This document shows positions 1-64,000 of a stretch of DNA of 64,000 bases, in pieces. Position 1 is the stretch's first letter; each line of letters begins with the position of its first letter. Under the pieces are notes generated by a model. The model had not been told where the DNA came from. It saw nothing but the letters and a program-made list of their open reading frames with translations, and made no database searches. Source of the stretch: Planctomycetota bacterium (GTDB taxonomy: Bacteria; Planctomycetota; Brocadiia; Brocadiales; Brocadiaceae); the NCBI GenBank assembly GCA_016235875.1, contig JACRII010000132.1, forward strand, positions 1-64,000, in the 5' to 3' direction. Position numbers and translations under genes: made by a program.

Positions 1-594
1 GCCAATGAGACAAAGGTCAATTTTATATCGGTCAAGGGACCTGCCCTGATTTCAAAATATGTCGGCGAATCGGAACGGGGCATCAGGGACACTTTCAAAA
101 AGGCAAAGCAAGCGGCGCCGTGCATTATCTTCTTTGATGAACTGGATGTGATTACCCCAAGACGCGGAGAAGGAAGCGATTCGCATGTAACAGAGCGTGT
201 CATCGGTCAGTTTCTTACAGAAATGGACGGTATTGAAGAGTTGAAAGGCGTCCTGGTGCTTGCAGCAACGAATCGGATGGATCAGATAGACCCGGCCCTG
301 CTGCGAGCAGGCCGATTTGACTATCTCATAGAAATTCCCATCCCCGATGAAGAGACCCGTTTGAAAATATTCCAGGTACATACAAAGGACAAGCCCCTGG
401 AAAAGGGGTTAGATATGAAGAAATTTGCACAGGAAACCGAAGGGATGACGGGCGCTGATATAGAGTTGATTTGCAAAAAGGCTGCATTAATGACTATCCG
501 TAATGCCATCAGTAAACAAAGCACGAGCAGCGGGGAACTCGTGATAACAGAAAATGATTTTACTCATGCCATCGAAGAGGTAAAGCAACGGTAA
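1..594 (+). CDS. CDC48/FtsH-type AAA+ ATPase, C-terminal part (5' end outside window)
   Basis: The frame is open from the first base, so the gene starts upstream. The visible 197 residues are the second half of a classical AAA module. They show an aromatic pore loop (K19-Y20-V21-G22), a Walker B (IIFFDE, 42-47), and a second region of homology with the arginine-finger segment around 88-107 (AATNR...LLRAGRFD), followed by the helical lid. Walker A lies outside the window. The sequence resembles the D2 ring of CDC48/VCP-like unfoldases more than FtsH, because no zinc protease domain follows. CDC48-like ATPases are known companions of some bacterial gas-vesicle clusters, so a role in remodelling Gvp proteins is plausible but inferred. 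The stop is followed by a repeat-bearing spacer before the histidine kinase. Confidence 0.85.
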   Translation, partial: ANETKVNFISVKGPALISKYVGESERGIRDTFKKAKQAAPCIIFFDELDVITPRRGEGSDSHVTERVIGQFLTEMDGIEELKGVLVLAATNRMDQIDPALLRAGRFDYLIEIPIPDEETRLKIFQVHTKDKPLEKGLDMKKFAQETEGMTGADIELICKKAALMTIRNAISKQSTSSGELVITENDFTHAIEEVKQR

Positions 595-621
595 TATATT
601 GTAAACGTACCATTGAATGCC

Positions 622-685
622 TGTCATTCCGAGCAAAGCAAGGAATCTTAAGATTTCTCAGTCGCTCCACTCCTTCGAAATGACA
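622..685. repeat. Imperfect palindromic repeat (TGTCATTCC...GAAATGACA)
   Basis: The spacer between the AAA gene and the histidine kinase contains TGTCATTCCGAGCAAAG and, about 45 bases on, the complementary tail TTCGAAATGACA. A related arm pair (TTGTCATTGCGAG ... CACAATGACA) occurs at 19024-19120, there interrupted by a G/C palindrome. This marks it as one of the dispersed intergenic repeats of this genome. Confidence 0.6.
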
Positions 686-753
686 ACTTTCTTTTGACGT
701 TTACTATAAATACTTTATATGCGATTTATCTTCACAACGGCTAAATTTAACAA

Positions 754-3516
754 ATGAAGAAGTTTAACGAATCGTTGTTAAAAAAGTCATTACTAGCAAT
801 TGTCATTATAGCCCTCTCTGTGCCTGCAACATTCTTTCTGAGCTACAACCTGATTAAAACTCATGCAAAAAATACCGCACTCAAGGATATGGCAGTCATT
901 GCGGAGTCGTATAGAGGACAGGTCTGTCAGTTTCTGGAGATGACCAGACGACGCGCCCAGGATTTTGCCAGTGACGGTTTTATAAGAACCCGGCTTCCAA
1001 AGGAAATTCGCGGAAGGGAAGTTTCCGTCAATAATCTTAGTAAATACCTTACAGAAAACAAGATTACCCTTGACGAGAGCATAAAGACAATCCATGTCCT
1101 CTCAATGGAAGGACGGGTTGTAGCATCCACAGATAACGCCGAAATTGGAAAGGATTTATCCAATAAGACCTTTTTTGTAAAAGGGAAGGATGCTATTGCC
1201 CTGGTAGAAAATCCGGCCGGACATGAGGGAATGCCGGAACTTGCAGTCTCTGCCCCTATTTTTAGCATGAGTAAAAAAAAGGCAATCGGTGTCCTTGTCA
1301 ATACCATCCGGCTTTCAGAGTTGAATAAGATTTTATCGGGAGAATATCGTAAGGAACTGCATTCGATTCTCTTGGATAAAGGAAGATGGAAGAGCATAGA
1401 GGTCTATCTGGTTAACAGAGATAAACGCATGATTACAAATTCCATATTTGTAAAGGACGCTGTATTGAAACAGATCGTTAACACGCTTCCAGTTGTAACG
1501 GGTCTGACAACGAAGAAAGAAATGGCCGGGTTTTATAAAGATTACCGGGGTATCGTGGTGGCGGGGGCATCAAACCCCATTCCTCAACTGGAATGGGTTT
1601 TATTGACAGAGATTGACGAGGATGAGATACTTTCGTTTATGAAACTCATGCTCATGAGCGCTCCCATACCTGCCGGTATTATCATCATAGTGGGCATGTT
1701 ACTCTTTATCACTTTTTTTAAGAAACATGCAATAGCTGAGGTTGCATTTGATGCGACGGGAAGACCGATTCAAATGCTCGGAACGGTTCAGGATATTACT
1801 GAACAGAAGCGGATGGAGGAAGAGGCTGATCTGTTGCAGACGCAGGCAGAAAAAAGATTGAATGAGCAATTGTGCCTGACGGCATTAAGTGCAGATATAG
1901 GCGTTGCCCTTATACAACGTGGCAACCTGAGGGATATATTGCAAAAATGCGCAGGATTCCTGGTTAAAAATCTTGATGCGGCGTTTGCCCGCATCTGGAC
2001 GTTCAATAAAGAAAAAAACATGCTGGAACTACAAAGCAGCGCTGGGATGTATACACACATTGACGGTACACATAGCCGCATACCTGTAAGCATGTTCAAG
2101 GTTGGTCTTATCGCCGAGGAACGTAAGCCAATTCGTACAAACTCTGTAATTGGTGACCCAAGAGTGCCCGATCAGGAATGGGCAAGGCAGACGGGAATGG
2201 TTTCTTTTGCTGGTTATCCACTGATTGTCGAAGACCGCCTGGTGGGAGTTATGGCGATATTCGCTCAAAAACCGCTCACGGAAGTTACCTTTAAAGCATT
2301 GGCGGCGGTATCGGACTCGATAGCACTGGGCATCGAATGTAAACAAATAGAAGAGGAACAGAAAAATTTAAGAGAACAGCTCTATTATTCGCAAAAGTTA
2401 GAATCAGTTGGCACCCTGGCAGGAGGTGTCGCCCATGACTTTAATAATATCCTGGCAATAATAATAGGCTATGGAAATTTGTTGGAAAAGAGTGTAGGAA
2501 AAGGCAATCCATCCCAGATTTATATTCAAAAGATTCTGAAGTCCGCAGAACGGGCTACTAATTTAGTTCAGGGACTGCTTGCATTTAGCAGGAAACAGGA
2601 AAGCTGCCCAAAACCTGTATCGATAAGGAAGATTCTACTTACGGTAAAGAATCTCCTTTCGAGGCTTATTGGTGAAAATATTGTACTCGATATTGCACCA
2701 GCAAATAAAGACTGCGTCGTGATGGTAGATTGTGGTCAGATGGAGCAGGTATTGATAAACCTAGCAACGAATGCGCGGGACGCCATGCCCAACGGGGGCA
2801 AGCTGATCATACGGGGAGATATGGTGGAATTGGACAGTGAATTTATAAGAACCCATGGATACGGTGAAATCGGGGCATATGTGCGTATATCTGTTTCTGA
2901 TACGGGTATCGGTATGGATAAAGAAACGCAACGGAGGATTTTTCAACCGTTCTTTACAACCAAGGAGGTGGGAAAGGGCACTGGTCTTGGACTATCAATT
3001 GTGTATGGAATTATAAAGCAACATGGGGGTTACATAAATGTTGAAAGTGAACCTGGCAAGGGCGCCACATTCAGGATTTATTTGCCACTGGCTAAATCAA
3101 CAGTTGAAGAAGGAAAACCAACACCACTGCCAGCTTACCCCAATGGAACAGAGATGATACTGGTGGCAGAGGATGAGGAAGAGGTCAGAAATCTTGCAAA
3201 GTCACTCCTTGAAGAGGCAGGCTATAAGGTTATAGCAGCAGTAGATGGATATGACGCGATAAATAAATTCATGGAAAATAAAGACAATATCAATCTTCTG
3301 TTATTGGACGTGATTATGCCAACAAAGAATGGCCGGGAGGCGTATGAAGAAATAAGGAAAATTCGACCCGACATAAAAGCGCTCTTTATGAGCGGTTATT
3401 CTGAGAGTATTGTTCACAAAAAAACCATCCTTAAAGAAGGTTTCCCTTTTATTTCCAAACCCTTTTCTCAAGCGGCGCTTTTAGAAAAGATCAGGGAAAT
3501 TCTGGATAATGAGTAA
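754..3516 (+). CDS. Membrane hybrid sensor histidine kinase (dCache-GAF-HisKA-HATPase-REC)
   Basis: 920 aa. An N-terminal membrane helix (about 12-33) and a second one (about 305-330) bracket an extracytoplasmic Cache-type sensor. After the second helix only the tail of a PAS domain (PAC, ending DITEQK, about 334-350) remains, then a GAF domain (about 370-535). The kinase core follows, with the phospho-acceptor H561 in the HDFNN motif, an N-box with NARDAM, and G-boxes DTGIGM and GKGTGLGLS. The C-terminal receiver (about 800-915) has its acceptor at D852 (LLLLDV). The gene ends inside the start of the next gvpF/L gene (8-base overlap), so the two are probably translated together. That ties this sensor to gas-vesicle production. 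The signal is unknown, and no obvious Shine-Dalgarno precedes the ATG. Confidence 0.92.
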   Translation: MKKFNESLLKKSLLAIVIIALSVPATFFLSYNLIKTHAKNTALKDMAVIAESYRGQVCQFLEMTRRRAQDFASDGFIRTRLPKEIRGREVSVNNLSKYLTENKITLDESIKTIHVLSMEGRVVASTDNAEIGKDLSNKTFFVKGKDAIALVENPAGHEGMPELAVSAPIFSMSKKKAIGVLVNTIRLSELNKILSGEYRKELHSILLDKGRWKSIEVYLVNRDKRMITNSIFVKDAVLKQIVNTLPVVTGLTTKKEMAGFYKDYRGIVVAGASNPIPQLEWVLLTEIDEDEILSFMKLMLMSAPIPAGIIIIVGMLLFITFFKKHAIAEVAFDATGRPIQMLGTVQDITEQKRMEEEADLLQTQAEKRLNEQLCLTALSADIGVALIQRGNLRDILQKCAGFLVKNLDAAFARIWTFNKEKNMLELQSSAGMYTHIDGTHSRIPVSMFKVGLIAEERKPIRTNSVIGDPRVPDQEWARQTGMVSFAGYPLIVEDRLVGVMAIFAQKPLTEVTFKALAAVSDSIALGIECKQIEEEQKNLREQLYYSQKLESVGTLAGGVAHDFNNILAIIIGYGNLLEKSVGKGNPSQIYIQKILKSAERATNLVQGLLAFSRKQESCPKPVSIRKILLTVKNLLSRLIGENIVLDIAPANKDCVVMVDCGQMEQVLINLATNARDAMPNGGKLIIRGDMVELDSEFIRTHGYGEIGAYVRISVSDTGIGMDKETQRRIFQPFFTTKEVGKGTGLGLSIVYGIIKQHGGYINVESEPGKGATFRIYLPLAKSTVEEGKPTPLPAYPNGTEMILVAEDEEEVRNLAKSLLEEAGYKVIAAVDGYDAINKFMENKDNINLLLLDVIMPTKNGREAYEEIRKIRPDIKALFMSGYSESIVHKKTILKEGFPFISKPFSQAALLEKIREILDNE

Positions 3517-4528
3517 AATAGCCGATACAAACCAGGCTAATAGCATTCTATCGGATACTTCTCCTGGGATATATACTTACTGTCTTACCAGGACACGGGT
3601 ATCATTCCCGCATACCATGATGGGCATTGACGGTGTGCATGAAGTCTACTCTGTGGAACAAGAAGGTATTTTTGCTGTACTCAGCCACGTATCCTTAAAG
3701 GAATATAATGAGGAGACACTCGATAAAAATATGACTGTTGTGGCATGGCTTGCACCCAGGGCGAAGAGGCATGAAGATGTAATAGAGTTTGTTATGACGC
3801 ATGCGACATTGAACCAGAATGGTATCTCGAATTCCCCCCTTTCACCCCCGCTCCCTTTCTCCTCCTCAGTGAGGGGGACTGGGGGAGGAATACAAGGGGA
3901 CAATGAGTATTCCCCGCCCCTGGTGGGAGGGGTTAGGGGAGGGGGTGAACTGTTACCAAAAGAAGATACTTCAACAGGGCAACACACACCGGTCGTTCCC
4001 TTGCGGTTTTGTACGATTTATAAAAACCAGGAAGGCCTCTTTAAGACCATAATGCCCCATAAGGAACAGATCATAAATTTTTTGGATTATACCGCAGATA
4101 AGACCGAATGGTCGGTAAAGGTATTTTGTGACAAGACAATTTTTGTAAAATATTCTGACAAAAATAAAGAACCCTCAGCAACGACTGCTCAGACATCATT
4201 ATTGCCTGGAGAGGCGTATTTATTGGCAAAGAAGATGCGTAAGATAAAGGAAGAAAATTTTAAGCAAGACCTTCAAATGTATTTGAAGGATATTGATTTC
4301 ACATTATCTCAATTTGCCGATAGCTACCGGTTCTTGCAGTGCACTGATAAAAGTATCCATGGCAGGCCGCTTGATATGGTTATGAACACGGCCTTTCTGG
4401 TAGAACAGCAGACCTTTAATATGTTTAAAGATACTTTGGATATGCTGGCGGAAAAGTATAGGAATGAAGGACTGGTGTTTGAATTTTCCGGCCCGTGGCC
4501 TCCCTATAATTTTTGTCCAGCGTTATGA
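3509..4528 (+). CDS. gvpL: Gas vesicle protein GvpF/GvpL family (copy 1), with in-frame repeat insertion
   Basis: 339 aa. The GvpF/L family supplies minor structural or assembly proteins of gas vesicles. Recognition rests on the N-terminal 'YTYCLT' strand, the alternating alpha/beta pattern and the family-typical end (GPWPPYNF). The family is normally about 240-280 aa. The excess here is a roughly 43-residue Gly/Pro-rich stretch at about 108-150, encoded by a GC-rich palindromic repeat (see repeat entry 3832-3957). The insert keeps the frame and contains no stop. The start overlaps the upstream kinase gene. Whether the insert is tolerated as a surface loop or damages the protein cannot be told from sequence. 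Confidence 0.85.
   Translation: MSKIADTNQANSILSDTSPGIYTYCLTRTRVSFPHTMMGIDGVHEVYSVEQEGIFAVLSHVSLKEYNEETLDKNMTVVAWLAPRAKRHEDVIEFVMTHATLNQNGISNSPLSPPLPFSSSVRGTGGGIQGDNEYSPPLVGGVRGGGELLPKEDTSTGQHTPVVPLRFCTIYKNQEGLFKTIMPHKEQIINFLDYTADKTEWSVKVFCDKTIFVKYSDKNKEPSATTAQTSLLPGEAYLLAKKMRKIKEENFKQDLQMYLKDIDFTLSQFADSYRFLQCTDKSIHGRPLDMVMNTAFLVEQQTFNMFKDTLDMLAEKYRNEGLVFEFSGPWPPYNFCPAL
3832..3957. repeat. Coding palindromic element, copy 1 (inside gvpF/L-1)
   Basis: A C-rich then G-rich palindromic block ending GGGGGTGAACTGTTACC. The translated segment reads ...GGGIQGDNEYSPP / LVGGVRGGGE..., shared almost word for word with the inserts at 5718-5881 and 16036-16149, in the same orientation and the same reading frame. 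The left terminal arm seen in the other two copies (GGTAACAGTTCACCCCC) is missing or diverged here. Confidence 0.85.
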
Positions 4529-4853
4529 AGAACTCCAAAGTCGGAGTGAATAAGAAAGAATTTACAAATTACGAATCTTGTAATTGTATGTGTACACGGA
4601 AAACAGCGTTTCATTGCACTGGTGTTTCCAAAAGAGCAAAACATATTAAACTCCTACGGAGTTTATATGGGAATGGGAAATAATTACTATTACTACAAAT
4701 ATTAAATCCCTAAGGGATTTTTTGACAGCAATTGCTCCAGCGGAGCAATATATTTATAGAACAAAAATAAACAAGCAAAGCGAAACTCCATCGGAGTTTT
4801 ATATTTAACAGGTTAGGCGCTTGTCACAATAGTTTATAGGTTCGAACGGGTAA
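4529..4853. other. Gene-free spacer carrying four hairpins upstream of the IS200-type gene
   Basis: There is no coding signal. The region holds four regular 17-base hairpins (see next entry) and an A/T-rich remainder. It is probably the left part of the IS200/REP-associated element whose transposase starts at 4854. Confidence 0.6.
4648..4799. repeat. Four covarying 7-bp-stem hairpins (REP-like array)
   Basis: The units lie at 4648-4664, 4704-4720, 4732-4748 and 4783-4799. Each has a 7-bp perfect stem and a 3-base loop: AAACTCC/GGAGTTT, AAATCCC/GGGATTT, TTGCTCC/GGAGCAA and AAACTCC/GGAGTTT. The stems differ in sequence but stay fully paired, so the structure is conserved rather than the sequence. 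IS200/IS605 TnpA and REP-associated transposases bind such hairpins. Confidence 0.75.
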
Positions 4854-5318
4854 ATGGCTAATACATATTCTCAAATATATATCCATATAATTTTTGCAGT
4901 GAGAGGTAGAGGCAATTTAATAAGTAACAATCACAAAGACGAACTTTATAAATACATCACAGGAATAATTCAAAACAAAGAACAAAAACTTATTTGCATC
5001 AATGGGATGCCAAACCACATTCATATTTTCATTGGGATGAAGCCGGATATTGCGATTTCTGATTTAGTAAGAGACGTAAAGCATTTTTCAACAAATTTTA
5101 TAAACGACAAAAAATGGGTATCCGGTAAATTCTACTGGCAAGAAGGCTTTGGGGCATTTTCATATTCAAATTCACAAATTGATAAGGTGGTTAAATATAT
5201 CCAGAACCAGGAAAGACACCATATCAAGATATCGTTTAAGGAAGAATATTGGAAAATATTAAAAAGTTTCAACGTTGAGTATAACGAGAAATATTTATTT
5301 GAATGGACAGCTTTATAG
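4854..5318 (+). mobile_element. tnpA: IS200/IS605-family (Y1 HUH) transposase TnpA
   Basis: 154 aa, the usual length of single-domain Y1 transposases. The HUH metal-binding motif is H55-I-H57 (NHIHIFI), and the likely catalytic tyrosine is Y115 in KYIQNQ followed by HH. Family members nick and join single-stranded DNA at subterminal hairpins and leave no inverted terminal repeats or target duplication. Four short hairpins lie directly upstream. No TnpB/IscB partner is present. The gene sits between two gvpF/L genes and reads as intact. A REP-associated (RAYT) function is an alternative to a standard IS200. Confidence 0.9.
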
Positions 5319-5367
5319 TGGCTTGCAAATCTGTTTTCTACAAAACTGGAAAAGGTAAGGCATTATC

Positions 5368-6303
5368 GTGTATTATTATTTATACTGCATCACAAAGGCT
5401 TTACACAAACCACTCATGAACATGGTTGGCATTGGAAACGCTAATGTCCATGCTTTGCAGTATGAAGACATTGTGGCCATTTTATCTGAAGTAGTAATGG
5501 CCAAAATACCTGTATCAAATGGAAACGTGCTGCGCCACGCAGCGGTAATTGAAGCCGTTCGAAAAGAACAGAGCGTTCTTCCCATGCGGTATTCATCGGT
5601 GTTCAAAAACGATGCAAGAGTAATCGAATTCCTGAAAAATCGCTATGCGGTATTTGTTTCAGACCTGGGGCGACTGCACCATAAACTGGAAATGGGGATA
5701 CGCATCATGCAGAAAAAGGTAACAGTTCACCCCCACCTAAACCTCCCCCCTCCCCCTTTCTCCCCCTCAGTGATGGGGACAGGGGGAGGAATACAAGGGA
5801 ACAATGAGTATTCCCCGCCCCTGCTGGGAGGGGTTAGAGCCTGCCCCGTACCTAATACGGGGGGAGGGGGTGAACTGTTACAAAAAAAATGTATGCAAAA
5901 TGCTGAGATTACGCAATCCGGCGTGGAACAGGAATTTGGAGTCAGTGGTCAGTCAACAGAATCGCCGATTTCTGATCCCCAACCACCTGCATCCCCTGCC
6001 ATGTCATATTTACAACAGAGACGCATCTATTATGCGTCTCAGGATGAGAACGATGAATGGGTGAAAGAAGTTATAAAGACCTGTCACGCGCAATTTGAAG
6101 ATATCTGCGTAAAGCACAAAAGAGACACCCATACATCTTTTTCTCAAGGGGTATCTTTAAATTATTTGATCCACAAGGATTCTTTGAATGAGTTTAAAAA
6201 CAGATTTAACGACCTCAAGTCCAGTTTGAACGAACTCCACTTTCTGTGTTCCGGTCCCTGGCCGCCATACCATTTTGTTTCTCCTGGAGATGGGAGAGAA
6301 TAA
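5368..6303 (+). CDS. gvpL: Gas vesicle protein GvpF/GvpL family (copy 2), with in-frame repeat insertion
   Basis: 311 aa from a GTG codon; the preceding AAAGGTAAGG may serve as a ribosome-binding site. The N-terminus (YYYLYCIT) and the end (GPWPPYHF) are typical of GvpF/L. Residues about 118-171 are not family sequence: they are encoded by the palindromic element at 5718-5881. A second low-complexity stretch (about 180-205) follows before the family sequence resumes. The gene lies between the IS200-type gene and the NtrB-like kinase, which starts 14 bases after its stop. Its paralogues at 3509 and 13633 differ substantially in sequence, as expected for separate F and L type subunits. Confidence 0.85.
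   Translation: MYYYLYCITKALHKPLMNMVGIGNANVHALQYEDIVAILSEVVMAKIPVSNGNVLRHAAVIEAVRKEQSVLPMRYSSVFKNDARVIEFLKNRYAVFVSDLGRLHHKLEMGIRIMQKKVTVHPHLNLPPPPFSPSVMGTGGGIQGNNEYSPPLLGGVRACPVPNTGGGGELLQKKCMQNAEITQSGVEQEFGVSGQSTESPISDPQPPASPAMSYLQQRRIYYASQDENDEWVKEVIKTCHAQFEDICVKHKRDTHTSFSQGVSLNYLIHKDSLNEFKNRFNDLKSSLNELHFLCSGPWPPYHFVSPGDGRE
5718..5881. repeat. Coding palindromic element, copy 2 (inside gvpF/L-2)
   Basis: Bounded by terminal inverted arms GGTAACAGTTCACCCCC (5718 on) and GGGGGTGAACTGTTAC (ending 5881). The middle carries the C-run/G-run palindrome shared with intergenic copies, plus an extra small hairpin (CCCCGTACC..TACGGGG) near 5842-5862 absent from copies 1 and 3. It is read through in the same frame as the other two coding copies. 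Confidence 0.85.
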
Positions 6304-6317
6304 CTATAGGAAATAAT

Positions 6318-7802
6318 ATGAAAAGTACAGATTTTGATAATATGAGCCTGTCAGAAAGAAAATATGAGCGTCTTTGCACGATGATCTTTTCGTGTATTCC
6401 CTCATCATTGCTGATGTTTGATCGCAACCTTCGTGTGGTAATTGCCAACAAGAACTTCCTGGAGAAATCACGCCGGACCGAATATGAAACCATCGGAAAG
6501 CACGTTGACGATATATTTCCCAGCGTTATCCTTCAATATACCCGTCTTTCAGAAAGAATACGAACAGTCTTTGAGACAGGTGTGGGAGATAGGGGACGGG
6601 AGATGTATTATCGGTCGCCCGGTCTGCCGACCAGGGTTTATTATTATAATCTGACCCCCCTCGTAGATAACCAGGGGGTTGTCGAAAGCGTTATGCTCAT
6701 CATGGATGATATTACCCAGCAGGTAAGTTTGCGTGAGAAAGTCAGACAAACGGAGCGTCATCTGGCCGGTGTGGTCGAAAGCGCCAACGATATCGTTACC
6801 TCGTTGGATCCAAAGGGGATGATCCTGACATGGAACAATGCGGCAGAGCGAATTTCCGGTTACATAGAAAGGGAATTGTTGAGTAAGCCTCTGACATCAA
6901 TCTGTGCAGATACGCAAAAGGCAACATTGGTTTCCATCATCGAGGGTCTTTCGAGAGGAAAAACGGTAAAGCACATTGAATTAGGCCTCAAAACAAAGAC
7001 GGGAAAGATAATCCCCATTTCATGGAGTTTCGCTCTCATGCGGGATGATGCGCAGGCGGTGGTTGGCATTGTGGGTGTTGGACAAGACCTTGCCGAGAGA
7101 CGTGAACTGGAAGCACAATTATTTCACTCGGCAAAGCTGGCCTCCCTTGGAGTAATGGCCGGCGGTATAGCGCATGAGATCCGAAATCCATTAGGCATCA
7201 GCTCTGCCGCTGCCCAGCTTTTGCTGGAATATCCGGAAAATGAGACACTCAGGAAGGAATGCGCGCAAAAAATTTATTCGGGCATCAAACGCGCATCGCA
7301 GATCATTGAAGAATTGCTGAAGTTTTCACGCCCTTCGGAAGGACGTTTTGAGCTTACCAATATCAACGATGCGATTATGGAAACCCTGACCTTAATTGAA
7401 AAACAACTGGTATTAATGAGAATCGAGATTAAAAAAAATCTGGACCAGCATATCCCTCTCATCAAGGTTGAAAGAAATCTCATGAAGCAGGCATTCTTGA
7501 ATATGCTTCTCAATGCGGCTAATGCCATGCCGGACGGCGGCACTTTGACACTAACAACCGCCACTGACGGAAAGAATAGCGTTATGATCGGCTTTAGGGA
7601 TACCGGCTGCGGTATTCCATCTGAAAATGTTGATAAGATATTTGACCCGTTTTTTACCACGATGCCCGTGGGCAAAGGAACGGGACTCGGGCTGTCAATC
7701 ACCTACAGCATTATCAAACATCATGAAGGCGCTATCCATGTGGAAAGCACCGTAGGAAAAGGGACTGCCTTTACGATCAAATTGCCGATAAAGAAGGAGT
7801 GA
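6318..7802 (+). CDS. NtrB/AtoS-like sensor histidine kinase with two PAS domains
   Basis: 494 aa. The frame is open further upstream, but the ATG at 6318 follows the gvpF/L stop and a TAGGAAAT ribosome-binding-like stretch, so it is the better start. There are no membrane helices: this is a cytoplasmic sensor. PAS 1 spans about 15-130 and PAS 2 about 150-270 (LDPKGMILTWNNAAERISGY). HisKA has H286 in HEIRNP, as in NtrB-like kinases. HATPase motifs are NAANAM, DTGCGI and GKGTGLGLS. The stand-alone receiver at 8318 is the obvious partner, now separated by a repeat-flanked insertion. No sigma-54 activator gene is seen in the window. Confidence 0.9.
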   Translation: MKSTDFDNMSLSERKYERLCTMIFSCIPSSLLMFDRNLRVVIANKNFLEKSRRTEYETIGKHVDDIFPSVILQYTRLSERIRTVFETGVGDRGREMYYRSPGLPTRVYYYNLTPLVDNQGVVESVMLIMDDITQQVSLREKVRQTERHLAGVVESANDIVTSLDPKGMILTWNNAAERISGYIERELLSKPLTSICADTQKATLVSIIEGLSRGKTVKHIELGLKTKTGKIIPISWSFALMRDDAQAVVGIVGVGQDLAERRELEAQLFHSAKLASLGVMAGGIAHEIRNPLGISSAAAQLLLEYPENETLRKECAQKIYSGIKRASQIIEELLKFSRPSEGRFELTNINDAIMETLTLIEKQLVLMRIEIKKNLDQHIPLIKVERNLMKQAFLNMLLNAANAMPDGGTLTLTTATDGKNSVMIGFRDTGCGIPSENVDKIFDPFFTTMPVGKGTGLGLSITYSIIKHHEGAIHVESTVGKGTAFTIKLPIKKE

Positions 7803-7832
7803 AATAAATATTTTAGATTTACGGTAATTATT

Positions 7833-8257
7833 CAGGCACAAAGGCAGAAGGCACAGAGAGGGAAGGGAATGGTAAAAAGTTATAGAGATTTAATCGTTTG
7901 GCAAAAGTCAATGCAATTAGTGACACAGGTTTATCGTAAAACAAAAATATTGCCAAGAGAAGAACTCTATGGTCTCGTTGCTCAAATACGGAGAAGTTCA
8001 GTTTCTATACCCAGTAATATTGCCGAAGGATACGGAAGAAACTCAACAAACGACTACCTTCGATTTTTACAAATAGCGAGTGGCTCTCTTTACGAATTGC
8101 AAACTCAACTGGAAATTTGCCTGAATTTAGAGTATTTGTCAAAAGAAGATTTTGAAAGCATTGATGAACAAAGCAGAGAAATAGAACGTATGCTCAGTAG
8201 TTTAATTAAAAAAGTGGGTGTGAACAAATAACTTTGTGCCTTCTGCCTTTGTGCCTG
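7833..8257. mobile_element. Inverted-repeat-flanked cassette carrying a four-helix-bundle gene
   Basis: The arm at 7833-7858 (CAGGCACAAAGGCAGAAGG...) and the arm at 8232-8257 are reverse complements over 26 bases with one mismatch. They enclose exactly one gene (7869-8231). The cassette lies between a kinase and a receiver that look like former neighbours. No transposase is inside, so it is either mobilised in trans or the gene inserted into a repeat. Confidence 0.7.
7869..8231 (+). CDS. Four-helix-bundle protein (23S rRNA intervening-sequence protein family)
   Basis: 120 aa. It matches the four-helix-bundle/IVP family: an opening 'YRDLIVWQKSM', a central 'IRRSSVSIPSNIAEGYGR', then 'YLRFLQIASGSLYELQTQL'. 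Family members were first found encoded in intervening sequences of 23S rRNA genes of spirochaetes and are now known at many unrelated loci; the biochemical function is unknown. The gene is flanked within 30 bases on both sides by the arms of a 26-base inverted repeat, which suggests it travels as a small cassette. GAGAGGGAAGGG precedes the ATG. Confidence 0.9.
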   Translation: MVKSYRDLIVWQKSMQLVTQVYRKTKILPREELYGLVAQIRRSSVSIPSNIAEGYGRNSTNDYLRFLQIASGSLYELQTQLEICLNLEYLSKEDFESIDEQSREIERMLSSLIKKVGVNK

Positions 8258-8317
8258 AGCAGTTACAAATCGTAATTCTTTCCCTGGTGTAATAAAATAA
8301 ACATAAAGGAAACCGTA

Positions 8318-8704
8318 ATGTCAGAAAAACCACGGGTACTGATTGTAGACGATGAAGTGGACATGTGCTGGGCATTGGAAAATATATTGATGCTGGAAGG
8401 TTACAAGACGCATACAGCAACCAGCGGAAAAGAGGGACTCGAATTGATCCGGCAGTTGCATCCAAATATTGGCATGCTTTTCCTGGACGTCAAACTTCCC
8501 GACATCGACGGTCTAAAGTTTGCCAGTTTTGCCAAACAGCACTATCCGCAAATAAAAATTATTATCATTTCCGGTTATTATTACCGTGACAGCGAGGCAG
8601 TCCAGCAGGGTCTTGCCAATAGCCTCTTCGACGGCTTTATCGGCAAACCCTTTAACATTTCAGAAATACGTTCGGCCATAGAGACGATTGCGCCTTCGCA
8701 ATAG
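8318..8704 (+). CDS. Single-domain response regulator (CheY/Spo0F-like receiver)
   Basis: 128 aa, a receiver domain only. The acidic pocket is in IVDDEVDM (about 6-13), the phospho-acceptor is D57 (LFLDVKLP), and a conserved lysine lies in GKPF near the end. With no output domain, it must act by protein interaction or phosphotransfer. ATAAAGGAAACC precedes the ATG. It lies downstream of the NtrB-like kinase at 6318, from which the IVP cassette separates it, and upstream of gvpA. Control of gvp expression or assembly is the natural guess. Confidence 0.9.
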   Translation: MSEKPRVLIVDDEVDMCWALENILMLEGYKTHTATSGKEGLELIRQLHPNIGMLFLDVKLPDIDGLKFASFAKQHYPQIKIIIISGYYYRDSEAVQQGLANSLFDGFIGKPFNISEIRSAIETIAPSQ

Positions 8705-9105
8705 TATTGGCAAATTACGAATTGCAAATTACGATTTGAGATTTACGAAGTACGATTTAAATCTAAAATCGTAAATCGTCCCTCGTAAATCGTAATTCGT
8801 CCTTCGTTCCTATGGAATCAATATCATAACCATAGAACCCTTGCCATAGAATTCCTTTCTTTCAAGACATATCTAATCCTGATGTAATTTTGCCAGCCTG
8901 AAAAATGAAGCTTTCAACATTCCTTTTTTTGAGAAGATACAACTTATTAACGAATAGTTTTTTAAATAAGTAGGGAAGGCATGATTTTGGCTAATACATA
9001 AAAACAATATCTGTAATTCGTGTAGTTGCCGAAATCTTAATTCTAATAAATGTTCGTTCTATATCTTTACGTAAAATTTAAAATCAATGAAAGGGGGTGA
9101 TAAAC
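8705..9105. other. Intergenic region upstream of gvpA with an A/T-rich repeat cluster
   Basis: Bases 8712-8807 are a patchwork of short, mutually complementary words (AAATTACGA, TCGTAAATCGT, ACGATTTGAGATTTACG) able to fold on themselves. The same words recur at 14425-14550. The second half (8820-9105) is A/T-rich, carries no repeat I recognise, and should contain the gvpA promoter. Confidence 0.6.
8977..8992 (+). promoter_or_regulatory. Possible sigma-54-type promoter of gvpA
   Basis: AGGCATGATTTTGGCT has the GG-N10-GC spacing (8978-8979 and 8990-8991) and matches the TGGCAC-N5-TTGC consensus at most positions (TGGCAC to AGGCAT, TTGC to TGGC). It lies about 115 bases before the first gvpA. 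An NtrB-like kinase nearby makes sigma-54 control attractive, but no activator gene is visible and one match can arise by chance. Confidence 0.3.
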
Positions 9106-9324
9106 ATGGCAAAGGTACAAAAATCCACCGATTCGTCCAGCCTCGCAGAGGTCGTCGACAGAATACTCGATAAGGGTATCGTGGTTGATGCGTGGGTAAA
9201 GGTGTCATTGGTAGGTATTGAGTTGCTTTCCATTGAAGCCAGGGTCGTGATCGCATCAGTTGAAACGTATCTGAAGTACGCGGAGGCAATCGGTTTGACG
9301 GCAACCGCCGCTTCACCGGCATAG
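9106..9324 (+). CDS. gvpA: Gas vesicle structural protein GvpA (copy 1)
   Basis: 72 aa. GvpA is the small hydrophobic protein that forms the ribbed wall of gas vesicles. Diagnostic segments are [38 protein letters not shown] and [12 protein letters not shown]. An in-frame ATG nine bases upstream exists, but the ATG at 9106 is preceded by AAGGGGGTGA, a strong Shine-Dalgarno, and matches the start of copy 2. The protein is identical to copy 2 although 26 of 72 codons differ. Confidence 0.98.
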
Positions 9325-9372
9325 CATAATGTTCAGGAAATTCAAAGTTGCCCACGAAAAGACGCAAAAATA

Positions 9373-9499
9373 GCCTCCCCCTGTCCCCCTCCAGAGGGGG
9401 ATAAAGGGGGAGAATCAGGTCTTTTCGAGTGTTTCGTTGGCAATACGATGTATGGCATAGAGAATCCCCCTTTGTTAAGGGGGACTTAAACGGAATAAC
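9373..9499. repeat. Two G/C palindromes between the gvpA copies
   Basis: Bases 9373-9412 form a palindrome of C-runs and G-runs (CCTCCCCCTGTCCCCCTCC ... GGGGGATAAAGGGGGAG), the same family as the core of the coding elements. Bases 9445-9499 (ATGTATGGCATAGAGAATC ... GACTTAAACGGAATAAC) recur at 13471-13615 with about 90 bases inserted. Confidence 0.75.
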
Positions 9500-9566
9500 T
9501 TGAGAAGATTCACTGAAGGATCTCAAAAGTAAAATTCCATATAAATAACGAAAGGAGAGTAACAAC

Positions 9567-9785
9567 ATGGCAAAGGTACAAAAATCCACCGATTCGTCCA
9601 GTCTTGCTGAAGTTGTAGATAGAATACTTGACAAGGGTATTGTGGTTGATGCATGGGTAAAGGTGTCCCTTGTAGGTATTGAGCTGCTTTCAATAGAGGC
9701 CAGGGTCGTGATTGCATCTGTTGAAACATATCTGAAGTACGCAGAGGCGATTGGTTTGACGGCAACTGCCGCTTCGCCGGCTTAG
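9567..9785 (+). CDS. gvpA: Gas vesicle structural protein GvpA (copy 2)
   Basis: 72 aa, identical in protein sequence to copy 1. By codon comparison, the first 11 codons are the same in DNA and 26 of the remaining 61 differ, all silently. The duplication is therefore old, or the copies came from different sources, and the protein is under very strong purifying selection. GAAAGGAGAGTAAC precedes the ATG. A strong hairpin lies just after the stop. Confidence 0.98.
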
Positions 9786-9800
9786 TATGGATGGGAATAA

Positions 9801-9835
9801 GATGGCCGTCATTCTTAAAGTGACGGCCATCTTTA
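9801..9835 (+). terminator. Terminator-like hairpin after gvpA copy 2
   Basis: Perfect 11-bp stem GATGGCCGTCA / TGACGGCCATC (9801-9811 and 9821-9831) with a 9-base loop, followed by TTTAACTTAA. The T-run is short, so it may be a leaky terminator or an mRNA-stabilising 3' hairpin. Either would let gvpA be made in excess over the downstream minor gvp genes. Confidence 0.65.
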
Positions 9836-9902
9836 ACTTAATGTATCGGGAAATTTCATTTTTATAGAAACGCACTGCTGTGCGTCTAGAAAGGAGTAGT
9901 TT

Positions 9903-10106
9903 ATGGGTAATCTTACTGATGCAATGTCAAGACTTGCGGATGAAATCCAGACAATGAATGAGGGTCGGGACAATTTTATCAAAGGAATCCAGGATACGGT
10001 TAAACAAGGGGCTGATGAAACAAGGCAGTTTATTACTGATTTCAGAAGCGAGATGAATAGCGCCCATGAAGCCTTTTTCGGGAGAAAATCCTCTCGCAAA
10101 AGGTAA
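9903..10106 (+). CDS. Small helical protein of the gas-vesicle cluster (possible GvpC-like)
   Basis: 67 aa, preceded by a strong AAAGGAG ribosome-binding site. It is predicted almost entirely helical (LADEIQTMNEGRDNFIKG...), charged, with a basic tail (KSSRKR). The position directly after gvpA and the amphipathic helix recall the 33-residue repeats of GvpC, the outer clamp protein, but I see no clear repeat and cannot assign it. No cysteine, signal peptide or membrane segment. Confidence 0.6.
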   Translation: MGNLTDAMSRLADEIQTMNEGRDNFIKGIQDTVKQGADETRQFITDFRSEMNSAHEAFFGRKSSRKR

Positions 10107-10117
10107 TCTGTCTTCTC

Positions 10118-10546
10118 ATGGATTACCATGGGGCTAAATACGCTTACATGGTTACGATATTATCGGTTATCAAGAAAATCTTTTTAGGAAAAAATCGAAT
10201 GCCTGTTATTTCCCGGGAAGGGAAACTGGTTAGCATCACCTGCGCATTTTGCAGGGGAAGCGGGAATGATCCTTTTGGTATTATGTCTCACCTCTCTACA
10301 TGTTGTGTTTGTAAGGGCAAAGGCATTGTCAAGACACTATCGCCCTATAGACGATGTGCCCACTGCAGCGGCACAGGAGCTGTCAAGACGCTGACATGCA
10401 CTGCATGTATGGGTAAGGGCATTCTGCCGATTACTACGGAGGATACCCGTATATGCCCGGTGTGCTGTGGTTCCGGCGATGACCACTCGGCTTCTGCAAT
10501 GTATTGTTTGCGTTGCCGGGGGAGGGGATATGTTTCTTTGAAGTAA
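10118..10546 (+). CDS. DnaJ-type zinc-finger protein with six CxxCxGxG motifs
   Basis: 142 aa from the first ATG; the ATG at 10199, preceded by TAGGAAAA, gives a 115-aa protein and is a likelier start. Six CxxCxGxG-type motifs are visible: CAFCRGSG, CCVCKGKG, CAHCSGTG, CTACMGKG, CPVCCGSG and CLRCRGRG. DnaJ itself has four in a zinc-binding, substrate-holding domain. No J-domain or C-terminal substrate domain is present. In this context a zinc-bound chaperone for aggregation-prone Gvp proteins is a fair inference. Confidence 0.8.
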   Translation: MDYHGAKYAYMVTILSVIKKIFLGKNRMPVISREGKLVSITCAFCRGSGNDPFGIMSHLSTCCVCKGKGIVKTLSPYRRCAHCSGTGAVKTLTCTACMGKGILPITTEDTRICPVCCGSGDDHSASAMYCLRCRGRGYVSLK

Positions 10547-10618
10547 TTACAGAATATTTTAATCGTTTGCTATAACTGCCAGACTATGAGTAATAACAAT
10601 AATTAAGGAGATGCGTGA

Positions 10619-11629
10619 ATGAACACAGCGGTAATTGAAACCCACCAGCAGTCTCATGAATCGGGAGTATCTCTGGAGCCAAGCAACGGATTTGCGGTTA
10701 CTCCCTATATAGAGGAAATTGTTGAATCCGCGCTTGCATATCTTCAAGCAGGGTATCCTGTTCACTTTTCAGGGCCTGCCGGAACTGGAAAAACGACATT
10801 GGCATTCCACGTTGCTTCCAGGCTTGAGAGACCCGTGACGCTGATTCATGGCGATGATGAGTTCAAGACGTCAGACCTTATTGGGAAACACGATGGTTAC
10901 CGAAAGAAAAAGCTCTACGATAATTTCATCCATTCAGTGGTGAAATCCGAAGAGGAGATGCAAACTATCTGGGCAGATAACCGCCTTACCAGTGCATGCA
11001 GGAATGGCCACGTGCTTATCTACGATGAATTTAACCGCTCAAGACCCGAAGCAAACAACGTCCTGCTCAGTGTTCTTCAGGAAGGGGTTTTAAGCGCACC
11101 AAAACGGAGCCGGTATGGCAGCGGCCACCTTGAAGTTCATCCTGATTTCCATGCCATATTCACCTCGAACCCAGAGGAATATGCAGGTACCCACAAAGCA
11201 CAGGATGCACTTATAGACCGTCTTGTAACGATACAAATTCATCACTTTGATCGGGAAACAGAAATTAAGATCGTGGAGGCCCGGTCTGGGATTTCACGGG
11301 AAGACGCGGAGATAATTATAGATATCATCAGGAAACTGAGGAATATGGGAGTCAACAACCACCGGCCCAGCATTCGTGCGGGAATTATGATTGCGCGTAT
11401 CCTTGCCCATCGTGGCGGACATGTTGCCTGGAGTGATACGATTTTCCGTCGTATCTGTCAGGATGTGCTCAACACCAATACGATTAAGATCTCTCGTGAT
11501 GGAAAGGCGCTTATGCAGGAAAAGATTTCTGACATAATACAAAAAGTATGCAAGGCAAGGCATGAAAATAATACAGAAGAATTGACATTTATTCCGGAAA
11601 CGTATTGTGGCTCAGCCGCTGGGGAGTAA
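10619..11629 (+). CDS. gvpN: Gas vesicle ATPase GvpN
   Basis: 336 aa, MoxR/NorQ-like AAA+ ATPase. Walker A is GPAGTGKTT at about residue 50-58, Walker B is LIYDEFNRS, and sensor 1 is FTSNPEEYAG. These, together with the position in the cluster, identify GvpN, which uses ATP for gas-vesicle maturation or enlargement. AAGGAGATGCGTG precedes the ATG. A 117-base spacer with no visible feature follows. Confidence 0.96.
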   Translation: MNTAVIETHQQSHESGVSLEPSNGFAVTPYIEEIVESALAYLQAGYPVHFSGPAGTGKTTLAFHVASRLERPVTLIHGDDEFKTSDLIGKHDGYRKKKLYDNFIHSVVKSEEEMQTIWADNRLTSACRNGHVLIYDEFNRSRPEANNVLLSVLQEGVLSAPKRSRYGSGHLEVHPDFHAIFTSNPEEYAGTHKAQDALIDRLVTIQIHHFDRETEIKIVEARSGISREDAEIIIDIIRKLRNMGVNNHRPSIRAGIMIARILAHRGGHVAWSDTIFRRICQDVLNTNTIKISRDGKALMQEKISDIIQKVCKARHENNTEELTFIPETYCGSAAGE

Positions 11630-11746
11630 AGGGGGTATAATAATATAAGTTTTACATAATTAACCTGTAATTCAAGCTATATAAATGAAAATACCAGGCA
11701 AGATGTTAATGTTATTCTATTACACCCCCTAAAGGAGCAAAAAACA

Positions 11747-12049
11747 ATGAAAGCGCCCATGAAGCGAAAAAGTGTGAATGATATAAAGACCCATGCAGGT
11801 ACCGTAAACCAGACTTTTCTGCCTCACAAGGCATTTATGAGAATTTCCTGCCTGGAGATGGAAAAGGCTCACCGCATCAAGGAAATGGAAAACTCGCGTC
11901 GGCGCATCGAAGCTATTAAAAAACGCCTGGAAGAGATAGAGACCGAAACAGACGCCCTCATGAATCGCATCAAGGCAGACACAAAAGAAAATAGCATTGT
12001 AAGTAAAAAAACAACTGACAACAGTAAAGGACTGGTGCTCAGATATTAG
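11747..12049 (+). CDS. Coiled-coil protein of gas-vesicle clusters
   Basis: 100 aa, preceded by AAAGGAGC. It has a short conserved-looking N-terminal motif (AGTVNQTFLPHKAFMRISCLEMEK) and then a coiled coil rich in Glu/Lys/Arg (about 42-82). As I recall, proteins with the 'H-A-G-T-V ... S-C-L-E-M-E-K' pattern occur in other gvp clusters, without an assigned role. Probably cytoplasmic and an assembly partner; this is inferred only from context. Confidence 0.65.
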   Translation: MKAPMKRKSVNDIKTHAGTVNQTFLPHKAFMRISCLEMEKAHRIKEMENSRRRIEAIKKRLEEIETETDALMNRIKADTKENSIVSKKTTDNSKGLVLRY

Positions 12050-12290
12050 CGAGGCGAGGCCTCAGACCGATAAAAAACAAGAGGCAAGAGGCAGGATGCA
12101 AGAAGCAAGATGCAAGACTTCTGACTTCGTGCATCTAAAACTTGATTGTATAGGAATTTTCATTTTATTTATGCGGCTTATTGGGTGGCATGGACTGTAC
12201 GGGCGAACGGATGTTCGTCCCTACGATTTGACCGTGCCTGTCTTGTAACCTACAACATTACAAAAAGCCGTTGGAGGTGCAGTGGGTGGT
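12050..12290. repeat. Dispersed palindromic repeats between gvp genes
   Basis: Bases 12046-12140 (AGCGAGGCGAGGCCTCAGACC, then AGAGGCAAGAGGCAGGATGC-type words) are an inverted relative of the repeat at 29592-29700. Bases about 12193-12232 (CGGGCGAACGGATGTTCGTCC) form another short hairpin. No gene is seen. Confidence 0.6.
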
Positions 12291-12759
12291 TGTCCCCCGC
12301 TGGCGGGGGTGCAGGGGGTGGAAACAATGAGTGGAAAATTGAAAGCCGACACAACAAACAATTACGCCTACAACAAAATATTACAACCGTTTGCAAACAA
12401 GCTGCGCAAGGAAATGACAAAAGCCGAGGCATGTTTGTGGAAATACGCCCTGCGTGCCGGCCATATGAAGGGGTATCAATTCAGAAGGCAAAGGCCAGTG
12501 CTGCGATATATAGCTGACTTTCTCTGTAAGGAATTAAAACTGGTGATTGAAGTAGACGGGATAACACATCAAGATGACAAAACCGAGGAGAAAGACAAAC
12601 AGAAGACCAGCGATCTGGAAAGCGCGGGATTTAAGGTGATCAGGTTTACCGATGAGGAAGTATTAAAGAATATGAACGATGTTATGAAGAAGATAGAAAG
12701 GGTGGTGGAAGAGATGGAGATGTCCAGTCCACCCCCTGCACCCCCGCCAGCGGGGGACA
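12291..12759. mobile_element. DUF559 nuclease gene enclosed by a 31-base perfect inverted repeat
   Basis: The arm at 12291-12321 (TGTCCCCCGCTGGCGGGGG...) is repeated exactly, reversed, at 12729-12759. Each arm is itself palindromic. Weaker complementarity extends outward about 20 bases. The right arm lies inside the coding region and supplies the Pro-rich C-terminal tail of the nuclease. Confidence 0.75.
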
Positions 12760-12830
12760 GTTACCCCTGCACTTCCGCCAGTGAGGACAAAGGTGGTTAT
12801 GAAATTCCCAGAAAAACCACAATCCTTTGA
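12327..12830 (+). CDS. DUF559 (PD-(D/E)XK, Vsr-like) endonuclease-fold protein
   Basis: 167 aa from the ATG at 12327; the upstream extension of the frame is repeat sequence. The DUF559 pattern is clear: KAEACLWKYAL, YQFRRQRP, YIADFLCKELKLVIEVDG and AGFKVIRF. Members resemble very-short-patch-repair nucleases and are often carried with mobile DNA; activity here is untested. The last ~30 residues (SSPPPAPPPAG...) are encoded by the right arm of the flanking inverted repeat. It is unrelated to gas vesicles and reads as an intruder. Confidence 0.88.
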   Translation: MSGKLKADTTNNYAYNKILQPFANKLRKEMTKAEACLWKYALRAGHMKGYQFRRQRPVLRYIADFLCKELKLVIEVDGITHQDDKTEEKDKQKTSDLESAGFKVIRFTDEEVLKNMNDVMKKIERVVEEMEMSSPPPAPPPAGDSYPCTSASEDKGGYEIPRKTTIL

Positions 12831-12883
12831 GTCCCACTGGTTAACCTGTGGGATTACTCGATGTTTTTGAAAGGAGAATTGTA

Positions 12884-13102
12884 ATGTTATCGATAAAAAC
12901 CTCAAGTTGTATCCGTAACATGCGGAATGTAAAGAGTTACCGTTCCGGCCATACGTCTACGGCTGTCTCAATGTCGCATGCAGATAAGGAAATAATGTCT
13001 CGTGAGACAGAGCGTTTGTTACAGCGGAATAAGCGCCGCAGGTGGCTTATTTTTCAATGGAACACGTTCCCCATACACAGACACGTACTGAATTTTGCTT
13101 AA
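12884..13102 (+). CDS. Small basic protein of unknown function in the gvp cluster
   Basis: 72 aa from an ATG preceded by AAAGGAGAATT; the longer frame starting 12848 lacks such a site. Highly basic, with an RNKRRR patch near residue 45-50 and a Trp-containing C-terminus (RRWLIFQW). I recognise no family. A good ribosome-binding site and tight spacing (12 bases) to the next gene support it as real. Confidence 0.55.
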   Translation: MLSIKTSSCIRNMRNVKSYRSGHTSTAVSMSHADKEIMSRETERLLQRNKRRRWLIFQWNTFPIHRHVLNFA

Positions 13103-13114
13103 GGAGATTGAGTA

Positions 13115-13303
13115 ATGAAAATAAATTGTATTCTATGCGGTCATAATTTCGACTTAGATGATACCTATGATGATTATGAAGGAGATGTCAAGTGCTGGGT
13201 CTGTGGAGGTGTCCTGGATATTAAGGTGCAGGTAGGCAAGCTGAAATCTTTAAAGCCCATCAAGACACCTCATCCTGTATCGGAAGAAACCAGGACTGCA
13301 TAG
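13115..13303 (+). CDS. Small zinc-ribbon protein of the gvp cluster
   Basis: 62 aa, start preceded by AAGGAGATTG. Two CxxC knuckles, C5-x2-C8 and C28-x2-C31, flank an acidic stretch (DLDDTYDDYEGDV), giving a zinc ribbon. I recall similar 'LDDxYDDYEG' zinc ribbons in other gas-vesicle clusters. The function is unknown; a regulatory or metal-dependent assembly role is possible. Confidence 0.75.
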   Translation: MKINCILCGHNFDLDDTYDDYEGDVKCWVCGGVLDIKVQVGKLKSLKPIKTPHPVSEETRTA

Positions 13304-13632
13304 GATTTTTCCTATTAGCGCAGGCCAGGGGTTGGGGCAGCTTAAAGTTGTAAGTTTTCTTGCTTCTAGCTTCCGGCTTCTAGCTTCTTGCTTCTGTTTA
13401 AATCTTACAACTTAAATCCGAATGTTTAACCCGATCGTATGGGAAATTTCATTATATTTATACGTGTTATACAATGTATGGCATAGAGAAGCCCCCTCCC
13501 CCTGTCCCCCTCAATGAGGGGGATAAAGGGGGCGGTGGCTAGGGGGTTGTAAAATAGTCCAAAAAACACAACCCCCTGAATCCCCCTTTGTTAAGGGGGA
13601 CTTAAACGGAATAACGCGACAGGAGATCGACT
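13304..13632. repeat. Nested palindromic repeats upstream of gvpF/L-3
   Basis: Bases 13345-13405 carry TTGTAAGTTTTCTTGCTTC ... AAATCTTACAACTT, a palindrome of 'cttgcttc' words. Bases 13471-13615 are a second copy of the 9445-9499 repeat, split after GGCATAGAGAA by about 90 bases of G/C palindrome, after which the repeat resumes (GAATCCCCCTTTGTTAAGG ... GGAATAAC). No gene is seen. Confidence 0.75.
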
Positions 13633-14379
13633 ATGTCTGGCAATGGGAAATATATTTACGGCTTTATGAGGCATGGCGCAAAACCCACTTTTACCATTCC
13701 CGGTATTGATGGTAAGCCAGTTTTTACAATATCCGATAACGATGTTGCCGCTGTGGTCAGCGATGGACCGGATGGCAAACTCCGTCCGGAACGGAAGCAT
13801 CTGAGCGCCCATCATAGCGTGATCAAAGAAATCATGAAGACATTAACCATTCTCCCGGTATCTTTTGGTGTTGTGGCAGACAATGAAGCGAGCATTAAAA
13901 AGATATTAAAGCTCAATCATGATAGTTTTATAAGCCAGTTGAAAAGGATGGAAGGCAAGGTCGAAATGGGTTTGAAAATTAACTGGGACGTCGAGAATAT
14001 CTTCGAGTTCATGGTCAGGAAACATCGCACACTTGAGCTATTCAGGGATAATATATTTTTAAAGCCGACAGGAGCCACACAGGAAGAAAAACTGGAATTG
14101 GGAAGGATGTTTGAAACCATCCTGAATGAAGATCGTGAAAAGCACATAACAGCGGTACAGGATATTCTGAAAGACTACTGTTGCGAGATAAAGGTAAATA
14201 AACCCAAAGATGAAAATACGATAATGAAGCTGGCGTGCCTAGTGGAAAAGGCAAAACTGGAACAATTCGAAAAGGGCGTCTTTGAGGCGGCAAAGGAATT
14301 TGATGATAATTATGCCTTTGATTTTAACGGCCCCTGGGCGCCTCACAATTTCGTTGACATAAAACTGAAGACGGCATGA
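13633..14379 (+). CDS. gvpF: Gas vesicle protein GvpF/GvpL family (copy 3)
   Basis: 248 aa, the normal family length and the only one of the three GvpF/L proteins here without a repeat insertion. It has the typical N-terminus (KYIYGFM), helical middle (QLKRMEGKVEMGLKINWD) and end (FNGPWAPHNFVDI). GACAGGAGATCG precedes the ATG. GvpF contacts GvpA during early assembly in studied systems; whether this copy is F or L is not decidable by eye. Confidence 0.93.
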   Translation: MSGNGKYIYGFMRHGAKPTFTIPGIDGKPVFTISDNDVAAVVSDGPDGKLRPERKHLSAHHSVIKEIMKTLTILPVSFGVVADNEASIKKILKLNHDSFISQLKRMEGKVEMGLKINWDVENIFEFMVRKHRTLELFRDNIFLKPTGATQEEKLELGRMFETILNEDREKHITAVQDILKDYCCEIKVNKPKDENTIMKLACLVEKAKLEQFEKGVFEAAKEFDDNYAFDFNGPWAPHNFVDIKLKTA

Positions 14380-14566
14380 ATATTAGTTATGGTTCACCGC
14401 AAAGTCGCAGAGGACGCGAAGACAAATTTACGATTTCAGACTTCGTCGTGAGCTCAGTCGAATGATTTACGATTTGGGATTTACCTCCCCCTTTATCCCC
14501 CTCTAGAGGGGGACAGGGGGAGGGTAAATCGTACCTCGTAAATCGTACATCATACAAGGAATTTAT
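14380..14566. repeat. Palindrome within palindrome upstream of gvpG
   Basis: Outer arms made of TTTACGATTTGGGATTTAC and GGTAAATCGTACCTCGTAA surround a G/C palindrome at 14483-14523 of the same family as 9373-9412. A GACTTCGTCGTGAGC micro-unit sits at 14439-14463. Confidence 0.7.
14439..14463. repeat. Micro-element GACTTCGTCGTGAGCTCAG..., copy 1
   Basis: A 25-base near-palindromic unit lying immediately 5' of GATT. The same unit, again just before GATT, occurs at 21445-21469 and 26113-26139. In the third case it visibly splits another repeat. Confidence 0.65.
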
Positions 14567-14923
14567 ATGTTATTAATCGACGACATCCTGCTTTCACCCG
14601 CAAAAGGTTTGTTTTATATCTTTAAACAAATTCATAAGGCTGCCGAAGAAGAGTTCTTAAACGAAGAGAATATTTCTGCAGAATTATCCGAGCTTTACAT
14701 GATGCTTGAAACAGGAAAGATCACCGAAGAGGAATTTAATAACAGGGAATCCGAACTCCTGAATCGGTTAGAACAGATTGAAGAATACAAAAAGAAACAT
14801 TTTGCGGTTGTAGAGGACAGCGAAGCTGATGAAGATAACGAAACCGAAGATGAAGTGAGGAATGTAGTGGTCAGAAAGAATAAAAAAAGTAAAAGATCTA
14901 GAGACCGCAAAAATAATGAATGA
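14567..14923 (+). CDS. gvpG: Gas vesicle protein GvpG
   Basis: 118 aa. The N-terminal ~85 residues are typical GvpG: LLIDDILLSPAKGLFYIFKQIH and then a helical E/L-rich stretch (ELYMMLETGKITEEEF...LLNRL). The tail is long, first acidic (EDSEADEDNETEDE) then basic (KKSKRSRDRK). GvpG is a small accessory protein needed for assembly. ACAAGGAATTT precedes the ATG. Confidence 0.95.
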   Translation: MLLIDDILLSPAKGLFYIFKQIHKAAEEEFLNEENISAELSELYMMLETGKITEEEFNNRESELLNRLEQIEEYKKKHFAVVEDSEADEDNETEDEVRNVVVRKNKKSKRSRDRKNNE

Positions 14924-14995
14924 TGCCTCTGCTTTTCCCCTTTAGAAAGAGGGGAAAAAAGGGGTGTGTAATTCTGCTTTTAACACATATCAATT

Positions 14996-17227
14996 ATGAA
15001 TAACGTAGCAGCGCTTAAGCCTGAGGTTGAAAACATTTTGAATGAGAAAACTGAACACATTACGCAGCGTACTTCATTTCTTACAAATCCACAGTTATCC
15101 CTGATTTGTTTTGGGGGCAAAGGCGGTGTAGGGAAAACAACCTCAGCGGCAGCAACGGCGCTCTATCTTGCAAAGAATAATCCTCAAAAGCGTATTCTGC
15201 TGGCTTCCGTCGATCCTGCCCATTCCCTCATGGATAGTCTAATAGAAAAGGATTTGTTCAAGAATCTTATGGTATGGGAAATAGATGCATATACCTCATT
15301 CCAGCAATTTATGAAGAGACACAGTAACACGTTAAAAATAATTATGGAAAGAGGCACCCTCCTTGATAACACCGATATATCTGCGCTTCTCTCCACTTCC
15401 CTGCCTGGAATAGACGAACTGATGGGCATGATCGAATTGGTTGATCTATTGGAAAATGATACCTATGACACCATCGTACTCGATACTGCGCCAACAGGAC
15501 ATACCGTCAAATTCCTGCAAATGCCCCATCTCATAAAGAACTGGACTCATTTACTGGATCTGATGATGGAAAAGCATCGTTATATGTCAAAGTTGTATAT
15601 GCGGCATTATCAATCCGACGATACCGATGCGTTCATTGAGGCATTTTCAAACGGCGCAAAAAAGGTTGAACGGGTGTTGCGGAATAAGTCATGCGAATTT
15701 GTGCCGGTAATGGTGCCGGAAGCGCTCAGTGTTAACGAGACAAAACGTTTTTTATCTGTGTTAAGAGGGCACAAAATCCCCGTAAAAGACATTATTGTAA
15801 ATCGCGTCAACCCTTTTGGCGATTGTTCCTTTTGTAATGGACAATATTTGTTACAAAAGAAATATATTGATGATATAAAGCATTGTTTTGATGGGTACAA
15901 TTTACTGATGATGCCTCTGTACAAAGAAGAAATCCATGGGAGAGATTTCTTACTGAATTTTGCAGAAATGATGACGGAGACCACCCTCCATCATGGTACA
16001 GAGGCTCATCCTCAAAATACTTTCCATATAAATGAGGTAACAGTTCACCCCCACCTAAACCTCCCCCATCAAGGGGGAGGTATACAAGGGGGCAATGAGT
16101 ATTCCCCGCCCCTGGTGGGAGGGGTAAGGGGAGGGGGTGAACCGTTACCAAATGAAATACTCCACTCCGCAATTCCCACCACTCTCCCTTTCATAATATC
16201 GGCTAATCCACCTTTAGAAAAAGGGGACTGGGAGGATTCAGTGTCCTTTTCTCGTGAGAGAAACCGCCTTCCCATACCTAAAGCCACGATAGAATTCCTG
16301 ATGTTTGGCGGCAAGGGAGGTGTGGGTAAGACAACCATTGCCAGCGCCTCAGCGTTGTCACTGGCAGATATCTACCCGGAAAAGCGTGTTTTGCTTTTTT
16401 CAACCGACCCTGCCCATTCCCTTTCCGATTGTTTGGGTGTGGTTGTTGGAGAAGACGTTTTATCCCTTAAAAATAATCTTTATGTACAGGAAATGGATGC
16501 TGGAAAAGAATATAAAAAATTGAAATGCCTTTATACAGATGAAATCAAAGACATTATGACCGCATTTGTAAAAGGGGATGCTGCCATAAATGTGGTATTC
16601 GAGAAAGAGATCATGGAATCTTTTATAGATATGACCCCGCCTGGCATAGACGAGGTTATGGCCATTGCCACGATTATTGACTATATGGATAAAGGGAATT
16701 TCGACTTGTTTATTTTGGATACGGCGCCGACAGGACATCTCATACGGTTTCTCGAAATGCCGGAATTGGTGCTCGACTGGTTGAAATTCTTTTTTAACCT
16801 TTTTTTAAAATATAAAAATGTCTTTCGTATGCCGAAACTTTCGGCCTTCCTGGTCGATCTGTCAAAAAAGGTTAAAAAGCTTTTGACCCTGCTCCGTGAC
16901 AATGGAAAGTCGCTATTTATTCCCATCGCCATTCCCACTGAAATGGCTTACCATGAAACGAGTGACCTTGTCGAGGCTCTCTGGAAGCTTAAAATTCCGG
17001 TGAGTCAAATGATACTGAATATGGCGCACCCCCCTTCCCCAAGTAGCGTAACAGCCGCCGAATGTGCGCTGTGCATCAATAGAATTGCATACGAAAGAAA
17101 GACCTTCGATAACTTTAAACACCTGTTTCCTGTGGGAACCCCGTACGTCATATACAGGCAAGAGCAGGAGGTGTGTGGAGTAAAGGCCCTAGAAAATTTT
17201 GGCAGGGAATTGTATGAATATCATTAA
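14996..17227 (+). CDS. Tandem ArsA/GET3-like ATPase of the gas-vesicle cluster, with in-frame repeat linker
   Basis: 743 aa with two complete ArsA-type halves. The deviant P-loops GGKGGVGKTT lie at about 40-49 and 437-446. Each half has the DPAHSL switch motif and a DTAPTGHTVKFL- or DTAPTGHLIRFL-type motif. The halves are joined by about 90 residues, of which about 347-385 are encoded by the palindromic element at 16036-16149. ArsA drives arsenite efflux and GET3 inserts tail-anchored proteins. With no ArsB nearby and hydrophobic Gvp clients in the operon, a GET3-like chaperone role is more likely (inference). Its end overlaps the next gvp gene by 14 bases. Confidence 0.9.
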   Translation: MNNVAALKPEVENILNEKTEHITQRTSFLTNPQLSLICFGGKGGVGKTTSAAATALYLAKNNPQKRILLASVDPAHSLMDSLIEKDLFKNLMVWEIDAYTSFQQFMKRHSNTLKIIMERGTLLDNTDISALLSTSLPGIDELMGMIELVDLLENDTYDTIVLDTAPTGHTVKFLQMPHLIKNWTHLLDLMMEKHRYMSKLYMRHYQSDDTDAFIEAFSNGAKKVERVLRNKSCEFVPVMVPEALSVNETKRFLSVLRGHKIPVKDIIVNRVNPFGDCSFCNGQYLLQKKYIDDIKHCFDGYNLLMMPLYKEEIHGRDFLLNFAEMMTETTLHHGTEAHPQNTFHINEVTVHPHLNLPHQGGGIQGGNEYSPPLVGGVRGGGEPLPNEILHSAIPTTLPFIISANPPLEKGDWEDSVSFSRERNRLPIPKATIEFLMFGGKGGVGKTTIASASALSLADIYPEKRVLLFSTDPAHSLSDCLGVVVGEDVLSLKNNLYVQEMDAGKEYKKLKCLYTDEIKDIMTAFVKGDAAINVVFEKEIMESFIDMTPPGIDEVMAIATIIDYMDKGNFDLFILDTAPTGHLIRFLEMPELVLDWLKFFFNLFLKYKNVFRMPKLSAFLVDLSKKVKKLLTLLRDNGKSLFIPIAIPTEMAYHETSDLVEALWKLKIPVSQMILNMAHPPSPSSVTAAECALCINRIAYERKTFDNFKHLFPVGTPYVIYRQEQEVCGVKALENFGRELYEYH
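16036..16149. repeat. Coding palindromic element, copy 3 (inside the tandem ArsA gene)
   Basis: It begins GGTAACAGTTCACCCCC and ends GGGGGTGAACCGTTACC. It is shorter than copy 2 because the central C-run/G-run palindrome is reduced to CTCCCCCATCAAGGGGGAG. The reading frame and orientation are the same as in gvpF/L-1 and gvpF/L-2, giving again the GGGIQG.NEYSPP signature. It falls in the linker between the two ATPase halves. Confidence 0.88.
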
Positions 17228-17612
17228 AAAATTATTTGGTCTGCTATATAAAGTATACATAATCTTAAGAGAACGCTTTTTCCTTATTCCTCCTCCGGAA
17301 ACTCATCCTCCCCAGCCTTCCTCCTTTATGGGGGAGGGTATGGGAGGGGATGAATTTCAACCCTCGCCGTTTTCTACATACGGAGGCGGAGAGGTGCTGG
17401 AGGAAGAAAGAACAGGTGGTTTTGAAATCCCTCCATTACTGGAAGACCAGCGTATCTCTCTTTGTGAAACACTTGACCGCGTGTTGAATACAGGCGTGGT
17501 AGTCCACGGTGACATCACGATATCAGTGGCTAACATTGACTTGATTTACATTGGGCTGAGGGCATTATTAACCTCTGTGGAAACTGCAAGACAGTCAGGT
17601 ATAAACCAATGA
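17214..17612 (+). CDS. GvpA-family minor gas vesicle protein (GvpJ/M/S-like) with repeat-derived N-terminal extension
   Basis: 132 aa from the ATG at 17214, inside the end of the ATPase gene. The C-terminal ~60 residues are a GvpA-family domain: SLCETLDRVLNTGVVVHGDITISVANIDLIYIGL. Before it lie a hydrophobic N-terminus (about 1-25) and a Pro/Gly-rich stretch (about 26-65) encoded by C-run/G-run palindromic DNA (17282-17400), another coding repeat though not the same subtype as the three above. Minor GvpA paralogues (J, M, S) are thought to nucleate or shape vesicles. Which one this is cannot be decided. Confidence 0.8.
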   Translation: MNIIKKLFGLLYKVYIILRERFFLIPPPETHPPQPSSFMGEGMGGDEFQPSPFSTYGGGEVLEEERTGGFEIPPLLEDQRISLCETLDRVLNTGVVVHGDITISVANIDLIYIGLRALLTSVETARQSGINQ

Positions 17613-17648
17613 CAGATATTTAAATTTACCACAGAAAGGTGGATATGA

Positions 17649-17957
17649 ATGGAAAGACAGCGCACCGCTATAACACAGTCGACCAACTCAGCAACGCTCG
17701 CCGATGTATTGGAACGAGTCCTCGACAAAGGCCTGGTCATTGCAGGAGACATTAAGATTAAGCTCGTTGACATCGAACTCCTGACCATACAGATACGCCT
17801 TGTGATTGCCTCAGTCGAAAAGGCAAAGGAAATGGGGATGGACTGGTGGACAACAAACAAGGACTTCAATTCCACATTCAATACGTCACAAAATGTAGAT
17901 GAACTGGAGACGATAAAAAAACGTATAGAAATACTCGAGTCCAAAAAACTAGCATAA
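17649..17957 (+). CDS. gvpJ: GvpA-family minor gas vesicle protein (GvpJ-like)
   Basis: 102 aa. Residues about 17-65 are a GvpA-type core (TLADVLERVLDKGLVIAGDIKIKLVDIELLTIQIRLVIAS). This is followed by AKEMGMDWW and a C-terminal helix (ELETIKKRIEILESK) that GvpA lacks, a length and layout typical of GvpJ. GAAAGGTGGATATGA precedes the ATG. GvpJ is a minor vesicle component implicated in tip assembly in studied organisms. Confidence 0.88.
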   Translation: MERQRTAITQSTNSATLADVLERVLDKGLVIAGDIKIKLVDIELLTIQIRLVIASVEKAKEMGMDWWTTNKDFNSTFNTSQNVDELETIKKRIEILESKKLA

Positions 17958-18004
17958 TTATTTCGTCATGAGTTAATACAACAAAAAAGCGTAAGAGGGT
18001 TTTA

Positions 18005-18120
18005 GCTGGTTCAATCTTGCAGATTGAACCGAAACAGTTGGCATAGTTTTGTCTCATTGCAGAATTCAAATCCTATGGCCAATTCGAAACATATGGTTCA
18101 ATCTGCAAGATTGAACCAGC
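18005..18120. repeat. Pair of GGTTCAATC..GATTGAACC palindromes
   Basis: Palindromes at 18005-18030 and 18095-18120 (GGTTCAATCTTGCAGATTG and its inverse form) stand about 65 bases apart, in opposite orientation. Further copies are at 18976-19004 and, interrupted, at 26099-26150. They precede the secreted-protein gene. Confidence 0.75.
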
Positions 18121-18147
18121 CATGAAATGTTTTGAAAGGAGGTTGGT

Positions 18148-18816
18148 ATGAAGAAGTATCTGATCGGTGTTTTTATATTTTTGTTTGTAGCTGCTTTTAG
18201 TTCAGCATACGAGGTATTTGCGCAGGAAACGTATGATTTTGATGGAACCATTCAGGTGAAAGTGGGAAAAAAGAAACTAAAAGAAGATGTGTCTGGAACG
18301 GTAGACATTACTATGACTGAAGAAGAGGAGTTTATTAAAAAGGGAAACGCCAAATCGAGCCATGATGATTCCGGCGGTGGTAGCGCCTTCGAAAGCGCAA
18401 CCTTTAATTTTGAGTTTGGAACAGAGGACACAGAATGTGGCGATACCCTGGATGAAGAGGAAATAGAGGTAGATGCCGAACCTCAGGAGGATGGAGGCGG
18501 TGGAAGTAAAACGAATGTCAGAATAGAATTAGATCAAAATTCGATGACCGATGTTATTGCAAGAATTCTGGAAAAGAATGGAGCAACTGTACAGGAAGCG
18601 TTGGATTTAGATGATTGTTTTTCTACAACGGGTGGTGGTGAGCAGATCGTGGATTTCTGGGTTAATTATGTTTCAGGCACTGCATATATTAAAAGCACTT
18701 ACATAAAGATAAGTTTTAGTGGGAACGCAGAAATTCAAATTTCTGATCAGGACTATCAGAATCAAAAAAGGTACAAACAAAGAATTTCAGGTAAATTGAT
18801 AATACCACTCGAATAG
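18148..18816 (+). CDS. Secreted or periplasmic protein of unknown function inside the gvp cluster
   Basis: 222 aa, preceded by GAAAGGAGGTTGGT, one of the best ribosome-binding sites in the window. It has a clear signal peptide (KKYLIGVFIFLFVAAFSSA..., cleavage near the AQE at residue 25-30, no lipobox). The mature part is acidic and Gly-rich, with three Cys residues and beta-type sequence at the end (SGTAYIKSTYIKISF). I know no family. A secreted protein between gvpJ and gvpK is unexpected, since gas vesicles are cytoplasmic. It may be an unrelated passenger or mark a compartment-specific role. Confidence 0.75.
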   Translation: MKKYLIGVFIFLFVAAFSSAYEVFAQETYDFDGTIQVKVGKKKLKEDVSGTVDITMTEEEEFIKKGNAKSSHDDSGGGSAFESATFNFEFGTEDTECGDTLDEEEIEVDAEPQEDGGGGSKTNVRIELDQNSMTDVIARILEKNGATVQEALDLDDCFSTTGGGEQIVDFWVNYVSGTAYIKSTYIKISFSGNAEIQISDQDYQNQKRYKQRISGKLIIPLE

Positions 18817-19142
18817 AATGAAGATACTTGCGCTGCATGACGGTAAATAAAACCTCATGAGCCAAAGGATCACAAAAGGGCATAAAAATATTTCACCCTC
18901 CCTTAATCCCTCCCATCAAGGGAGGGAAAGTTCCCTCGCCCCTTGTGGGAGAGGGTCTGGGTGAGGGGATTCAAAGCTGGTTCAATCTGCTAGATTGAAC
19001 CAGCCAAGAGCGACAAATCGAGTTGTCATTGCGAGGGGCATAAGTCACGAAGCAATCTTTCAATCCCCCATGGGGGATTAAGGGGGAACGGGGGATTGAT
19101 TTACTTCGTTCACAATGACATTTTTGCATAATTGGAGAATCC
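18817..19142. repeat. Repeat-filled spacer before gvpK
   Basis: There is a CCCTCCC/GGGAGGG palindrome at about 18897-18968, a GGTTCAATC palindrome at 18976-19004, and at 19024-19120 a TGTCATTGCGAG ... CACAATGACA repeat whose middle is interrupted by another G/C palindrome (AATCCCCCATGGGGGATT). No gene is seen. Confidence 0.7.
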
Positions 19143-19478
19143 ATGCCGCATATAGAAACCGATACACCGGATATATTCAGTCGTATCATATCTCAAGAAA
19201 AGAAATCCGTTTTACCAAATCACATTAATATCGACCCGGAGGATGTGAGCAAGGGGCTTGCAAAATTAGTGCTGACCATTATCGAATTACTACGTGAACT
19301 TCTCGAACGCCAGGCCATCAGGCGCATCGATAGCGGGACATTAACCAGAGAGGAAATGAACAACCTGGGGACTACTTTCATGAAGCTAGCGGAAAAAATG
19401 GAAGAACTCAAATCGCAGTTTGGTTTAAAAACAGAAGACCTGAACATCGACCTGGGTCCCATCGGAAAATTGCTTTAA
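19143..19478 (+). CDS. gvpK: Gas vesicle protein GvpK
   Basis: 111 aa. The family signature is clear: INIDPEDVSKGLAKLVLTI, ELLRELLERQAIRRIDSG and ...EEMNNLGTTFMKLAEKM. GvpK is an essential accessory protein of gas-vesicle formation. It is the last recognisable gvp gene of the cluster. The HD-GYP gene begins 62 bases after its stop, on the same strand. Confidence 0.97.
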   Translation: MPHIETDTPDIFSRIISQEKKSVLPNHINIDPEDVSKGLAKLVLTIIELLRELLERQAIRRIDSGTLTREEMNNLGTTFMKLAEKMEELKSQFGLKTEDLNIDLGPIGKLL

Positions 19479-19540
19479 GAATTCAACACCCATGATTTTG
19501 CTTTACCCGGGTAACCCAACCACCCTATTTAAACGTTAAG

Positions 19541-21295
19541 GTGAAACGTGCCTTGCGAAATAGCATCGTTACAAAGATATTTATCTCATTTCTGCTGGTC
19601 TCATTGCTGCCCATGGTTGCCCTTATTGCCTATAACGATTGGGCAAACCGACGTCTTATATACAGCATGAAAACAGCAGAGTTAAAAAATCAGGCAAGCA
19701 AAATTGCCAGGATTATCGATTTTCAAACTATCCATAAGAAAAGCATGATACAGGGCGTATGCAGCAAACACCTGATAAGGGCTGCCGACAAAGAGACAAG
19801 CGCTTTTCTTGTGAAAAGTCGCATGAAGAGACTGTTAAATCACTTCGCTTCTTCAGAATCAATTTTTATCCTCGATACTCATGGAGACATCATTGTCGCA
19901 AATACTCATGATATTCAAACAAAAAATTATAGCGCACGAGATTTCTTTAAAGAGGCTGTGAATGGTAATACCTATGTCTCTGAACCTGCCATGGATCAAG
20001 GGGAAGGGTACATTTATTATAGTACGCCCGTCAGGAATTATAAGAAAGAAATCATAGGTGTCATGGTAATGAGGCGCCATGCTGAAGAGCTATGGAAGTT
20101 AATTGAAGAGGAAAAGAATTCTCTTGGGAAAGGGAGTTTGTGCATCCTGACAGATAGATATGGCGTGAGGATTGCGCATGCAACGGATAGGAGTTTGGTC
20201 TTCAAATCCTGGATTAAGCTGGATCCCGGGATTAAAAAGAATCTGGAGACGGAATATTATTATGGTGAAGATATAAAGGAGATAGGTTTTACAGAAATAC
20301 CTGAAGTTTCTGAGGCACTGGCTCAAAATGCAGGGGGTATATTCGTCCACCCGCTGGTAATCAGTACTGAAGCTTATTTGGGGTATTGTATGCCTTTAAA
20401 AGAGAAGGACTGGAGGCTTCTCTACACAGTGCCCGCCTCTGCTTTTCTGGCACAGATAAAACATCTGACACGAAACGCCGTCCTTTCAACGGGCGTTGTT
20501 TTTGTTGTCGTTATAGTCCTTGCATGGCAACTTTCGGTAAGTTTGGCTCGACCGGTTAAAAACCTGACTTCAGCAGCCAATGCGATTGCCAATGGCAACC
20601 TTGACTTCCCTATTATTCACAGGCAACAGCAGCATGAGGTCGGAGTATTGATGCAGTCCTTTGAGGTAATGAGGCATAAGATCAAGGATTCTTATAAAGA
20701 ATTGAAGGATGCCAATATTGAGGCGTTGCTCATGTTGGCCAGGGCATGTGAGGTGCGGGATGAAGATACGGGCAATCATGTCTTGCGCATTAACTATTAT
20801 TCCATGGCCCTGGCAAAAGAACTAGGTCTGAAGGAGTCATTTATAAAGGAATTAGGGCCATCGAGTATTTTACACGACGTAGGGAAGATACATATCCCTG
20901 ATTACATATTGAAAAAACAGGGTTATTTTACCAATAAAGAGAGAGAAGAAATGAAAAAACACCCTCTGTATGGTGACAGGATACTCGGTGACAGTGAATT
21001 CTTTCATTTAGCCAAAGAGATTGCCCGATGGCACCACGAGAACTTTGATGGCACTGGCTATCCTGACCGGTTAAAAGGAGAGGCAATTCCTATCTCGGCA
21101 CGGATCGTAAGGCTTGCTGATACCTATGATGCCTTGGTCAGTAAAAGACGTTATAAGAGTGCATGGTCTGACCAGCAGGCATACAATCAGATCGTAGACC
21201 ATAGCGGCACTTATTTTGATCCCTTGGTGGTAGAAGCCTTTAAGCGTTTATTCGAAAGGGGAGACATTCGGGAGATTAAGAATAGGTATACCTGA
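19541..21295 (+). CDS. Membrane HD-GYP protein (dCache-HAMP-HD-GYP), putative c-di-GMP phosphodiesterase
   Basis: 584 aa from a GTG codon. A membrane helix (about 12-30), an extracytoplasmic double-Cache-like sensor (about 35-305), a second helix (about 310-333) and HAMP (about 334-390) are followed by a complete HD-GYP domain: H445-D446 in ILHDVGKI, HH in RWHHENFDG, G506-Y507-P508, then RLADTYDAL. HD-GYP proteins hydrolyse c-di-GMP and so favour planktonic life. Placement directly after gvpK suggests that buoyancy and surface attachment are switched together (inference). Confidence 0.93.
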   Translation: MKRALRNSIVTKIFISFLLVSLLPMVALIAYNDWANRRLIYSMKTAELKNQASKIARIIDFQTIHKKSMIQGVCSKHLIRAADKETSAFLVKSRMKRLLNHFASSESIFILDTHGDIIVANTHDIQTKNYSARDFFKEAVNGNTYVSEPAMDQGEGYIYYSTPVRNYKKEIIGVMVMRRHAEELWKLIEEEKNSLGKGSLCILTDRYGVRIAHATDRSLVFKSWIKLDPGIKKNLETEYYYGEDIKEIGFTEIPEVSEALAQNAGGIFVHPLVISTEAYLGYCMPLKEKDWRLLYTVPASAFLAQIKHLTRNAVLSTGVVFVVVIVLAWQLSVSLARPVKNLTSAANAIANGNLDFPIIHRQQQHEVGVLMQSFEVMRHKIKDSYKELKDANIEALLMLARACEVRDEDTGNHVLRINYYSMALAKELGLKESFIKELGPSSILHDVGKIHIPDYILKKQGYFTNKEREEMKKHPLYGDRILGDSEFFHLAKEIARWHHENFDGTGYPDRLKGEAIPISARIVRLADTYDALVSKRRYKSAWSDQQAYNQIVDHSGTYFDPLVVEAFKRLFERGDIREIKNRYT

Positions 21296-21444
21296 ATAAT
21301 TTTTTGTTTGAAGAAGAAGCGTCATTTTAAATATAATCATCCTGAACAAATTCTAATGTCAAATGCCAGAAATTGGAAACGAGGTTTAGAACGTTTTGAA
21401 TTTGTAATTTTGAAATTGTTTCGAATTTCGGGTTTAGCGCTACG

Positions 21445-21469
21445 GACTTCGTCGTGAGCTCAGTCGAAC
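21445..21469. repeat. Micro-element GACTTCGTCGTGAGCTCAG..., copy 2
   Basis: Same 25-base unit as at 14439, again directly followed by GATTTA, here just upstream of the GAF-phosphopentomutase gene. Confidence 0.65.
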
Positions 21470-21496
21470 GATTTAGCGGGTCAGGATTCATGATAT

Positions 21497-23239
21497 ATGT
21501 CATCTATCTCGGATGAAAAGAAGTTGTACCAACGACTCAAGACCCTCTCGGACGTCTTTTTACTACCCACCAGCAAACCCTTAGACTATAAATCAATTGT
21601 ACGGACGGTTACCAAACATTTTAAGATATTTACAGAGGCTGATGCATCCGTCCTTATGCTCAATAATAATAATGAAAACCTTACCCCCGTTTTTTCCATA
21701 GGCATTCCTTTTTCTAAAATTAAGGACTCAACCCTTCCGTTGTCTACACGATTGAAAGATATCGTATCTCGCCCGGTACTGGATGTGCGTTATTCTTCTT
21801 TTATGAACACCCCCCTTATTCACAATCGGAAACTGATTGGGCTGTCTGCCGTATTTAGTACCATACCAGAATATTTTCATACTTTTGAACGTGACAAATA
21901 CAATAACCTTCTTCTGACCATACTGGCCAGTTACTTCGCGGTGAGCATTGAAAATGTAACCTTGTCAGATTCCATAAAATCGCTGGAGCGTTCTGACGAG
22001 CAGGGAAAATGTGCAGGTACAATCCACATAGCCAGAGATGTGACCGAACAAAGGGAAAAAGGGAATCAAGCGATACAAAGAGTCGTAATTATAGTCCTGG
22101 ACGGTGTCGGTGTTGGCGCCATGCCTGATGCGCACTTGTATGGAGACGAAGGCAGTAATACCCTGGGAAATATTGCGGATGTTTTGGGTGGATTACAGTT
22201 ACCCAATTTGGAAAGACTGGGGCTTGGAAGAATTATACCTGCCATGGGAGTCTCTCCTTCAATTGCACCTTCTGGTTTTTATGGCAAGATGTCAGAAATC
22301 TCCGCGGGAAAGGATACCACTTCAGGCCACTGGGAAATGACGGGTGTTATAACAAAACAACCCTTTCCTACTTATCCGAATGGTTTTCCAAAAGAAATCA
22401 TAAATACATTTACAAATAAAATCGGGCGGTCCATCCTGGGTAATAAACCTGCTTCGGGCACTGAAATTATTCAGGAATTGGGAAAAGAACATATCGAGAC
22501 GGGATTTCCGATAGTGTACACCTCAGCCGACAGTGTCTTTCAGATCGCAGCCTGTGAGGATATTATACCAATTTCAGTGTTATACAAAATGTGCGAAACA
22601 GCCCGTGAGATATTAACAGGAGAACATGCCGTAGGCCGGGTTATTGCGCGCCCATTTGTCGTAAAAAACGGACAATTCATCAGGACAGACAGGCGTAAGG
22701 ATTTTTCTTTAGCGCCACCATCACCTACAATTTTAGATCATGCACTTCAAAAGGGACTGGAGGTGGTCGGTATCGGTAAGATTGGTGATATATTTGCGCA
22801 CAAGGGATTATCAGAAGAGATACACACACATGATAATCAAGATGGAATTACACGTACCATACAATGCATAAAAAGGAATTTTAAAGGTATCCTTATTACA
22901 AACCTTGTCGATTTTGACATGAAATACGGTCACAGAAACGATGTCAAAGGATTTGCGGATGCCTTAAAAACCTTCGATAACCGCGTTCCCGAAATCCTTG
23001 AAGCGCTTGGCAAAGGGGATATTTTGTTTATTACGGCAGATCATGGTTGTGACCCAACCACACCGAGCACAGACCATTCCAGAGAGTATGTACCGCTATT
23101 GGTCTATGGAAAAGCATTGAAATCCCCCGCATCATTAGGCATTCGTCAATCTTTTGCTGATTTAGGAGCCACCGTAGCAGAAATTTTAGGTCTTCCCCCC
23201 CTGCCGTGTGGCCAGAGTTTTTATGAGAATTTATTTTAA
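21497..23239 (+). CDS. deoB: GAF domain fused to phosphopentomutase (DeoB)
   Basis: 580 aa. Residues about 1-165 look like a GAF sensor domain, about 172-186 like the tail of a PAS domain ([10 protein letters not shown]), and about 195-580 are a full-length phosphopentomutase. DeoB motifs include [16 protein letters not shown], the catalytic-threonine region [22 protein letters not shown] and the metal site [17 protein letters not shown]. DeoB interconverts (deoxy)ribose 1- and 5-phosphate in nucleoside salvage and normally has no sensor domain. The join is in frame with no ATG at the DeoB start; an in-frame GTG near 22039 lacks a clear ribosome-binding site. Either a true fusion or a recent join to a truncated sensor gene. 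Confidence 0.9.
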
Positions 23240-23318
23240 AAACTTAAAAGCATTGATTTTTACTAATCACAAATTAAAATATATACAATATTATAGTGTA
23301 GTTATGCGGTGAAAGGGG

Positions 23319-23783
23319 ATGGGTGTGAAACTCTCAGATGTCCTGACCAAAGAACGTATCATTATTAACCTGAATGGCAGGGATAAATATGACGTTCTGG
23401 GAAAATTGGTCAATGTCGCCAAGACTTCGGATAAGGTAACTGATGAAATAGACCTCCTCAAAAAGGTAATAGAACGAGAAAAGATTAAGAGTACGGGAAT
23501 CGGTGGGGGGATAGGAATACCACACGCACAAACTTCGGGTGTAACTGACATTATTGCGTGTTTGGGAATTTCCGAGCAAGGGATCGAATTCAATTCCCTT
23601 GATGACAAACCCGTTCATCTGGTTTTTTTAATCGCTACCAAAGAGCGAACAAATAGCACATATCTGGGGCTTTTAAGCCGAATAGCCCGTTTATTCATTG
23701 ATGAATCCTTTAAACAAAAAATCATTAAATCCAACGCACCCGAAGAAATCATGAATCTTATCCTCGAAAAAGAGAAGGAATAA
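23319..23783 (+). CDS. PTS EIIA (PtsN/fructose-type) domain protein
   Basis: 154 aa. EIIA-2 fold signature: KLSDVLTKERIIINL at the start and the phospho-histidine H69 in GIGIPHAQT. No EIIB/EIIC transport genes are near, so this is more likely a regulatory EIIA of the PtsN type than a sugar transporter. GTGAAAGGGG precedes the ATG. The downstream membrane-protein gene follows after 14 bases. Confidence 0.9.
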   Translation: MGVKLSDVLTKERIIINLNGRDKYDVLGKLVNVAKTSDKVTDEIDLLKKVIEREKIKSTGIGGGIGIPHAQTSGVTDIIACLGISEQGIEFNSLDDKPVHLVFLIATKERTNSTYLGLLSRIARLFIDESFKQKIIKSNAPEEIMNLILEKEKE

Positions 23784-23797
23784 AAAAGGGCGTCTTT

Positions 23798-24817
23798 ATG
23801 GATTCGTTGCACTTCTCACCTACAATAATAGTTTTCATGATGATACTTTTTTTTATCCTCCTCTTTGTTTCTGCTTTTTTTTCCCTATCTGAAACGGCTT
23901 TTTTTTCCCTTAATAAGACACGATTGGATTTCCTGATCAAGCAGAAAAGCAAAAAAGCCATCTCCATTTTTAACGTAATTAGTGAACCAGACAGGCTTCT
24001 CAGCACCATTCTTACAGGAAATAACATCGTCAACACAATAATATCCACGATAGGAACAACGATCGCAATATATTACTTACGCGAGTGGGGTGTGATTCTG
24101 GCCCCAATTATCGTTGCCCTTGTTTTACTTATGTTTGGCGAGACATTCCCGAAAGTATTAGCGACCCAATTTCCAGAACGGCTCTCGCTATTGATTGTTA
24201 AACCGTACGAGTGGATACGATGGACACTTTCCCCCATTGTTACATTGATTACGTATATCACCTATCTGGTCTTTAATTTATTTGGCATAAAAATCGAGTA
24301 TAAAAAAACAATCTTCACCCGAGAAGAAGTAAAGCATATCATCAAAGAAAGTGGAGAAACGGGCGTATTGGCTGACGGCGAACACAAGTTATTGCACAGG
24401 GTATTTGAACTGAATGATAAATTTGCTAAAGAGGTAATGGTAACTAGAGACAAGATTGTCGCTATAAATGCTGATATGGGACAGGATGACATAGTGCGAA
24501 TCATCACCGAAGAAGGTCATACACGATACCCCGTATACAGGCATAGCATTGATAACGTCATTGGGATCATTCATTCAAAAGCAATCATAAACATGCTGAT
24601 AAATAATCCCCTCTTCGTCCTCGAAGACCTCATGATGGAACCCTATTTTGTCCCGGAGGATAAAAGAATTAGCATGATACTCACGGAATTCCAGCAAAAA
24701 GGATTGCACGTAGCCATTGTCAAAGATACGCAAGGGGCTGTTTCAGGCCTTATACAGATAAAAGATATCCTGAAGGTCATTTTTGGAGAATTAACTGAAA
24801 AGACAATTCCTGATTAA
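23798..24817 (+). CDS. CNNM/CorC-type membrane protein (DUF21 plus CBS pair)
   Basis: 339 aa. An N-terminal DUF21 membrane domain with about four helices (about 10-165; SLSETAFFSLNKTRL is diagnostic) is followed by two CBS domains (about 205-335). The small C-terminal transporter-associated domain found in many relatives is missing. Family members are implicated in Mg2+/Co2+ transport or its control; the old 'hemolysin' label is not meaningful. Close spacing to the EIIA gene suggests one transcript. Confidence 0.88.
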   Translation: MDSLHFSPTIIVFMMILFFILLFVSAFFSLSETAFFSLNKTRLDFLIKQKSKKAISIFNVISEPDRLLSTILTGNNIVNTIISTIGTTIAIYYLREWGVILAPIIVALVLLMFGETFPKVLATQFPERLSLLIVKPYEWIRWTLSPIVTLITYITYLVFNLFGIKIEYKKTIFTREEVKHIIKESGETGVLADGEHKLLHRVFELNDKFAKEVMVTRDKIVAINADMGQDDIVRIITEEGHTRYPVYRHSIDNVIGIIHSKAIINMLINNPLFVLEDLMMEPYFVPEDKRISMILTEFQQKGLHVAIVKDTQGAVSGLIQIKDILKVIFGELTEKTIPD

Positions 24818-24864
24818 ATCACAATGAACGATAATGATAATTTTGTATCCTCTGCCTCGAATGA

Positions 24865-24996
24865 TTCGGAATCTGTACCGCGGGTGGTTTATCTCTGCCA
24901 AATGCCGACCACAACGGATCGGCGCTACATTTATTGTATAGGAATTTCAAACCGACCATCCGACCATGTAGTGGCAATTCATGAATTGCCACTACA
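24865..24996. repeat. Dispersed repeat plus perfect 30-base palindrome before the epimerase gene
   Basis: Bases 24865-24932 (TCGGAATCTGTACCGCGGG ... GATCGGCGCTACATTT) recur after the epimerase gene at 26168-26234. Bases 24967-24996 are a perfect palindrome (TGTAGTGGCAATTCA and its complement). Together they fill the 244-base spacer. Confidence 0.75.
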
Positions 24997-25061
24997 CTGT
25001 TAAAAGTCGTCGAAATCCTAATTTATATCGTTTACTATAGCAATAATCTAATCGGTTCATT

Positions 25062-26069
25062 ATGCCTATTTTTGTCACGGGGGGAACGGGTTTTTTAGGA
25101 AAACAACTTATAAAAGAGTTGAACTGTCTTGATGAAGATGTCCATCTCCTGGTCAGAAAAATTAACAATTTAAAGGAGATTGACAATAAACGACTAAAAA
25201 TATTTCCAGGAGATGTAACCAATATACGCACAATCAGAGAAGCCATCAAAGGATGCAAAATGGTATTTCATATGGCCTCGCTCGTAAAGGCTTGGGTGCG
25301 TGATCCAGCAGAATTTTACCGTGTTAATGTGGAAGGCCTTAAGAACGTTATGGAATGTGCCCTTGAAGAAGGTGTTACAAAATTTATATACACTTCTTCT
25401 TTTATGGCGATCGGCCCATCAAACGGTAAAATCAATACCGAGGAAACACAACACGACCCAGACCACTTACACAACCACTATGAACGGACAAAGTATATTG
25501 CCGATCTATTGACCGCTGAGTATCTAAATAAAGGATTGCCCGTAATTACGGTGTATCCCTGTGTAATTTATGGGCCAGGCGAAATTACTGAGGGAAATTT
25601 GATTGTCCGTATCATCCTGGATTTTTTGGGGCGAAAGATACCGGGAATCCTTGGCGATGGAAGCAAGTTGTGGAATTATGCATTTATTACAGACGTCGTA
25701 AAAGGCCATTTGCTGGCGATGGAAAAAGGCAAGGTTGGACAAAAGTATATTTTGGGGGGAGAAAATGTTTCAATGGAAAATTTTTTCAAATTTTTGGAAG
25801 CACTCAGTGGAGTAAAAGCCCCAAAAAGACACATACCATTCTGGATTGCAAAAATGTCCGCAAGATGCGATGAACTCATTGCCCGCGTATCCAAAAAAAC
25901 GCCAAAACATACACCCTCCACAATTGAAATCTATAAACACGACTGGGCATTCAGCTCGGAAAAGGCAGAACAGGAGTTGGGGTATACCCACATTCCTTTA
26001 AAAGAGGGTCTGGATCGTACCCTTGACTGGATATACAAAACTCCAGGCTACAAACCGCACAAAGACTAA
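25062..26069 (+). CDS. NAD(P)-dependent sugar epimerase/dehydratase (extended SDR)
   Basis: 335 aa. Rossmann motif TGGTGFLG (6-13) and active-site Y140-x3-K144 (HYERTK), typical of extended short-chain dehydrogenases such as dihydroflavonol-4-reductase-like and hopanoid-associated (HpnA-like) enzymes. The substrate cannot be read from sequence. No clear ribosome-binding site. The gene is bracketed by two copies of the same intergenic repeat (24865-24932 and 26168-26234). Confidence 0.88.
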   Translation: MPIFVTGGTGFLGKQLIKELNCLDEDVHLLVRKINNLKEIDNKRLKIFPGDVTNIRTIREAIKGCKMVFHMASLVKAWVRDPAEFYRVNVEGLKNVMECALEEGVTKFIYTSSFMAIGPSNGKINTEETQHDPDHLHNHYERTKYIADLLTAEYLNKGLPVITVYPCVIYGPGEITEGNLIVRIILDFLGRKIPGILGDGSKLWNYAFITDVVKGHLLAMEKGKVGQKYILGGENVSMENFFKFLEALSGVKAPKRHIPFWIAKMSARCDELIARVSKKTPKHTPSTIEIYKHDWAFSSEKAEQELGYTHIPLKEGLDRTLDWIYKTPGYKPHKD

Positions 26070-26098
26070 ATAACCACAACAAATAAATTCTCGTGGGC

Positions 26099-26234
26099 GG
26101 TTCAATCTTGTAGACTTCGTCGTGAGCGCTCAGTCGAACGATTGAACCAGCGAAAAACCTGAATGGATCGGAATCTGTGGCGCGGGGGGTTATCCCCCGC
26201 TCAATGCCGACCACAAGGGTCGGCGCTACATTTT
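26099..26234. repeat. Interrupted GGTTCAATC palindrome and second copy of the 24865 repeat
   Basis: GGTTCAATCTTGTA (26099-26112) and GATTGAACC (from 26140) are the two halves of the palindrome seen intact at 18005. They are split by a 27-base GACTTCGTCGTGAGCGCTC... unit (26113-26139). Bases 26168-26234 repeat the block at 24865-24932. Confidence 0.8.
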
Positions 26235-26276
26235 TGCTAAAAACGTCAAGATGTTTTTGTTAAGATACCAAAACCT

Positions 26277-27623
26277 ATGACAAGTGAAACGAAACGCAAG
26301 ATCGAACACATCGTACCGGTAGTATTCGTCCTCTTGCTCAGATATCTAAATGCCTGGCAGGCGCTCCTGTTTGCATTCGTGGGAATCATGTACGGACTTT
26401 TCTTATCAAAGATGCTTGTAAAGAGTGCGTTCCGGAAACATGAACGCGAAAAGGGATTTTCCTCTGGCAAACTCATTTACGGCGTAATGGTCTTTATACT
26501 CATTCTCCTCTTCTATAAAAAAATGTACATCGTGGCAGGGGCATGGGCTATTATGTCTCTTGGAGACGGTTGCTCCAACATCTTTGGAAAGGCTTACGGG
26601 AAAAGGAAACTCCCCTGGAATCCTGAGAAATCATGGATAGGCAGTGCTGCTTTTGTCTTCTTTGGCGGAGTGGGTGCAGCCATTCTCATGTGGTGGGTAA
26701 ATCAGGGTCATGCCTTTACTCAAGCCACACTGGGGCAAATGCAAACACCATTAATATGGTCTTACTTTTTTATCTCTGCGTTTTCAGCGGCTTTTTTAGC
26801 AGCAGGAGTAGAATCACTACCCTTAAAGATAAATGACAATATTACTGTACCACTAACGGCTGGTCTGTTCCTGTATGCGACCACAATTATTAACTGGGAA
26901 CATCTTAACAATGCGCATAGCATCATCGGTGCATTAGGCGTTAATATTTCATTTGGCTTACTTGCTTACTATTTAAAGACAGTAAGCAAATCCGGTTTAA
27001 TCGGCGGAGTTATCGTTGGCACGATAATATATCTTTGCCTGGGAATAGGCGGTTTTTTAATCCTCTTTACATTTTTTACACTTGGCAGTTGGTCATCCAA
27101 ACACAAATACAAATGGAAGGCATCACATGGAGTTGCGCAGGAAAACAAGGGAAGGCGCGGGGTAAAACATGCAGTCGCCAAAGGTGGAGTAGGGCTTATA
27201 ATGGCTATTATGGCTTTATTAACCGATATTCCTGAAGTCTTCAAGATCGCATTTGTAGCAGCCTTCGCCACGGCCACCTTCGATACAATCTCCAGTGAAT
27301 TAGGGCAAATCTACGGGAAAAAACCTATTCTTATTACCACAATGAAATCCGTGCCTGTGGGAACGGATGGGGCAATATCTATCGAAGGCACCATTTTGGG
27401 AGTCTCGTCTGCCGCACTCATTGGCGCTGAAGCTTATGTATTGCAATTAATCAGTCTTTCGTCGATAATAATTGTAGTGATTGCTGCATTTATTGGAACA
27501 ACGGTTGAGAGTGTCTTGGGGGCAACCATCGAACGGCGGAAATGGGTGAGTAACGAAGTTATTAATTTTATTAATATCTCCACAGGCGCAGGGGTATCAA
27601 TGCTCATGGTAAAGATTCTGTAA
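26277..27623 (+). CDS. Two-domain membrane protein: prenol-kinase-like (VTE5/dolichol-kinase) plus DUF92 (VTE6-like)
   Basis: 448 aa, about 12 membrane helices. The N-terminal ~190 residues carry the CTP-dependent lipid-kinase pattern (RKIEHIVPVVFVLLLRYL near the start, SLGDGCSNIFGKAYGKRKLPWNPEKSWIGS around 90-125). The C-terminal ~240 residues are a DUF92 domain (GLIGGVIVGTIIYL, ATATFDTISSELGQ, VPVGTDGAIS). In plants and cyanobacteria VTE5 phosphorylates phytol and the DUF92 protein VTE6 phosphorylates phytyl phosphate. One polypeptide with both suggests two-step activation of a prenol to its diphosphate (inference). The start has no strong ribosome-binding site. Confidence 0.82.
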   Translation: MTSETKRKIEHIVPVVFVLLLRYLNAWQALLFAFVGIMYGLFLSKMLVKSAFRKHEREKGFSSGKLIYGVMVFILILLFYKKMYIVAGAWAIMSLGDGCSNIFGKAYGKRKLPWNPEKSWIGSAAFVFFGGVGAAILMWWVNQGHAFTQATLGQMQTPLIWSYFFISAFSAAFLAAGVESLPLKINDNITVPLTAGLFLYATTIINWEHLNNAHSIIGALGVNISFGLLAYYLKTVSKSGLIGGVIVGTIIYLCLGIGGFLILFTFFTLGSWSSKHKYKWKASHGVAQENKGRRGVKHAVAKGGVGLIMAIMALLTDIPEVFKIAFVAAFATATFDTISSELGQIYGKKPILITTMKSVPVGTDGAISIEGTILGVSSAALIGAEAYVLQLISLSSIIIVVIAAFIGTTVESVLGATIERRKWVSNEVINFINISTGAGVSMLMVKIL

Positions 27624-27725
27624 TAATGCCGTAACGCGACTTTTAAGTCGCCTATTTCCGTTGATTATCTTTTTAATCGCTTCGGGCGAGATAAATCTCG
27701 CGCTACAATTACATAACATTGAATT

Positions 27726-28937
27726 ATGGAACTACCTGTACTATCACTAAAAGCAAGACGAAACTCCCTCCATCCCTGGATATTCAACCGGATGATCCGT
27801 CATCCCCAAAAAAAATTAAAACCGGGGACATTGGTAGAGGTGATCTCTAAAGAAGGCGATTTTATTGGCAGAGGCATTTACAATTTTAACAGCAATATCG
27901 GCATCCGCCTGCTTACCGAAAATATTTCAGAATTACTAAACCAGGAGTTCTTCTTTAAAAAACTTGAACAGGCAAAGGCCCTTCGTGAAGAAATCCTGCA
28001 CATTCACAAGACCGCAAACTGTTATCGTCTCGTTCATGGGGAAGCAGATGGATTATCGGGATTAATTATAGATAAGTTTGCTGACGTATTTGTCGTGGAG
28101 CCATACTCAGCCGGATATATAGAAACGATGAATTGGATTGTGTCGTCTTTGCAGTCCCTATATCCTGGAAGCCGAATCGTCGTTCGCCCTGACGAACGAA
28201 CAGCCGCTAAGGAAGGAGTAGATTTTTCAACTATAGCGAGACATTATTCATTCCTTGACTCCCTGGAAATTAAAGAAAATTATTTGAGGATGAAGGTGAA
28301 CCTCAAGACAGGCCACAAGACTGGATTTTTTCTCGATCAGCGCGAGAACCGCCTGACCCTGTCGCAGTACTGCCATAACAAGGAAGTTCTCGACTGTTTT
28401 TGCTACACAGGCGGATTTGCCATTTCTGCAATGCTTGCCGGTGCACGGTCGGCCACAGGAATCGATCTGGATGAAGATGCATTGGAAACGGCGCAGGAGA
28501 ATGCTCGCTTAAATTCTGTAAAAGTAACGTTTCAACACGTCAATGTATTTGACCACCTGCGCATGATGACGGGCAAGGGTATGCAGGCGGACATCGTGAT
28601 CCTCGACCCTGCCAAACTCGCCGGTTGTACTGAAGAAATCAAGCGTGCACATCGGACATACGGTGATATCAACAGGCTCGGCATGCAGGTCGTCAGACCC
28701 GGCGGCATCCTGCTGACGTGTTCCTGCTCTGGCCTGGTCTCTGAGAGTGATTTTCTTTCCATCCTGACCCGTTCCTCCGCAGAGGCCGGGGTTGTGCTCC
28801 AGATCTTCAAGATCACCGGGGCCGCATCGGATCACCCCTTTTCTACCGTCTTCCACGAAGGCCGATACCTCAAGGCCGTCTTTGCAAGGGTTTTCCCTTT
28901 TACAAAAAAGAAAAGACTTTTTATTACAGAATTATAA
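27726..28937 (+). CDS. rlmI: RlmI-type 23S rRNA (cytosine-5) methyltransferase
   Basis: 403 aa. An N-terminal PUA domain (about 1-80) precedes a class I SAM methyltransferase domain with VLDCFCYTGGFAI (SAM-binding motif I), GIDLDEDAL and ILDPAKLAG, where relatives usually have DPPK/DPPxF. RlmI/YccW methylates C1962 of 23S rRNA in E. coli; specificity here is assumed by family. The end overlaps the tail of the convergent sugar-transferase gene by 6 bases. Confidence 0.88.
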   Translation: MELPVLSLKARRNSLHPWIFNRMIRHPQKKLKPGTLVEVISKEGDFIGRGIYNFNSNIGIRLLTENISELLNQEFFFKKLEQAKALREEILHIHKTANCYRLVHGEADGLSGLIIDKFADVFVVEPYSAGYIETMNWIVSSLQSLYPGSRIVVRPDERTAAKEGVDFSTIARHYSFLDSLEIKENYLRMKVNLKTGHKTGFFLDQRENRLTLSQYCHNKEVLDCFCYTGGFAISAMLAGARSATGIDLDEDALETAQENARLNSVKVTFQHVNVFDHLRMMTGKGMQADIVILDPAKLAGCTEEIKRAHRTYGDINRLGMQVVRPGGILLTCSCSGLVSESDFLSILTRSSAEAGVVLQIFKITGAASDHPFSTVFHEGRYLKAVFARVFPFTKKKRLFITEL

Positions 28938-29522
28938 ACCTTTATTACATAAAACTGTAGTTATTGTTAAGAAAAGGATTTTTAAATCCATAAATAACGA
29001 CCTTTTCTGAACATATTCAGTGTCATATGTTATCCAATCACTGAATTTACCGCTGTCTCTCCCCATTATTTGCCACAGGCCGGTCATCCCTGGCCTGACC
29101 GAAAGCCTGATCTCTCTCCAAATATCATTACCAACCATTTCCTCGTCTGCCAGAGGTCTTGGTCCTACAAGACTCATCTCGCCTTTCAAGATATTCAGTA
29201 ATTGAGGTAATTCGTCAAGACTCAACTTCCTCAAAATCCTTCCTAACCGTGTAATTCTGGGGTCGGTTTTCAACTTAAACATAGGACCATCCATCTCATT
29301 TTTGAGTCTTTTCTTTAAGGTCTCAGCATCTTTAACCATTGTTCTGAATTTATACATAAAGAACTCTTTTCTATTCCTACCGCACCGTTTCTGCAAAAAG
29401 AAAACAGGTCCTTTGCTGTCTATTTTTATCAAAATGGCCATGATGAAAAATAACGGTATAGAAATTACAAGAAGGAGAAAACTACACAGAATATCCAGTA
29501 ACCTTTTCAAATAATCTTCCAT
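28932..29522 (-). CDS. Polyprenyl-phosphate sugar-1-phosphate transferase (WcaJ/PglC-like)
   Basis: 196 aa, the short monotopic form of bacterial sugar transferases. One N-terminal hydrophobic helix (about 8-32) precedes the catalytic domain, with KIDSKGPVFFLQKRCGRN, FRTM, the RLGRILRKLSLDELPQL motif, GPRPL and RPGMTGLWQ. It adds the first sugar phosphate to undecaprenyl phosphate, starting polysaccharide synthesis. It is the only clearly intact gene on the - strand and fits as initiator for the wzx/wzy locus downstream. Confidence 0.93.
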   Translation of the reverse strand: MEDYLKRLLDILCSFLLLVISIPLFFIMAILIKIDSKGPVFFLQKRCGRNRKEFFMYKFRTMVKDAETLKKRLKNEMDGPMFKLKTDPRITRLGRILRKLSLDELPQLLNILKGEMSLVGPRPLADEEMVGNDIWREIRLSVRPGMTGLWQIMGRDSGKFSDWITYDTEYVQKRSLFMDLKILFLTITTVLCNKGL

Positions 29523-30010
29523 TTAAAAAGCTTTATCTCCGATTAAACTTTACAAACTTGTCCTCGTAAAAACGGGGATAAATTAAGGTTTAGAGGCAAG
29601 AAGTCAGAAGCAAGATGCAAGACTTCTGGCTTCTGACTTCTTGCCTCTTGCATACTGCCTCTTGTTTTTTATTGTTCTGAGGCTTCGCTTTACTACTTTT
29701 TACCATAAATAAGGGTGTTTATCAAGAACTTGTTAGTTTCCTAAGTTTAAAATGCATATATACGGAAAAAGAATAGAGCAAATCCTGAGAAATTTTGTCA
29801 TCAGTCTCTTCCGCTGGCTCTGCAGTATTAACATTGCTCATACTCCGAGAGATTTGATATAAGAGGATAAGTAATATTAATTGACCTGTTTTTATTTATA
29901 TGGTAATATTTTGAGTTAATAGTTTATTTTTTCTTACAATCGGTACAGATAATTAATATACATCTCGTATCGTATCTTGAAATATCACAGCAAAAACCAA
30001 GGGCTATACT
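29523..30010. repeat. Non-coding spacer with a long palindrome
   Basis: Bases 29593-29610 (GAGGCAAGAAGTCAGAAG) pair perfectly with 29630-29647. Further 'CTCTTGC' words and TTCTGAGGCTTCGC follow to 29700, an inverted relative of 12046-12140. Bases 29752-29862 form a 36-codon frame with no family match and no ribosome-binding site, possibly a remnant. The rest is A/T-rich and may hold promoters for the divergent genes. Confidence 0.6.
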
Positions 30011-31498
30011 TTGACACTCGTTGAGATACTGGAAAAAAATGCCAAAGAGATACCTGAAAAAGCGGCTATTATCTTTCACGATTCCAGAATAAATTATAAA
30101 GAACTCAATGAAACAGTAAATAGATTGGCAAATGGGCTAGTGGAGATGGGTTTTCATACAGGAGATAGGGTTGGCTTAATGCTGCCAAGGATCCCTGAAC
30201 TCATCATCAGCTTCCTTGCGGTCGCAAAAACCTGCGGAATAGCAGCGCCAATCAATTTTGAACTTACTGGTGAAGATATTAATACGATCTTACATAGTAT
30301 TTCTCCCCGGTACCTTATTGTTCACAGTCTATTTATAGACCTGCTTCCCCCCGATTCACAAATACCCATTATAGCAGTTGGAGATTCTTGCAGAAAATGT
30401 ATACCATGGAATGACGTAATAAAGAAGGGGAAAACGAATAACCTCAAATTTGATATTCGGGATGATGATATTGTTTATCTTAATTATACTTCTGGTTCTA
30501 CCGGCAGTTCCAAAGGCGCCGTAACGACAAACTCTAATATACACTGGAATACTATCGCTTCAGTAGACGCGCTTGGATTGAAAAGCAATGACATACATCT
30601 CTGTATGTTTGCGCCGTTTGCCCATCCCCATGAGATATTTGCCCGCCCTCTCTACCTGGGTGGGACAACAGTTATGGTTGATAAGATATATCCCAAATCC
30701 ATTGCGGAGGCTATATCCAATCACAAAGTAACCTGTATGATGGGACTTGCTCCCGTGTATGAAAACCTGCTGGAAATGCTTGAACACAATACTTATGATC
30801 TTAGTTCTTTAAGGATACCGGAGAGCGGGGGTATGTATACACGCAGTGAGCTCATCGAGAGATTCAGGCAAAAGTTGGGCACCACGATTATTCCGGTCTG
30901 GGGCAGTACAGAGACTACAGGAATTGCCCTTGCAAACCGGCCTGGTGAACCTATACTACAAGGTTCTGTAGGAAAACCTTGCGCCTCATACGAAGTTAAA
31001 ATCGTTGATGAAAATAATGAAGAACTCCCAGCCGGAGAGATTGGAGAAATGATATTTAAGGGACCTGCCGTAGTTAAAGGTTATTACAATGATGAGGCAA
31101 ATGGTCAAACATGTTTTAAAAACGGCTGGTACTATAGCGGCGACCTGGGAATAAAGGACGCGGAAGGCAACTTCCATCTTATAGAAAGAAAGTCAGGGAT
31201 GATGAAAGTCGCAGGACTGAAGGTTTATCCTCAGGAGATTGAACGGGTATTAATGGACCATCCAGACATCAAAGAGGTAGCTGTCATTTCTGTAAGGGAC
31301 AGATTGAGAGGGGAAATTCCAAAAGCTGTTATAGTCACCAGGAAAGGAAGGACTCTGACAGAAAAAGACGTTCTGGTATTTTGCAGAGAGCGGTTAGCCC
31401 ATTATAAACATCCCAAGATAGTTGAAATCAGAGAATCACTGCCTAAGATTGGAAGTGGGAAAATAAACAAGAAGGTATTGCAAATGGAGCACGCATGA
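30011..31498 (+). CDS. Acyl-CoA synthetase / AMP-ligase (class I adenylate-forming)
   Basis: 495 aa, with TTG as apparent start; no ATG lies nearby, so the start is uncertain. Signature motifs are all present: YTSGSTGSSKG (about 159-169), WGSTETTG, YSGDLG, ERKSGMMKVAGLKVYP and the C-terminal lysine in GSGKINK. The enzyme activates a carboxylic acid as acyl-AMP and transfers it to CoA or a carrier; the chain length cannot be predicted. The stop overlaps the alcohol dehydrogenase start (ATGA), so the two act as a unit. Confidence 0.93.
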   Translation: MTLVEILEKNAKEIPEKAAIIFHDSRINYKELNETVNRLANGLVEMGFHTGDRVGLMLPRIPELIISFLAVAKTCGIAAPINFELTGEDINTILHSISPRYLIVHSLFIDLLPPDSQIPIIAVGDSCRKCIPWNDVIKKGKTNNLKFDIRDDDIVYLNYTSGSTGSSKGAVTTNSNIHWNTIASVDALGLKSNDIHLCMFAPFAHPHEIFARPLYLGGTTVMVDKIYPKSIAEAISNHKVTCMMGLAPVYENLLEMLEHNTYDLSSLRIPESGGMYTRSELIERFRQKLGTTIIPVWGSTETTGIALANRPGEPILQGSVGKPCASYEVKIVDENNEELPAGEIGEMIFKGPAVVKGYYNDEANGQTCFKNGWYYSGDLGIKDAEGNFHLIERKSGMMKVAGLKVYPQEIERVLMDHPDIKEVAVISVRDRLRGEIPKAVIVTRKGRTLTEKDVLVFCRERLAHYKHPKIVEIRESLPKIGSGKINKKVLQMEHA

Positions 31499-32655
31499 AG
31501 GCACTGGTTGTTAATGCAGAATGGCGACCCAAAAAAAATTACAGCATAGGCGAAGAGGAAATATTAAAAAAGAGGGCCATTATTGGAAGCCAGGTATGGA
31601 AAAATACAACATTTGAGATAAAAGACATCCCTACGCCAAATCCAAACAGTGATGAAATCCTTATAAAAGTTAAATCATGTGGCATTTGCGGCTCCGATAC
31701 CCACCTATATGAAACAGATGAAGAGGGGTATATAATTTTTTCGGGTTTAACGAAATTACCGTGTATTATAGGCCATGAGTTCTCTGGAATAGTTGAAAAA
31801 GCAGGAAGCAACGTAAGAGAATTTAAAAAAGGCGATAAGGTTGCTGTAGAAAGCATTATGTGGTGCGGCAGGTGTCAGTCGTGCAGGAGTGGATTTCCCA
31901 ACCAGTGCAAATATATAGAATTAATGGGATTGAGCGCTGACGGCGCTTTTGCTGAATATGTCACGGTAAGTGAACGATATTGCTGGAAGATCAACGATTT
32001 AATGCATGTATATCCTGAGGAGGACGTTTTTGATATTGGGGCTCTTATTGAACCGGTGGGTTGTGCTTACAATGGAATTTTTGTTGTGGGTGGTGGATTC
32101 AACCCCGGTGCTATAGTAGTAGTCTACGGCACAGGACCTATAGGACTTGGAGCTGTAGCCCTTTCCAGAATCGCAGGTGCAAGCCAAATTATAGCATTCG
32201 ATGTAATTGATGAAAGAGTGAAAATAGCCAAAGATATGGGAGCCGATCATGTTTTTAATATAAACAAACTCGATGGATGGAGTCCGGCAGACAAAGTAGT
32301 GGAACTTACTAAAGGTGGCGGGGCAGATATCCAGGTGGAGGCCGCCGGCGCCGCGAATAAGACAATCCCTGAGATGGAAAGGTCGATGGCTATTAATGGA
32401 AAAATAATTTATTTAGGCAGGGCAGCAACCTCTGCGACAATGCATCTCGATACGCTTGTATCAGGTGCCAGTAAAATTATCGGTGCGAGGGGGCATTCCG
32501 GTTATGGCATATTTCCTTCCATTATCAAACTTATTGCCGCCGGTAAACTCAATCTTGGGAAGATGATTACAGCAAGATATCCGTTTGAATCCGTCTTGGA
32601 TGCTATTAAGGCTTCCTCTAAAAGATCAGACGCCAAAATTCTTGTAAAGATGTAA
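31495..32655 (+). CDS. Zinc-dependent medium-chain alcohol dehydrogenase
   Basis: 386 aa. The catalytic zinc region is CGICGSDTHLY ... GHEF, the structural zinc site is CGRCQSCRSGFPNQC, and the Rossmann motif is YGTGPIGLGAV. It resembles sorbitol, threonine or polyol dehydrogenases. A ~30-residue N-terminal extension precedes the usual GroES-like start. It is coupled by a 4-base overlap to the AMP-ligase gene, so oxidation or reduction of a polyol or acyl-derived substrate in the same pathway is likely. Confidence 0.9.
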   Translation: MKALVVNAEWRPKKNYSIGEEEILKKRAIIGSQVWKNTTFEIKDIPTPNPNSDEILIKVKSCGICGSDTHLYETDEEGYIIFSGLTKLPCIIGHEFSGIVEKAGSNVREFKKGDKVAVESIMWCGRCQSCRSGFPNQCKYIELMGLSADGAFAEYVTVSERYCWKINDLMHVYPEEDVFDIGALIEPVGCAYNGIFVVGGGFNPGAIVVVYGTGPIGLGAVALSRIAGASQIIAFDVIDERVKIAKDMGADHVFNINKLDGWSPADKVVELTKGGGADIQVEAAGAANKTIPEMERSMAINGKIIYLGRAATSATMHLDTLVSGASKIIGARGHSGYGIFPSIIKLIAAGKLNLGKMITARYPFESVLDAIKASSKRSDAKILVKM

Positions 32656-33167
32656 AGTCACGCTGTTTAAGATATGCGGAGATCGTCCTTAACCAACAGA
32701 GGTTGTATTGGGATAGTTCCTTACTAAAAGAGTTTTTACCTTTTCGGCAAAAATATTTTTTACTATGTCTCAAATTCCACTATTGGTAAGACTATGAAGC
32801 GTTTTTTAACCTTGTCCAACTTTTTGAACTTTTTGACATATTCAGGTTAAATACTAGCGAGGAAAAGCCTCAAGCCGATGAAATGAACATTTCGAACTTG
32901 ACTCATTTGTAAAGATAAATTGCGTATAAAGTATTTAATACATTGTACTAACCAGAACGAGTATGAGAATAAATATAACGCGAAAGTAGCGTTTTGGTAT
33001 TGAGCGTAACACAAAAGAAAAAAACTCTTTCGACTTGTTCGGATAGAATAAGTACAAGTAAATTTTTCTTCTCCAAGGGTATCCTGTGTTAAAGTTCGCT
33101 TTTTCAACACATGTGAGGCCGAAACAGACAGGGCAGTACGGTATCAATATGCATTATAGGGGATAGC
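32656..33167. other. Gene-free spacer of about 510 bases
   Basis: I see no convincing gene. Two overlapping - strand frames (within 32847-33147) lack family matches and ribosome-binding sites. Bases about 32850-32885 (CTAGCGAGGAAAAGCCTCAAG) are a worn copy of the repeat at 12046. The rest is A/T-rich. Confidence 0.5.
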
Positions 33168-34118
33168 GTGATCATAAAGGACAACCCCTTGCGGGATTTA
33201 GGTCGGCTAATAATCTGGTATCCTTTCCGATGGATAGTAGTGATCCTTCCTATGCCTATGGTGATCGGTATTGGACGGATGATGGGAAAAATTGAATCAC
33301 TGTACAGTAGGAAGCGAATGACTATTATAGCTCAGAATATCCATCGAACATTGGAAATCGAAATTAAGGAGGCGTATGATATAGTCCGCAGAAATCTTGA
33401 ACTACACTATATCCATCTGCTAGAGTATTTCAAGTTTCCATATTTTTCTAGAAATAATATAGATCGTTATATTGAATATTTGGGGTTAGAATATCTGGAT
33501 GACGCCTTAAAACAAGGAAAAGGAATCATACTAATTCACCTTCATTTCGGCACCATGCAGATTCCTCTTATCGCTCTGGGAGTCAAAGGATATCGCATGA
33601 ACCAGATCGGCCAGAAGGAACCGGAGAATAACCGCCTAAGCTGGGTACATCGGAAGATTGCTTTACGCCAACGTCTGAAGATCGAAGAATCCATGCCGGC
33701 CAATTTCATAAACATCGGAATAACCAATTTCTTACGGCCGGCTTTCCGTTGTTTAGAGAAAAATGAAATCCTGATGATCCCGGGGGATGGACGAGGGGGT
33801 ACAAAACCGGTAGGAGAAAATTATATTCTAATCAATTTTCTAAATCACAAAACCTACTTTCCTCGTGGCCCTGTAATTTTAGCCCGTAAAACCGGGGCAA
33901 AGATGCTGCCCTTATTTTGCTTTCGGCTTCCGGATGGGCGGCAACGAGTAGAAATTCGCCCACCGCTGCCACTCTGTTTCAGCCAAGATAAGGAGGCAGA
34001 TGTCCTGAATAATACTCAAATTTATGCCAATGCCCTTTCCGAGGAAGTACGTAAGCATCCGGATCATTGGATGTTCTGGCAAGAGTTCGCTCCTGGTTTG
34101 ATGATCTATAAGGAATGA
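33168..34118 (+). CDS. LpxL/HtrB-family lysophospholipid or lipid A acyltransferase (copy 1)
   Basis: 316 aa from a GTG preceded by TAGGGGAT. It shows a membrane-proximal start (IIWYPFRWIVVILPMPMVIGIGRMMG), the acyl-acceptor motif HLHFGTMQ, and MIPGDGRGG. The family moves acyl chains onto lipid A precursors or related lipids at the inner membrane. Paralogues are at 47750 (intact) and 56101 (remnant), each beginning with the same 'R-D/W-L ... W-Y/F-P-F' pattern. This suggests lipid tailoring by this locus. Confidence 0.88.
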   Translation: MIIKDNPLRDLGRLIIWYPFRWIVVILPMPMVIGIGRMMGKIESLYSRKRMTIIAQNIHRTLEIEIKEAYDIVRRNLELHYIHLLEYFKFPYFSRNNIDRYIEYLGLEYLDDALKQGKGIILIHLHFGTMQIPLIALGVKGYRMNQIGQKEPENNRLSWVHRKIALRQRLKIEESMPANFINIGITNFLRPAFRCLEKNEILMIPGDGRGGTKPVGENYILINFLNHKTYFPRGPVILARKTGAKMLPLFCFRLPDGRQRVEIRPPLPLCFSQDKEADVLNNTQIYANALSEEVRKHPDHWMFWQEFAPGLMIYKE

Positions 34119-34156
34119 TAATCAAGTATGCAGTCTATAAAGGATTGACAAATTAT

Positions 34157-34234
34157 ATGGACTGCGTTTACAACATCAACAAAGATGGGTGTGATAAATG
34201 TTGTATCTTCAGAAATGATGCGCTAAAACCTTAG
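34157..34234 (+). CDS. Possible 25-residue Cys-rich peptide upstream of a SPASM radical SAM gene
   Basis: A short frame, ATG to TAG, with cysteines at positions 3, 12, 15 and 16, ends 9 bases before the radical SAM start. AAAGGA lies 12 bases before the ATG, a poor spacing. Its position fits a RiPP precursor, but 25 codons can arise by chance and the composition is not diagnostic. Confidence 0.2.
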   Translation: MDCVYNINKDGCDKCCIFRNDALKP

Positions 34235-34243
34235 ATAAAAAAG

Positions 34244-35329
34244 ATGCTTCAAAAAATTCTCCAATTACCAATAGAAACAATGCGTATGAGCAAGGCTATT
34301 CGGCTTAAACGTTATTTTAGCATGCTTCTATCTCATAGTACCAGCTCAAAGATTCTCAACTTGATTCGAATTGAGTCGGAATTGCGGCGACAGGCTATCC
34401 ATCTCAGGGGAATCCCCTATATTCTTAAAATAGAATCCACCAACCTCTGCAACTTGCACTGCAGGGTTTGCTACGAGAATCGCAAGTCCCATAATTTCGA
34501 GGGTGGCAGGGGATACGGCAAAATGAATCTTGATCTATTCTGCAGCTTGATTGACGAGATTGGCAAGTATGTTTACCGCATCAATCTGTATGGATTTGGA
34601 GAGCCTTTTATCTATGATAAAACCATTGATATGATCCGGTACGCTACCAATCGCAACATTTCGGTAGGGATTACTTCCAATTTTAATACCGTTGATGAAG
34701 GAATAATGGAGAGAATCCTACTGTCAGGACTGGAGCATCTTGTGATATCAATAGATGGAATAGATCAGCGCAGCTATGAAAAATACCAGGTGGGGGGTGA
34801 TTTTAATAAGGTGATGAAGAATATACGAACCTTTCAGAAAATGAAAGAGAAGATGAAAAAAAAGTTGCCATTCCTTGACTGGCAGTTCCTCATAATGAAA
34901 CATAATGCCCACATGCGGACCCAGGCAGAAGCAATAGCTAATGAGTTGGGAATTGGGCTGCGTTATTCGTGTATTGGAATTGACATCAACGATAATTTTC
35001 AACGGGAAGAATGGCTTCCTGAAGATGAATCCCTTAGCCAATATGATTATAAAACTTTGACCACAAAATGTGCCAAAGACCTTAAAACCTGTTCCTGGCT
35101 GTACCGCACGGTTTTTATCAACTGGGATGGGGGTGTTTCTCCTTGCTGTAACTATTATACCGGCGATAAAACTAGTGATTTCGGCAATTTGAGCAATCAG
35201 AGTTTTAGAGAAATCTGGAATAATTCTGCATACATATTGGCCAGGCAGTTGGTAAGCAAAAAGAAACCGCTAATCGAAGAGGATAAAAAGAATAACATTT
35301 GCGGACAATGCAATAAATATTTTGCATAA
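34244..35329 (+). CDS. Radical SAM protein with SPASM domain
   Basis: 361 aa. The [4Fe-4S] motif is C-x3-C-x2-C (CNLHCRVC, near residue 70). The C-terminal SPASM-type segment has CSWLYRTVFINWDGG, SPCC and a final CGQC for auxiliary clusters. SPASM enzymes modify peptides, and similar proteins also occur in cell-surface biosynthesis loci. It lacks a B12 domain, unlike the radical SAM proteins further on. The substrate is unknown. Confidence 0.9.
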   Translation: MLQKILQLPIETMRMSKAIRLKRYFSMLLSHSTSSKILNLIRIESELRRQAIHLRGIPYILKIESTNLCNLHCRVCYENRKSHNFEGGRGYGKMNLDLFCSLIDEIGKYVYRINLYGFGEPFIYDKTIDMIRYATNRNISVGITSNFNTVDEGIMERILLSGLEHLVISIDGIDQRSYEKYQVGGDFNKVMKNIRTFQKMKEKMKKKLPFLDWQFLIMKHNAHMRTQAEAIANELGIGLRYSCIGIDINDNFQREEWLPEDESLSQYDYKTLTTKCAKDLKTCSWLYRTVFINWDGGVSPCCNYYTGDKTSDFGNLSNQSFREIWNNSAYILARQLVSKKKPLIEEDKKNNICGQCNKYFA

Positions 35330-35423
35330 AGCTAACTCTAAAGGGAACGCCTTGATTGTACTATAAAGTATAAACAATTTATCTTGCATCGGATTACAAA
35401 TTAATGCAGGAGAGAGTTCTTTC

Positions 35424-36800
35424 ATGAAAAAGAAAAATATTATAATATTTGGTGCGGGTCTTCTAGGGTTGAGAATAGGTGATTTGCTTTCTCAAAAAGG
35501 TTATCATGTGGAATTGGTAGAGGCTAGTTATGCTCCTGGCGGGATGATGGGAACGTTTAAGCGGGACTTTGAGGGAAGGGATTATTATTTCGATTACGGC
35601 CCGCACCTGCTCTTTCACAACTTTAAAGATGATTATCGAGATCTTATTGGAGACGATCTATTGGATATAAGCAGTAGTTTCTCCATGCTGGTAAAGGGTA
35701 AAAGGTTAGCCTATCCCTTGAAGATCAAAGAAATGTTAATGAACCTTCCCTTCCGAGATGTTGTTCTTACAGGAATGGAGGTGATTTATAATCAAATCGC
35801 TAAACGAAATGTTCATTCTGATTCCTTGGAAGAGTGGATAACCAAGCGCTTCGGGAAGATACCATTCCAGCAATTCTATGCCCCTTACATTCAAAAGTGC
35901 AATGGATTGCCTCCCAACGATGTTGCGGTAGATTGGGTTACTGAGCGGACGCATGTTACAGGTAACAGCCTGTTGGGAACTGCATATAAACGGATTAAAA
36001 CCGCCTTAAGTAAAAAAGATACGGCTCCAAATAATCTTCCCAGTTCCGACCGGATAACAGCCTATTATCCCAGGAAAGGGGCAGGAGAAATAACCGATGC
36101 CCTAGCTAAGCGAATACAAGACAAGGGAGGGATTATTCATATTAATAGCCGGGTAAATAAGGTAATAGTAACTGATAACCGTCTGGTAAACTGGATATCC
36201 GTTAAACACGGAAAACAGGAAGTAAAACTATATGCAGATTATTATATTTCTACCATTCCCTTGCCAGTATTAATCAAGAACATTACCCCCGCTGTTTCCA
36301 TTTCGTACTTAGAAGCAGCTAATTGCTTGAAATATCGTCAACTTATTTTAATGTACTTAATTATCGATCAACCGCGGGTTTTGGATTGCATAGAGGTATT
36401 TTTTGCAGATAAGGAAGTGATTTTTAAGAGAATTTATGAACCTAAAAGTTTAAGCGACTATATGGCTCCTCCACATAGGACATCCCTTTGTCTGGAAATT
36501 TGTTGTAATGAAACAGATGATTTCTCGGAAGAGGAAGTCTACCAGAAGGCTATCGATAACTTACGCCAGACTGGAGTTGTTACCCCCGATAAAATCAGCC
36601 ACTACTTTACTATAAGAGTACCTTATGCTTATCCAATTTACTGTCAAGGATTTAAAGAGAAAGTAAATTTATTGCTGGATTATATAAAGAGTATTAATAA
36701 CTTGACTACCATTGGCCGACAAGGTCTCTTTAAATACCATGCCATGACCAATGAAACTATGGAGATGGCGGTACAATTAGCCAATTCATTTGTGGATTAA
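35424..36800 (+). CDS. FAD-dependent amine-oxidase/UDP-galactopyranose-mutase-like oxidoreductase
   Basis: 458 aa, preceded by AGGAGAGAG. The N-terminal dinucleotide motif GAGLLG (10-15) with VEASYAPGGMMGT and DYGPHLLFHN is typical of protoporphyrinogen-oxidase/NAD(P)-binding 'HemY-like' proteins and of UDP-galactopyranose mutase relatives. Such proteins often sit in polysaccharide loci. The reaction cannot be fixed by eye. No membrane segment is apparent. Confidence 0.85.
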   Translation: MKKKNIIIFGAGLLGLRIGDLLSQKGYHVELVEASYAPGGMMGTFKRDFEGRDYYFDYGPHLLFHNFKDDYRDLIGDDLLDISSSFSMLVKGKRLAYPLKIKEMLMNLPFRDVVLTGMEVIYNQIAKRNVHSDSLEEWITKRFGKIPFQQFYAPYIQKCNGLPPNDVAVDWVTERTHVTGNSLLGTAYKRIKTALSKKDTAPNNLPSSDRITAYYPRKGAGEITDALAKRIQDKGGIIHINSRVNKVIVTDNRLVNWISVKHGKQEVKLYADYYISTIPLPVLIKNITPAVSISYLEAANCLKYRQLILMYLIIDQPRVLDCIEVFFADKEVIFKRIYEPKSLSDYMAPPHRTSLCLEICCNETDDFSEEEVYQKAIDNLRQTGVVTPDKISHYFTIRVPYAYPIYCQGFKEKVNLLLDYIKSINNLTTIGRQGLFKYHAMTNETMEMAVQLANSFVD

Positions 36801-36946
36801 TAACATGAGCACGCCAATTTAATGGAGAAATAGGAGATTCTTTTACTTTTGGCTTGGGGATAAATATAGAAGAATCATACCCCAAGCTTTTGGAGGCCTT
36901 GCTTAATCAAAACCTTGCCGAGGGAGGACAAAATAAGGTATGAGCA

Positions 36947-38298
36947 TACTTTGTTAAAAATTAAGCGGCGAATTTTTTCTTAAGCCGTTTGGATTTTATT
37001 TTGAAGTAGGAATTAGAGAGGTCTTCGTTCTTTGATAAAGCGCTTGTAGAGGCGAATTCAAGCAAAGAGTTGATAACCAGCTTGAACTCGTTCAGGGTAG
37101 TGGGCTTTGTTTCAAGGATTTTAGTAAGATAAGCATCCCCGTTTACACGAGGACAAGTTTTGTTTGATCCAGTAGGTGAGAGTCCATGCAACAAGACAGA
37201 GATTCCAGTATCTCTCAATCTTGTTGATATGCCGAACTTGGTAGTGGTCAAAGGAGAAAGTGTCTTTAAGTTCCTTGAAACAGTGTTCAACACCCCAGCG
37301 GAGCAGGTAGTTTGTGATGATCATTTTGGCAGAGGCACGGAGATTGTTGGTAATAAGGATATGATACTTGTTGTCATCATCCTTATTCCACTTGCCAAAT
37401 ACGACTACAAACTTGATGGGGACATAACAATCTTTAAGTTTTGCCTCAAACGAATAGGTTTTATATGAAACTTCAGAGCCATCCGTGGTTTTGAATTTTA
37501 CGTATTTGATTTTATCGCAGTAATGTTTTTTGATGAGGGTAACGAGCTCATCTGGTTTGACACAACACCACTTTTTCTTTACCGGATGGTACATTCACCC
37601 TGTTAGATAAGATAATTGAGCTTGTTCAAGAAGATAAGCCCAAACAGTATCTAACAGGGTGAAGATGCTTCTGTTGGATTTCATTTCAGAGTAGAATAAT
37701 TTGCCTTTTTCATGGATGTGTTTGAGGAACCTGGCTGCGGCATACCATGAGTCGAAGACCGTGCCGGAGAAGTCGATGCTTTCTGAGTATGTGTCGAAAA
37801 GTTCTATGGCGATTTGTATTTTGTCTTTAAATTGAGGATTTTTTTCTCCTCTGGGAAATTCAGAGGCAGGGAGATAGGGTATGATGTCGATAGGGAAGTG
37901 TTTTGTTTGCGAGACGAAGACAGCGCCGGCACCGACATTATAGACTTCTTCTCGTTTGAGAGGGCCGTAGTATTGCCTTTTTGCCCCCTCGGTCTTTTTT
38001 GCAAAGGGTTAGGGCATCCGGTGTCATCGATGGCCGAAGTCCGTCTTTCGTCGATGCAGTAGTTCTTTGCTTTTGAATTATTTCCAGTCTCTTGTGTTTG
38101 AGGGCTTGAATATCCCATTTGGCATCGGAGAGGAAGTATTGTAACTTTTGATAATCGGTATGGGTGGCTTTTGCCATTGCATCGCGGGAGTTTCTTTTAT
38201 AGTCTTTAAACAGGGCATAGATGAGAAGGGTAAACATTGTCATTTGTTTTTTTCTGAAGCTTGAAAATATTTTTTTATATGCGTTTTTTAACAAAGTA
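36947..38298 (-). mobile_element. IS4/IS701-type insertion sequence, transposase broken
   Basis: About 1.35 kb between matching 14-base terminal repeats (TACTTTGTTAAAAA at 36947-36960 and its complement at 38285-38298). The transposase runs on the - strand from about 38294 to 36964 but in pieces. The N-terminal part is 38294-37938, and the middle includes FDSWYAAARFLKH and then a stop. The catalytic block at 37594-37121 has YLLRWGVEHCFKELK, the IS4-family Y-R-E-K signature. The last ~60 residues are in another frame after about 37150. I find no clean target duplication. It lies 17 bases upstream of the Wzz/BY-kinase start. Confidence 0.85.
37594..37663. repeat. 70-base hairpin element inside the transposase gene
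   Basis: Perfect 16-base arms, TTCACCCTGTTAGATA at 37594-37609 and its complement at 37648-37663. Read on the - strand, the segment interrupts the transposase and ends in an in-frame TGA, with good coding sequence resuming directly after. This suggests a small palindromic insertion. Confidence 0.6.
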
Positions 38299-38315
38299 AT
38301 GCAGGAGATTGAAAC

Positions 38316-40106
38316 TTGGAACTACGAATATATTGGGAAATACTCTGTAGGAGAAGATGGCTATTCGCTCTTATACTGTCTGGGAGTGTAATTCCAACCC
38401 TGATTTTGTGTTTTTTTGTTACTCCTGTTTATAAGGCAACCACAAAAGTGTTAGTTCAAAGTCAGGATGTAAATATCAGTCTCACTACTACAGTTCCTTC
38501 GTCTCTTGGCAGGCTTGAAAGTAGTCTATCATCAAACACTTTAGCTAAGTCAATCAAGGTAATGTTGGAGAATAAAGAAACTGCTATCCGTTTGATAGAC
38601 GATCTCCAATTGCAGAAGCAAAAAGGCATTCCTTTCTTAGCTACAGAGATTTTGAATTCGGGACTTATTAACCTGCTTATGAATAAGACAGCTATAAGGG
38701 TTAAACGGCTTGAGGAAAGTGATATTTTTGAACTTTCTGGATTTTCATCTGACCCTGCGCTTGCTGTACAGATTTCTGAGAAATTGACTTTTTACTCCTT
38801 GAAATTGAGGGAAAATCTAACCAGGGAGGCTACTGGAAAGGTAGTAGACCTTCTGACTAAGGAGACTAGACGGCTCAAGAGAATAATAGGAGACTCAGAA
38901 GAAATAATAAAAAACTATCAAGTGCATAATATGGCCATAAACCTTGACGAAAAGGCCACGAGTTATACTTCGCAGCTTAGTGAGTCTGAATTATCCATTG
39001 CAAAATTAGCTGCAGAAAAAAGAGAAGACCATCCGGATATTCGAGCGTTATTGGAACAGATAACATTCATCAAAAGAGAATTGAAGGATATTACGAAAAA
39101 GCAGAATAAACTCTCAAAACTACAAAGGATGAATACTGCATTGACCGCTGTGTACACCTCTCTTTTAGCCGATCTGGAAAAGGCAAAAATTTTAAAGGCT
39201 ATGAGTATTATTAATTTCATGGTTATAGAAAAAGCCCAAATCCCTGATACCAATAAGAAATATTATAGATACTTTCCCAAGAAAAAGAAAATGCTCGCTC
39301 TTGCTCTGATTATCGGCAGTTTTCTGGGAGTGATAGCAGTATATTTTACAGAATATATTGACGACACCATAAAAAGCCCACGAGAACTGAAGGCCTGGAC
39401 AGGGCAAAAAGTTCTGGCAACGATCCCAATGCTTAAAGATACGGAAATGTTTCCGCCAACAGAAGTTCTCCCGATTTTAGAGGCGTTGAGCGACTTATGG
39501 CTCTCTATAAAAATCGCCGCAACAACTCAGGAAAACACGAAATATCCTCGTATATTGACGGTTACAAGCTATGGGGAAAAGGAGGGAAAGAGCCTTGTCT
39601 CTGCAAACCTTGGTCTTTTGCTGTCAAAAAATGGCCACAAAACGCTGATAGTTGATTTTAATCTGAGAGGGCCTTTCCTGTCAAAATTGTACGCCCCAGA
39701 TGAAAAGGGTCTGACTGATTTTATTGCCGCAGTAGCAGAGAATAAAAAGGTTGATTTGCAGCTATTCACACTGTTAAGCAATAACCTTTATTTTCTGCCA
39801 ACCGGCTCAATAAGCAGGGCAGATATGGTTAAAATAGCAAACTCTCCTCAACTCCCGGCCTTTATAGAAAAGGCAAAAAACGAATTTGATGTTGTTATTA
39901 TTGATACAGCTTCTCTAAATAAAAGCAGAGTGCCGTTTTTCATGGCAAAAGAGAGTGATGCAACTATCATGGTAGTTGAAGCAGGCAGATACCAGATCGA
40001 GAATATTAGATGGGCGATAGATGAGTTAAAGGAAAACAACGCCGTAATAGCCGGAATAGTTCTAAATAAATTTGTAGGTAAGTCAAATGCTGAAATCGCG
40101 CAGTAG
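38316..40106 (+). CDS. Wzz/GumC-type chain-length protein fused to BY-kinase-like ATPase
   Basis: 596 aa from a TTG with GCAGGAG at good spacing. An N-terminal Wzz domain with helix about 17-36 is followed by a coiled-coil periplasmic part, a second helix about 328-350, and a cytoplasmic CpsD/Wzc-like ATPase: Walker A GEKEGKS (about 420-426), Walker A' LIVDFNLR, Walker B VIIDTAS. The usual C-terminal tyrosine cluster is absent (it ends SNAEIAQ), so autophosphorylation may be lost. It overlaps the wzx-like gene by 20 bases. It controls polymer length or export with the Wza-like protein at 56644. Confidence 0.9.
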   Translation: MELRIYWEILCRRRWLFALILSGSVIPTLILCFFVTPVYKATTKVLVQSQDVNISLTTTVPSSLGRLESSLSSNTLAKSIKVMLENKETAIRLIDDLQLQKQKGIPFLATEILNSGLINLLMNKTAIRVKRLEESDIFELSGFSSDPALAVQISEKLTFYSLKLRENLTREATGKVVDLLTKETRRLKRIIGDSEEIIKNYQVHNMAINLDEKATSYTSQLSESELSIAKLAAEKREDHPDIRALLEQITFIKRELKDITKKQNKLSKLQRMNTALTAVYTSLLADLEKAKILKAMSIINFMVIEKAQIPDTNKKYYRYFPKKKKMLALALIIGSFLGVIAVYFTEYIDDTIKSPRELKAWTGQKVLATIPMLKDTEMFPPTEVLPILEALSDLWLSIKIAATTQENTKYPRILTVTSYGEKEGKSLVSANLGLLLSKNGHKTLIVDFNLRGPFLSKLYAPDEKGLTDFIAAVAENKKVDLQLFTLLSNNLYFLPTGSISRADMVKIANSPQLPAFIEKAKNEFDVVIIDTASLNKSRVPFFMAKESDATIMVVEAGRYQIENIRWAIDELKENNAVIAGIVLNKFVGKSNAEIAQ

Positions 40107-41553
40107 CCTTTCAAGCAGAATCGCCAAGAACTCCGTAGTAGGGATGGTTGAGAAACTGTTTGAAATCTTTGCAGGGGTTGCATCAATTTCTATCCTTGCG
40201 AGATATCTCAATGTTGAATCTTTTGGGTTATATACTATAATTCTAACCTATATAGGTTTATTGATAACACTCGGCAGCGTAGGTCTCGATCGGATAATGG
40301 TTAGGAACATAGCAGCTAACAAAGAAAAACTCCCTGAATACCTTCAGGATATGAAAGGCGCAAGCATTGTGATCGCAGGATTTAGCCTGATTTTAATAAT
40401 CATAACATCTTACCTTTTGCGCTTGGACAATGAAATGACAATTGCCGCCGTCTCTTTATTTGCGATATCGGAGCTTCTAGCAATGTATGGCACGATTTAT
40501 ATGTCAGCATTCAAGGCCTTTGAAAAAATGGAATACAATACCTTTATAACCTTTCTTGTAAAGGCGGTGGGTTTGGTGGGATTAATTACAGTCGCCTATC
40601 TCAACCTGGGTTTTTTTGCAATATTTGCTGCATTAGCTGTCAGCAATGTATTTAAAGCCTTTCTAACAATTTCAATATTTAAAAAGTATTTCAGCCGTAA
40701 GCATATCCCTGTGGCCTTCACTAATTCAGGCGCAATAATAAAAGAAGTATTAATCATAGCTGTTTCAATATTCTTTGCTGTTGCATCCTTGAGGATGGGC
40801 GTATTTATGTTAAAGGCATTTGGAGCTTTAAAGGATGTTGCGTACTTTCAGGCTGCGAATGCCTTGTTTATATTGGTACAGCCTATCTCTTTTGTATTTG
40901 TAACAGCGCTCTATCCTGTACTATCCAATCGGGAGCTGAATCCCATTTTAATCTTCGAAAATGCCGCAAAATATATTTTTATTATGAGCCTTCCGGTAAT
41001 GGCCATTATGTTTTTTTATGGCAATGAATTGATTGTATTAGTATATGGCAGCAATTATATGGCTGCCATACCTGCCATGAGGATCCTTATTCTTTCGGTG
41101 GCCTTTGCTTTTCTTGCAAACCTCTTTGAGATATGCCTGTTGGCAAAGCACAGGCAGAATATGCTTACTATAGGGTGGGGTATCTCCTTTTTTGTGAATC
41201 TTGTGTTAGGTGTCCTTCTAGTTCCAAAATATGGCCTTCTAGGCTGTGTTGCTGCGATGTCCTTATCCTACATGACACTATTTTTTGCATTATATTATTT
41301 TACATCAAAATATACTGTGTTCAAAATTAAAAAAAATATCTTCCTCAAGCCTGGGGTGGCATTTCTTGTAATGGTATTCTATTTGTGTTATTTTGCCGCT
41401 ACAGGTAAACCCTTAAGCATAAAACTTGATATATTAAATAGTTTGGCATCTCTTTTTTTATATACGGCAGTTTTATTTATGTTAAAGGCATTTTCCATCA
41501 AAGAGGTTGAACTCGTAAAAAATTTATTGGCGCTAAAAATATTTAGCAAGTGA
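40087..41553 (+). CDS. wzx: Wzx-type polysaccharide flippase (MOP superfamily)
   Basis: 488 aa with about 14 membrane helices. The N-terminus reads RIAKNSVVGMVEKLFEIFAGVASISILARYL and then YTIILTYIGLL, typical of RfbX/Wzx translocases. It flips lipid-linked repeat units across the inner membrane. Its ATG lies within the end of the BY-kinase gene, and its stop overlaps the next gene's GTG, so translation is coupled. Confidence 0.92.
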   Translation: MLKSRSSLSSRIAKNSVVGMVEKLFEIFAGVASISILARYLNVESFGLYTIILTYIGLLITLGSVGLDRIMVRNIAANKEKLPEYLQDMKGASIVIAGFSLILIIITSYLLRLDNEMTIAAVSLFAISELLAMYGTIYMSAFKAFEKMEYNTFITFLVKAVGLVGLITVAYLNLGFFAIFAALAVSNVFKAFLTISIFKKYFSRKHIPVAFTNSGAIIKEVLIIAVSIFFAVASLRMGVFMLKAFGALKDVAYFQAANALFILVQPISFVFVTALYPVLSNRELNPILIFENAAKYIFIMSLPVMAIMFFYGNELIVLVYGSNYMAAIPAMRILILSVAFAFLANLFEICLLAKHRQNMLTIGWGISFFVNLVLGVLLVPKYGLLGCVAAMSLSYMTLFFALYYFTSKYTVFKIKKNIFLKPGVAFLVMVFYLCYFAATGKPLSIKLDILNSLASLFLYTAVLFMLKAFSIKEVELVKNLLALKIFSK

Positions 41554-43046
41554 CCATAATGAGAAAAATCATCTTCTTAGAGAATAAAAATAGTTATATT
41601 AAAACTTTTGTTCTTATTGCAATATTAGTGTTATTAACTGTATTCTTAATCGGATACCTTTCTATTGACCAACCTCCAATAGTTTATATATCCATTATCA
41701 GCGCCATTGTCATTATAACTATTACCGCGCTTTTTTTAAGAAATATAAACATAGCTGTTCCTGTATTAATAATCGTTTTGCCCATAAGCAAAATTGTGTT
41801 TTCTCTACAAATATTTCCTTTTGTAGGTTATCTGATAAAAATTACTCCAATTGACATATTTACTGTTACTGCGGTCATTTGTTTGTTTCTTTACAAGATT
41901 GCAGCAAAAGGCAGAAAAAACATCCTCCTTAAGGAGAAATCGGGTCCAGGGTATCTCAGCTTATTATTATTTGTTTTGGTAGCATTTGGCATATCATCCG
42001 TTATGTGGTCGCCCAACATAATTTTGGGATTGAATTTTTGTATAAAGTTGATATTGAACTGCTTAATGTATTTGCTTCTTGTTGTTTTAATAAAAAATGA
42101 GAGAGACATACTCAGGGCAATAAAAACTTTAATTTTTATAACGGTGATAATTGCTGCTACAATGATAGTTTCTATTTTTCCTATTGATTTATTAAACATT
42201 AAAAAAACATATTTTCTTACCGAGTATTTGGCCTTACAAGTCGTTTTCAAAACTTACCAGCTCAAGGCTAGTAGTATTACGTATCCACAGGATTCAGCAA
42301 CAATTTTAACTTTCGGTGTATTATTTAGCATGGGCTTATTGAGTCAGAACAAGGGGAAAAAAGAGAAAATTATGCTCTCTCTGATAATTATATTTTTAAT
42401 CTTATCGGCATTATACACAAAGGCAAGAGGGCCTATAGCCTCAATGCTTGTGGCGATATTATTCCTTATTTTTGCAATAAAGAACTTCAGAACAAATTTC
42501 TTTAGGAACTTGTATTTATTTACCATTTGTTTTATATTTTTGTTTGGCATATTCATAACCACGCATAGTTATCTTATTGATGTTATAAAGCCCTACTTGC
42601 CCCCATCATCTTCCGTAGGGGAGCATTCATTCAGTGACAGACTTAAATACTGGGAAACAGTGTACAATGCACTAAAAAATAGTGGTGCATATATACAAGG
42701 ATTAGGGGCTGGCGGAGCCAACTATTACCTTCTTGAAGTGCCGCACACGCATAATATTTATTTGTCGATATTTTTTGATCTGGGGTTGACAGGGCTTGTT
42801 ATATTTTTTACATTAATATCTATATCTATAACCAAACTTTTCCTAACAATAAGAAGCTTAAAAGAAGGTTTTGCAAAAGCTATGCTCTTATCAGCTTCTG
42901 GCTCCATTCTCGCGATAGGTCTTACAGCGCTTCTTGATTATAATTATAACTTTTGGCTACTATGGTTCATTATTGGGTTAAGTACTGCAATCTATAGATA
43001 CGCTGCTTCAATACCAGAAGAAAGTTTGTCCAATTCGATAAGTTGA
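41550..43046 (+). CDS. O-antigen polymerase/ligase-like membrane protein (Wzy/WaaL)
   Basis: 498 aa, about 12 hydrophobic helices, with a large loop between late helices containing DRLKYWETVYNAL and GLGAGG...HTHNIYLSIFFDLG, the usual Wzy_C/O-antigen ligase signature. GTG at 41550 overlaps the preceding stop; an ATG three codons on is an alternative start. It acts in the inner membrane on lipid-linked glycans. Confidence 0.88.
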   Translation: MTIMRKIIFLENKNSYIKTFVLIAILVLLTVFLIGYLSIDQPPIVYISIISAIVIITITALFLRNINIAVPVLIIVLPISKIVFSLQIFPFVGYLIKITPIDIFTVTAVICLFLYKIAAKGRKNILLKEKSGPGYLSLLLFVLVAFGISSVMWSPNIILGLNFCIKLILNCLMYLLLVVLIKNERDILRAIKTLIFITVIIAATMIVSIFPIDLLNIKKTYFLTEYLALQVVFKTYQLKASSITYPQDSATILTFGVLFSMGLLSQNKGKKEKIMLSLIIIFLILSALYTKARGPIASMLVAILFLIFAIKNFRTNFFRNLYLFTICFIFLFGIFITTHSYLIDVIKPYLPPSSSVGEHSFSDRLKYWETVYNALKNSGAYIQGLGAGGANYYLLEVPHTHNIYLSIFFDLGLTGLVIFFTLISISITKLFLTIRSLKEGFAKAMLLSASGSILAIGLTALLDYNYNFWLLWFIIGLSTAIYRYAASIPEESLSNSIS

Positions 43047-43159
43047 AAAAAATAAAGAATACACAAGTATCGTCGAATTTGAACTCAGATAAGGTAATAA
43101 AAGTTAAGAAAAAATAATACTGGTTATCAATTCAAGCATTTTTATGAGGTAATGTAGTT

Positions 43160-44464
43160 ATGGTAATAAAAGATAAGAAAAAAATAATGCTGGTTATCTT
43201 TATAGCGGCCTTATTGTTGAGAATAATATTTATTATCGGTATTGGTGTCGTCGTTAAAAATCCCTTACTGAAAGAGGATTTTGAATACGGCGTGATCGCA
43301 AGATCACTAATAAAGACCGGAAGATATAGTGCCCCCATACTGGAGGTTTCTGGACGAGGCGAACCTAAAAAAGAGACGCATAATTACAGACCAACTGGGA
43401 ACCAGCTACCGTTTTATCCTCTGGTGCTTGCCATGGTTTATTCTATTTCAAGTAACCAACTTTCATTCTGGGTTGTAACATTTTTACAGGCTATAATTTC
43501 TGCCTTGACTTGTATAGTTATTTACCTGATAGGTTTAAAGCTGTTTAATCGAAAGGCGGCAATGATTGCAGGAATAATATCGGTAATTTATCCATTATTC
43601 CTCATCCATACAGCAAGGATTGTTCCTGAGACATTTTTTACTTTTTGGCTCTCCTTAACAGCGCTCCATCTGCTGCTTTTGAAAGATGTCCCGTCGCTAA
43701 AGCATCAGTTAATTTCTGGTATTCTGCTTGGCATTACCCTTTTGAATTCGAATGTTATAGTCCCGGTAATTCCATTTATAGGCATATGGCTTTTCTGGTT
43801 AGCCGGTACTTGGAAAGAAAAGGTTAAGAGGGTATTGTTAGTAATGGCTACTGCATTTTTAATTGTTTCCCCATGGGTCATAAGAAATTATATTGTCTTC
43901 AAGGAGTTTCCTCTCATGAAAACAACATCGGGTATAAATTTATGTCTTGGCAATAATCCAAGGGCGACAGGCACTTTTTTCCTTCCAACAGGTGAACCTA
44001 TGGAGGACCTCATCCTGACGGAAGCATGGTACAAAGGTCATGCACTTTCCGAAACGAAACAGGATAAGATACTTTATGATGAGGCTATGGTGTATGTTAA
44101 AGAGAATCCTCAGCATTACGCAAGGCTTATTCTGAAAAGGTTTTACTATTTCACATGGTTTCCTCCAGACAATCTTCTTTCAAAGGAAGGCAGGCTTTAC
44201 AAAAAACTATTTAAAATACCATATGGTTTTATTCTCATGAGCAGTGCTATAGGAATCACTCTATTTTTGAAAAGGAATTCGAGAGATACATTCCTTCTGT
44301 GTGCAATCATTCTTTCTGTCGTAGCGCTGTATTCTATTTTTATAGTGGGACACGTGAGGTATAGAATGCCCATAGAGCCGTATATGATAATTTTTTCAGC
44401 ATACACAATAAACGCTATATTTGAAAAAACATCAGCACATTATTTCAAGAGAGGGCAGGAATGA
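43160..44464 (+). CDS. GT39/PMT-like membrane glycosyltransferase
   Basis: 434 aa. Multiple membrane helices with a first periplasmic loop containing DFEYGVIARSLIKTGRY, the acidic motif of ArnT/PMT-type (GT39/GT83) transferases that use polyprenyl-phosphate sugars. The UbiA/DPPR-synthase-like gene at 61519 could supply such a donor. The stop overlaps the start of the following damaged membrane-protein gene (ATGA). The 113-base spacer upstream is A/T-rich and without visible features. Confidence 0.88.
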   Translation: MVIKDKKKIMLVIFIAALLLRIIFIIGIGVVVKNPLLKEDFEYGVIARSLIKTGRYSAPILEVSGRGEPKKETHNYRPTGNQLPFYPLVLAMVYSISSNQLSFWVVTFLQAIISALTCIVIYLIGLKLFNRKAAMIAGIISVIYPLFLIHTARIVPETFFTFWLSLTALHLLLLKDVPSLKHQLISGILLGITLLNSNVIVPVIPFIGIWLFWLAGTWKEKVKRVLLVMATAFLIVSPWVIRNYIVFKEFPLMKTTSGINLCLGNNPRATGTFFLPTGEPMEDLILTEAWYKGHALSETKQDKILYDEAMVYVKENPQHYARLILKRFYYFTWFPPDNLLSKEGRLYKKLFKIPYGFILMSSAIGITLFLKRNSRDTFLLCAIILSVVALYSIFIVGHVRYRMPIEPYMIIFSAYTINAIFEKTSAHYFKRGQE

Positions 44465-45575
44465 AGGAGGATAAAAATAAAAACTTCCAATCATTAATTG
44501 CCGGCAAAACGACGTGGCTAACTTATACCTTGTTTCTGTTAGTTGCTTCAATAATGTCCTTATTCTTTACGACCCTGCATTTTACCCTCTGCAAAGAACC
44601 GGAAACCGTAACGTTATCCTCTCTAATTAACAATTCTGTAAATGTGCCAGTTCAATTCCGAGAGTTGGTTCCATGGATGGTGAATCTCTTATATAAGCGC
44701 AACCTGCCTTTTTTATATTCACCAATTATTTTATTTAAAGGTATTGATTTTTTGTCCGTATTTTTTTTGATAATTGCATTCCGTTCCTATCTCTCACTAT
44801 TTATAAATAATGATCGTATAGTCAGCCTATTTTCTCTTGCATTAATCTTCATCTTGCCATTCAATTACATTTTTTACAGCAAATCTTTTGGCGCTTTTTT
44901 GTATCCGTGGGATATGCCCTCAATCCTTTTCTTTACCATAGGTTTAATCTTAATCTATAGAAAAAACTGGTTTCTGTATTATCCTGTTTTTTTTATTGCA
45001 ACCTTTAACAGAGAAACTACTATCTTCCTGACTTTTATTTATTTCTTTACAGCCATTGAGAGGAGTAAAGAATCCACCTGCAGAGCAGGTGGCTTTGGGT
45101 TTACCCCTATAAGAGGATAAGTTTGCCCTTCGGGGTATCATTGCACCATTTGGTAGTGATTTCTGTCTAAATAAAATAACGACTATCTTATTTCATTGCG
45201 CTTCTCAGGTAACGGTTTGGATTATAATTAAAAAATTTATTGCTATTTTGTATGCTAACAATCCTGGGCATGGTTTGTTTTTAAATCAATTTTTAAATAA
45301 TTTAGCTATACTTTCAGATCCGCTCAAGGTAGGCCTCCTATTAAGCAATTTTGGTTTTATATGGATTGCAGTTGTCTTTTATTTTCGCTTTATTAAAGAC
45401 CATTTTGTAAAAAGATATCTCTTAGTAGTATTTCCATTTTTTTCGGAATGATGATTGTCGGAAATCTTGTGGAACTGCGGATTTAATGGGAACTAATTCC
45501 AGTAATTTTATCTGCATTTTTATTGATATTGAACAATTTATTTCACTTGGATATTCCACAATCAAGTGACAATAA
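44461..45575 (+). pseudogene. Multi-spanning membrane protein gene, broken by a palindromic insert and point lesions
   Basis: The first 200 residues (44461-45069) are hydrophobic and continuous. They run into about 100 bases of foreign DNA beginning with the palindrome CCACCTGCAGAGCAGGTGG (45074-45092) and containing stops. The gene's own sequence resumes about 45170 in another frame (TTILFHCASQVTVW ... YANNPGHGLFLNQFL). It is shifted again at the T-run about 45437-45443, where one missing T would restore the frame (FGMMIVGNLVEL). It then meets TAA at 45484 between RI and WELIPVIL, and ends at 45575. Probably once a glycan-related integral membrane protein. Confidence 0.8.
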
Positions 45576-45597
45576 TAAAAGTTAAACAGGGGGTAAA

Positions 45598-47520
45598 ATG
45601 AAAAAATTATTAATATTTGCTTTGTTTTTATTTGCAGTGCCGATATTGAATTTAAGGTTTTCAATACAAGTATTAGCACAAACACCTGGTGATCTGATCC
45701 AACCTGATGAGATTGCAAGAGTTTTAGGAGATGTTAAAAAGAAACCTACTACCACCGAGACTTTTGAGACAAGGTTAAGGGTTTTAGAGGCATGGATTAT
45801 ATTGTCAGCCAAATCTGGCAAGGGGGAAGAGATAAAGCAAACCGTATCGCCAGAAGCATTTAAAAATATTGTGAAACTCAAAAAGGATGGCAAAGAAAAT
45901 CAGGCTTTTAAGGCGACGGATGAACTTTTTCTAAAAATGGAAAAGGTCGGGTTGCCTGTGGCACCCGTAAGTGCAGAAGGCAGTCAGATACAGGGTAAAT
46001 GCGGCGATGGCATATGTGATGAATTTGAAAGAGCCCATCCAAATTTATGCCCTCAGGATTGTACCCCTGAAAAATCAACAGAATCTTCAGGTAGTCAGAA
46101 AACTACCAAAAAGCAGAAGGCATCACCAATGACAGCAAATGTGACAGTAGATTATACCAAAAAGCTTGGGAGTTTCAGTCCATATCTGTTCGGAATCAAC
46201 CGAGGGGGATTAGGAGCTGCCGCCGAAGCTGCCGCTTTAGCCGGCTTTAAATTCAGCACATCAGGCGGAGTGCCGCCAATGGCAAACCCTAAAGACGCCA
46301 ATGATCCATCTAATTATAGCTTCTTCCCGGCGATGGAGGGAGTGATTGCAGCTACTTTTAAGGCTGGAATGGAACCGCAGATAATTTTTGGAGCGTTGTT
46401 GCCCAATCAAGATATTGATCAACTTTCTATCTATGTAAAAAGAGTTGCCACGCACCTTAGGGATACAAAATGGCCAAACAACGGAAAAATAAAAATTATT
46501 CGTGTCGCCAATGAACCCGATAATCTTTATTTTTGGAAAGGTACTCAAGAGGATTTTTTTAAGTCCTATGCCGCTTTTGCAAAAGCATTGAAATCAGTTG
46601 ATCCTGGTTTTATTATTGATGCCGCCGGGTTTATGATTGGCGATATTGCAGATAGCCCATCATGGGTAAAACCATTCTTGTTATATATGAATAAAAATAA
46701 GGTTTCCGTCGATCTCTTTGACACGCATTTGTATTCGCCATTGCCTAATGATTTTTATAATCAATTCAAATCTCTGAAAGAGGAACTGGATAAATATCCT
46801 AATCTAAGCACCGTCTACGGTACTCCAAAACTTGCTTGTAATGAGTGGAATTTTATGTTAGATGATAACTGGACTGGTAAATATCACACTCAATTTGATA
46901 CAGCATGGAGTGCCAGTTACATGATTGCCGCTTTGATCAATATGATTGAGCAGGGGGTTGTCTTATCCATATCCCTAAACGAAATTAACCCCAGTATCCA
47001 TGATTATGGATTAGTGGACAGCAAAGGAAACGGCAAGCCCTCATATTATGCCTTTAAAGGTTTTAATCAGCTTGCAAACACCAATCGCTTATCAACTTCC
47101 GGTACTGACCATATGAACTTTGCCGCTATGAGCGGAAAAAGCGATAACGGCGTTATCGTCGTACTTTCAAACTATGATGTTAAAATGTATATGGATAAAT
47201 ACCACAAAAAAGAAACAACACCAACGCCTGGAACCCATATTATCTACACTTTGATGCCTTTCCGGTCTAAATATAATATTTATGTCTCCAAATACGGCGA
47301 ACCAAAGACTTATAATAAGTATAACCTTACCATAAACAATCTAACATGGAGTTCCTCGGACAAAGTCACCTATGAAAGATACATTGTGGATGACAATAAA
47401 AAGCTGGAATTAACAGAAACTAAGACCATGCCAGGTGGTAGCACCTTAACATTCACCAAAGACATTTCCGCGCCATCAGTGGAGGTGGTGAAGGTGTATG
47501 TTAAACGAAAGCAGTACTAA
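45598..47520 (+). CDS. Secreted clan GH-A glycoside hydrolase (GH39/GH51-like)
   Basis: 640 aa, preceded by ACAGGGGG. A signal peptide (about 1-28, ending VLAQ) precedes a helical region (about 30-130), a Cys motif CGDGICDEFERAHPNLCPQDC (about 135-157), a Ser/Lys linker, and a TIM-barrel glycosidase domain from about 175. The acid/base is probably E306 in ANEPDN and the nucleophile E416 in CNEWNF, the two-glutamate pattern of clan A. It sits inside an export locus, so it may trim the polymer or act during release. The exact GH family is not decidable by eye. Confidence 0.82.
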   Translation: MKKLLIFALFLFAVPILNLRFSIQVLAQTPGDLIQPDEIARVLGDVKKKPTTTETFETRLRVLEAWIILSAKSGKGEEIKQTVSPEAFKNIVKLKKDGKENQAFKATDELFLKMEKVGLPVAPVSAEGSQIQGKCGDGICDEFERAHPNLCPQDCTPEKSTESSGSQKTTKKQKASPMTANVTVDYTKKLGSFSPYLFGINRGGLGAAAEAAALAGFKFSTSGGVPPMANPKDANDPSNYSFFPAMEGVIAATFKAGMEPQIIFGALLPNQDIDQLSIYVKRVATHLRDTKWPNNGKIKIIRVANEPDNLYFWKGTQEDFFKSYAAFAKALKSVDPGFIIDAAGFMIGDIADSPSWVKPFLLYMNKNKVSVDLFDTHLYSPLPNDFYNQFKSLKEELDKYPNLSTVYGTPKLACNEWNFMLDDNWTGKYHTQFDTAWSASYMIAALINMIEQGVVLSISLNEINPSIHDYGLVDSKGNGKPSYYAFKGFNQLANTNRLSTSGTDHMNFAAMSGKSDNGVIVVLSNYDVKMYMDKYHKKETTPTPGTHIIYTLMPFRSKYNIYVSKYGEPKTYNKYNLTINNLTWSSSDKVTYERYIVDDNKKLELTETKTMPGGSTLTFTKDISAPSVEVVKVYVKRKQY

Positions 47521-47749
47521 GCTTCATTACAATGAAATGTTATAAGGTAAGGCAATTGCATTAGAGCCTCTTGCAAAAGGCTTTACCCCACAGAGTTCCC
47601 CAGGGGAGAGAATGATGAGAACGTGGATCATGTTTCTGGTGAAATCCTTTATCATTTTCGACCTTGATTTACCTGTATCAGATTGCAGTTTTGTAGGATA
47701 TACATTACAATATAGAGATTTGTCAATTGCTGAAACATCTGGAGCGAGT

Positions 47750-48715
47750 GTGAGTGACCCAAAGGATATATTAAGATGGCTTTATTGGTACCCTTTTCGG
47801 TTTATTATTCAAGCATTACCAATTAGGGTAGTTTATCTCATAGGGAATATAGAGGGTACTATTTTATACCATTTTTCAAAAAAAAGGTATAAATCCTTGA
47901 AATCTGCTTTGTCATCAGTTATAAAAAAGGAAGACCTTGCCACAAAAAATGAGAGGGGTATCATACGAGATGCATTGAAACTCTTCTGCCAGAATGAACT
48001 TGAAATGTTTTTATACGCGAAACTCAATACTTCACTCATAAAAAATATGGTTGTATGTGAAGGCCTGAGCTATATCAATGAGTCTCTAAAACAAGGGAAA
48101 GGCGTCATGCTCCTTTTCGCCCATTTCGGTGCAAACCAAATGATTATGCCAGCCATCGGTTACCGCGGTTACAAGATGTACCAGATGAGTGCGCCGCCGA
48201 CGGTATGGGTCGAAAAACTGCATAACAAAAAGTTTAGCTCTATGGGTAAGCGCGCATTGGATATAAGATGGGAGCAAGAACTTTCCTTGCCAGTTACCCA
48301 TATAAATATATTCGGCTCGTTGAAAGAAGCATTTGTATGTTTAAAAAGAAATGAAATCCTTGGTATCGCTATAGACGGAGGAGGGGGAAAATCCAGGGTT
48401 GCTGTGGATTTTCTTGGAGGGAACGCCCTTTTTTCAACAGGGGCTATAGAGATTGCAATGAGAACAGGATGCGTGGTCTTGCCGGTATTTATGATCAAGG
48501 GCAGGGATGGCAGGCATAGGATGATTATAGAGCCACCTCTTGAAATTATAAAAGAACGCCGGGAAGGCGCTGTTGAAAAAAACATAACGGCCTTTGTAAA
48601 AAAGCTGGAAGAATATGTGCTAACTTATCCATCTCATTATTTGAATTTCCTCGCATTAAGAAAGTTTATGGAAGATATTGACGGCATTCCATTTATTATT
48701 AAGAACGGAGGATGA
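47750..48715 (+). CDS. LpxL/HtrB-family acyltransferase (copy 2)
   Basis: 321 aa from a GTG at 47750 preceded by GGAG. The frame is open to an ATG at 47612, but those residues do not resemble the family, while the GTG start (SDPKDILRWLYWYPFR) matches the starts of copies 1 and 3. Motifs are LFAHFGANQM and IAIDGGGGKSR. It directly precedes the run of B12-radical SAM genes (3 bases from stop to the next ATG), which suggests the radical SAM enzymes and this acyltransferase serve one lipid-related pathway. Confidence 0.85.
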   Translation: MSDPKDILRWLYWYPFRFIIQALPIRVVYLIGNIEGTILYHFSKKRYKSLKSALSSVIKKEDLATKNERGIIRDALKLFCQNELEMFLYAKLNTSLIKNMVVCEGLSYINESLKQGKGVMLLFAHFGANQMIMPAIGYRGYKMYQMSAPPTVWVEKLHNKKFSSMGKRALDIRWEQELSLPVTHINIFGSLKEAFVCLKRNEILGIAIDGGGGKSRVAVDFLGGNALFSTGAIEIAMRTGCVVLPVFMIKGRDGRHRMIIEPPLEIIKERREGAVEKNITAFVKKLEEYVLTYPSHYLNFLALRKFMEDIDGIPFIIKNGG

Positions 48716-48718
48716 TGA

Positions 48719-50236
48719 ATGTTTAAAGTATTGCTTATTAAACCCCCTTATTCGAGACTCAAATGCTTGGGACAGTCGCCCTATTTTCCGCTCGGATTAG
48801 GTTATATTGCGGCCGTGCTGGAAAAAGCTGATTATGAGGTTGGGATATATCATGCTGAAACTCCGCGCAGCCCGGTTGAATGTATAATCGAAGACGAAGA
48901 GGCAATATTCCATCAGCGGTCTAATGCTCAGAATCGGTATTACGAAGCGGTCAATAACGATGACCATCCCGTTTGGAAGGAAGTAAGGCAAACCATTGAT
49001 GATTTCAAGCCAGATTTGGTTGGAATATCCGTACTTACCGTCGAAGTTCCGGCTGCACTGAAATTAAGTAAGATATGCAAGACATACAATTCGCAGATGC
49101 CGGTTGTGTGGGGTGGTGTACACCCAACCTTTCTTCCTGAGCAGGTTTTAAGATACGGTCCGGTTGATATTGTTGTAAAGGGGGAAGGAGAAATGACCTT
49201 CCTTGAAATTTGCAATAAACTAAGAAATAAAGAGAGAGACTTAAGTAGTATAACTGGCATTTCTTACCAGAAGGATGGAAAGATTTTCCATAATGGAGTA
49301 AGACCCCTGATAGAAGATATAAACAGCATACCATTTCCGGCTACTCACCTCATCTTGTATCCGGAATCATTTAATTACAAATCAATGGGAAGCATGATTG
49401 TATCGAGAGGTTGTCCGTGGCGCTGCACATTCTGCTCATCGAGACTTTTCTGGGAAAAAAAGTTACGCATGAGATCGCCTGAGAACGTTATTGATGAGAT
49501 AAAGGTTCTTAAGGAACGCTACAATTCAAACTATATCATGTTCTGGGATGACTCTTTCAGCGTACAAAAAAAGATCGTTACAAAATATTGTAAAGGACTT
49601 GTTGATGCAAATCTAAACATTAGATGGAGGACAGCAACCAGGGCCGACCTTGTGGATGATGAGACCCTGCAGTGGATAAAAAAAGCCGGCTGTGTAAAAC
49701 TTGAAATAGGCGTTGAGAGCGGCAGTCCGCGTATGCAGAAGATTATAGCAAAAGACGTAGATAATGACATCGTAAAAAGGGCTTTTAGCCTTATAAAAGC
49801 CAATGGAATAGCTACAGGCGCATTTTTTATGGCTGGTTTTCCAGACGAGACAGCCGAAGACATGGCACAGACATTTCAATTGATGAAAGAACTAGGTATT
49901 GAAGAAATAGCATACAATATTTTTGACCCGATGCCGGGAAGCGATGCGTTAAAAAGATGTGAAGAATTAGGTTTGGTGCCAAAGGATGCAGACTGGAGTA
50001 ACTTCCGGTTTTGGCCTGACAGCCATTTCATGATAAATATGACCAAGGAAGATTTTTTAGTAAAAGCAACGGAAATAGGTAAATGGGTCTATGCTTATAA
50101 TAATAGTTTTTCTGTAAAATTCAGGAAACTAAGGTCATTGATATGGTTCTATATCTTAAACGATCCGGGCACGCTGGTTAAAAAAGCGGTCCATTATATC
50201 GGCCGCCGCAATAAGGTGCACCGTTTAAGGTCATAA
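48719..50236 (+). CDS. B12-binding radical SAM protein 1
   Basis: 505 aa. The N-terminal cobalamin-binding Rossmann domain (about 1-150) has VVWGGVHPTFLPEQ and KGEGEMTFLE; the radical SAM domain has C232-x3-C236-x2-C239 (RGCPWRCTFC). The layout is that of class B cobalamin-dependent methylases (and of cyclases such as BchE). It starts 3 bases after the acyltransferase stop. GGAGGATGATG overlaps its start. The substrate is unknown. Confidence 0.93.
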   Translation: MFKVLLIKPPYSRLKCLGQSPYFPLGLGYIAAVLEKADYEVGIYHAETPRSPVECIIEDEEAIFHQRSNAQNRYYEAVNNDDHPVWKEVRQTIDDFKPDLVGISVLTVEVPAALKLSKICKTYNSQMPVVWGGVHPTFLPEQVLRYGPVDIVVKGEGEMTFLEICNKLRNKERDLSSITGISYQKDGKIFHNGVRPLIEDINSIPFPATHLILYPESFNYKSMGSMIVSRGCPWRCTFCSSRLFWEKKLRMRSPENVIDEIKVLKERYNSNYIMFWDDSFSVQKKIVTKYCKGLVDANLNIRWRTATRADLVDDETLQWIKKAGCVKLEIGVESGSPRMQKIIAKDVDNDIVKRAFSLIKANGIATGAFFMAGFPDETAEDMAQTFQLMKELGIEEIAYNIFDPMPGSDALKRCEELGLVPKDADWSNFRFWPDSHFMINMTKEDFLVKATEIGKWVYAYNNSFSVKFRKLRSLIWFYILNDPGTLVKKAVHYIGRRNKVHRLRS

Positions 50237-50280
50237 CATGCATCAATCAGTATGAATACTGTTGGAAACTCAAAATATAA

Positions 50281-50302
50281 ATTATAAGGAATAAAGGTAT
50301 CC
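50281..50302. repeat. 22-base direct repeat, copy 1 (copy 2 at 56068-56089)
   Basis: An identical 22-base stretch (ATTATAAGGAATAAAGG...) occurs just before B12-radical SAM gene 2 and again just before the acyltransferase remnant, 5.8 kb downstream. It includes the ribosome-binding region AAGGAATAAAGG of the gene at 50305. Confidence 0.8.
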
Positions 50303-50304
50303 CA

Positions 50305-51900
50305 ATGAAGGTTACATTAATAGCGCCTACTCCGCATGATATAAGCGCCTTTGGCGTCAGGAGCCTTTCCTCTTATCTCAGAGAAAACGGACACGATACC
50401 AGGATCATATTCCTTCCAGGAAGCATAGGCAAGTTGAAGGAGGAAGGCAGCTTTGTATATAAATACAGCGATAGGGTAATTCAACAGATAATCGAGATCT
50501 GCAGGGACTCGGACCTTATCGGAGTATCCTTCATGTCTAATTATTTTGACCGGGCCAAGCAAGTTACGGATAGCTTGAAAGGGAAATTGAACATCCCCGT
50601 AGTATGGGGAGGCATCCATCCCACGGCAAGCCCTGAAGAATCCATAAGGCATACCGATATCGTCTGCTTGGGCGAGGGCGAAGATACCTTATTGGAACTT
50701 GCTCAAAAGATGGAAAAAGGAGAGGATTTTTCTGATATTAAAGGGCTGTGGTTTAACAAGGGTGATCAAATCATTAAAAATAAACTGAGAGAGCCTTTTG
50801 CAGACTTAGACCGGTTGCCCTTTTTCGATTTTAGCCTGAAAGACCATTATGTATTTGATCCTGAATCCGACAGCATAGTGACCCTAGGTGTCGAAAGATT
50901 TAAAAATATTCTCCCTCGCCTCCCGCACCCAGACAACAGGCTTAAGATAGCTTACAGGACCATGACGGACCGTGGATGCCCTCATAAATGTTCTTATTGC
51001 AATATAAGCAATCAAAAAGAGATGTACGATGAGATGGGTTCCAAATATTTCCGGGCGCGGAGTGTGGGGAATTTTATAAATGAACTTGTCGAGAGAAAAG
51101 AGAGGTTCCCATTTATAGAGGCCATCCAGTTCTTTGACGATACATTCTTTGCCAGGCCTGTCCATGAAATAGAGGATTTCAGCAGGATATACAAGGAGAA
51201 GGTAGGACTCCCTTTTTATTGCCAGGGCAGCCCTAACACTATTACAGAGAAAAAGATGGAATGCCTTGTGAATGCCGGCATGGTATATGTGGAAATGGGG
51301 ATTCAGACCGGAAGTGAAAGGATAAAGCACCTTTATAACAGGAATGAGTCAAATGAGAAGATTATAAAAGCAACTGAATTGATATCTCGTTATCTTCCCA
51401 GGATACTCCCACCTGACTATCATATTATACTCGACAACCCCTGGGAGACCCAGGATGATGTGATGGATACTGTAAGACTCTTGATGCAGGTGCCAAAACC
51501 TTACGGACTGTGCATATCCAGCCTTGTTTTCTTCCCACAGACACCCCTCTACTTCAAGGCAAAAAAAGAAGGCCTTATTAAAGATGAGGTCTCCGATATC
51601 TATAGAAGGCCTTTTTACATACCTCCCAGGAGGACTTATACGAATTTCCTCATATACCTTCTGACGTTCCAGCATTTCCCAAAGAGGCTTTTAAACCTCC
51701 TGGCAAGGGATTCTGTTGTAAAATCTTTGTCACAGAGAAACCTTGAGTTTGCGTATAAAATCGGGTATAAGATCGGAGAAAAGATAAGGTTTTCCGCAAA
51801 AGGGATAAAGGTGCTTTATCATCGCGACTGGGAAAGGATAAGGCTTTATTTGCACAAGATAAAAGCAAATGATCCCCTGGTTGAAGGTAGGAAACAATGA
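50305..51900 (+). CDS. B12-binding radical SAM protein 2
   Basis: 531 aa. B12 domain with DLIGVSFMSNYF, VVWGGIHPT and CLGEGEDT; radical SAM motif RGCPHKCSYC. It is clearly a paralogue of the protein at 53249: both begin MK(V/I)TLI(A/S)P and share SAFGVRSLS- or TAFGIRTIS-type and IIFLP-type blocks. It has the long C-terminal region of this subfamily (to 531 aa). The stop overlaps the start of the decayed copy (ATGA). Confidence 0.92.
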   Translation: MKVTLIAPTPHDISAFGVRSLSSYLRENGHDTRIIFLPGSIGKLKEEGSFVYKYSDRVIQQIIEICRDSDLIGVSFMSNYFDRAKQVTDSLKGKLNIPVVWGGIHPTASPEESIRHTDIVCLGEGEDTLLELAQKMEKGEDFSDIKGLWFNKGDQIIKNKLREPFADLDRLPFFDFSLKDHYVFDPESDSIVTLGVERFKNILPRLPHPDNRLKIAYRTMTDRGCPHKCSYCNISNQKEMYDEMGSKYFRARSVGNFINELVERKERFPFIEAIQFFDDTFFARPVHEIEDFSRIYKEKVGLPFYCQGSPNTITEKKMECLVNAGMVYVEMGIQTGSERIKHLYNRNESNEKIIKATELISRYLPRILPPDYHIILDNPWETQDDVMDTVRLLMQVPKPYGLCISSLVFFPQTPLYFKAKKEGLIKDEVSDIYRRPFYIPPRRTYTNFLIYLLTFQHFPKRLLNLLARDSVVKSLSQRNLEFAYKIGYKIGEKIRFSAKGIKVLYHRDWERIRLYLHKIKANDPLVEGRKQ

Positions 51901-53252
51901 AGATACTGCTAATGACGCCGTTGACATCTTTTATTGAGAACCCTCCACGCATACCTGAGTAGGCCTTGGGTATATAGCCGCTGCGCTTAAAAAGCATGGC
52001 CATGAGGTATACATAAGGGATTGGAATATGAATCCATCAATTGAGGATTTTAGGCAATGGCTCACAGAAAAGAATCCTGATATAGTAGGCGTCAAAATAT
52101 TTACCAAGGATGTTAAAGCAGCGAAAGAGACTATTTCAATTATAAGGGTAACACTGCCTGATGTTCTGATTATAATAGGCGGTCCGCATCCCTCTGCTTC
52201 TGAGCCAGAAGAATTAATGGAGGACTTTAAAGAGAGTAACTTTGCTATGCGAGGAGAGGCAGAAATTAGTTTTCCGCTCTTATTGGAAAAAATAAACCAA
52301 TTCAAGGAAATACCTATAAGAGGTGAGGTCACGCATGAATATTTAACAGGAATAGCAGGTTTAGTATGGTGGTTTAACGATCAAGTCTTTCATAATCCCA
52401 TCTCTCTTATTGAAGATTTGGATACAATTGATTTTCCATGCTGGGAGATGATTAATCCGTCTTTTTACTCACAACTCGTAAATGTGAAGGTGACTAATGC
52501 ACCCATTATTACTACCCGCGGCTGCCCTGGTAAATGTAGCTTTTGTAGCGCTTATATGGTTAACGGGAGAAGAATACGATCTCGCAATGCAGCAAATGTA
52601 TTTAAAGAAATGTCACTGTTATACACACAGTATAATGTGAGAAGGTTCATGTTTACTGACAACTGTTTTACTGCACGAAGGGAAAATATGAAGGCACTTT
52701 GCGTCCTCATAATAGATGGGAAAATGGATATAGAGTGGGATTGCGTGAGTTATGAACGCCTGGATAATCTTGATGATGAAACCCTTCCCTAATGTACAAG
52801 GCTGGATGTAGAATGCTTCATATGGGAATAGAATCGGGATGTGAGAAAACCAGAAAAAAGATGAATAAAATGTGTTCGTTTAAGGAGATAGCCGAAAGGT
52901 TAAAAGCATTCAAGAGCATGGAATAGGCGTCTGGGGATGGTTTATGCTGGGGTTTCCTGAAGAAACAAGGAATGATATGAAAGAAACTATAAAATATGCG
53001 TTTTCACTCGGTGCAAACCTTATTAAATTTAGCATTGTTTTTCCACTTCCAGGCTCGCAGAATTACAACTACCTTAAGGAAAAACACGGCATTAAAAGAA
53101 TTGACTGGTCTGGTTTTGATATTTCCAACTCTCCCTATCCCATGAGTTATGTACCATCAAAGAAATTGTCAAAGACGAAAAAGATGCTTGATTACAGAAG
53201 TCATATATATAACAATATTAAGCGATTAAGGTATTTGTTTGGTGTGAAATGA
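51897..53252 (+). pseudogene. B12-binding radical SAM protein 3, decayed by three frameshifts
   Basis: The reading frame changes at about 51960 (a TAG follows PRIPE, then GLGYIAAALKKHGHEV resumes), about 52788 (TAA after DDETLP, then LMYKAGCRMLHMGIESG) and about 52910 (then EHGIGVWGWFMLGFPEET). Each is repaired by a one-base change. The rest is a normal family member with VIIGGPHPSASEPEE- and TTRGCPGKCSFC-type blocks. It still ends with ATGA overlapping the next gene, so the operon frame was intact until recently. Confidence 0.85.
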
Positions 53253-54751
53253 AAATAACATTAATCTCGCCGTATCCCGACATTACGGCATTCGGTATTC
53301 GTACTATCTCGGCATATCTTAAAAATCACGGCCACAAGACCCAGCTTATATTCCTTCCTGACCCCTTCGGCGATAACCTTGCATTCGGCGTCAAAAGGTA
53401 TAATGAGTCTGTTTTAGATGCATTAATCCCGTTATGCAAGGATTCAAACCTTATAGGCATAAGCCTCATGACCAATTTTTATGAGGGGGCAGTGCAGATA
53501 ACCAAAAAATTAAAAGCAGGACTTGAGTCGCCTATTATTTGGGGAGGCATCCACCCGACAATAAGGCCTGAAGAGTCCATTGAACATGCTGACATTGTGT
53601 GCATGGGAGACGGTGAGGACTCTTTACTTGAACTTGTTACTAGAATGGGAAAAGGGGAACCTTACATAGACATTAAGAATCTGTGGTTCAAAGGCAGCGG
53701 AAAGGTGGTAAAAAACCCGCCGAGGAATCTCTCTCATAATTTGGATATATATCCACGGCCGGATTACAGCATGGATGACCACCACATAATGTATGAAGGG
53801 AAGATACAGCCCCTGACCTTTGCTCTTATGAAGCAGTACTTCGAAAAAGGGACCGTATCCCAATACCTGAAGAAAATCGGCTACCAGACTATGACTGGGC
53901 GCGGCTGTCCGCACAAATGCACTTACTGCATAAACGATACCTTGAAGACCATGTACAACAATGATAACTATCTGCGGTGGCGCTCCACCGCTCATGTAAT
54001 TGATGAACTCTTATGGGTCAAGGAGAGCCTACACTATGTTGGCTATATCTGGATATCGGATGATGCCTTTTTTGCCCGCAACAAAAATAACCTTGAAGAG
54101 TTTTGTAAAGAGTACAAGGAAAAAATAGGGCTTCCTTTTACCTGTCTTGCAAGCCCCATGACGATCTCAGAGGAAAAGATGGAGATGCTTGTTGACGCGG
54201 GGCTTATATATCTCCAGATGGGTGTAGAGAGCGGGAGCAAGAGGATACAGGAACTTTTCAACAGAAAGCAGATGGACAACGAAAAGCTCATGAAGGCGTT
54301 CCGCATCATCAACAAATACAAAGACAGGATGTATCCACCCAGCTACGATTTCATCCTGGATGTCCCTTATGAGACAGATATGGATAAGGTCGATAGCCTT
54401 AAACTCATAGCCGAGATACCGAAGCCGTTTCATCTCCAGCCCTTCTCGCTCGTCCTCTATCCCGGTACAAAACTTTACGAGCAGGCAAGGAAGGATGGCC
54501 TTATAGCCGATGAGAAAAAGCAGATATACGAGAAGAGCTATACGATGAGGAGCCAGACTTATTTAAATCTCCTCATAACACTGTCAAAGAACGGCAAGTT
54601 TCCGAGTCCGCTACTCAGGTTCTTTGTTAGTTCTCCTACCGTGGACATACTTAACAGCAGACCAATGAAGCCGGTGTTTAAGTCATTGTATACCGGTCTC
54701 AGATCAACCTATAGGCTTGCGAAGAGACTGACAGGCAGAGCAGTGGAATGA
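53249..54751 (+). CDS. B12-binding radical SAM protein 4
   Basis: 500 aa, a paralogue of the protein at 50305. The B12 domain has LIGISLMTNFY, IIWGGIHPT and CMGDGEDS; the radical SAM motif is RGCPHKCTYC. It starts in the ATGA of the decayed copy and ends in the ATGA of the next gene, so all these genes were one translationally coupled operon. The substrate is unknown; a lipid or lipid-linked precursor is suggested only by the acyltransferases at both ends of the run. Confidence 0.92.
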   Translation: MKITLISPYPDITAFGIRTISAYLKNHGHKTQLIFLPDPFGDNLAFGVKRYNESVLDALIPLCKDSNLIGISLMTNFYEGAVQITKKLKAGLESPIIWGGIHPTIRPEESIEHADIVCMGDGEDSLLELVTRMGKGEPYIDIKNLWFKGSGKVVKNPPRNLSHNLDIYPRPDYSMDDHHIMYEGKIQPLTFALMKQYFEKGTVSQYLKKIGYQTMTGRGCPHKCTYCINDTLKTMYNNDNYLRWRSTAHVIDELLWVKESLHYVGYIWISDDAFFARNKNNLEEFCKEYKEKIGLPFTCLASPMTISEEKMEMLVDAGLIYLQMGVESGSKRIQELFNRKQMDNEKLMKAFRIINKYKDRMYPPSYDFILDVPYETDMDKVDSLKLIAEIPKPFHLQPFSLVLYPGTKLYEQARKDGLIADEKKQIYEKSYTMRSQTYLNLLITLSKNGKFPSPLLRFFVSSPTVDILNSRPMKPVFKSLYTGLRSTYRLAKRLTGRAVE

Positions 54752-56022
54752 AAGTCCTTCTTGTTCAATCATACATTGGCGGGAATGAACCGCCAGTCTT
54801 TCCCTTAGGCCTGGCGTGCATTAAGGCGCAAATCGCAAATCATGATGTCCGCGGATTTGATACAAATACCTCCAAAAGACCTTTTGAGGAATTGAAGGAG
54901 ATTGTCGAGGATTTTTCACCCGATGCCATAGGAATATCACTAAGGAATATAGATTCCACCAACAAGAGAGAGGTGGTCTTCTATTATTCTTATCTAAAGA
55001 AGGCCATTGATGAGATAAAGGCTGTCTCCAATGCAAAGATAATAGTAGGAGGCTCAGGTTTTTCCATGTTCGCAAGAGAGATAATGGAGGACGAGCCGAG
55101 GGTAGATTATGGCGTCTTTTTGGAAGGAGAGAGGACTGTCTCGGCCCTTTTCGATAATCTCGGTACACCTGAACTGATAAAGGGGGTCTTTTACAGGAAA
55201 GATGGTAATGTTGTATTCTCAGGGCATGGAGGACAGGTAGATCTGAACGGTGTCAATCTTCCAGACAGAGAAATTATCCCTGCCAGTGATTATAAAGAAG
55301 TCATGGAGACGATAGGGATAGAGACAAAGCGAGGTTGTGCCCTTAAGTGCGTTTATTGCATATACGGTTTTTTAAATGGAAAAGAATACAGGCTAAGGGC
55401 GCCGAAAAGGGTAGTTGACGACATAGAGCTTCTGCTCAAGGAGAATGGCATCGACACCTTTACCTTTGTAGATTCCGTTTTCAACATACCTTTGACACAT
55501 GCAGAGGATATATGCAACGAGATAATTAAGAGAGGTCTGAAGGTTAAATGGTCTGCGTGGTTCAGTGAAAAAGGGTTGAAAAAGGAGTTTGTGGAACTGG
55601 TCAAGACTGCCGGATGCAGGAAGATAATCCTCTCCCCTGACGGCTATTCAGAAAAGGTTTTAAAGTCACTTGGGAAGAACATAACAAAAAAAGATATTCT
55701 CGAATCTTACGAACTCCTAAAGAGTATCGACGGCTACGAGGTATGCTACAACTTCTTCAAAAACCCTCCGGACCAGAGCATTACGGCGTTTCTGTCCATG
55801 CTTTTTTTCAGCCTGAAGGCAAAGATGCAGATGGGAGGGCGCGTGCATTTTGAGTTCAATTCCATGAGAGTGGAACCTCATACCAAGCTTTACCAGATAG
55901 CGATAAAGGAAGGGTTTGTAAAGGACAAGGAAAATTTATTATATCCCAAATACTATACGAATCCCAGGACTTTCTATATTGAGAAGATGTTTAATCTAAT
56001 ACTTAGATTGAAAGGCAAATGA
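54748..56022 (+). CDS. B12-binding radical SAM protein 5
   Basis: 424 aa, shorter and more distant than copies 2 and 4. The B12 domain has FPLGLACIKAQI, IIVGGSGFSMFAREIM and FLEGERT; the radical SAM motif is KRGCALKCVYC. It lacks the long C-terminal extension. It starts in an ATGA overlap with the preceding gene. After it the coupling ends, and a remnant acyltransferase follows 78 bases on. Confidence 0.9.
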   Translation: MKVLLVQSYIGGNEPPVFPLGLACIKAQIANHDVRGFDTNTSKRPFEELKEIVEDFSPDAIGISLRNIDSTNKREVVFYYSYLKKAIDEIKAVSNAKIIVGGSGFSMFAREIMEDEPRVDYGVFLEGERTVSALFDNLGTPELIKGVFYRKDGNVVFSGHGGQVDLNGVNLPDREIIPASDYKEVMETIGIETKRGCALKCVYCIYGFLNGKEYRLRAPKRVVDDIELLLKENGIDTFTFVDSVFNIPLTHAEDICNEIIKRGLKVKWSAWFSEKGLKKEFVELVKTAGCRKIILSPDGYSEKVLKSLGKNITKKDILESYELLKSIDGYEVCYNFFKNPPDQSITAFLSMLFFSLKAKMQMGGRVHFEFNSMRVEPHTKLYQIAIKEGFVKDKENLLYPKYYTNPRTFYIEKMFNLILRLKGK

Positions 56023-56100
56023 CACATTCCATATGTTTTGATCAAAACGTCCGGACAGTAGTGATAGATTATAAGGAATAAAGGTATCCATCGGTAATAA

Positions 56101-56441
56101 ATGACAGTAAACGAAGGCGTTCTCCGCGACATCCTCAGATTATTTATATGGTTTCCGTTTCAATGGTTTGTCAGGGGTATTCCTGTTATGTGGGTTTTTT
56201 TCTTTTTAAACTGATCGGTGATCTGCATTTTTTTCTGGGTGGTAGCAAAAAAAATAAAATTCATGAGAATCTAAAAACTGTCTTGAATGTTGATGATCAC
56301 ACGGCATCGCGCATAGTAAAAAGAAATTTGGAAAATCATTACATAGATAGACTTCACATATTCCTTTATCAGAAATTAACTACCAAAGAAAAAATTCTGG
56401 AATATGTACGATTTGAAAATATAGAATTTGAGGGAGGTTGA
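56101..56441 (+). pseudogene. LpxL-type acyltransferase remnant (copy 3)
   Basis: Starting at ATG 56101, the first ~35 residues (VLRDILRLFIWFPFQWF...) match the starts of the two intact acyltransferases. A frameshift near 56190-56210 leads into FKLIGDLHFFLGGSKKNKIHENLK and NLENHYIDRLHIFLYQKL, and the frame stops at 56441. About two thirds of the protein, including the HxxFG catalytic region, is missing. Confidence 0.8.
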
Positions 56442-56643
56442 GAATATAATCCTGGCAGATGTAGGAGGAAAAATTGAACAGCAGAGGGACATCAGTTCTC
56501 CAAGCATTCATATCATACTCTATGAAAAACAGAATTAAGACGTCTTGATTTTTCATTGCAAATGGACTGCGAGATGATATAATCAAACAACCAGAAATTG
56601 AGCGCATCTCTCATCTCTAAACATGTTCGTAAAACGGTAATTT

Positions 56644-57942
56644 ATGATTAAAAATACCTTCCTTAAAGTAATAAAACAAAACCCTTCTCTCTTTGTTATT
56701 CTTTGGCTGGTTTGCGTGTATTCAGTTAATATTAATGCTACAGAAACGGCAGTCCCTGAAATTCATGAGGAAGATCTAACCGATTATATCTTAGGACCAG
56801 GAGATAAGCTGGAAATAAGTGTTTTCAGGAATAGCGACCTCACCAGCTCTCCACAAGTAGATACCACAGGCATGTTAACGCTGCCTTTGTTAAATGATAT
56901 GAAAGTTGTAGGACTTACTCCGTATCAACTGAGAGATAAGATAACTGAGGGGCTTAAAAAATATATTAAAGACCCACAAGTTACAGTTATGGTTTCCAGT
57001 TATCAGAGCAAAAAAATTACTGTAATTGGCGAGGTAAACAATCCGGGCGTTTTTAAAATAGAAAAACCGCAGCCAGTTTCGCTATTAATTTCAAATGCTG
57101 GAGGTTTTACTGAAAACGCAAATAAAGAAGGCATTACTATTATCAGGAAAGATTCAAAAGGCGCAAATCAACTTATTATGGTAGATATGGTAAAACTATT
57201 AAGAGAAGGAGACACAAAACAAAATATTATACTCCAAAAGGACGATATTATTTATGTTCCTAAAGACGAAAGGAAGGTAACTGTATTAGGAGAAATTAAT
57301 ACTCCGGGTACCATAGGCATCAGTGTAAGACTTGGAATTTTAGAAGCAATCGCAAAGGCAGGGAATTTCACAACTGATGCAAACAAAAACAATATTATCA
57401 TTATGGGAAAAGATAATAAATCTCCAATTAGAATAGTGGATTATCAACAAATATTAGACAATAGAGACTTAAGTAAAAATTTAACACTCACAGATGGTGA
57501 AGTGGTCTATGTACCACGTGAAAATAAACAAGTCTTAATTATTGGCGAAGTAACAAATCCTGGCGTTATAAGCAACGACCCACAACAAACCTTATTAGAA
57601 GCGATTACGAAACGAGGTGGTTTTACAACTGACGGAAACAAAAGTAAGGTATTCATAATCCGTGGTACTACTGAAAAGGCCAATATTGTTTCATATAACC
57701 TTAAAAAACTGCTGAAGGAAGGAGACGTATCCCAAAACATCCTGCTTCAAAAAGGCGATATTGTCTATGTACCGCCTACCTTTATAGCAAGTACAGAATC
57801 TGTGCTTAATCATATAAGAAGCATCCTTTCTGTGGCATTATCAGCGGAAAGTGCTATTACGTTCTGGCCTCAGACAAAACAGGTTCTCGAAACGGGAGAG
57901 AGTACTGCAGCTTCTTCTATTGTTGTAAGTCCAGGGCAATAA
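56644..57942 (+). CDS. Wza-type polysaccharide export protein with several SLBB domains
   Basis: 432 aa. An N-terminal hydrophobic stretch (about 14-33) acts as signal or anchor; no lipobox Cys is seen. A Poly_export domain (about 47-120, ILGPGDKLEISV) precedes three SLBB-type repeats, each opening with (V/I)xGEVxNPG or VLGEINTPG (about 125, 215 and 300). The family forms periplasmic or outer-membrane export channels that dock on Wzz/BY-kinase proteins such as the one at 38316. Confidence 0.9.
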   Translation: MIKNTFLKVIKQNPSLFVILWLVCVYSVNINATETAVPEIHEEDLTDYILGPGDKLEISVFRNSDLTSSPQVDTTGMLTLPLLNDMKVVGLTPYQLRDKITEGLKKYIKDPQVTVMVSSYQSKKITVIGEVNNPGVFKIEKPQPVSLLISNAGGFTENANKEGITIIRKDSKGANQLIMVDMVKLLREGDTKQNIILQKDDIIYVPKDERKVTVLGEINTPGTIGISVRLGILEAIAKAGNFTTDANKNNIIIMGKDNKSPIRIVDYQQILDNRDLSKNLTLTDGEVVYVPRENKQVLIIGEVTNPGVISNDPQQTLLEAITKRGGFTTDGNKSKVFIIRGTTEKANIVSYNLKKLLKEGDVSQNILLQKGDIVYVPPTFIASTESVLNHIRSILSVALSAESAITFWPQTKQVLETGESTAASSIVVSPGQ

Positions 57943-57966
57943 TAAATAAAGGCAAAGTGAGTGTAA

Positions 57967-58481
57967 TTAAAAAAATACTGGCGTATACTTGTTAAAAGAA
58001 GGGTTTTGTTTTTTAGTATTTTTGGTCCAATAATATTTTCTTCCCTCCTTTTTGGGTTCCTATCTACACCCATTTATAAAGCAACGAGTAATGTACTGAT
58101 AAAAAATAGCGATAGAGCTACTATCGTCTCATCTTTACCTGCCAGCGCAGGTAATATAAATTAAAAGGAGATACTTTGTTTTTGCTTTCCGCTGGCAAGA
58201 ATCTTTCTGGTAGAACAGGGATACCAGAAAATTCCCGGAAGATACAGGAGTTTTTAAGTACCCTTCAATCAAAGTATGACGTAATCATTTACGACACGCC
58301 ATCGTTTTCAGATGGACTTGAGTATATCCTGGCAATGTATGGCCTTGATAATATCATTATGGTGGTTGAAGCCAATAGATTCTCCGGGGAATTAATACAC
58401 ACAGAACTTGCATCACTCAAGGGCAAGGGGATAACTTCGCTGGGCACCGTGCTGAACAAATATCATGCAAAACGTAGTTGA
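57967..58481 (+). pseudogene. Wzz/BY-kinase remnant with large internal deletion
   Basis: 57967-58164 reads as the Wzz start (KKYWRILVKRRVLFFSIFG ... TPIYKATSNVLIKNSD) in one frame and ends in TAA. From 58176 another frame carries only the end of the kinase domain (SKYDVIIYDTPSF, IIMVVEANRFSG, GTVLNKYHAK). The middle, including both Walker A motifs, is gone. It follows the wza-like gene, where a working copy would be expected; the intact paralogue is at 38316. Confidence 0.82.
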
Positions 58482-58526
58482 CAGGCTATGCACACCAACT
58501 TCTAGGAATCCGTAAAAAACGCCTTT

Positions 58527-59753
58527 TTGAAATTCTGGTTCTGTTTAAACCGTTTGAGGAAAAAGAATTTGTATTACAGAGTTATAAACCGTAAGAAAAG
58601 GGATTTTACCATTATTGCTGACTTATTGGGATATGCATTATGGACACCTATAAACCTCTTTAAAAAGAGAAACGTTCCCTTAACCAACATCAGAGAAATT
58701 CTGGTCATTCGTACTGCCTATATCGGCGATGTGATCATGACACTACCAATTTTGAAACCGTTGAAGGAACTTTATCCTGATGCCGGGATAACTTTCTTAA
58801 CCAGTTCCAGCGCAAGAGACGTTTTACTTAACAATCCATATGTTGATGCAATTCTCACGTACGATGACTTCTGGTTTTATCCTAAAGGTTTTAAAGAAGC
58901 AGTAAAAGATTATCTGAGATTTTTGAAGACTCTCAGGTCAAAAACGTATGATTTGGTAATAGAGGCAAGGGCAGATATACGGGATATCCTGTTGTTAGCC
59001 TATTTGAGCAAGAGCCGATATAAGGCAAGTTATAAGGTTGGTGGTGGAGGGTATCTGCTTACTCATGTGGTGCCATTTAAAAAGGTAAAACATAGAATTA
59101 ACTATCATCTGGATATCGTCAAATTTTTAGGTGGTAATATCGACAAGATCGAATGGGGGATGTGCCTCGATTCCAAAGAACAAAATACCGCGGATTTGCT
59201 TCTCGTGCAGGAAGGGATTAATCGCGCAGATTTTTTGGTGGGTATTCATCCGGGAAGCCGGAAGGAATTAAAATCCTGGTTTCCTGATAGATTTGCAAAA
59301 CTGGCTGATAGTATCATAACCGAATACGGGGCACAGGTTATATTTACCGGCTCGCCAGAGGAAAGGGACTTCATTGACAGTATAATAATGAAGATGTGCC
59401 ATAAAGCAGTCAATCTTGCAAGAAAAACAGACCTCAGGCTCCTTTCAGGTATCATAGAAAAATTGGACTTATTTATCTGCAACGACAGTGCCCCCCTCCA
59501 CATCGCTTCCGCCATGGAAACACCCACAGTAGCCATCTTTGGGCCTTCGAAGAGTCTGGAGACAGGACCGTATGGGAATATTCACAAGGTTGTAGAAAAA
59601 GACTTCCCTTGCAGATTTAACTGTGATGAGGATATCTGCAAGCACAAAGTCTATAAAGAGTGTATGGAAAAGATACAGGTAACTGACGTCTTAGAAGCCG
59701 TTAGGAAGATCATCGGAGAATTGCGTAAAAAGATAGAATATCAAACTGTATAA
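58527..59753 (+). CDS. GT9 glycosyltransferase (ADP-heptose:LPS heptosyltransferase-like)
   Basis: 408 aa from a TTG; start uncertain, and the family domain begins near residue 57. Motifs are ILVIRTAYIGDVIMTLPIL near the start of the domain, GIHPGSRKELKSW in the middle and CNDSAPLHIASAMETPTVAIFGPS (sugar-nucleotide binding) near the end. It probably adds a heptose or another sugar to a lipid-linked glycan on the cytoplasmic face. Confidence 0.9.
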   Translation: MKFWFCLNRLRKKNLYYRVINRKKRDFTIIADLLGYALWTPINLFKKRNVPLTNIREILVIRTAYIGDVIMTLPILKPLKELYPDAGITFLTSSSARDVLLNNPYVDAILTYDDFWFYPKGFKEAVKDYLRFLKTLRSKTYDLVIEARADIRDILLLAYLSKSRYKASYKVGGGGYLLTHVVPFKKVKHRINYHLDIVKFLGGNIDKIEWGMCLDSKEQNTADLLLVQEGINRADFLVGIHPGSRKELKSWFPDRFAKLADSIITEYGAQVIFTGSPEERDFIDSIIMKMCHKAVNLARKTDLRLLSGIIEKLDLFICNDSAPLHIASAMETPTVAIFGPSKSLETGPYGNIHKVVEKDFPCRFNCDEDICKHKVYKECMEKIQVTDVLEAVRKIIGELRKKIEYQTV

Positions 59754-59848
59754 AAACTATTTTCAAGTCTGTTAAATTCCTGGTATAATTTGTTTTAATA
59801 CAAATTGGGCAATTAATATCAGAATGCACAATAAAAGGGACTACAAAT

Positions 59849-61147
59849 ATGAACACAATGTCTGTAAAATCAAATTTTGAAGAGATTTTAACAAAACCTG
59901 CCGACTCGGGATTCAGATTAGACATCATGCGGGCATATTCCAAAGACGACATTCGGAATGTATTGTTTCATACCTTAGAACGATATAAAGACCTGCTGCC
60001 CGCTTCAAATACTGCAAAGATATTTTTAAAACCCAATCTGAACAGCAATATGAACGCCTTAACGGGCAACACTACCGACCTCAGGATTGTTGGCGCTGTT
60101 ATCGAATTCCTCATGGAGAATGGATACAAAAATCTAACCATGGGTGAGGGGACAAATAGTGGGTTTTACAGAAACGGTATTAGCGTAATTTCCAGGCTGG
60201 GCATTGACAAATTGGGTGAGCATTACGGCATCAAGGTGGTCGATTTAAATTATTCTGAAAAGGTGGAGGTAACGTTTGAAAATGGGATAAAGTCAGGCGT
60301 TGCAAAGGAATGCCTGGACACGGATTTTTTCATTAACCTACCCAAACTAAAAACCCATTTTGAAGTGGGAATGAGTGTATGCCTGAAAAATATGATCGGA
60401 TGCCTCGTCGGACAGGAAAGCAAGAAAAAGACTCATAAGAGCCTAGCCAAAAATATACTCAACATCAACAAAAAGATAAAACCACACCTTCACATCGTTG
60501 ATGGACTCATTAGCATGGAAGGGCTTGGGCCTACTCGTGGCACTCCCCTGTGTACAGGGCTTATCATCGTAGGAATCGATCCATACCTTATTGATTTAAC
60601 CTGTGCGAGAATCGCTAAATTTAATTATCGCAAGGTTAAAACACTGAAGGCAGCCGAAGATGAAGGAATACTTACTAATAAGTATCATGAATTCGTCAAA
60701 TCTCTGGATTTGTCTGCAATCACCAGGAAATTCAAGGAACCAAAGGCAAATGCGCTCGTTTCTTTCATTCACAGCCCAAAACGCCAGCGATACTTTCTTG
60801 CCATTCGGAATACACCATTTTTTAATTATTTGTGTTCTACAAAATTATTTGGTCACTTCCTTTTCCTGTCCGGACTCCGGCAAGATAACTTTATAAAAGA
60901 AGACATGGTCTTTCATGGTTTCACTTTTGACAAGACCTTGTGCAAGGGTAGATGTACAAAGTGCAGGGATTACTGCCCGACTGGACTCAGGCTTCCTGAA
61001 ACGATTGAGAATCAGGACAATGGTTGCGTAGAGTGTCTCTATTGCTTTTTAGTCTGTCCCACAAAGGCTATTGGGTTCAAAGGAAAACTTGGCTTTGCAG
61101 CCGAACAGCTACGCCAATATGACGAAATTACAAGGATGATAGTTTAG
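59849..61147 (+). CDS. DUF362 protein with C-terminal 2x[4Fe-4S] ferredoxin-like module
   Basis: 432 aa. A DUF362 core (about 40-290: KPNLNSN, GEGTNSGFYRNG, LPKLKTHFEVGMSVCLKNMIGCLVG) is followed by a linker and a ferredoxin-like segment with two cysteine clusters, CKGRCTKCRDYC and CVECLYCFLVC (about 365-410). The role of DUF362 proteins is not settled. The iron-sulphur module suggests electron transfer, possibly to the radical SAM enzymes nearby (inference). The stop is immediately followed by the next gene's GTG. Confidence 0.88.
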   Translation: MNTMSVKSNFEEILTKPADSGFRLDIMRAYSKDDIRNVLFHTLERYKDLLPASNTAKIFLKPNLNSNMNALTGNTTDLRIVGAVIEFLMENGYKNLTMGEGTNSGFYRNGISVISRLGIDKLGEHYGIKVVDLNYSEKVEVTFENGIKSGVAKECLDTDFFINLPKLKTHFEVGMSVCLKNMIGCLVGQESKKKTHKSLAKNILNINKKIKPHLHIVDGLISMEGLGPTRGTPLCTGLIIVGIDPYLIDLTCARIAKFNYRKVKTLKAAEDEGILTNKYHEFVKSLDLSAITRKFKEPKANALVSFIHSPKRQRYFLAIRNTPFFNYLCSTKLFGHFLFLSGLRQDNFIKEDMVFHGFTFDKTLCKGRCTKCRDYCPTGLRLPETIENQDNGCVECLYCFLVCPTKAIGFKGKLGFAAEQLRQYDEITRMIV

Positions 61148-61522
61148 GTGAAGGTTTTATTATTTAATCCACCATTCCTTAAAAAATTTTCCCGCCCGCA
61201 GCGCAGCCCTGCCGTAACCAAGAGCAGAACTCTGTACTTTCCCATGTGGCTGGCCTATGCTACAGGTGTTTTAGGCGAAAATGGATTTGACGTCGACCTG
61301 ATAGATGCCCCGGCAGATAACTATTCCATTGACGATGTGATCGAAAGAACCAAAAAGTTTCAACCGTCCCTCATTGTCCTGGATACCAGCACGCCGAGTA
61401 TTTACAACGACGTTGCCGGCCAGTTGAAAGAAATATGTCCATCTTCTTTTATAACCCTTGTAGTAACCCATGTATCGGCGCTTTCCGAAGAAACCTTGAA
61501 TATGAGAAAATCAGACCGATGA
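61148..61522 (+). pseudogene. Truncated B12-binding radical SAM gene (B12 domain only)
   Basis: 124 aa from a GTG. It matches the cobalamin-binding N-terminus of the family (VLLFNPPF, YFPMWLAYATGVLGENGFDVDLIDAP, FQPSLIVLDTSTPS). It breaks off after FITLVVTHVSALSEETL, before any iron-sulphur motif, and runs straight into the prenyltransferase start. Probably a deletion fused the remnant to the next gene's 5' end. A free-standing B12-domain protein is a less likely alternative. Confidence 0.75.
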
Positions 61523-62406
61523 AAGAGGACTTGCTGAAATATATTCTTTTATCCATGCGACCAGAGCAGTGGATAAAAAACTTTTTTGTATTTACTGCCT
61601 TGCTATTTTCAAAAAACCTACTCAATCCATTAAAGGGCATCGAGGCCATTATCGGATTTACCATCTTTTGCATGATCACAGGCTGTGCATACATGATTAA
61701 TGACCTTGTTGATCTTGAAAAAGACAAACTACACCCTGTCAAGTCCAGACGACCACTTGCGTCCGGAAAGCTAAAGAAAGACACGGCGGTTAAGATCGTC
61801 GTCCTTGTTTGCCTTACTAGTCTTTTTTTTGCTTTTTACATGAACGTCTTGTTTGGGATCATCGTCCTTGCCTACTTCTTACTCAATATAGGGTACAGTA
61901 TTTACTTAAAAAATATCGTAATTATCGACGTCGTCTCTATTGCCGCAGGATTTGTGTTAAGGGTGCTAGGTGGCGCAGTCATTATCTCCGTAGTCGCCTC
62001 GCAGTGGCTGATCCTGTGTACAATCCTTTTATCGCTATTTCTGGGTTTCAGCAAAAGAAGGCACGAACTCATTCTGCTGGAAGATAGCGCTACAAGCCAT
62101 AGAAAGGTCTTAGAACACTATAGCCCCTACTTCCTGGATCAGATGATTGCTGTCGTCACAGCATCTACTTTGATCTGCTATGCCCTATATACCATGGCAA
62201 AAGATACGGTTGAAAAACTCGGCACTTCAAAACTCATCTATACGATTCCATTTGTATTGTACGGTATCTTTCGGTATCTTTATTTAGTACATCAAAAAGA
62301 AAAAGGGGGTAGTCCTACAGAGATTATGTTTACAGATAAACCCATGATTATTAACATAAGTTTATGGGTTATAGTATCTATTGTATTTATCTACATTGTA
62401 CACTAA
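61519..62406 (+). CDS. UbiA-family prenyltransferase, decaprenyl-phosphate phosphoribosyltransferase-like
   Basis: 295 aa from the ATG at 61519, which overlaps the preceding remnant's stop. About eight membrane helices. The prenyl-diphosphate motif region NDLVDLEKDKLHPVKSRRPLASG, together with RPEQWIKNFFVF at the start, is characteristic of DPPR synthases (mycobacterial UbiA/Rv3806c type). These make polyprenyl-phosphoribose, the first step to polyprenyl-arabinose donors. It would serve GT39-type transferases such as the one at 43160. Confidence 0.87.
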   Translation: MKEDLLKYILLSMRPEQWIKNFFVFTALLFSKNLLNPLKGIEAIIGFTIFCMITGCAYMINDLVDLEKDKLHPVKSRRPLASGKLKKDTAVKIVVLVCLTSLFFAFYMNVLFGIIVLAYFLLNIGYSIYLKNIVIIDVVSIAAGFVLRVLGGAVIISVVASQWLILCTILLSLFLGFSKRRHELILLEDSATSHRKVLEHYSPYFLDQMIAVVTASTLICYALYTMAKDTVEKLGTSKLIYTIPFVLYGIFRYLYLVHQKEKGGSPTEIMFTDKPMIINISLWVIVSIVFIYIVH

Positions 62407-62501
62407 TTAGAACACACAGATTTACGCAGCTATTCACAGATAAATAATTTTTAAATCCCGATAATTTGTGCTTATTTGTGTCCATAATAAAATCGTACGC
62501 T

Positions 62502-63944
62502 ATGAAATTTAAAAAAGCACTTTTATTTAACCCACCAGTAGGTCTTTACCAGCGGGGGGAAGACCGTTGCCAGGCAGAAGTTGATGGGAGCAGTGCCACA
62601 TCATTGCGCCCACCCAACGATTTGGGATACATTGCTTCAATGCTAAGGCAAATAGAGGCCATACCTGTCATTGCTGATTATCCTGCTGAGAGAAAACAGT
62701 GGAGTCACTTTGAAGAGGAATTAAAAACTACCCAGCCTGAGTTCTTAGTAATGAGCATCACTACACCTACCATTAAAGACGATATGAAGGCGTTTTCCAT
62801 TGCAAAGGCATGGAACCCAGCAATTTTTACTATTGCAAAAGGAGCCCACTTTTATACCTGCAACAAAGAAGACCTGAAAGAATCTGTTTATGATGTTATG
62901 GATGTCGCTATTGTCGGCGAGGCTGAAACAATTATAAACAACTTGATCCTTGCGAAAAGACAGGGATCGGATTTAAATAAAGTCAAAGGAATCTTATTCA
63001 AGAACCACACTGGCCAGATCATCCAAACAGAACCAGAACCATTCTGGACGAATCTTGATAAAATCCCATTTCCTGCTAGAGACCTGATAAACAACCACCT
63101 TTATACCCGTCCTGATACTGGTGAACCACAGGCAACAATCCAGACTTCCCGGGGTTGTCCTTCCCAGTGCATCTTTTGTTTGTCCCCCCTTATTTCAGGA
63201 ACCAAACTGCGGGAACGATCAGTACGGAATATCATTTCAGAACTTGAAGAGTGCATAAATAAATACCACATACAGAACTTCTTCTTTCGCGCAGACACTT
63301 TCACTATGAATAAAAAATCAGTGATCGAATTATGCAAGGAAATTATAAACCGTAAGCTTGACATTGCTTGGGTAGCCAACAGCCGTGTAAATACTATTGA
63401 TGAAGAACGCTTGACTTGGATGAAAAAGGCAGGATGCTGGCTGGTGGCATTTGGGATTGAGTCGGGGAATGACGAAATCCAAAAAAGAATCAAAAAGGGC
63501 ACCACCCAAGTACAGGCACGCGAGGTAGTGAGGCTATGCAAAAAACTCGGGATCAAAACCTATGGTTTTTTTCTGATAGGTTTTCCCTGGGAAACACGGG
63601 AGATGATTATGGATACCTTGCGCCTCGCCAAAGAACTCCGTTGTAATTTCTCAGAAATCCACATTGCTATTCCCTATGAAGGGACTGAATTTTACAGGAT
63701 TGCTGAAGAATTAGGAATCCTTACAGAAACAGCCGTTGGTCATAATTATTTTTCCGATCCAGCCATAGGCACGCTTCATGTGACCAAAGAAGAACTTATT
63801 GAGATGCGCAAAAAAGCCCTAAAATCCCTATACCTGAACCCACCTTACGTCACAAATACCCTTATCCACGTTAAAAGTCTAAAAGAAGTGAAAAACTACA
63901 CCCGGTATGGGATACGATTACTGAAGAATATGCTCAAACGCTAA
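62502..63944 (+). CDS. B12-binding radical SAM protein 6
   Basis: 480 aa from the ATG at 62502; the frame is open to a GTG at 62466 without a ribosome-binding site. The B12 domain has LLFNPPVGLYQRGEDRCQ, LRPPNDLGYIASMLR and IVGEAETIINNL; the radical SAM motif is SRGCPSQCIFC. The usual His of the base-on B12 motif is not evident. A family member with its own promoter region; the 95-base spacer before it contains only a short A/T-rich repeat (ATTTGTGC words). 56 bases without features follow to the window end. Confidence 0.92.
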   Translation: MKFKKALLFNPPVGLYQRGEDRCQAEVDGSSATSLRPPNDLGYIASMLRQIEAIPVIADYPAERKQWSHFEEELKTTQPEFLVMSITTPTIKDDMKAFSIAKAWNPAIFTIAKGAHFYTCNKEDLKESVYDVMDVAIVGEAETIINNLILAKRQGSDLNKVKGILFKNHTGQIIQTEPEPFWTNLDKIPFPARDLINNHLYTRPDTGEPQATIQTSRGCPSQCIFCLSPLISGTKLRERSVRNIISELEECINKYHIQNFFFRADTFTMNKKSVIELCKEIINRKLDIAWVANSRVNTIDEERLTWMKKAGCWLVAFGIESGNDEIQKRIKKGTTQVQAREVVRLCKKLGIKTYGFFLIGFPWETREMIMDTLRLAKELRCNFSEIHIAIPYEGTEFYRIAEELGILTETAVGHNYFSDPAIGTLHVTKEELIEMRKKALKSLYLNPPYVTNTLIHVKSLKEVKNYTRYGIRLLKNMLKR

Positions 63945-64000
63945 ATAGTTCACACTGAAAAATAGAACTAAAAACCATTGGAAATATAATCATGTGCTTT

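Follow-up and report, generated by a model that had tools for sequence, protein, structure and literature searches.

What does a run of consecutive B12-binding radical SAM genes do in a Planctomycetota bacterium of the anammox order Brocadiales? The window that we analyzed, a 64,000-nucleotide stretch of this genome, contains such a run beside LpxL-like genes, and a preliminary description had raised ladderane or hopanoid-like lipid tailoring as its possible role.

A coupled run of B12-binding radical SAM genes

The run exists as described. An LpxL-like gene comes first, followed by five B12-binding radical SAM genes (rS1 to rS5, one of them decayed), linked by ATGA overlaps from the second onward, and by an LpxL-like remnant, an arrangement that the preliminary description had read correctly and that Pfam, direct reading and tblastn confirm:

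47612..48715, + strand: LpxL-like protein opening the run (Pfam Lip_A_acyltrans, 88.4 bits; motif HFGANQ); true start probably near 47750
48719..50236, + strand: rS1, B12-binding radical SAM protein (Pfam B12-binding and Radical_SAM; motif RGCPWRCTFC)
50277..50302, + strand: 26-nt direct repeat, upstream copy, directly before rS2
50305..51900, + strand: rS2, B12-binding radical SAM protein (Pfam B12-binding and Radical_SAM)
51897..53252, + strand: rS3, decayed B12-binding radical SAM gene with three frameshifts
53249..54751, + strand: rS4, B12-binding radical SAM protein (Pfam B12-binding and Radical_SAM)
54748..56022, + strand: rS5, B12-binding radical SAM protein (Pfam B12-binding and Radical_SAM)
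56064..56089, + strand: 26-nt direct repeat, downstream copy
56101..56441, + strand: remnant of a second LpxL-like gene (tblastn with the LpxL of locus L074, residues 1-34 and 23-111)

Direct reading places the start of rS1 3 nt past the end of the LpxL-like gene and a gap of 68 nt between rS1 and rS2, and the ATGA overlaps lie at 51897-51900 (rS2/rS3), 53249-53252 (rS3/rS4) and 54748-54751 (rS4/rS5). Of 28 homologous loci checked, the window among them, 23 keep the 4-nt rS4/rS5 overlap; the run is not a product of chance. rS3 is spread over three frames (breaks near 51960, 52789 and 52897); its fragment at 52028-52792 matches Pfam B12-binding and Radical_SAM, and its pieces are 53-73% identical to an uninterrupted homologue in locus L152. 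Downstream of the run, a 97-aa ORF has no Pfam match on its own, and "remnant" is the right term for it because 56101-56429 aligns by tblastn to residues 1-111 of an LpxL-like protein; the intact counterpart of this remnant in L152 shares 54% identity with it. The two 26-nt repeat copies bracket rS2-rS5, and a genome check rejected the idea that they belong to a genome-wide repeat.

Predicted folds and family scores

Pfam B12-binding and Radical_SAM domains score above cut-offs in rS1, rS2, rS4, rS5 and rS8, a further gene beside the run, and the CX3CX2C motif is found in these five proteins, in rS7 and in the rS3 fragment; rS2 and rS4 are 44% identical. Judged by their domains, the run proteins belong to the B12-binding radical SAM (class B) superfamily, as had been proposed, and the models agree. 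The predicted folds of rS5 (pLDDT 93.8; nearest fold TsrM, 6wte) and rS4 (pLDDT 91.7; nearest fold MgmA, 9ccb) match TsrM, MgmA, OxsB, CysS and AprD4. Compared with the solved B12 radical SAM structures TsrM, MgmA, OxsB, CysS and TokK, rS5 and rS4 have TM-scores on query of 0.57-0.79, while their sequence identity is 14-22%. The models thus match cobalamin-bound structures, yet also AprD4, which is not known to use cobalamin; they support rS4 and rS5 as cobalamin-type radical SAM proteins, with cobalamin binding and use predicted. TsrM, MgmA, OxsB, CysS and TokK are known to act on tryptophan, on a glutamine residue, on a nucleotide and on antibiotic intermediates, and fold matches of this kind do not discriminate sugar from other substrates. 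A PDB sequence search also matched rS4 to Cmr2 chains, weakly (E about 4e-5) and over one segment only, and we treated these as unrelated.

All NCBIfam scores of the run proteins fall under the equivalog cut-offs. The best match of rS5 is BzaD (TIGR04385; 294.4 bits, cut-off 450), a family of lower-ligand biosynthesis, but no bza or cob gene was recognized near rS5.

The run lies within a polysaccharide locus

Polysaccharide genes flank the run on either side, placing it within a ~37-kb Wzx/Wzy-type polysaccharide locus that also holds further radical SAM genes:

28932..29522, - strand: bacterial sugar transferase, the initiating polyprenyl-phosphate sugar-1-phosphate transferase (Pfam Bac_transf, 226.6 bits)
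30011..31498, + strand: AMP-binding acyl ligase (Pfam AMP-binding, 261 bits), a conserved partner in syntenic loci
31495..32655, + strand: Zn-dependent dehydrogenase of the scyllo-inosose 3-dehydrogenase (IolM) type (Pfam), the locus marker
33168..34118, + strand: first LpxL-like protein of the locus (Pfam Lip_A_acyltrans, 98.6 bits; motif HFGTMQ, no acidic residue)
38316..40106, + strand: Wzc-type chain-length/tyrosine kinase protein (Pfam Wzz, GNVR, CbiA)
40087..41553, + strand: Wzx-type flippase (Pfam Polysacc_synt)
41550..43046, + strand: Wzy-type O-antigen polymerase/ligase (Pfam Wzy_C)
56644..57942, + strand: Wza-type polysaccharide export protein (Pfam Poly_export and SLBB domains)
57973..58481, + strand: remnant of a second Wzc gene (tblastn pieces)
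58527..59753, + strand: GT9 family glycosyltransferase (Pfam, 108.5 bits)
59849..61147, + strand: DUF362 protein with Fer4 domain (Pfam, 145.7 bits)
61148..61522, + strand: rS6, remnant of an N-terminal B12 domain that duplicates the start of rS8
61435..62406, + strand: UbiA-family prenyltransferase (Pfam, 81.2 bits)
62466..63944, + strand: rS7, B12-binding radical SAM protein
64012-65490 of the contig, just beyond the window: rS8, complete B12-binding radical SAM gene following rS7

The preliminary description had missed rS6, rS7, rS8 and the flanking polysaccharide genes. An initiating transferase, Wzx, Wzy, Wzc and Wza occur together at 28932-57942, and relatives hold the same set. In L073 and L075, two syntenic Brocadiales loci, the sugar transferase is found at the same place and on the same strand, and the marker dehydrogenase is 85% identical to its L073 orthologue, which scores 549 bits against the NF041097 cut-off of 450. 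Counterparts in other run loci are 55-57% identical for the GT9 protein (L141, L142) and 68-72% for the DUF362 protein, and rS6 is 86% identical to the start of the rS8 of G001 (locus L169). As in other Wzx/Wzy-dependent exopolysaccharide and capsule loci, one region combines an initiating sugar transferase with Wzx, Wzy, Wzc, Wza and glycosyltransferases; unlike them, this locus also has as many as eight B12-binding radical SAM genes, an IolM-type dehydrogenase, DUF362 and LpxL-like proteins without a catalytic acid. The open-access literature that we searched gave no description of such a cassette, whether as B12 radical SAM with exopolysaccharide, O-antigen, Wzx/Wzy or LpxL.

The cassette is conserved across phyla and was acquired horizontally

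The run is not specific to anammox bacteria: it is also found in sulfate reducers, magnetotactic bacteria and one purple sulfur bacterium. Its closest relatives, which reach 77% identity and share its gene order, belong to Deltaproteobacteria and Nitrospirae, and others are in Kiritimatiellia, Solidesulfovibrio and Marichromatium gracile. rS4 is 76-77% identical in Deltaproteobacteria, and rS1 is 55% identical to its Deltaproteobacterial orthologue in locus L146, while Brocadiales offer only paralogues of 33-39%. In a tree, the window rS5 falls among Deltaproteobacteria, separate from other Brocadiales. By these relationships, the run of the window was horizontally acquired from non-anammox bacteria. 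An rS5 orthologue is present in only 7 of 62 Brocadiales, all of them among the 8 that carry the marker dehydrogenase, and the polysaccharide set and B12 radical SAM genes are syntenic in six genomes (G001, G003, G004, G015, G020 and G023).

We counted companion genes in 35 rS5-family loci of at least 10 kb, with 17 TIGR04072-type loci as controls. Wz genes were found in 25 of the 35, LpxL-like genes in 29, across phyla, and at least two B12 radical SAM genes likewise in 29; each of the three was found in 0/17 controls. In Marichromatium gracile, a single stretch carries a sugar transferase, AMP-ligase, dehydrogenase, Wza, Wzc, Wzy, Wzx, phosphodiesterase, rS2, rS4, rS5 and GT9. In 10/35 loci, Solidesulfovibrio among them, no Wz gene lies within about 10 kb; the link to polysaccharide is therefore not absolute, and LpxL-like genes are an equally constant companion.

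Ladderane synthesis is contradicted and hopanoid tailoring not supported

That the run makes ladderane lipids was an attractive proposal, given a host in the anammox order and a score of rS5 with TIGR04072 (rSAM_ladder_B12) of 257.6 bits, the highest of the run proteins though under the cut-off of 360. rS5 is a distant relative of that family, but on a separate deep branch, with another gene neighborhood and another distribution. Fatty-acid-synthesis core genes are present in all six TIGR04072 over-cut-off loci examined, whereas KS, ACP and FabZ genes were found neither in the window nor in 43 run loci, which gave one lone FabG-like match. A fatty-acid cluster of Kuenenia has been proposed for ladderanes (PMC2649909), and the named candidate radical SAM gene, located in a fatty-acid cluster, is a different gene from rS5. 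rS5 is also absent from the closed anammox genomes positive for hydrazine synthase (G016 and G018). Because of this absence, the restriction to 7/62 Brocadiales, the lack of KS, ACP and FabZ and a named candidate elsewhere, ladderane synthesis by the run is very unlikely, the least probable of the readings considered here. The run has many non-anammox hosts, from which the window copy came, and rS5 is absent from most anammox genomes, which is largely the distribution that the preliminary description had itself named as evidence against its proposal.

Hopanoid tailoring in the manner of HpnJ or HpnR is highly improbable. HpnJ is the best NCBIfam match of rS7 (238.8 bits) and rS4 (105.9 bits), but both lie far under its cut-off of 577.6, and the best HpnR score is 89.4 bits against 650. 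The genome does contain a hopene cyclase gene, but on another contig; the gene is present in 21 of 22 relatives tested, most of them without the run, and no hopanoid gene was recognized within the locus. Distribution, neighborhood and family scores thus reject both roles.

Most LpxL-like proteins lack the catalytic acid

The LpxL-like proteins at 47612..48715 and 33168..34118 match PF03279 well above its cut-off of 22.3 bits, and their likeness to the LpxL/LpxM/PatA superfamily consists of the fold family and the catalytic His; they score far under every curated subfamily cut-off. In place of the catalytic HX4D/E motif they carry HFGANQ and HFGTMQ, and the Gln of HFGANQ aligns with a position that is Glu in Acinetobacter baumannii LpxM (5kn7) and Ala in 5knk. 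Because the acid is missing in 44 of 46 LpxL-like members, where it is replaced by Q, H, L, K or M, the label "lipid acyltransferase" is insecure and acyl transfer is doubtful. The other part of the earlier lipid proposal stands: a lipid-linked precursor is a reasonable substrate, since the association of LpxL-like genes with the run is conserved across phyla.

These proteins bear on another explanation, in which the target of the run would be the acyl moiety of a glycolipid or of an acylated glycan: the B12 radical SAM enzymes would methylate or cyclize a chain attached by the LpxL-like proteins, giving an unusual envelope lipid other than ladderane. Consistent with this, LpxL-like genes adjoin the run even where Wz genes are lacking, as in Solidesulfovibrio, an AMP-ligase occurs in 10/35 loci, and among 13 Brocadiales tested PF03279 proteins are limited to locus-bearing genomes. 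We nonetheless consider it rather unlikely: beside the missing acid, no run locus has ACP, KS or FabZ genes, and most larger ones carry polymerization and export genes.

A candidate glycan-editing cassette

The analysis shows the domain content and coupling of the genes, their setting in a Wzx/Wzy-type surface-polysaccharide locus, their conservation across phyla and their horizontal origin. We consider it probable that this cassette of cobalamin-dependent radical SAM enzymes edits a polyprenol-linked sugar or cyclitol unit before export. Since unrelated sulfate reducers and magnetotactic bacteria, as well as a purple sulfur bacterium, share the run, its most likely role is the decoration of an exported glycan, outside ladderane lipid synthesis. 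The substrate, the reaction, the sequence of steps and the source of electrons are inferred as follows. The sugar transferase, AMP-ligase, inosose-type dehydrogenase and GT9 would build the polyprenol-linked unit, on which the radical SAM enzymes would act sequentially as C-methyltransferases or related editors (deoxygenation, ring change), with DUF362-ferredoxin as a possible electron source. The LpxL-like proteins may act on an acyl group or a different portion of the lipid-linked intermediate ahead of Wzx, which would flip it for polymerization and export by Wzy, Wzc and Wza. As background only, the S-layer O-glycan of Kuenenia stuttgartiensis is heavily methylated, interpreted as O-methylation (PMC5088730).

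Breaks affect a run gene, an LpxL-like gene and a Wzc in this host, whose own pathway may thus be degrading. That the run here is a decaying, non-functional insertion, as these lesions (three of them frameshifts in rS3) and the rS6 remnant could suggest, is nevertheless distinctly improbable: rS1, rS2, rS4 and rS5 keep their full length, their CX3CX2C motifs and their overlaps, and rS3 may be dispensable because many other loci carry only rS2, rS4 and rS5.

A bolder form of the glycan-editing explanation is possible but tentative: a conserved, mobile cassette (LpxL-like, rS1-rS2-rS3-rS4-rS5, LpxL-like, GT9, DUF362, rS8), present in several phyla, may make surface glycolipids or polysaccharides of a new class, in which cobalamin radical SAM enzymes acting in sequence would C-alkylate the unit extensively, with the LpxL fold repurposed as a non-acyltransferase.

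Implications

Anammox granules and many anaerobic biofilms are believed to owe their cohesion to surface polysaccharides, and to our knowledge there are hardly any records of B12 radical enzymes that C-methylate bacterial glycans. Our analysis removes a tempting but wrong ladderane candidate, and the LpxL-like family without the acidic residue presents a separate, biochemically testable puzzle. The coupled run, conserved from Marichromatium to Nitrospirota and with members in cultured strains, opens a path, accessible to testing, toward a new type of glycan or glycolipid.

A coupled run of B12 radical SAM genes lies in a polysaccharide locus

The window covers positions 1-64000 of its source contig (70,929 bases), which belongs to a 2.67 Mb Brocadiales genome (207 contigs, 83.5% complete). 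The preliminary description reported a run of five B12-binding radical SAM genes between LpxL-like genes, and we confirmed its genes, split rS3, remnant and ATGA overlaps, which join rS2/rS3, rS3/rS4 and rS4/rS5. Three frames of rS3 are needed to match an uninterrupted homologue (L152), and the 4-nt rS4/rS5 overlap is kept in 23 of 28 loci checked. That description overlooked the large polysaccharide locus in which the run is embedded.

Genes of the run and surrounding locus (window coordinates)
Upstream of the run
28932-29522, minus strand: initiating sugar transferase
from 30011: AMP-ligase
from 31495: Zn-dehydrogenase ("marker dehydrogenase"; L073 orthologue above the scyllo-inosose 3-dehydrogenase cut-off)
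33168-34118: further LpxL-like copy
from 34244: SPASM radical SAM
from 35424: flavin oxidase
from 38316: Wzc
from 40087: Wzx
from 41550: Wzy
from 43160: PMT_2 glycosyltransferase
from 45598: GH39-like protein
Run
47612-48715: LpxL-like, opening the run
48719-50236: rS1, B12-binding radical SAM
50305-51900: rS2, likewise
51897-53252: rS3, likewise, split
53249-54751: rS4, likewise
54748-56022: rS5, likewise
56101-56441: second LpxL-like gene, remnant
Downstream of the run
from 56644: Wza
between Wza and GT9: Wzc remnant
from 58527: GT9
from 59849: DUF362-ferredoxin
from 61148: rS6, rS8-like N-terminal remnant
from 61435: UbiA
from 62466: rS7
beyond the window end: rS8, complete

A 26-nt direct repeat with one mismatch flanks rS2-rS5 (50277-50302, just 5' of the rS2 start; 56064-56089, just 3' of rS5). 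No further copies were found elsewhere in the genome or in 12 relatives, allowing up to 3 mismatches; the pair is a possible scar of insertion or duplication. The rS8 start is duplicated as the remnant rS6, and UbiA and rS7 lie between rS6 and complete rS8 as if inserted (window 61148-63944, L009:2012-3490). Between the PMT_2 and GH39-like genes, a 219-aa ORF (44461-45120) appears truncated and has no Pfam match. Elsewhere in the window, 3509-17957 holds a gas-vesicle cluster, unexpected for an anammox bacterium, with GvpL/F and an AAA ATPase (Pfam); recognised by eye were two GvpA-like ORFs encoding near-identical proteins (9097-9324, 9567-9785) and a related third at 17649.

The locus is accessory in anammox bacteria

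Among 62 Brocadiales genomes searched, the marker dehydrogenase occurs in 8 (72-87% identity) and an rS5 orthologue in seven, all among those eight. Synteny of the polysaccharide gene set, together with its B12 radical SAM genes, extends to three same-genus genomes (G001, G003, G004) and to three of another genus. Candidatus Kuenenia hertensis (L180) is one of the latter three; it and G020 share an identical rS5. Neither the marker dehydrogenase nor an rS5 orthologue is present in G016 and G018, two closed genomes that carry hydrazine synthase. The locus is an accessory, not a core, trait of anammox bacteria. A related polysaccharide locus, L083 (G005:C631), carries three other B12 radical SAM genes and no marker dehydrogenase; such enzymes may be a wider theme of Brocadiales polysaccharide loci.

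An rS5-alignment scan, one genome per species, gave 55 loci. The best rS5 matches, at 52-68% identity, are spread over Deltaproteobacteria, Nitrospirae (among them magnetotactic Magnetominusculus), Kiritimatiellia and Marichromatium gracile; Brocadiales orthologues reach only 39-46%. In a tree built by a quick method without bootstrap, the window rS5 groups with Deltaproteobacterial sequences (SH-aLRT 97) in a 26-row clade holding no other anammox sequence, and the remaining Brocadiales form a separate clade. Because the rS5 tree and identities point away from the other Brocadiales and no rS1 orthologue was found in that order, rS1-rS5 were probably acquired from another phylum. The window rS8, in contrast, shares 94% identity with its counterpart in a congener (L169/G001), which makes the locus a mosaic.

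Run gene order is conserved between the window and three other loci. L141 and L142 read LpxL-like, rS2, rS4, rS5 and, further on, LpxL-like, GT9, DUF362, rS8, with identities between window and L142 of 70% (rS2), 76% (rS4), 66% (rS5), 57% (GT9), 68% (DUF362) and 71% (rS8); L146 reads LpxL-like, rS1, rS2, rS4, rS5, then Wza, Wzc, Wzy. Cultured strains carry a near-complete locus. In Marichromatium gracile DSM 203 it comprises sugar transferase, AMP-ligase, dehydrogenase, Wza, Wzc, Wzy, Wzx, phosphodiesterase, rS2, rS4, rS5 and GT9; in Solidesulfovibrio alcoholivorans DSM 5433 it comprises rS4, rS5, an LpxL-like gene, rS2, rS8 and an apparent family 2 glycosyltransferase.

Neighbouring genes and the substrate of the run

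In the set of 35 rS5-family loci that span 10 kb or more, a Wz gene occurs in 25 and an LpxL-like gene in 29, while B12 radical SAM genes number at least two in 29 and at least three in 20. Throughout the comparisons, many of the loci stem from fragmented metagenome bins, some being near-duplicates of one another, and phylum labels are the submitters'. Control loci of the TIGR04072 type (the named ladderane candidate family) from the same order (n = 17) scored zero on all four counts. The LpxL-like Pfam family, in 13 Brocadiales tested, occurs only in locus-bearing genomes. These proteins keep the catalytic His; because the window's two (33168-34118 and 47612-48715) lack the acid of HX4D/E, as seen in 44 of 46 homologues, and PDB alignment places Gln in the window protein at the site of Glu in A. 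baumannii LpxM 5kn7 (Ala in 5knk), the label of lipid acyltransferase is insecure. Models of rS4 (pLDDT 91.7) and rS5 (93.8) match TsrM, MgmA, OxsB, CysS and AprD4, which speaks for cobalamin radical chemistry and points to no substrate. We infer that the run acts on a glycan or lipid-linked glycan, with C-methylation its likeliest reaction.

The lipid-linked substrate proposed earlier is supported in part; its extension to ladderanes or hopanoids is not. Keto-synthase, ACP and FabZ genes are absent from all 43 run loci (a single isolated FabG-like match was seen) and closed anammox genomes lack rS5, which leaves a ladderane role unsupported. Keto-synthase, ACP or FabZ genes are present in 6/6 TIGR04072 loci examined above the cut-off, and the gene content of these loci agrees with the Kuenenia cluster proposed for ladderanes. 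As a separate observation, above-cut-off members inside this fatty-acid cluster (L121, L125 and related loci) occur in only 7 of 62 Brocadiales, a spread awkward for the cluster as a general ladderane pathway.

What makes the run interesting is that it forms a conserved and mobile cassette of several B12 radical SAM enzymes for a predicted exported product, with cultured hosts that make it testable.
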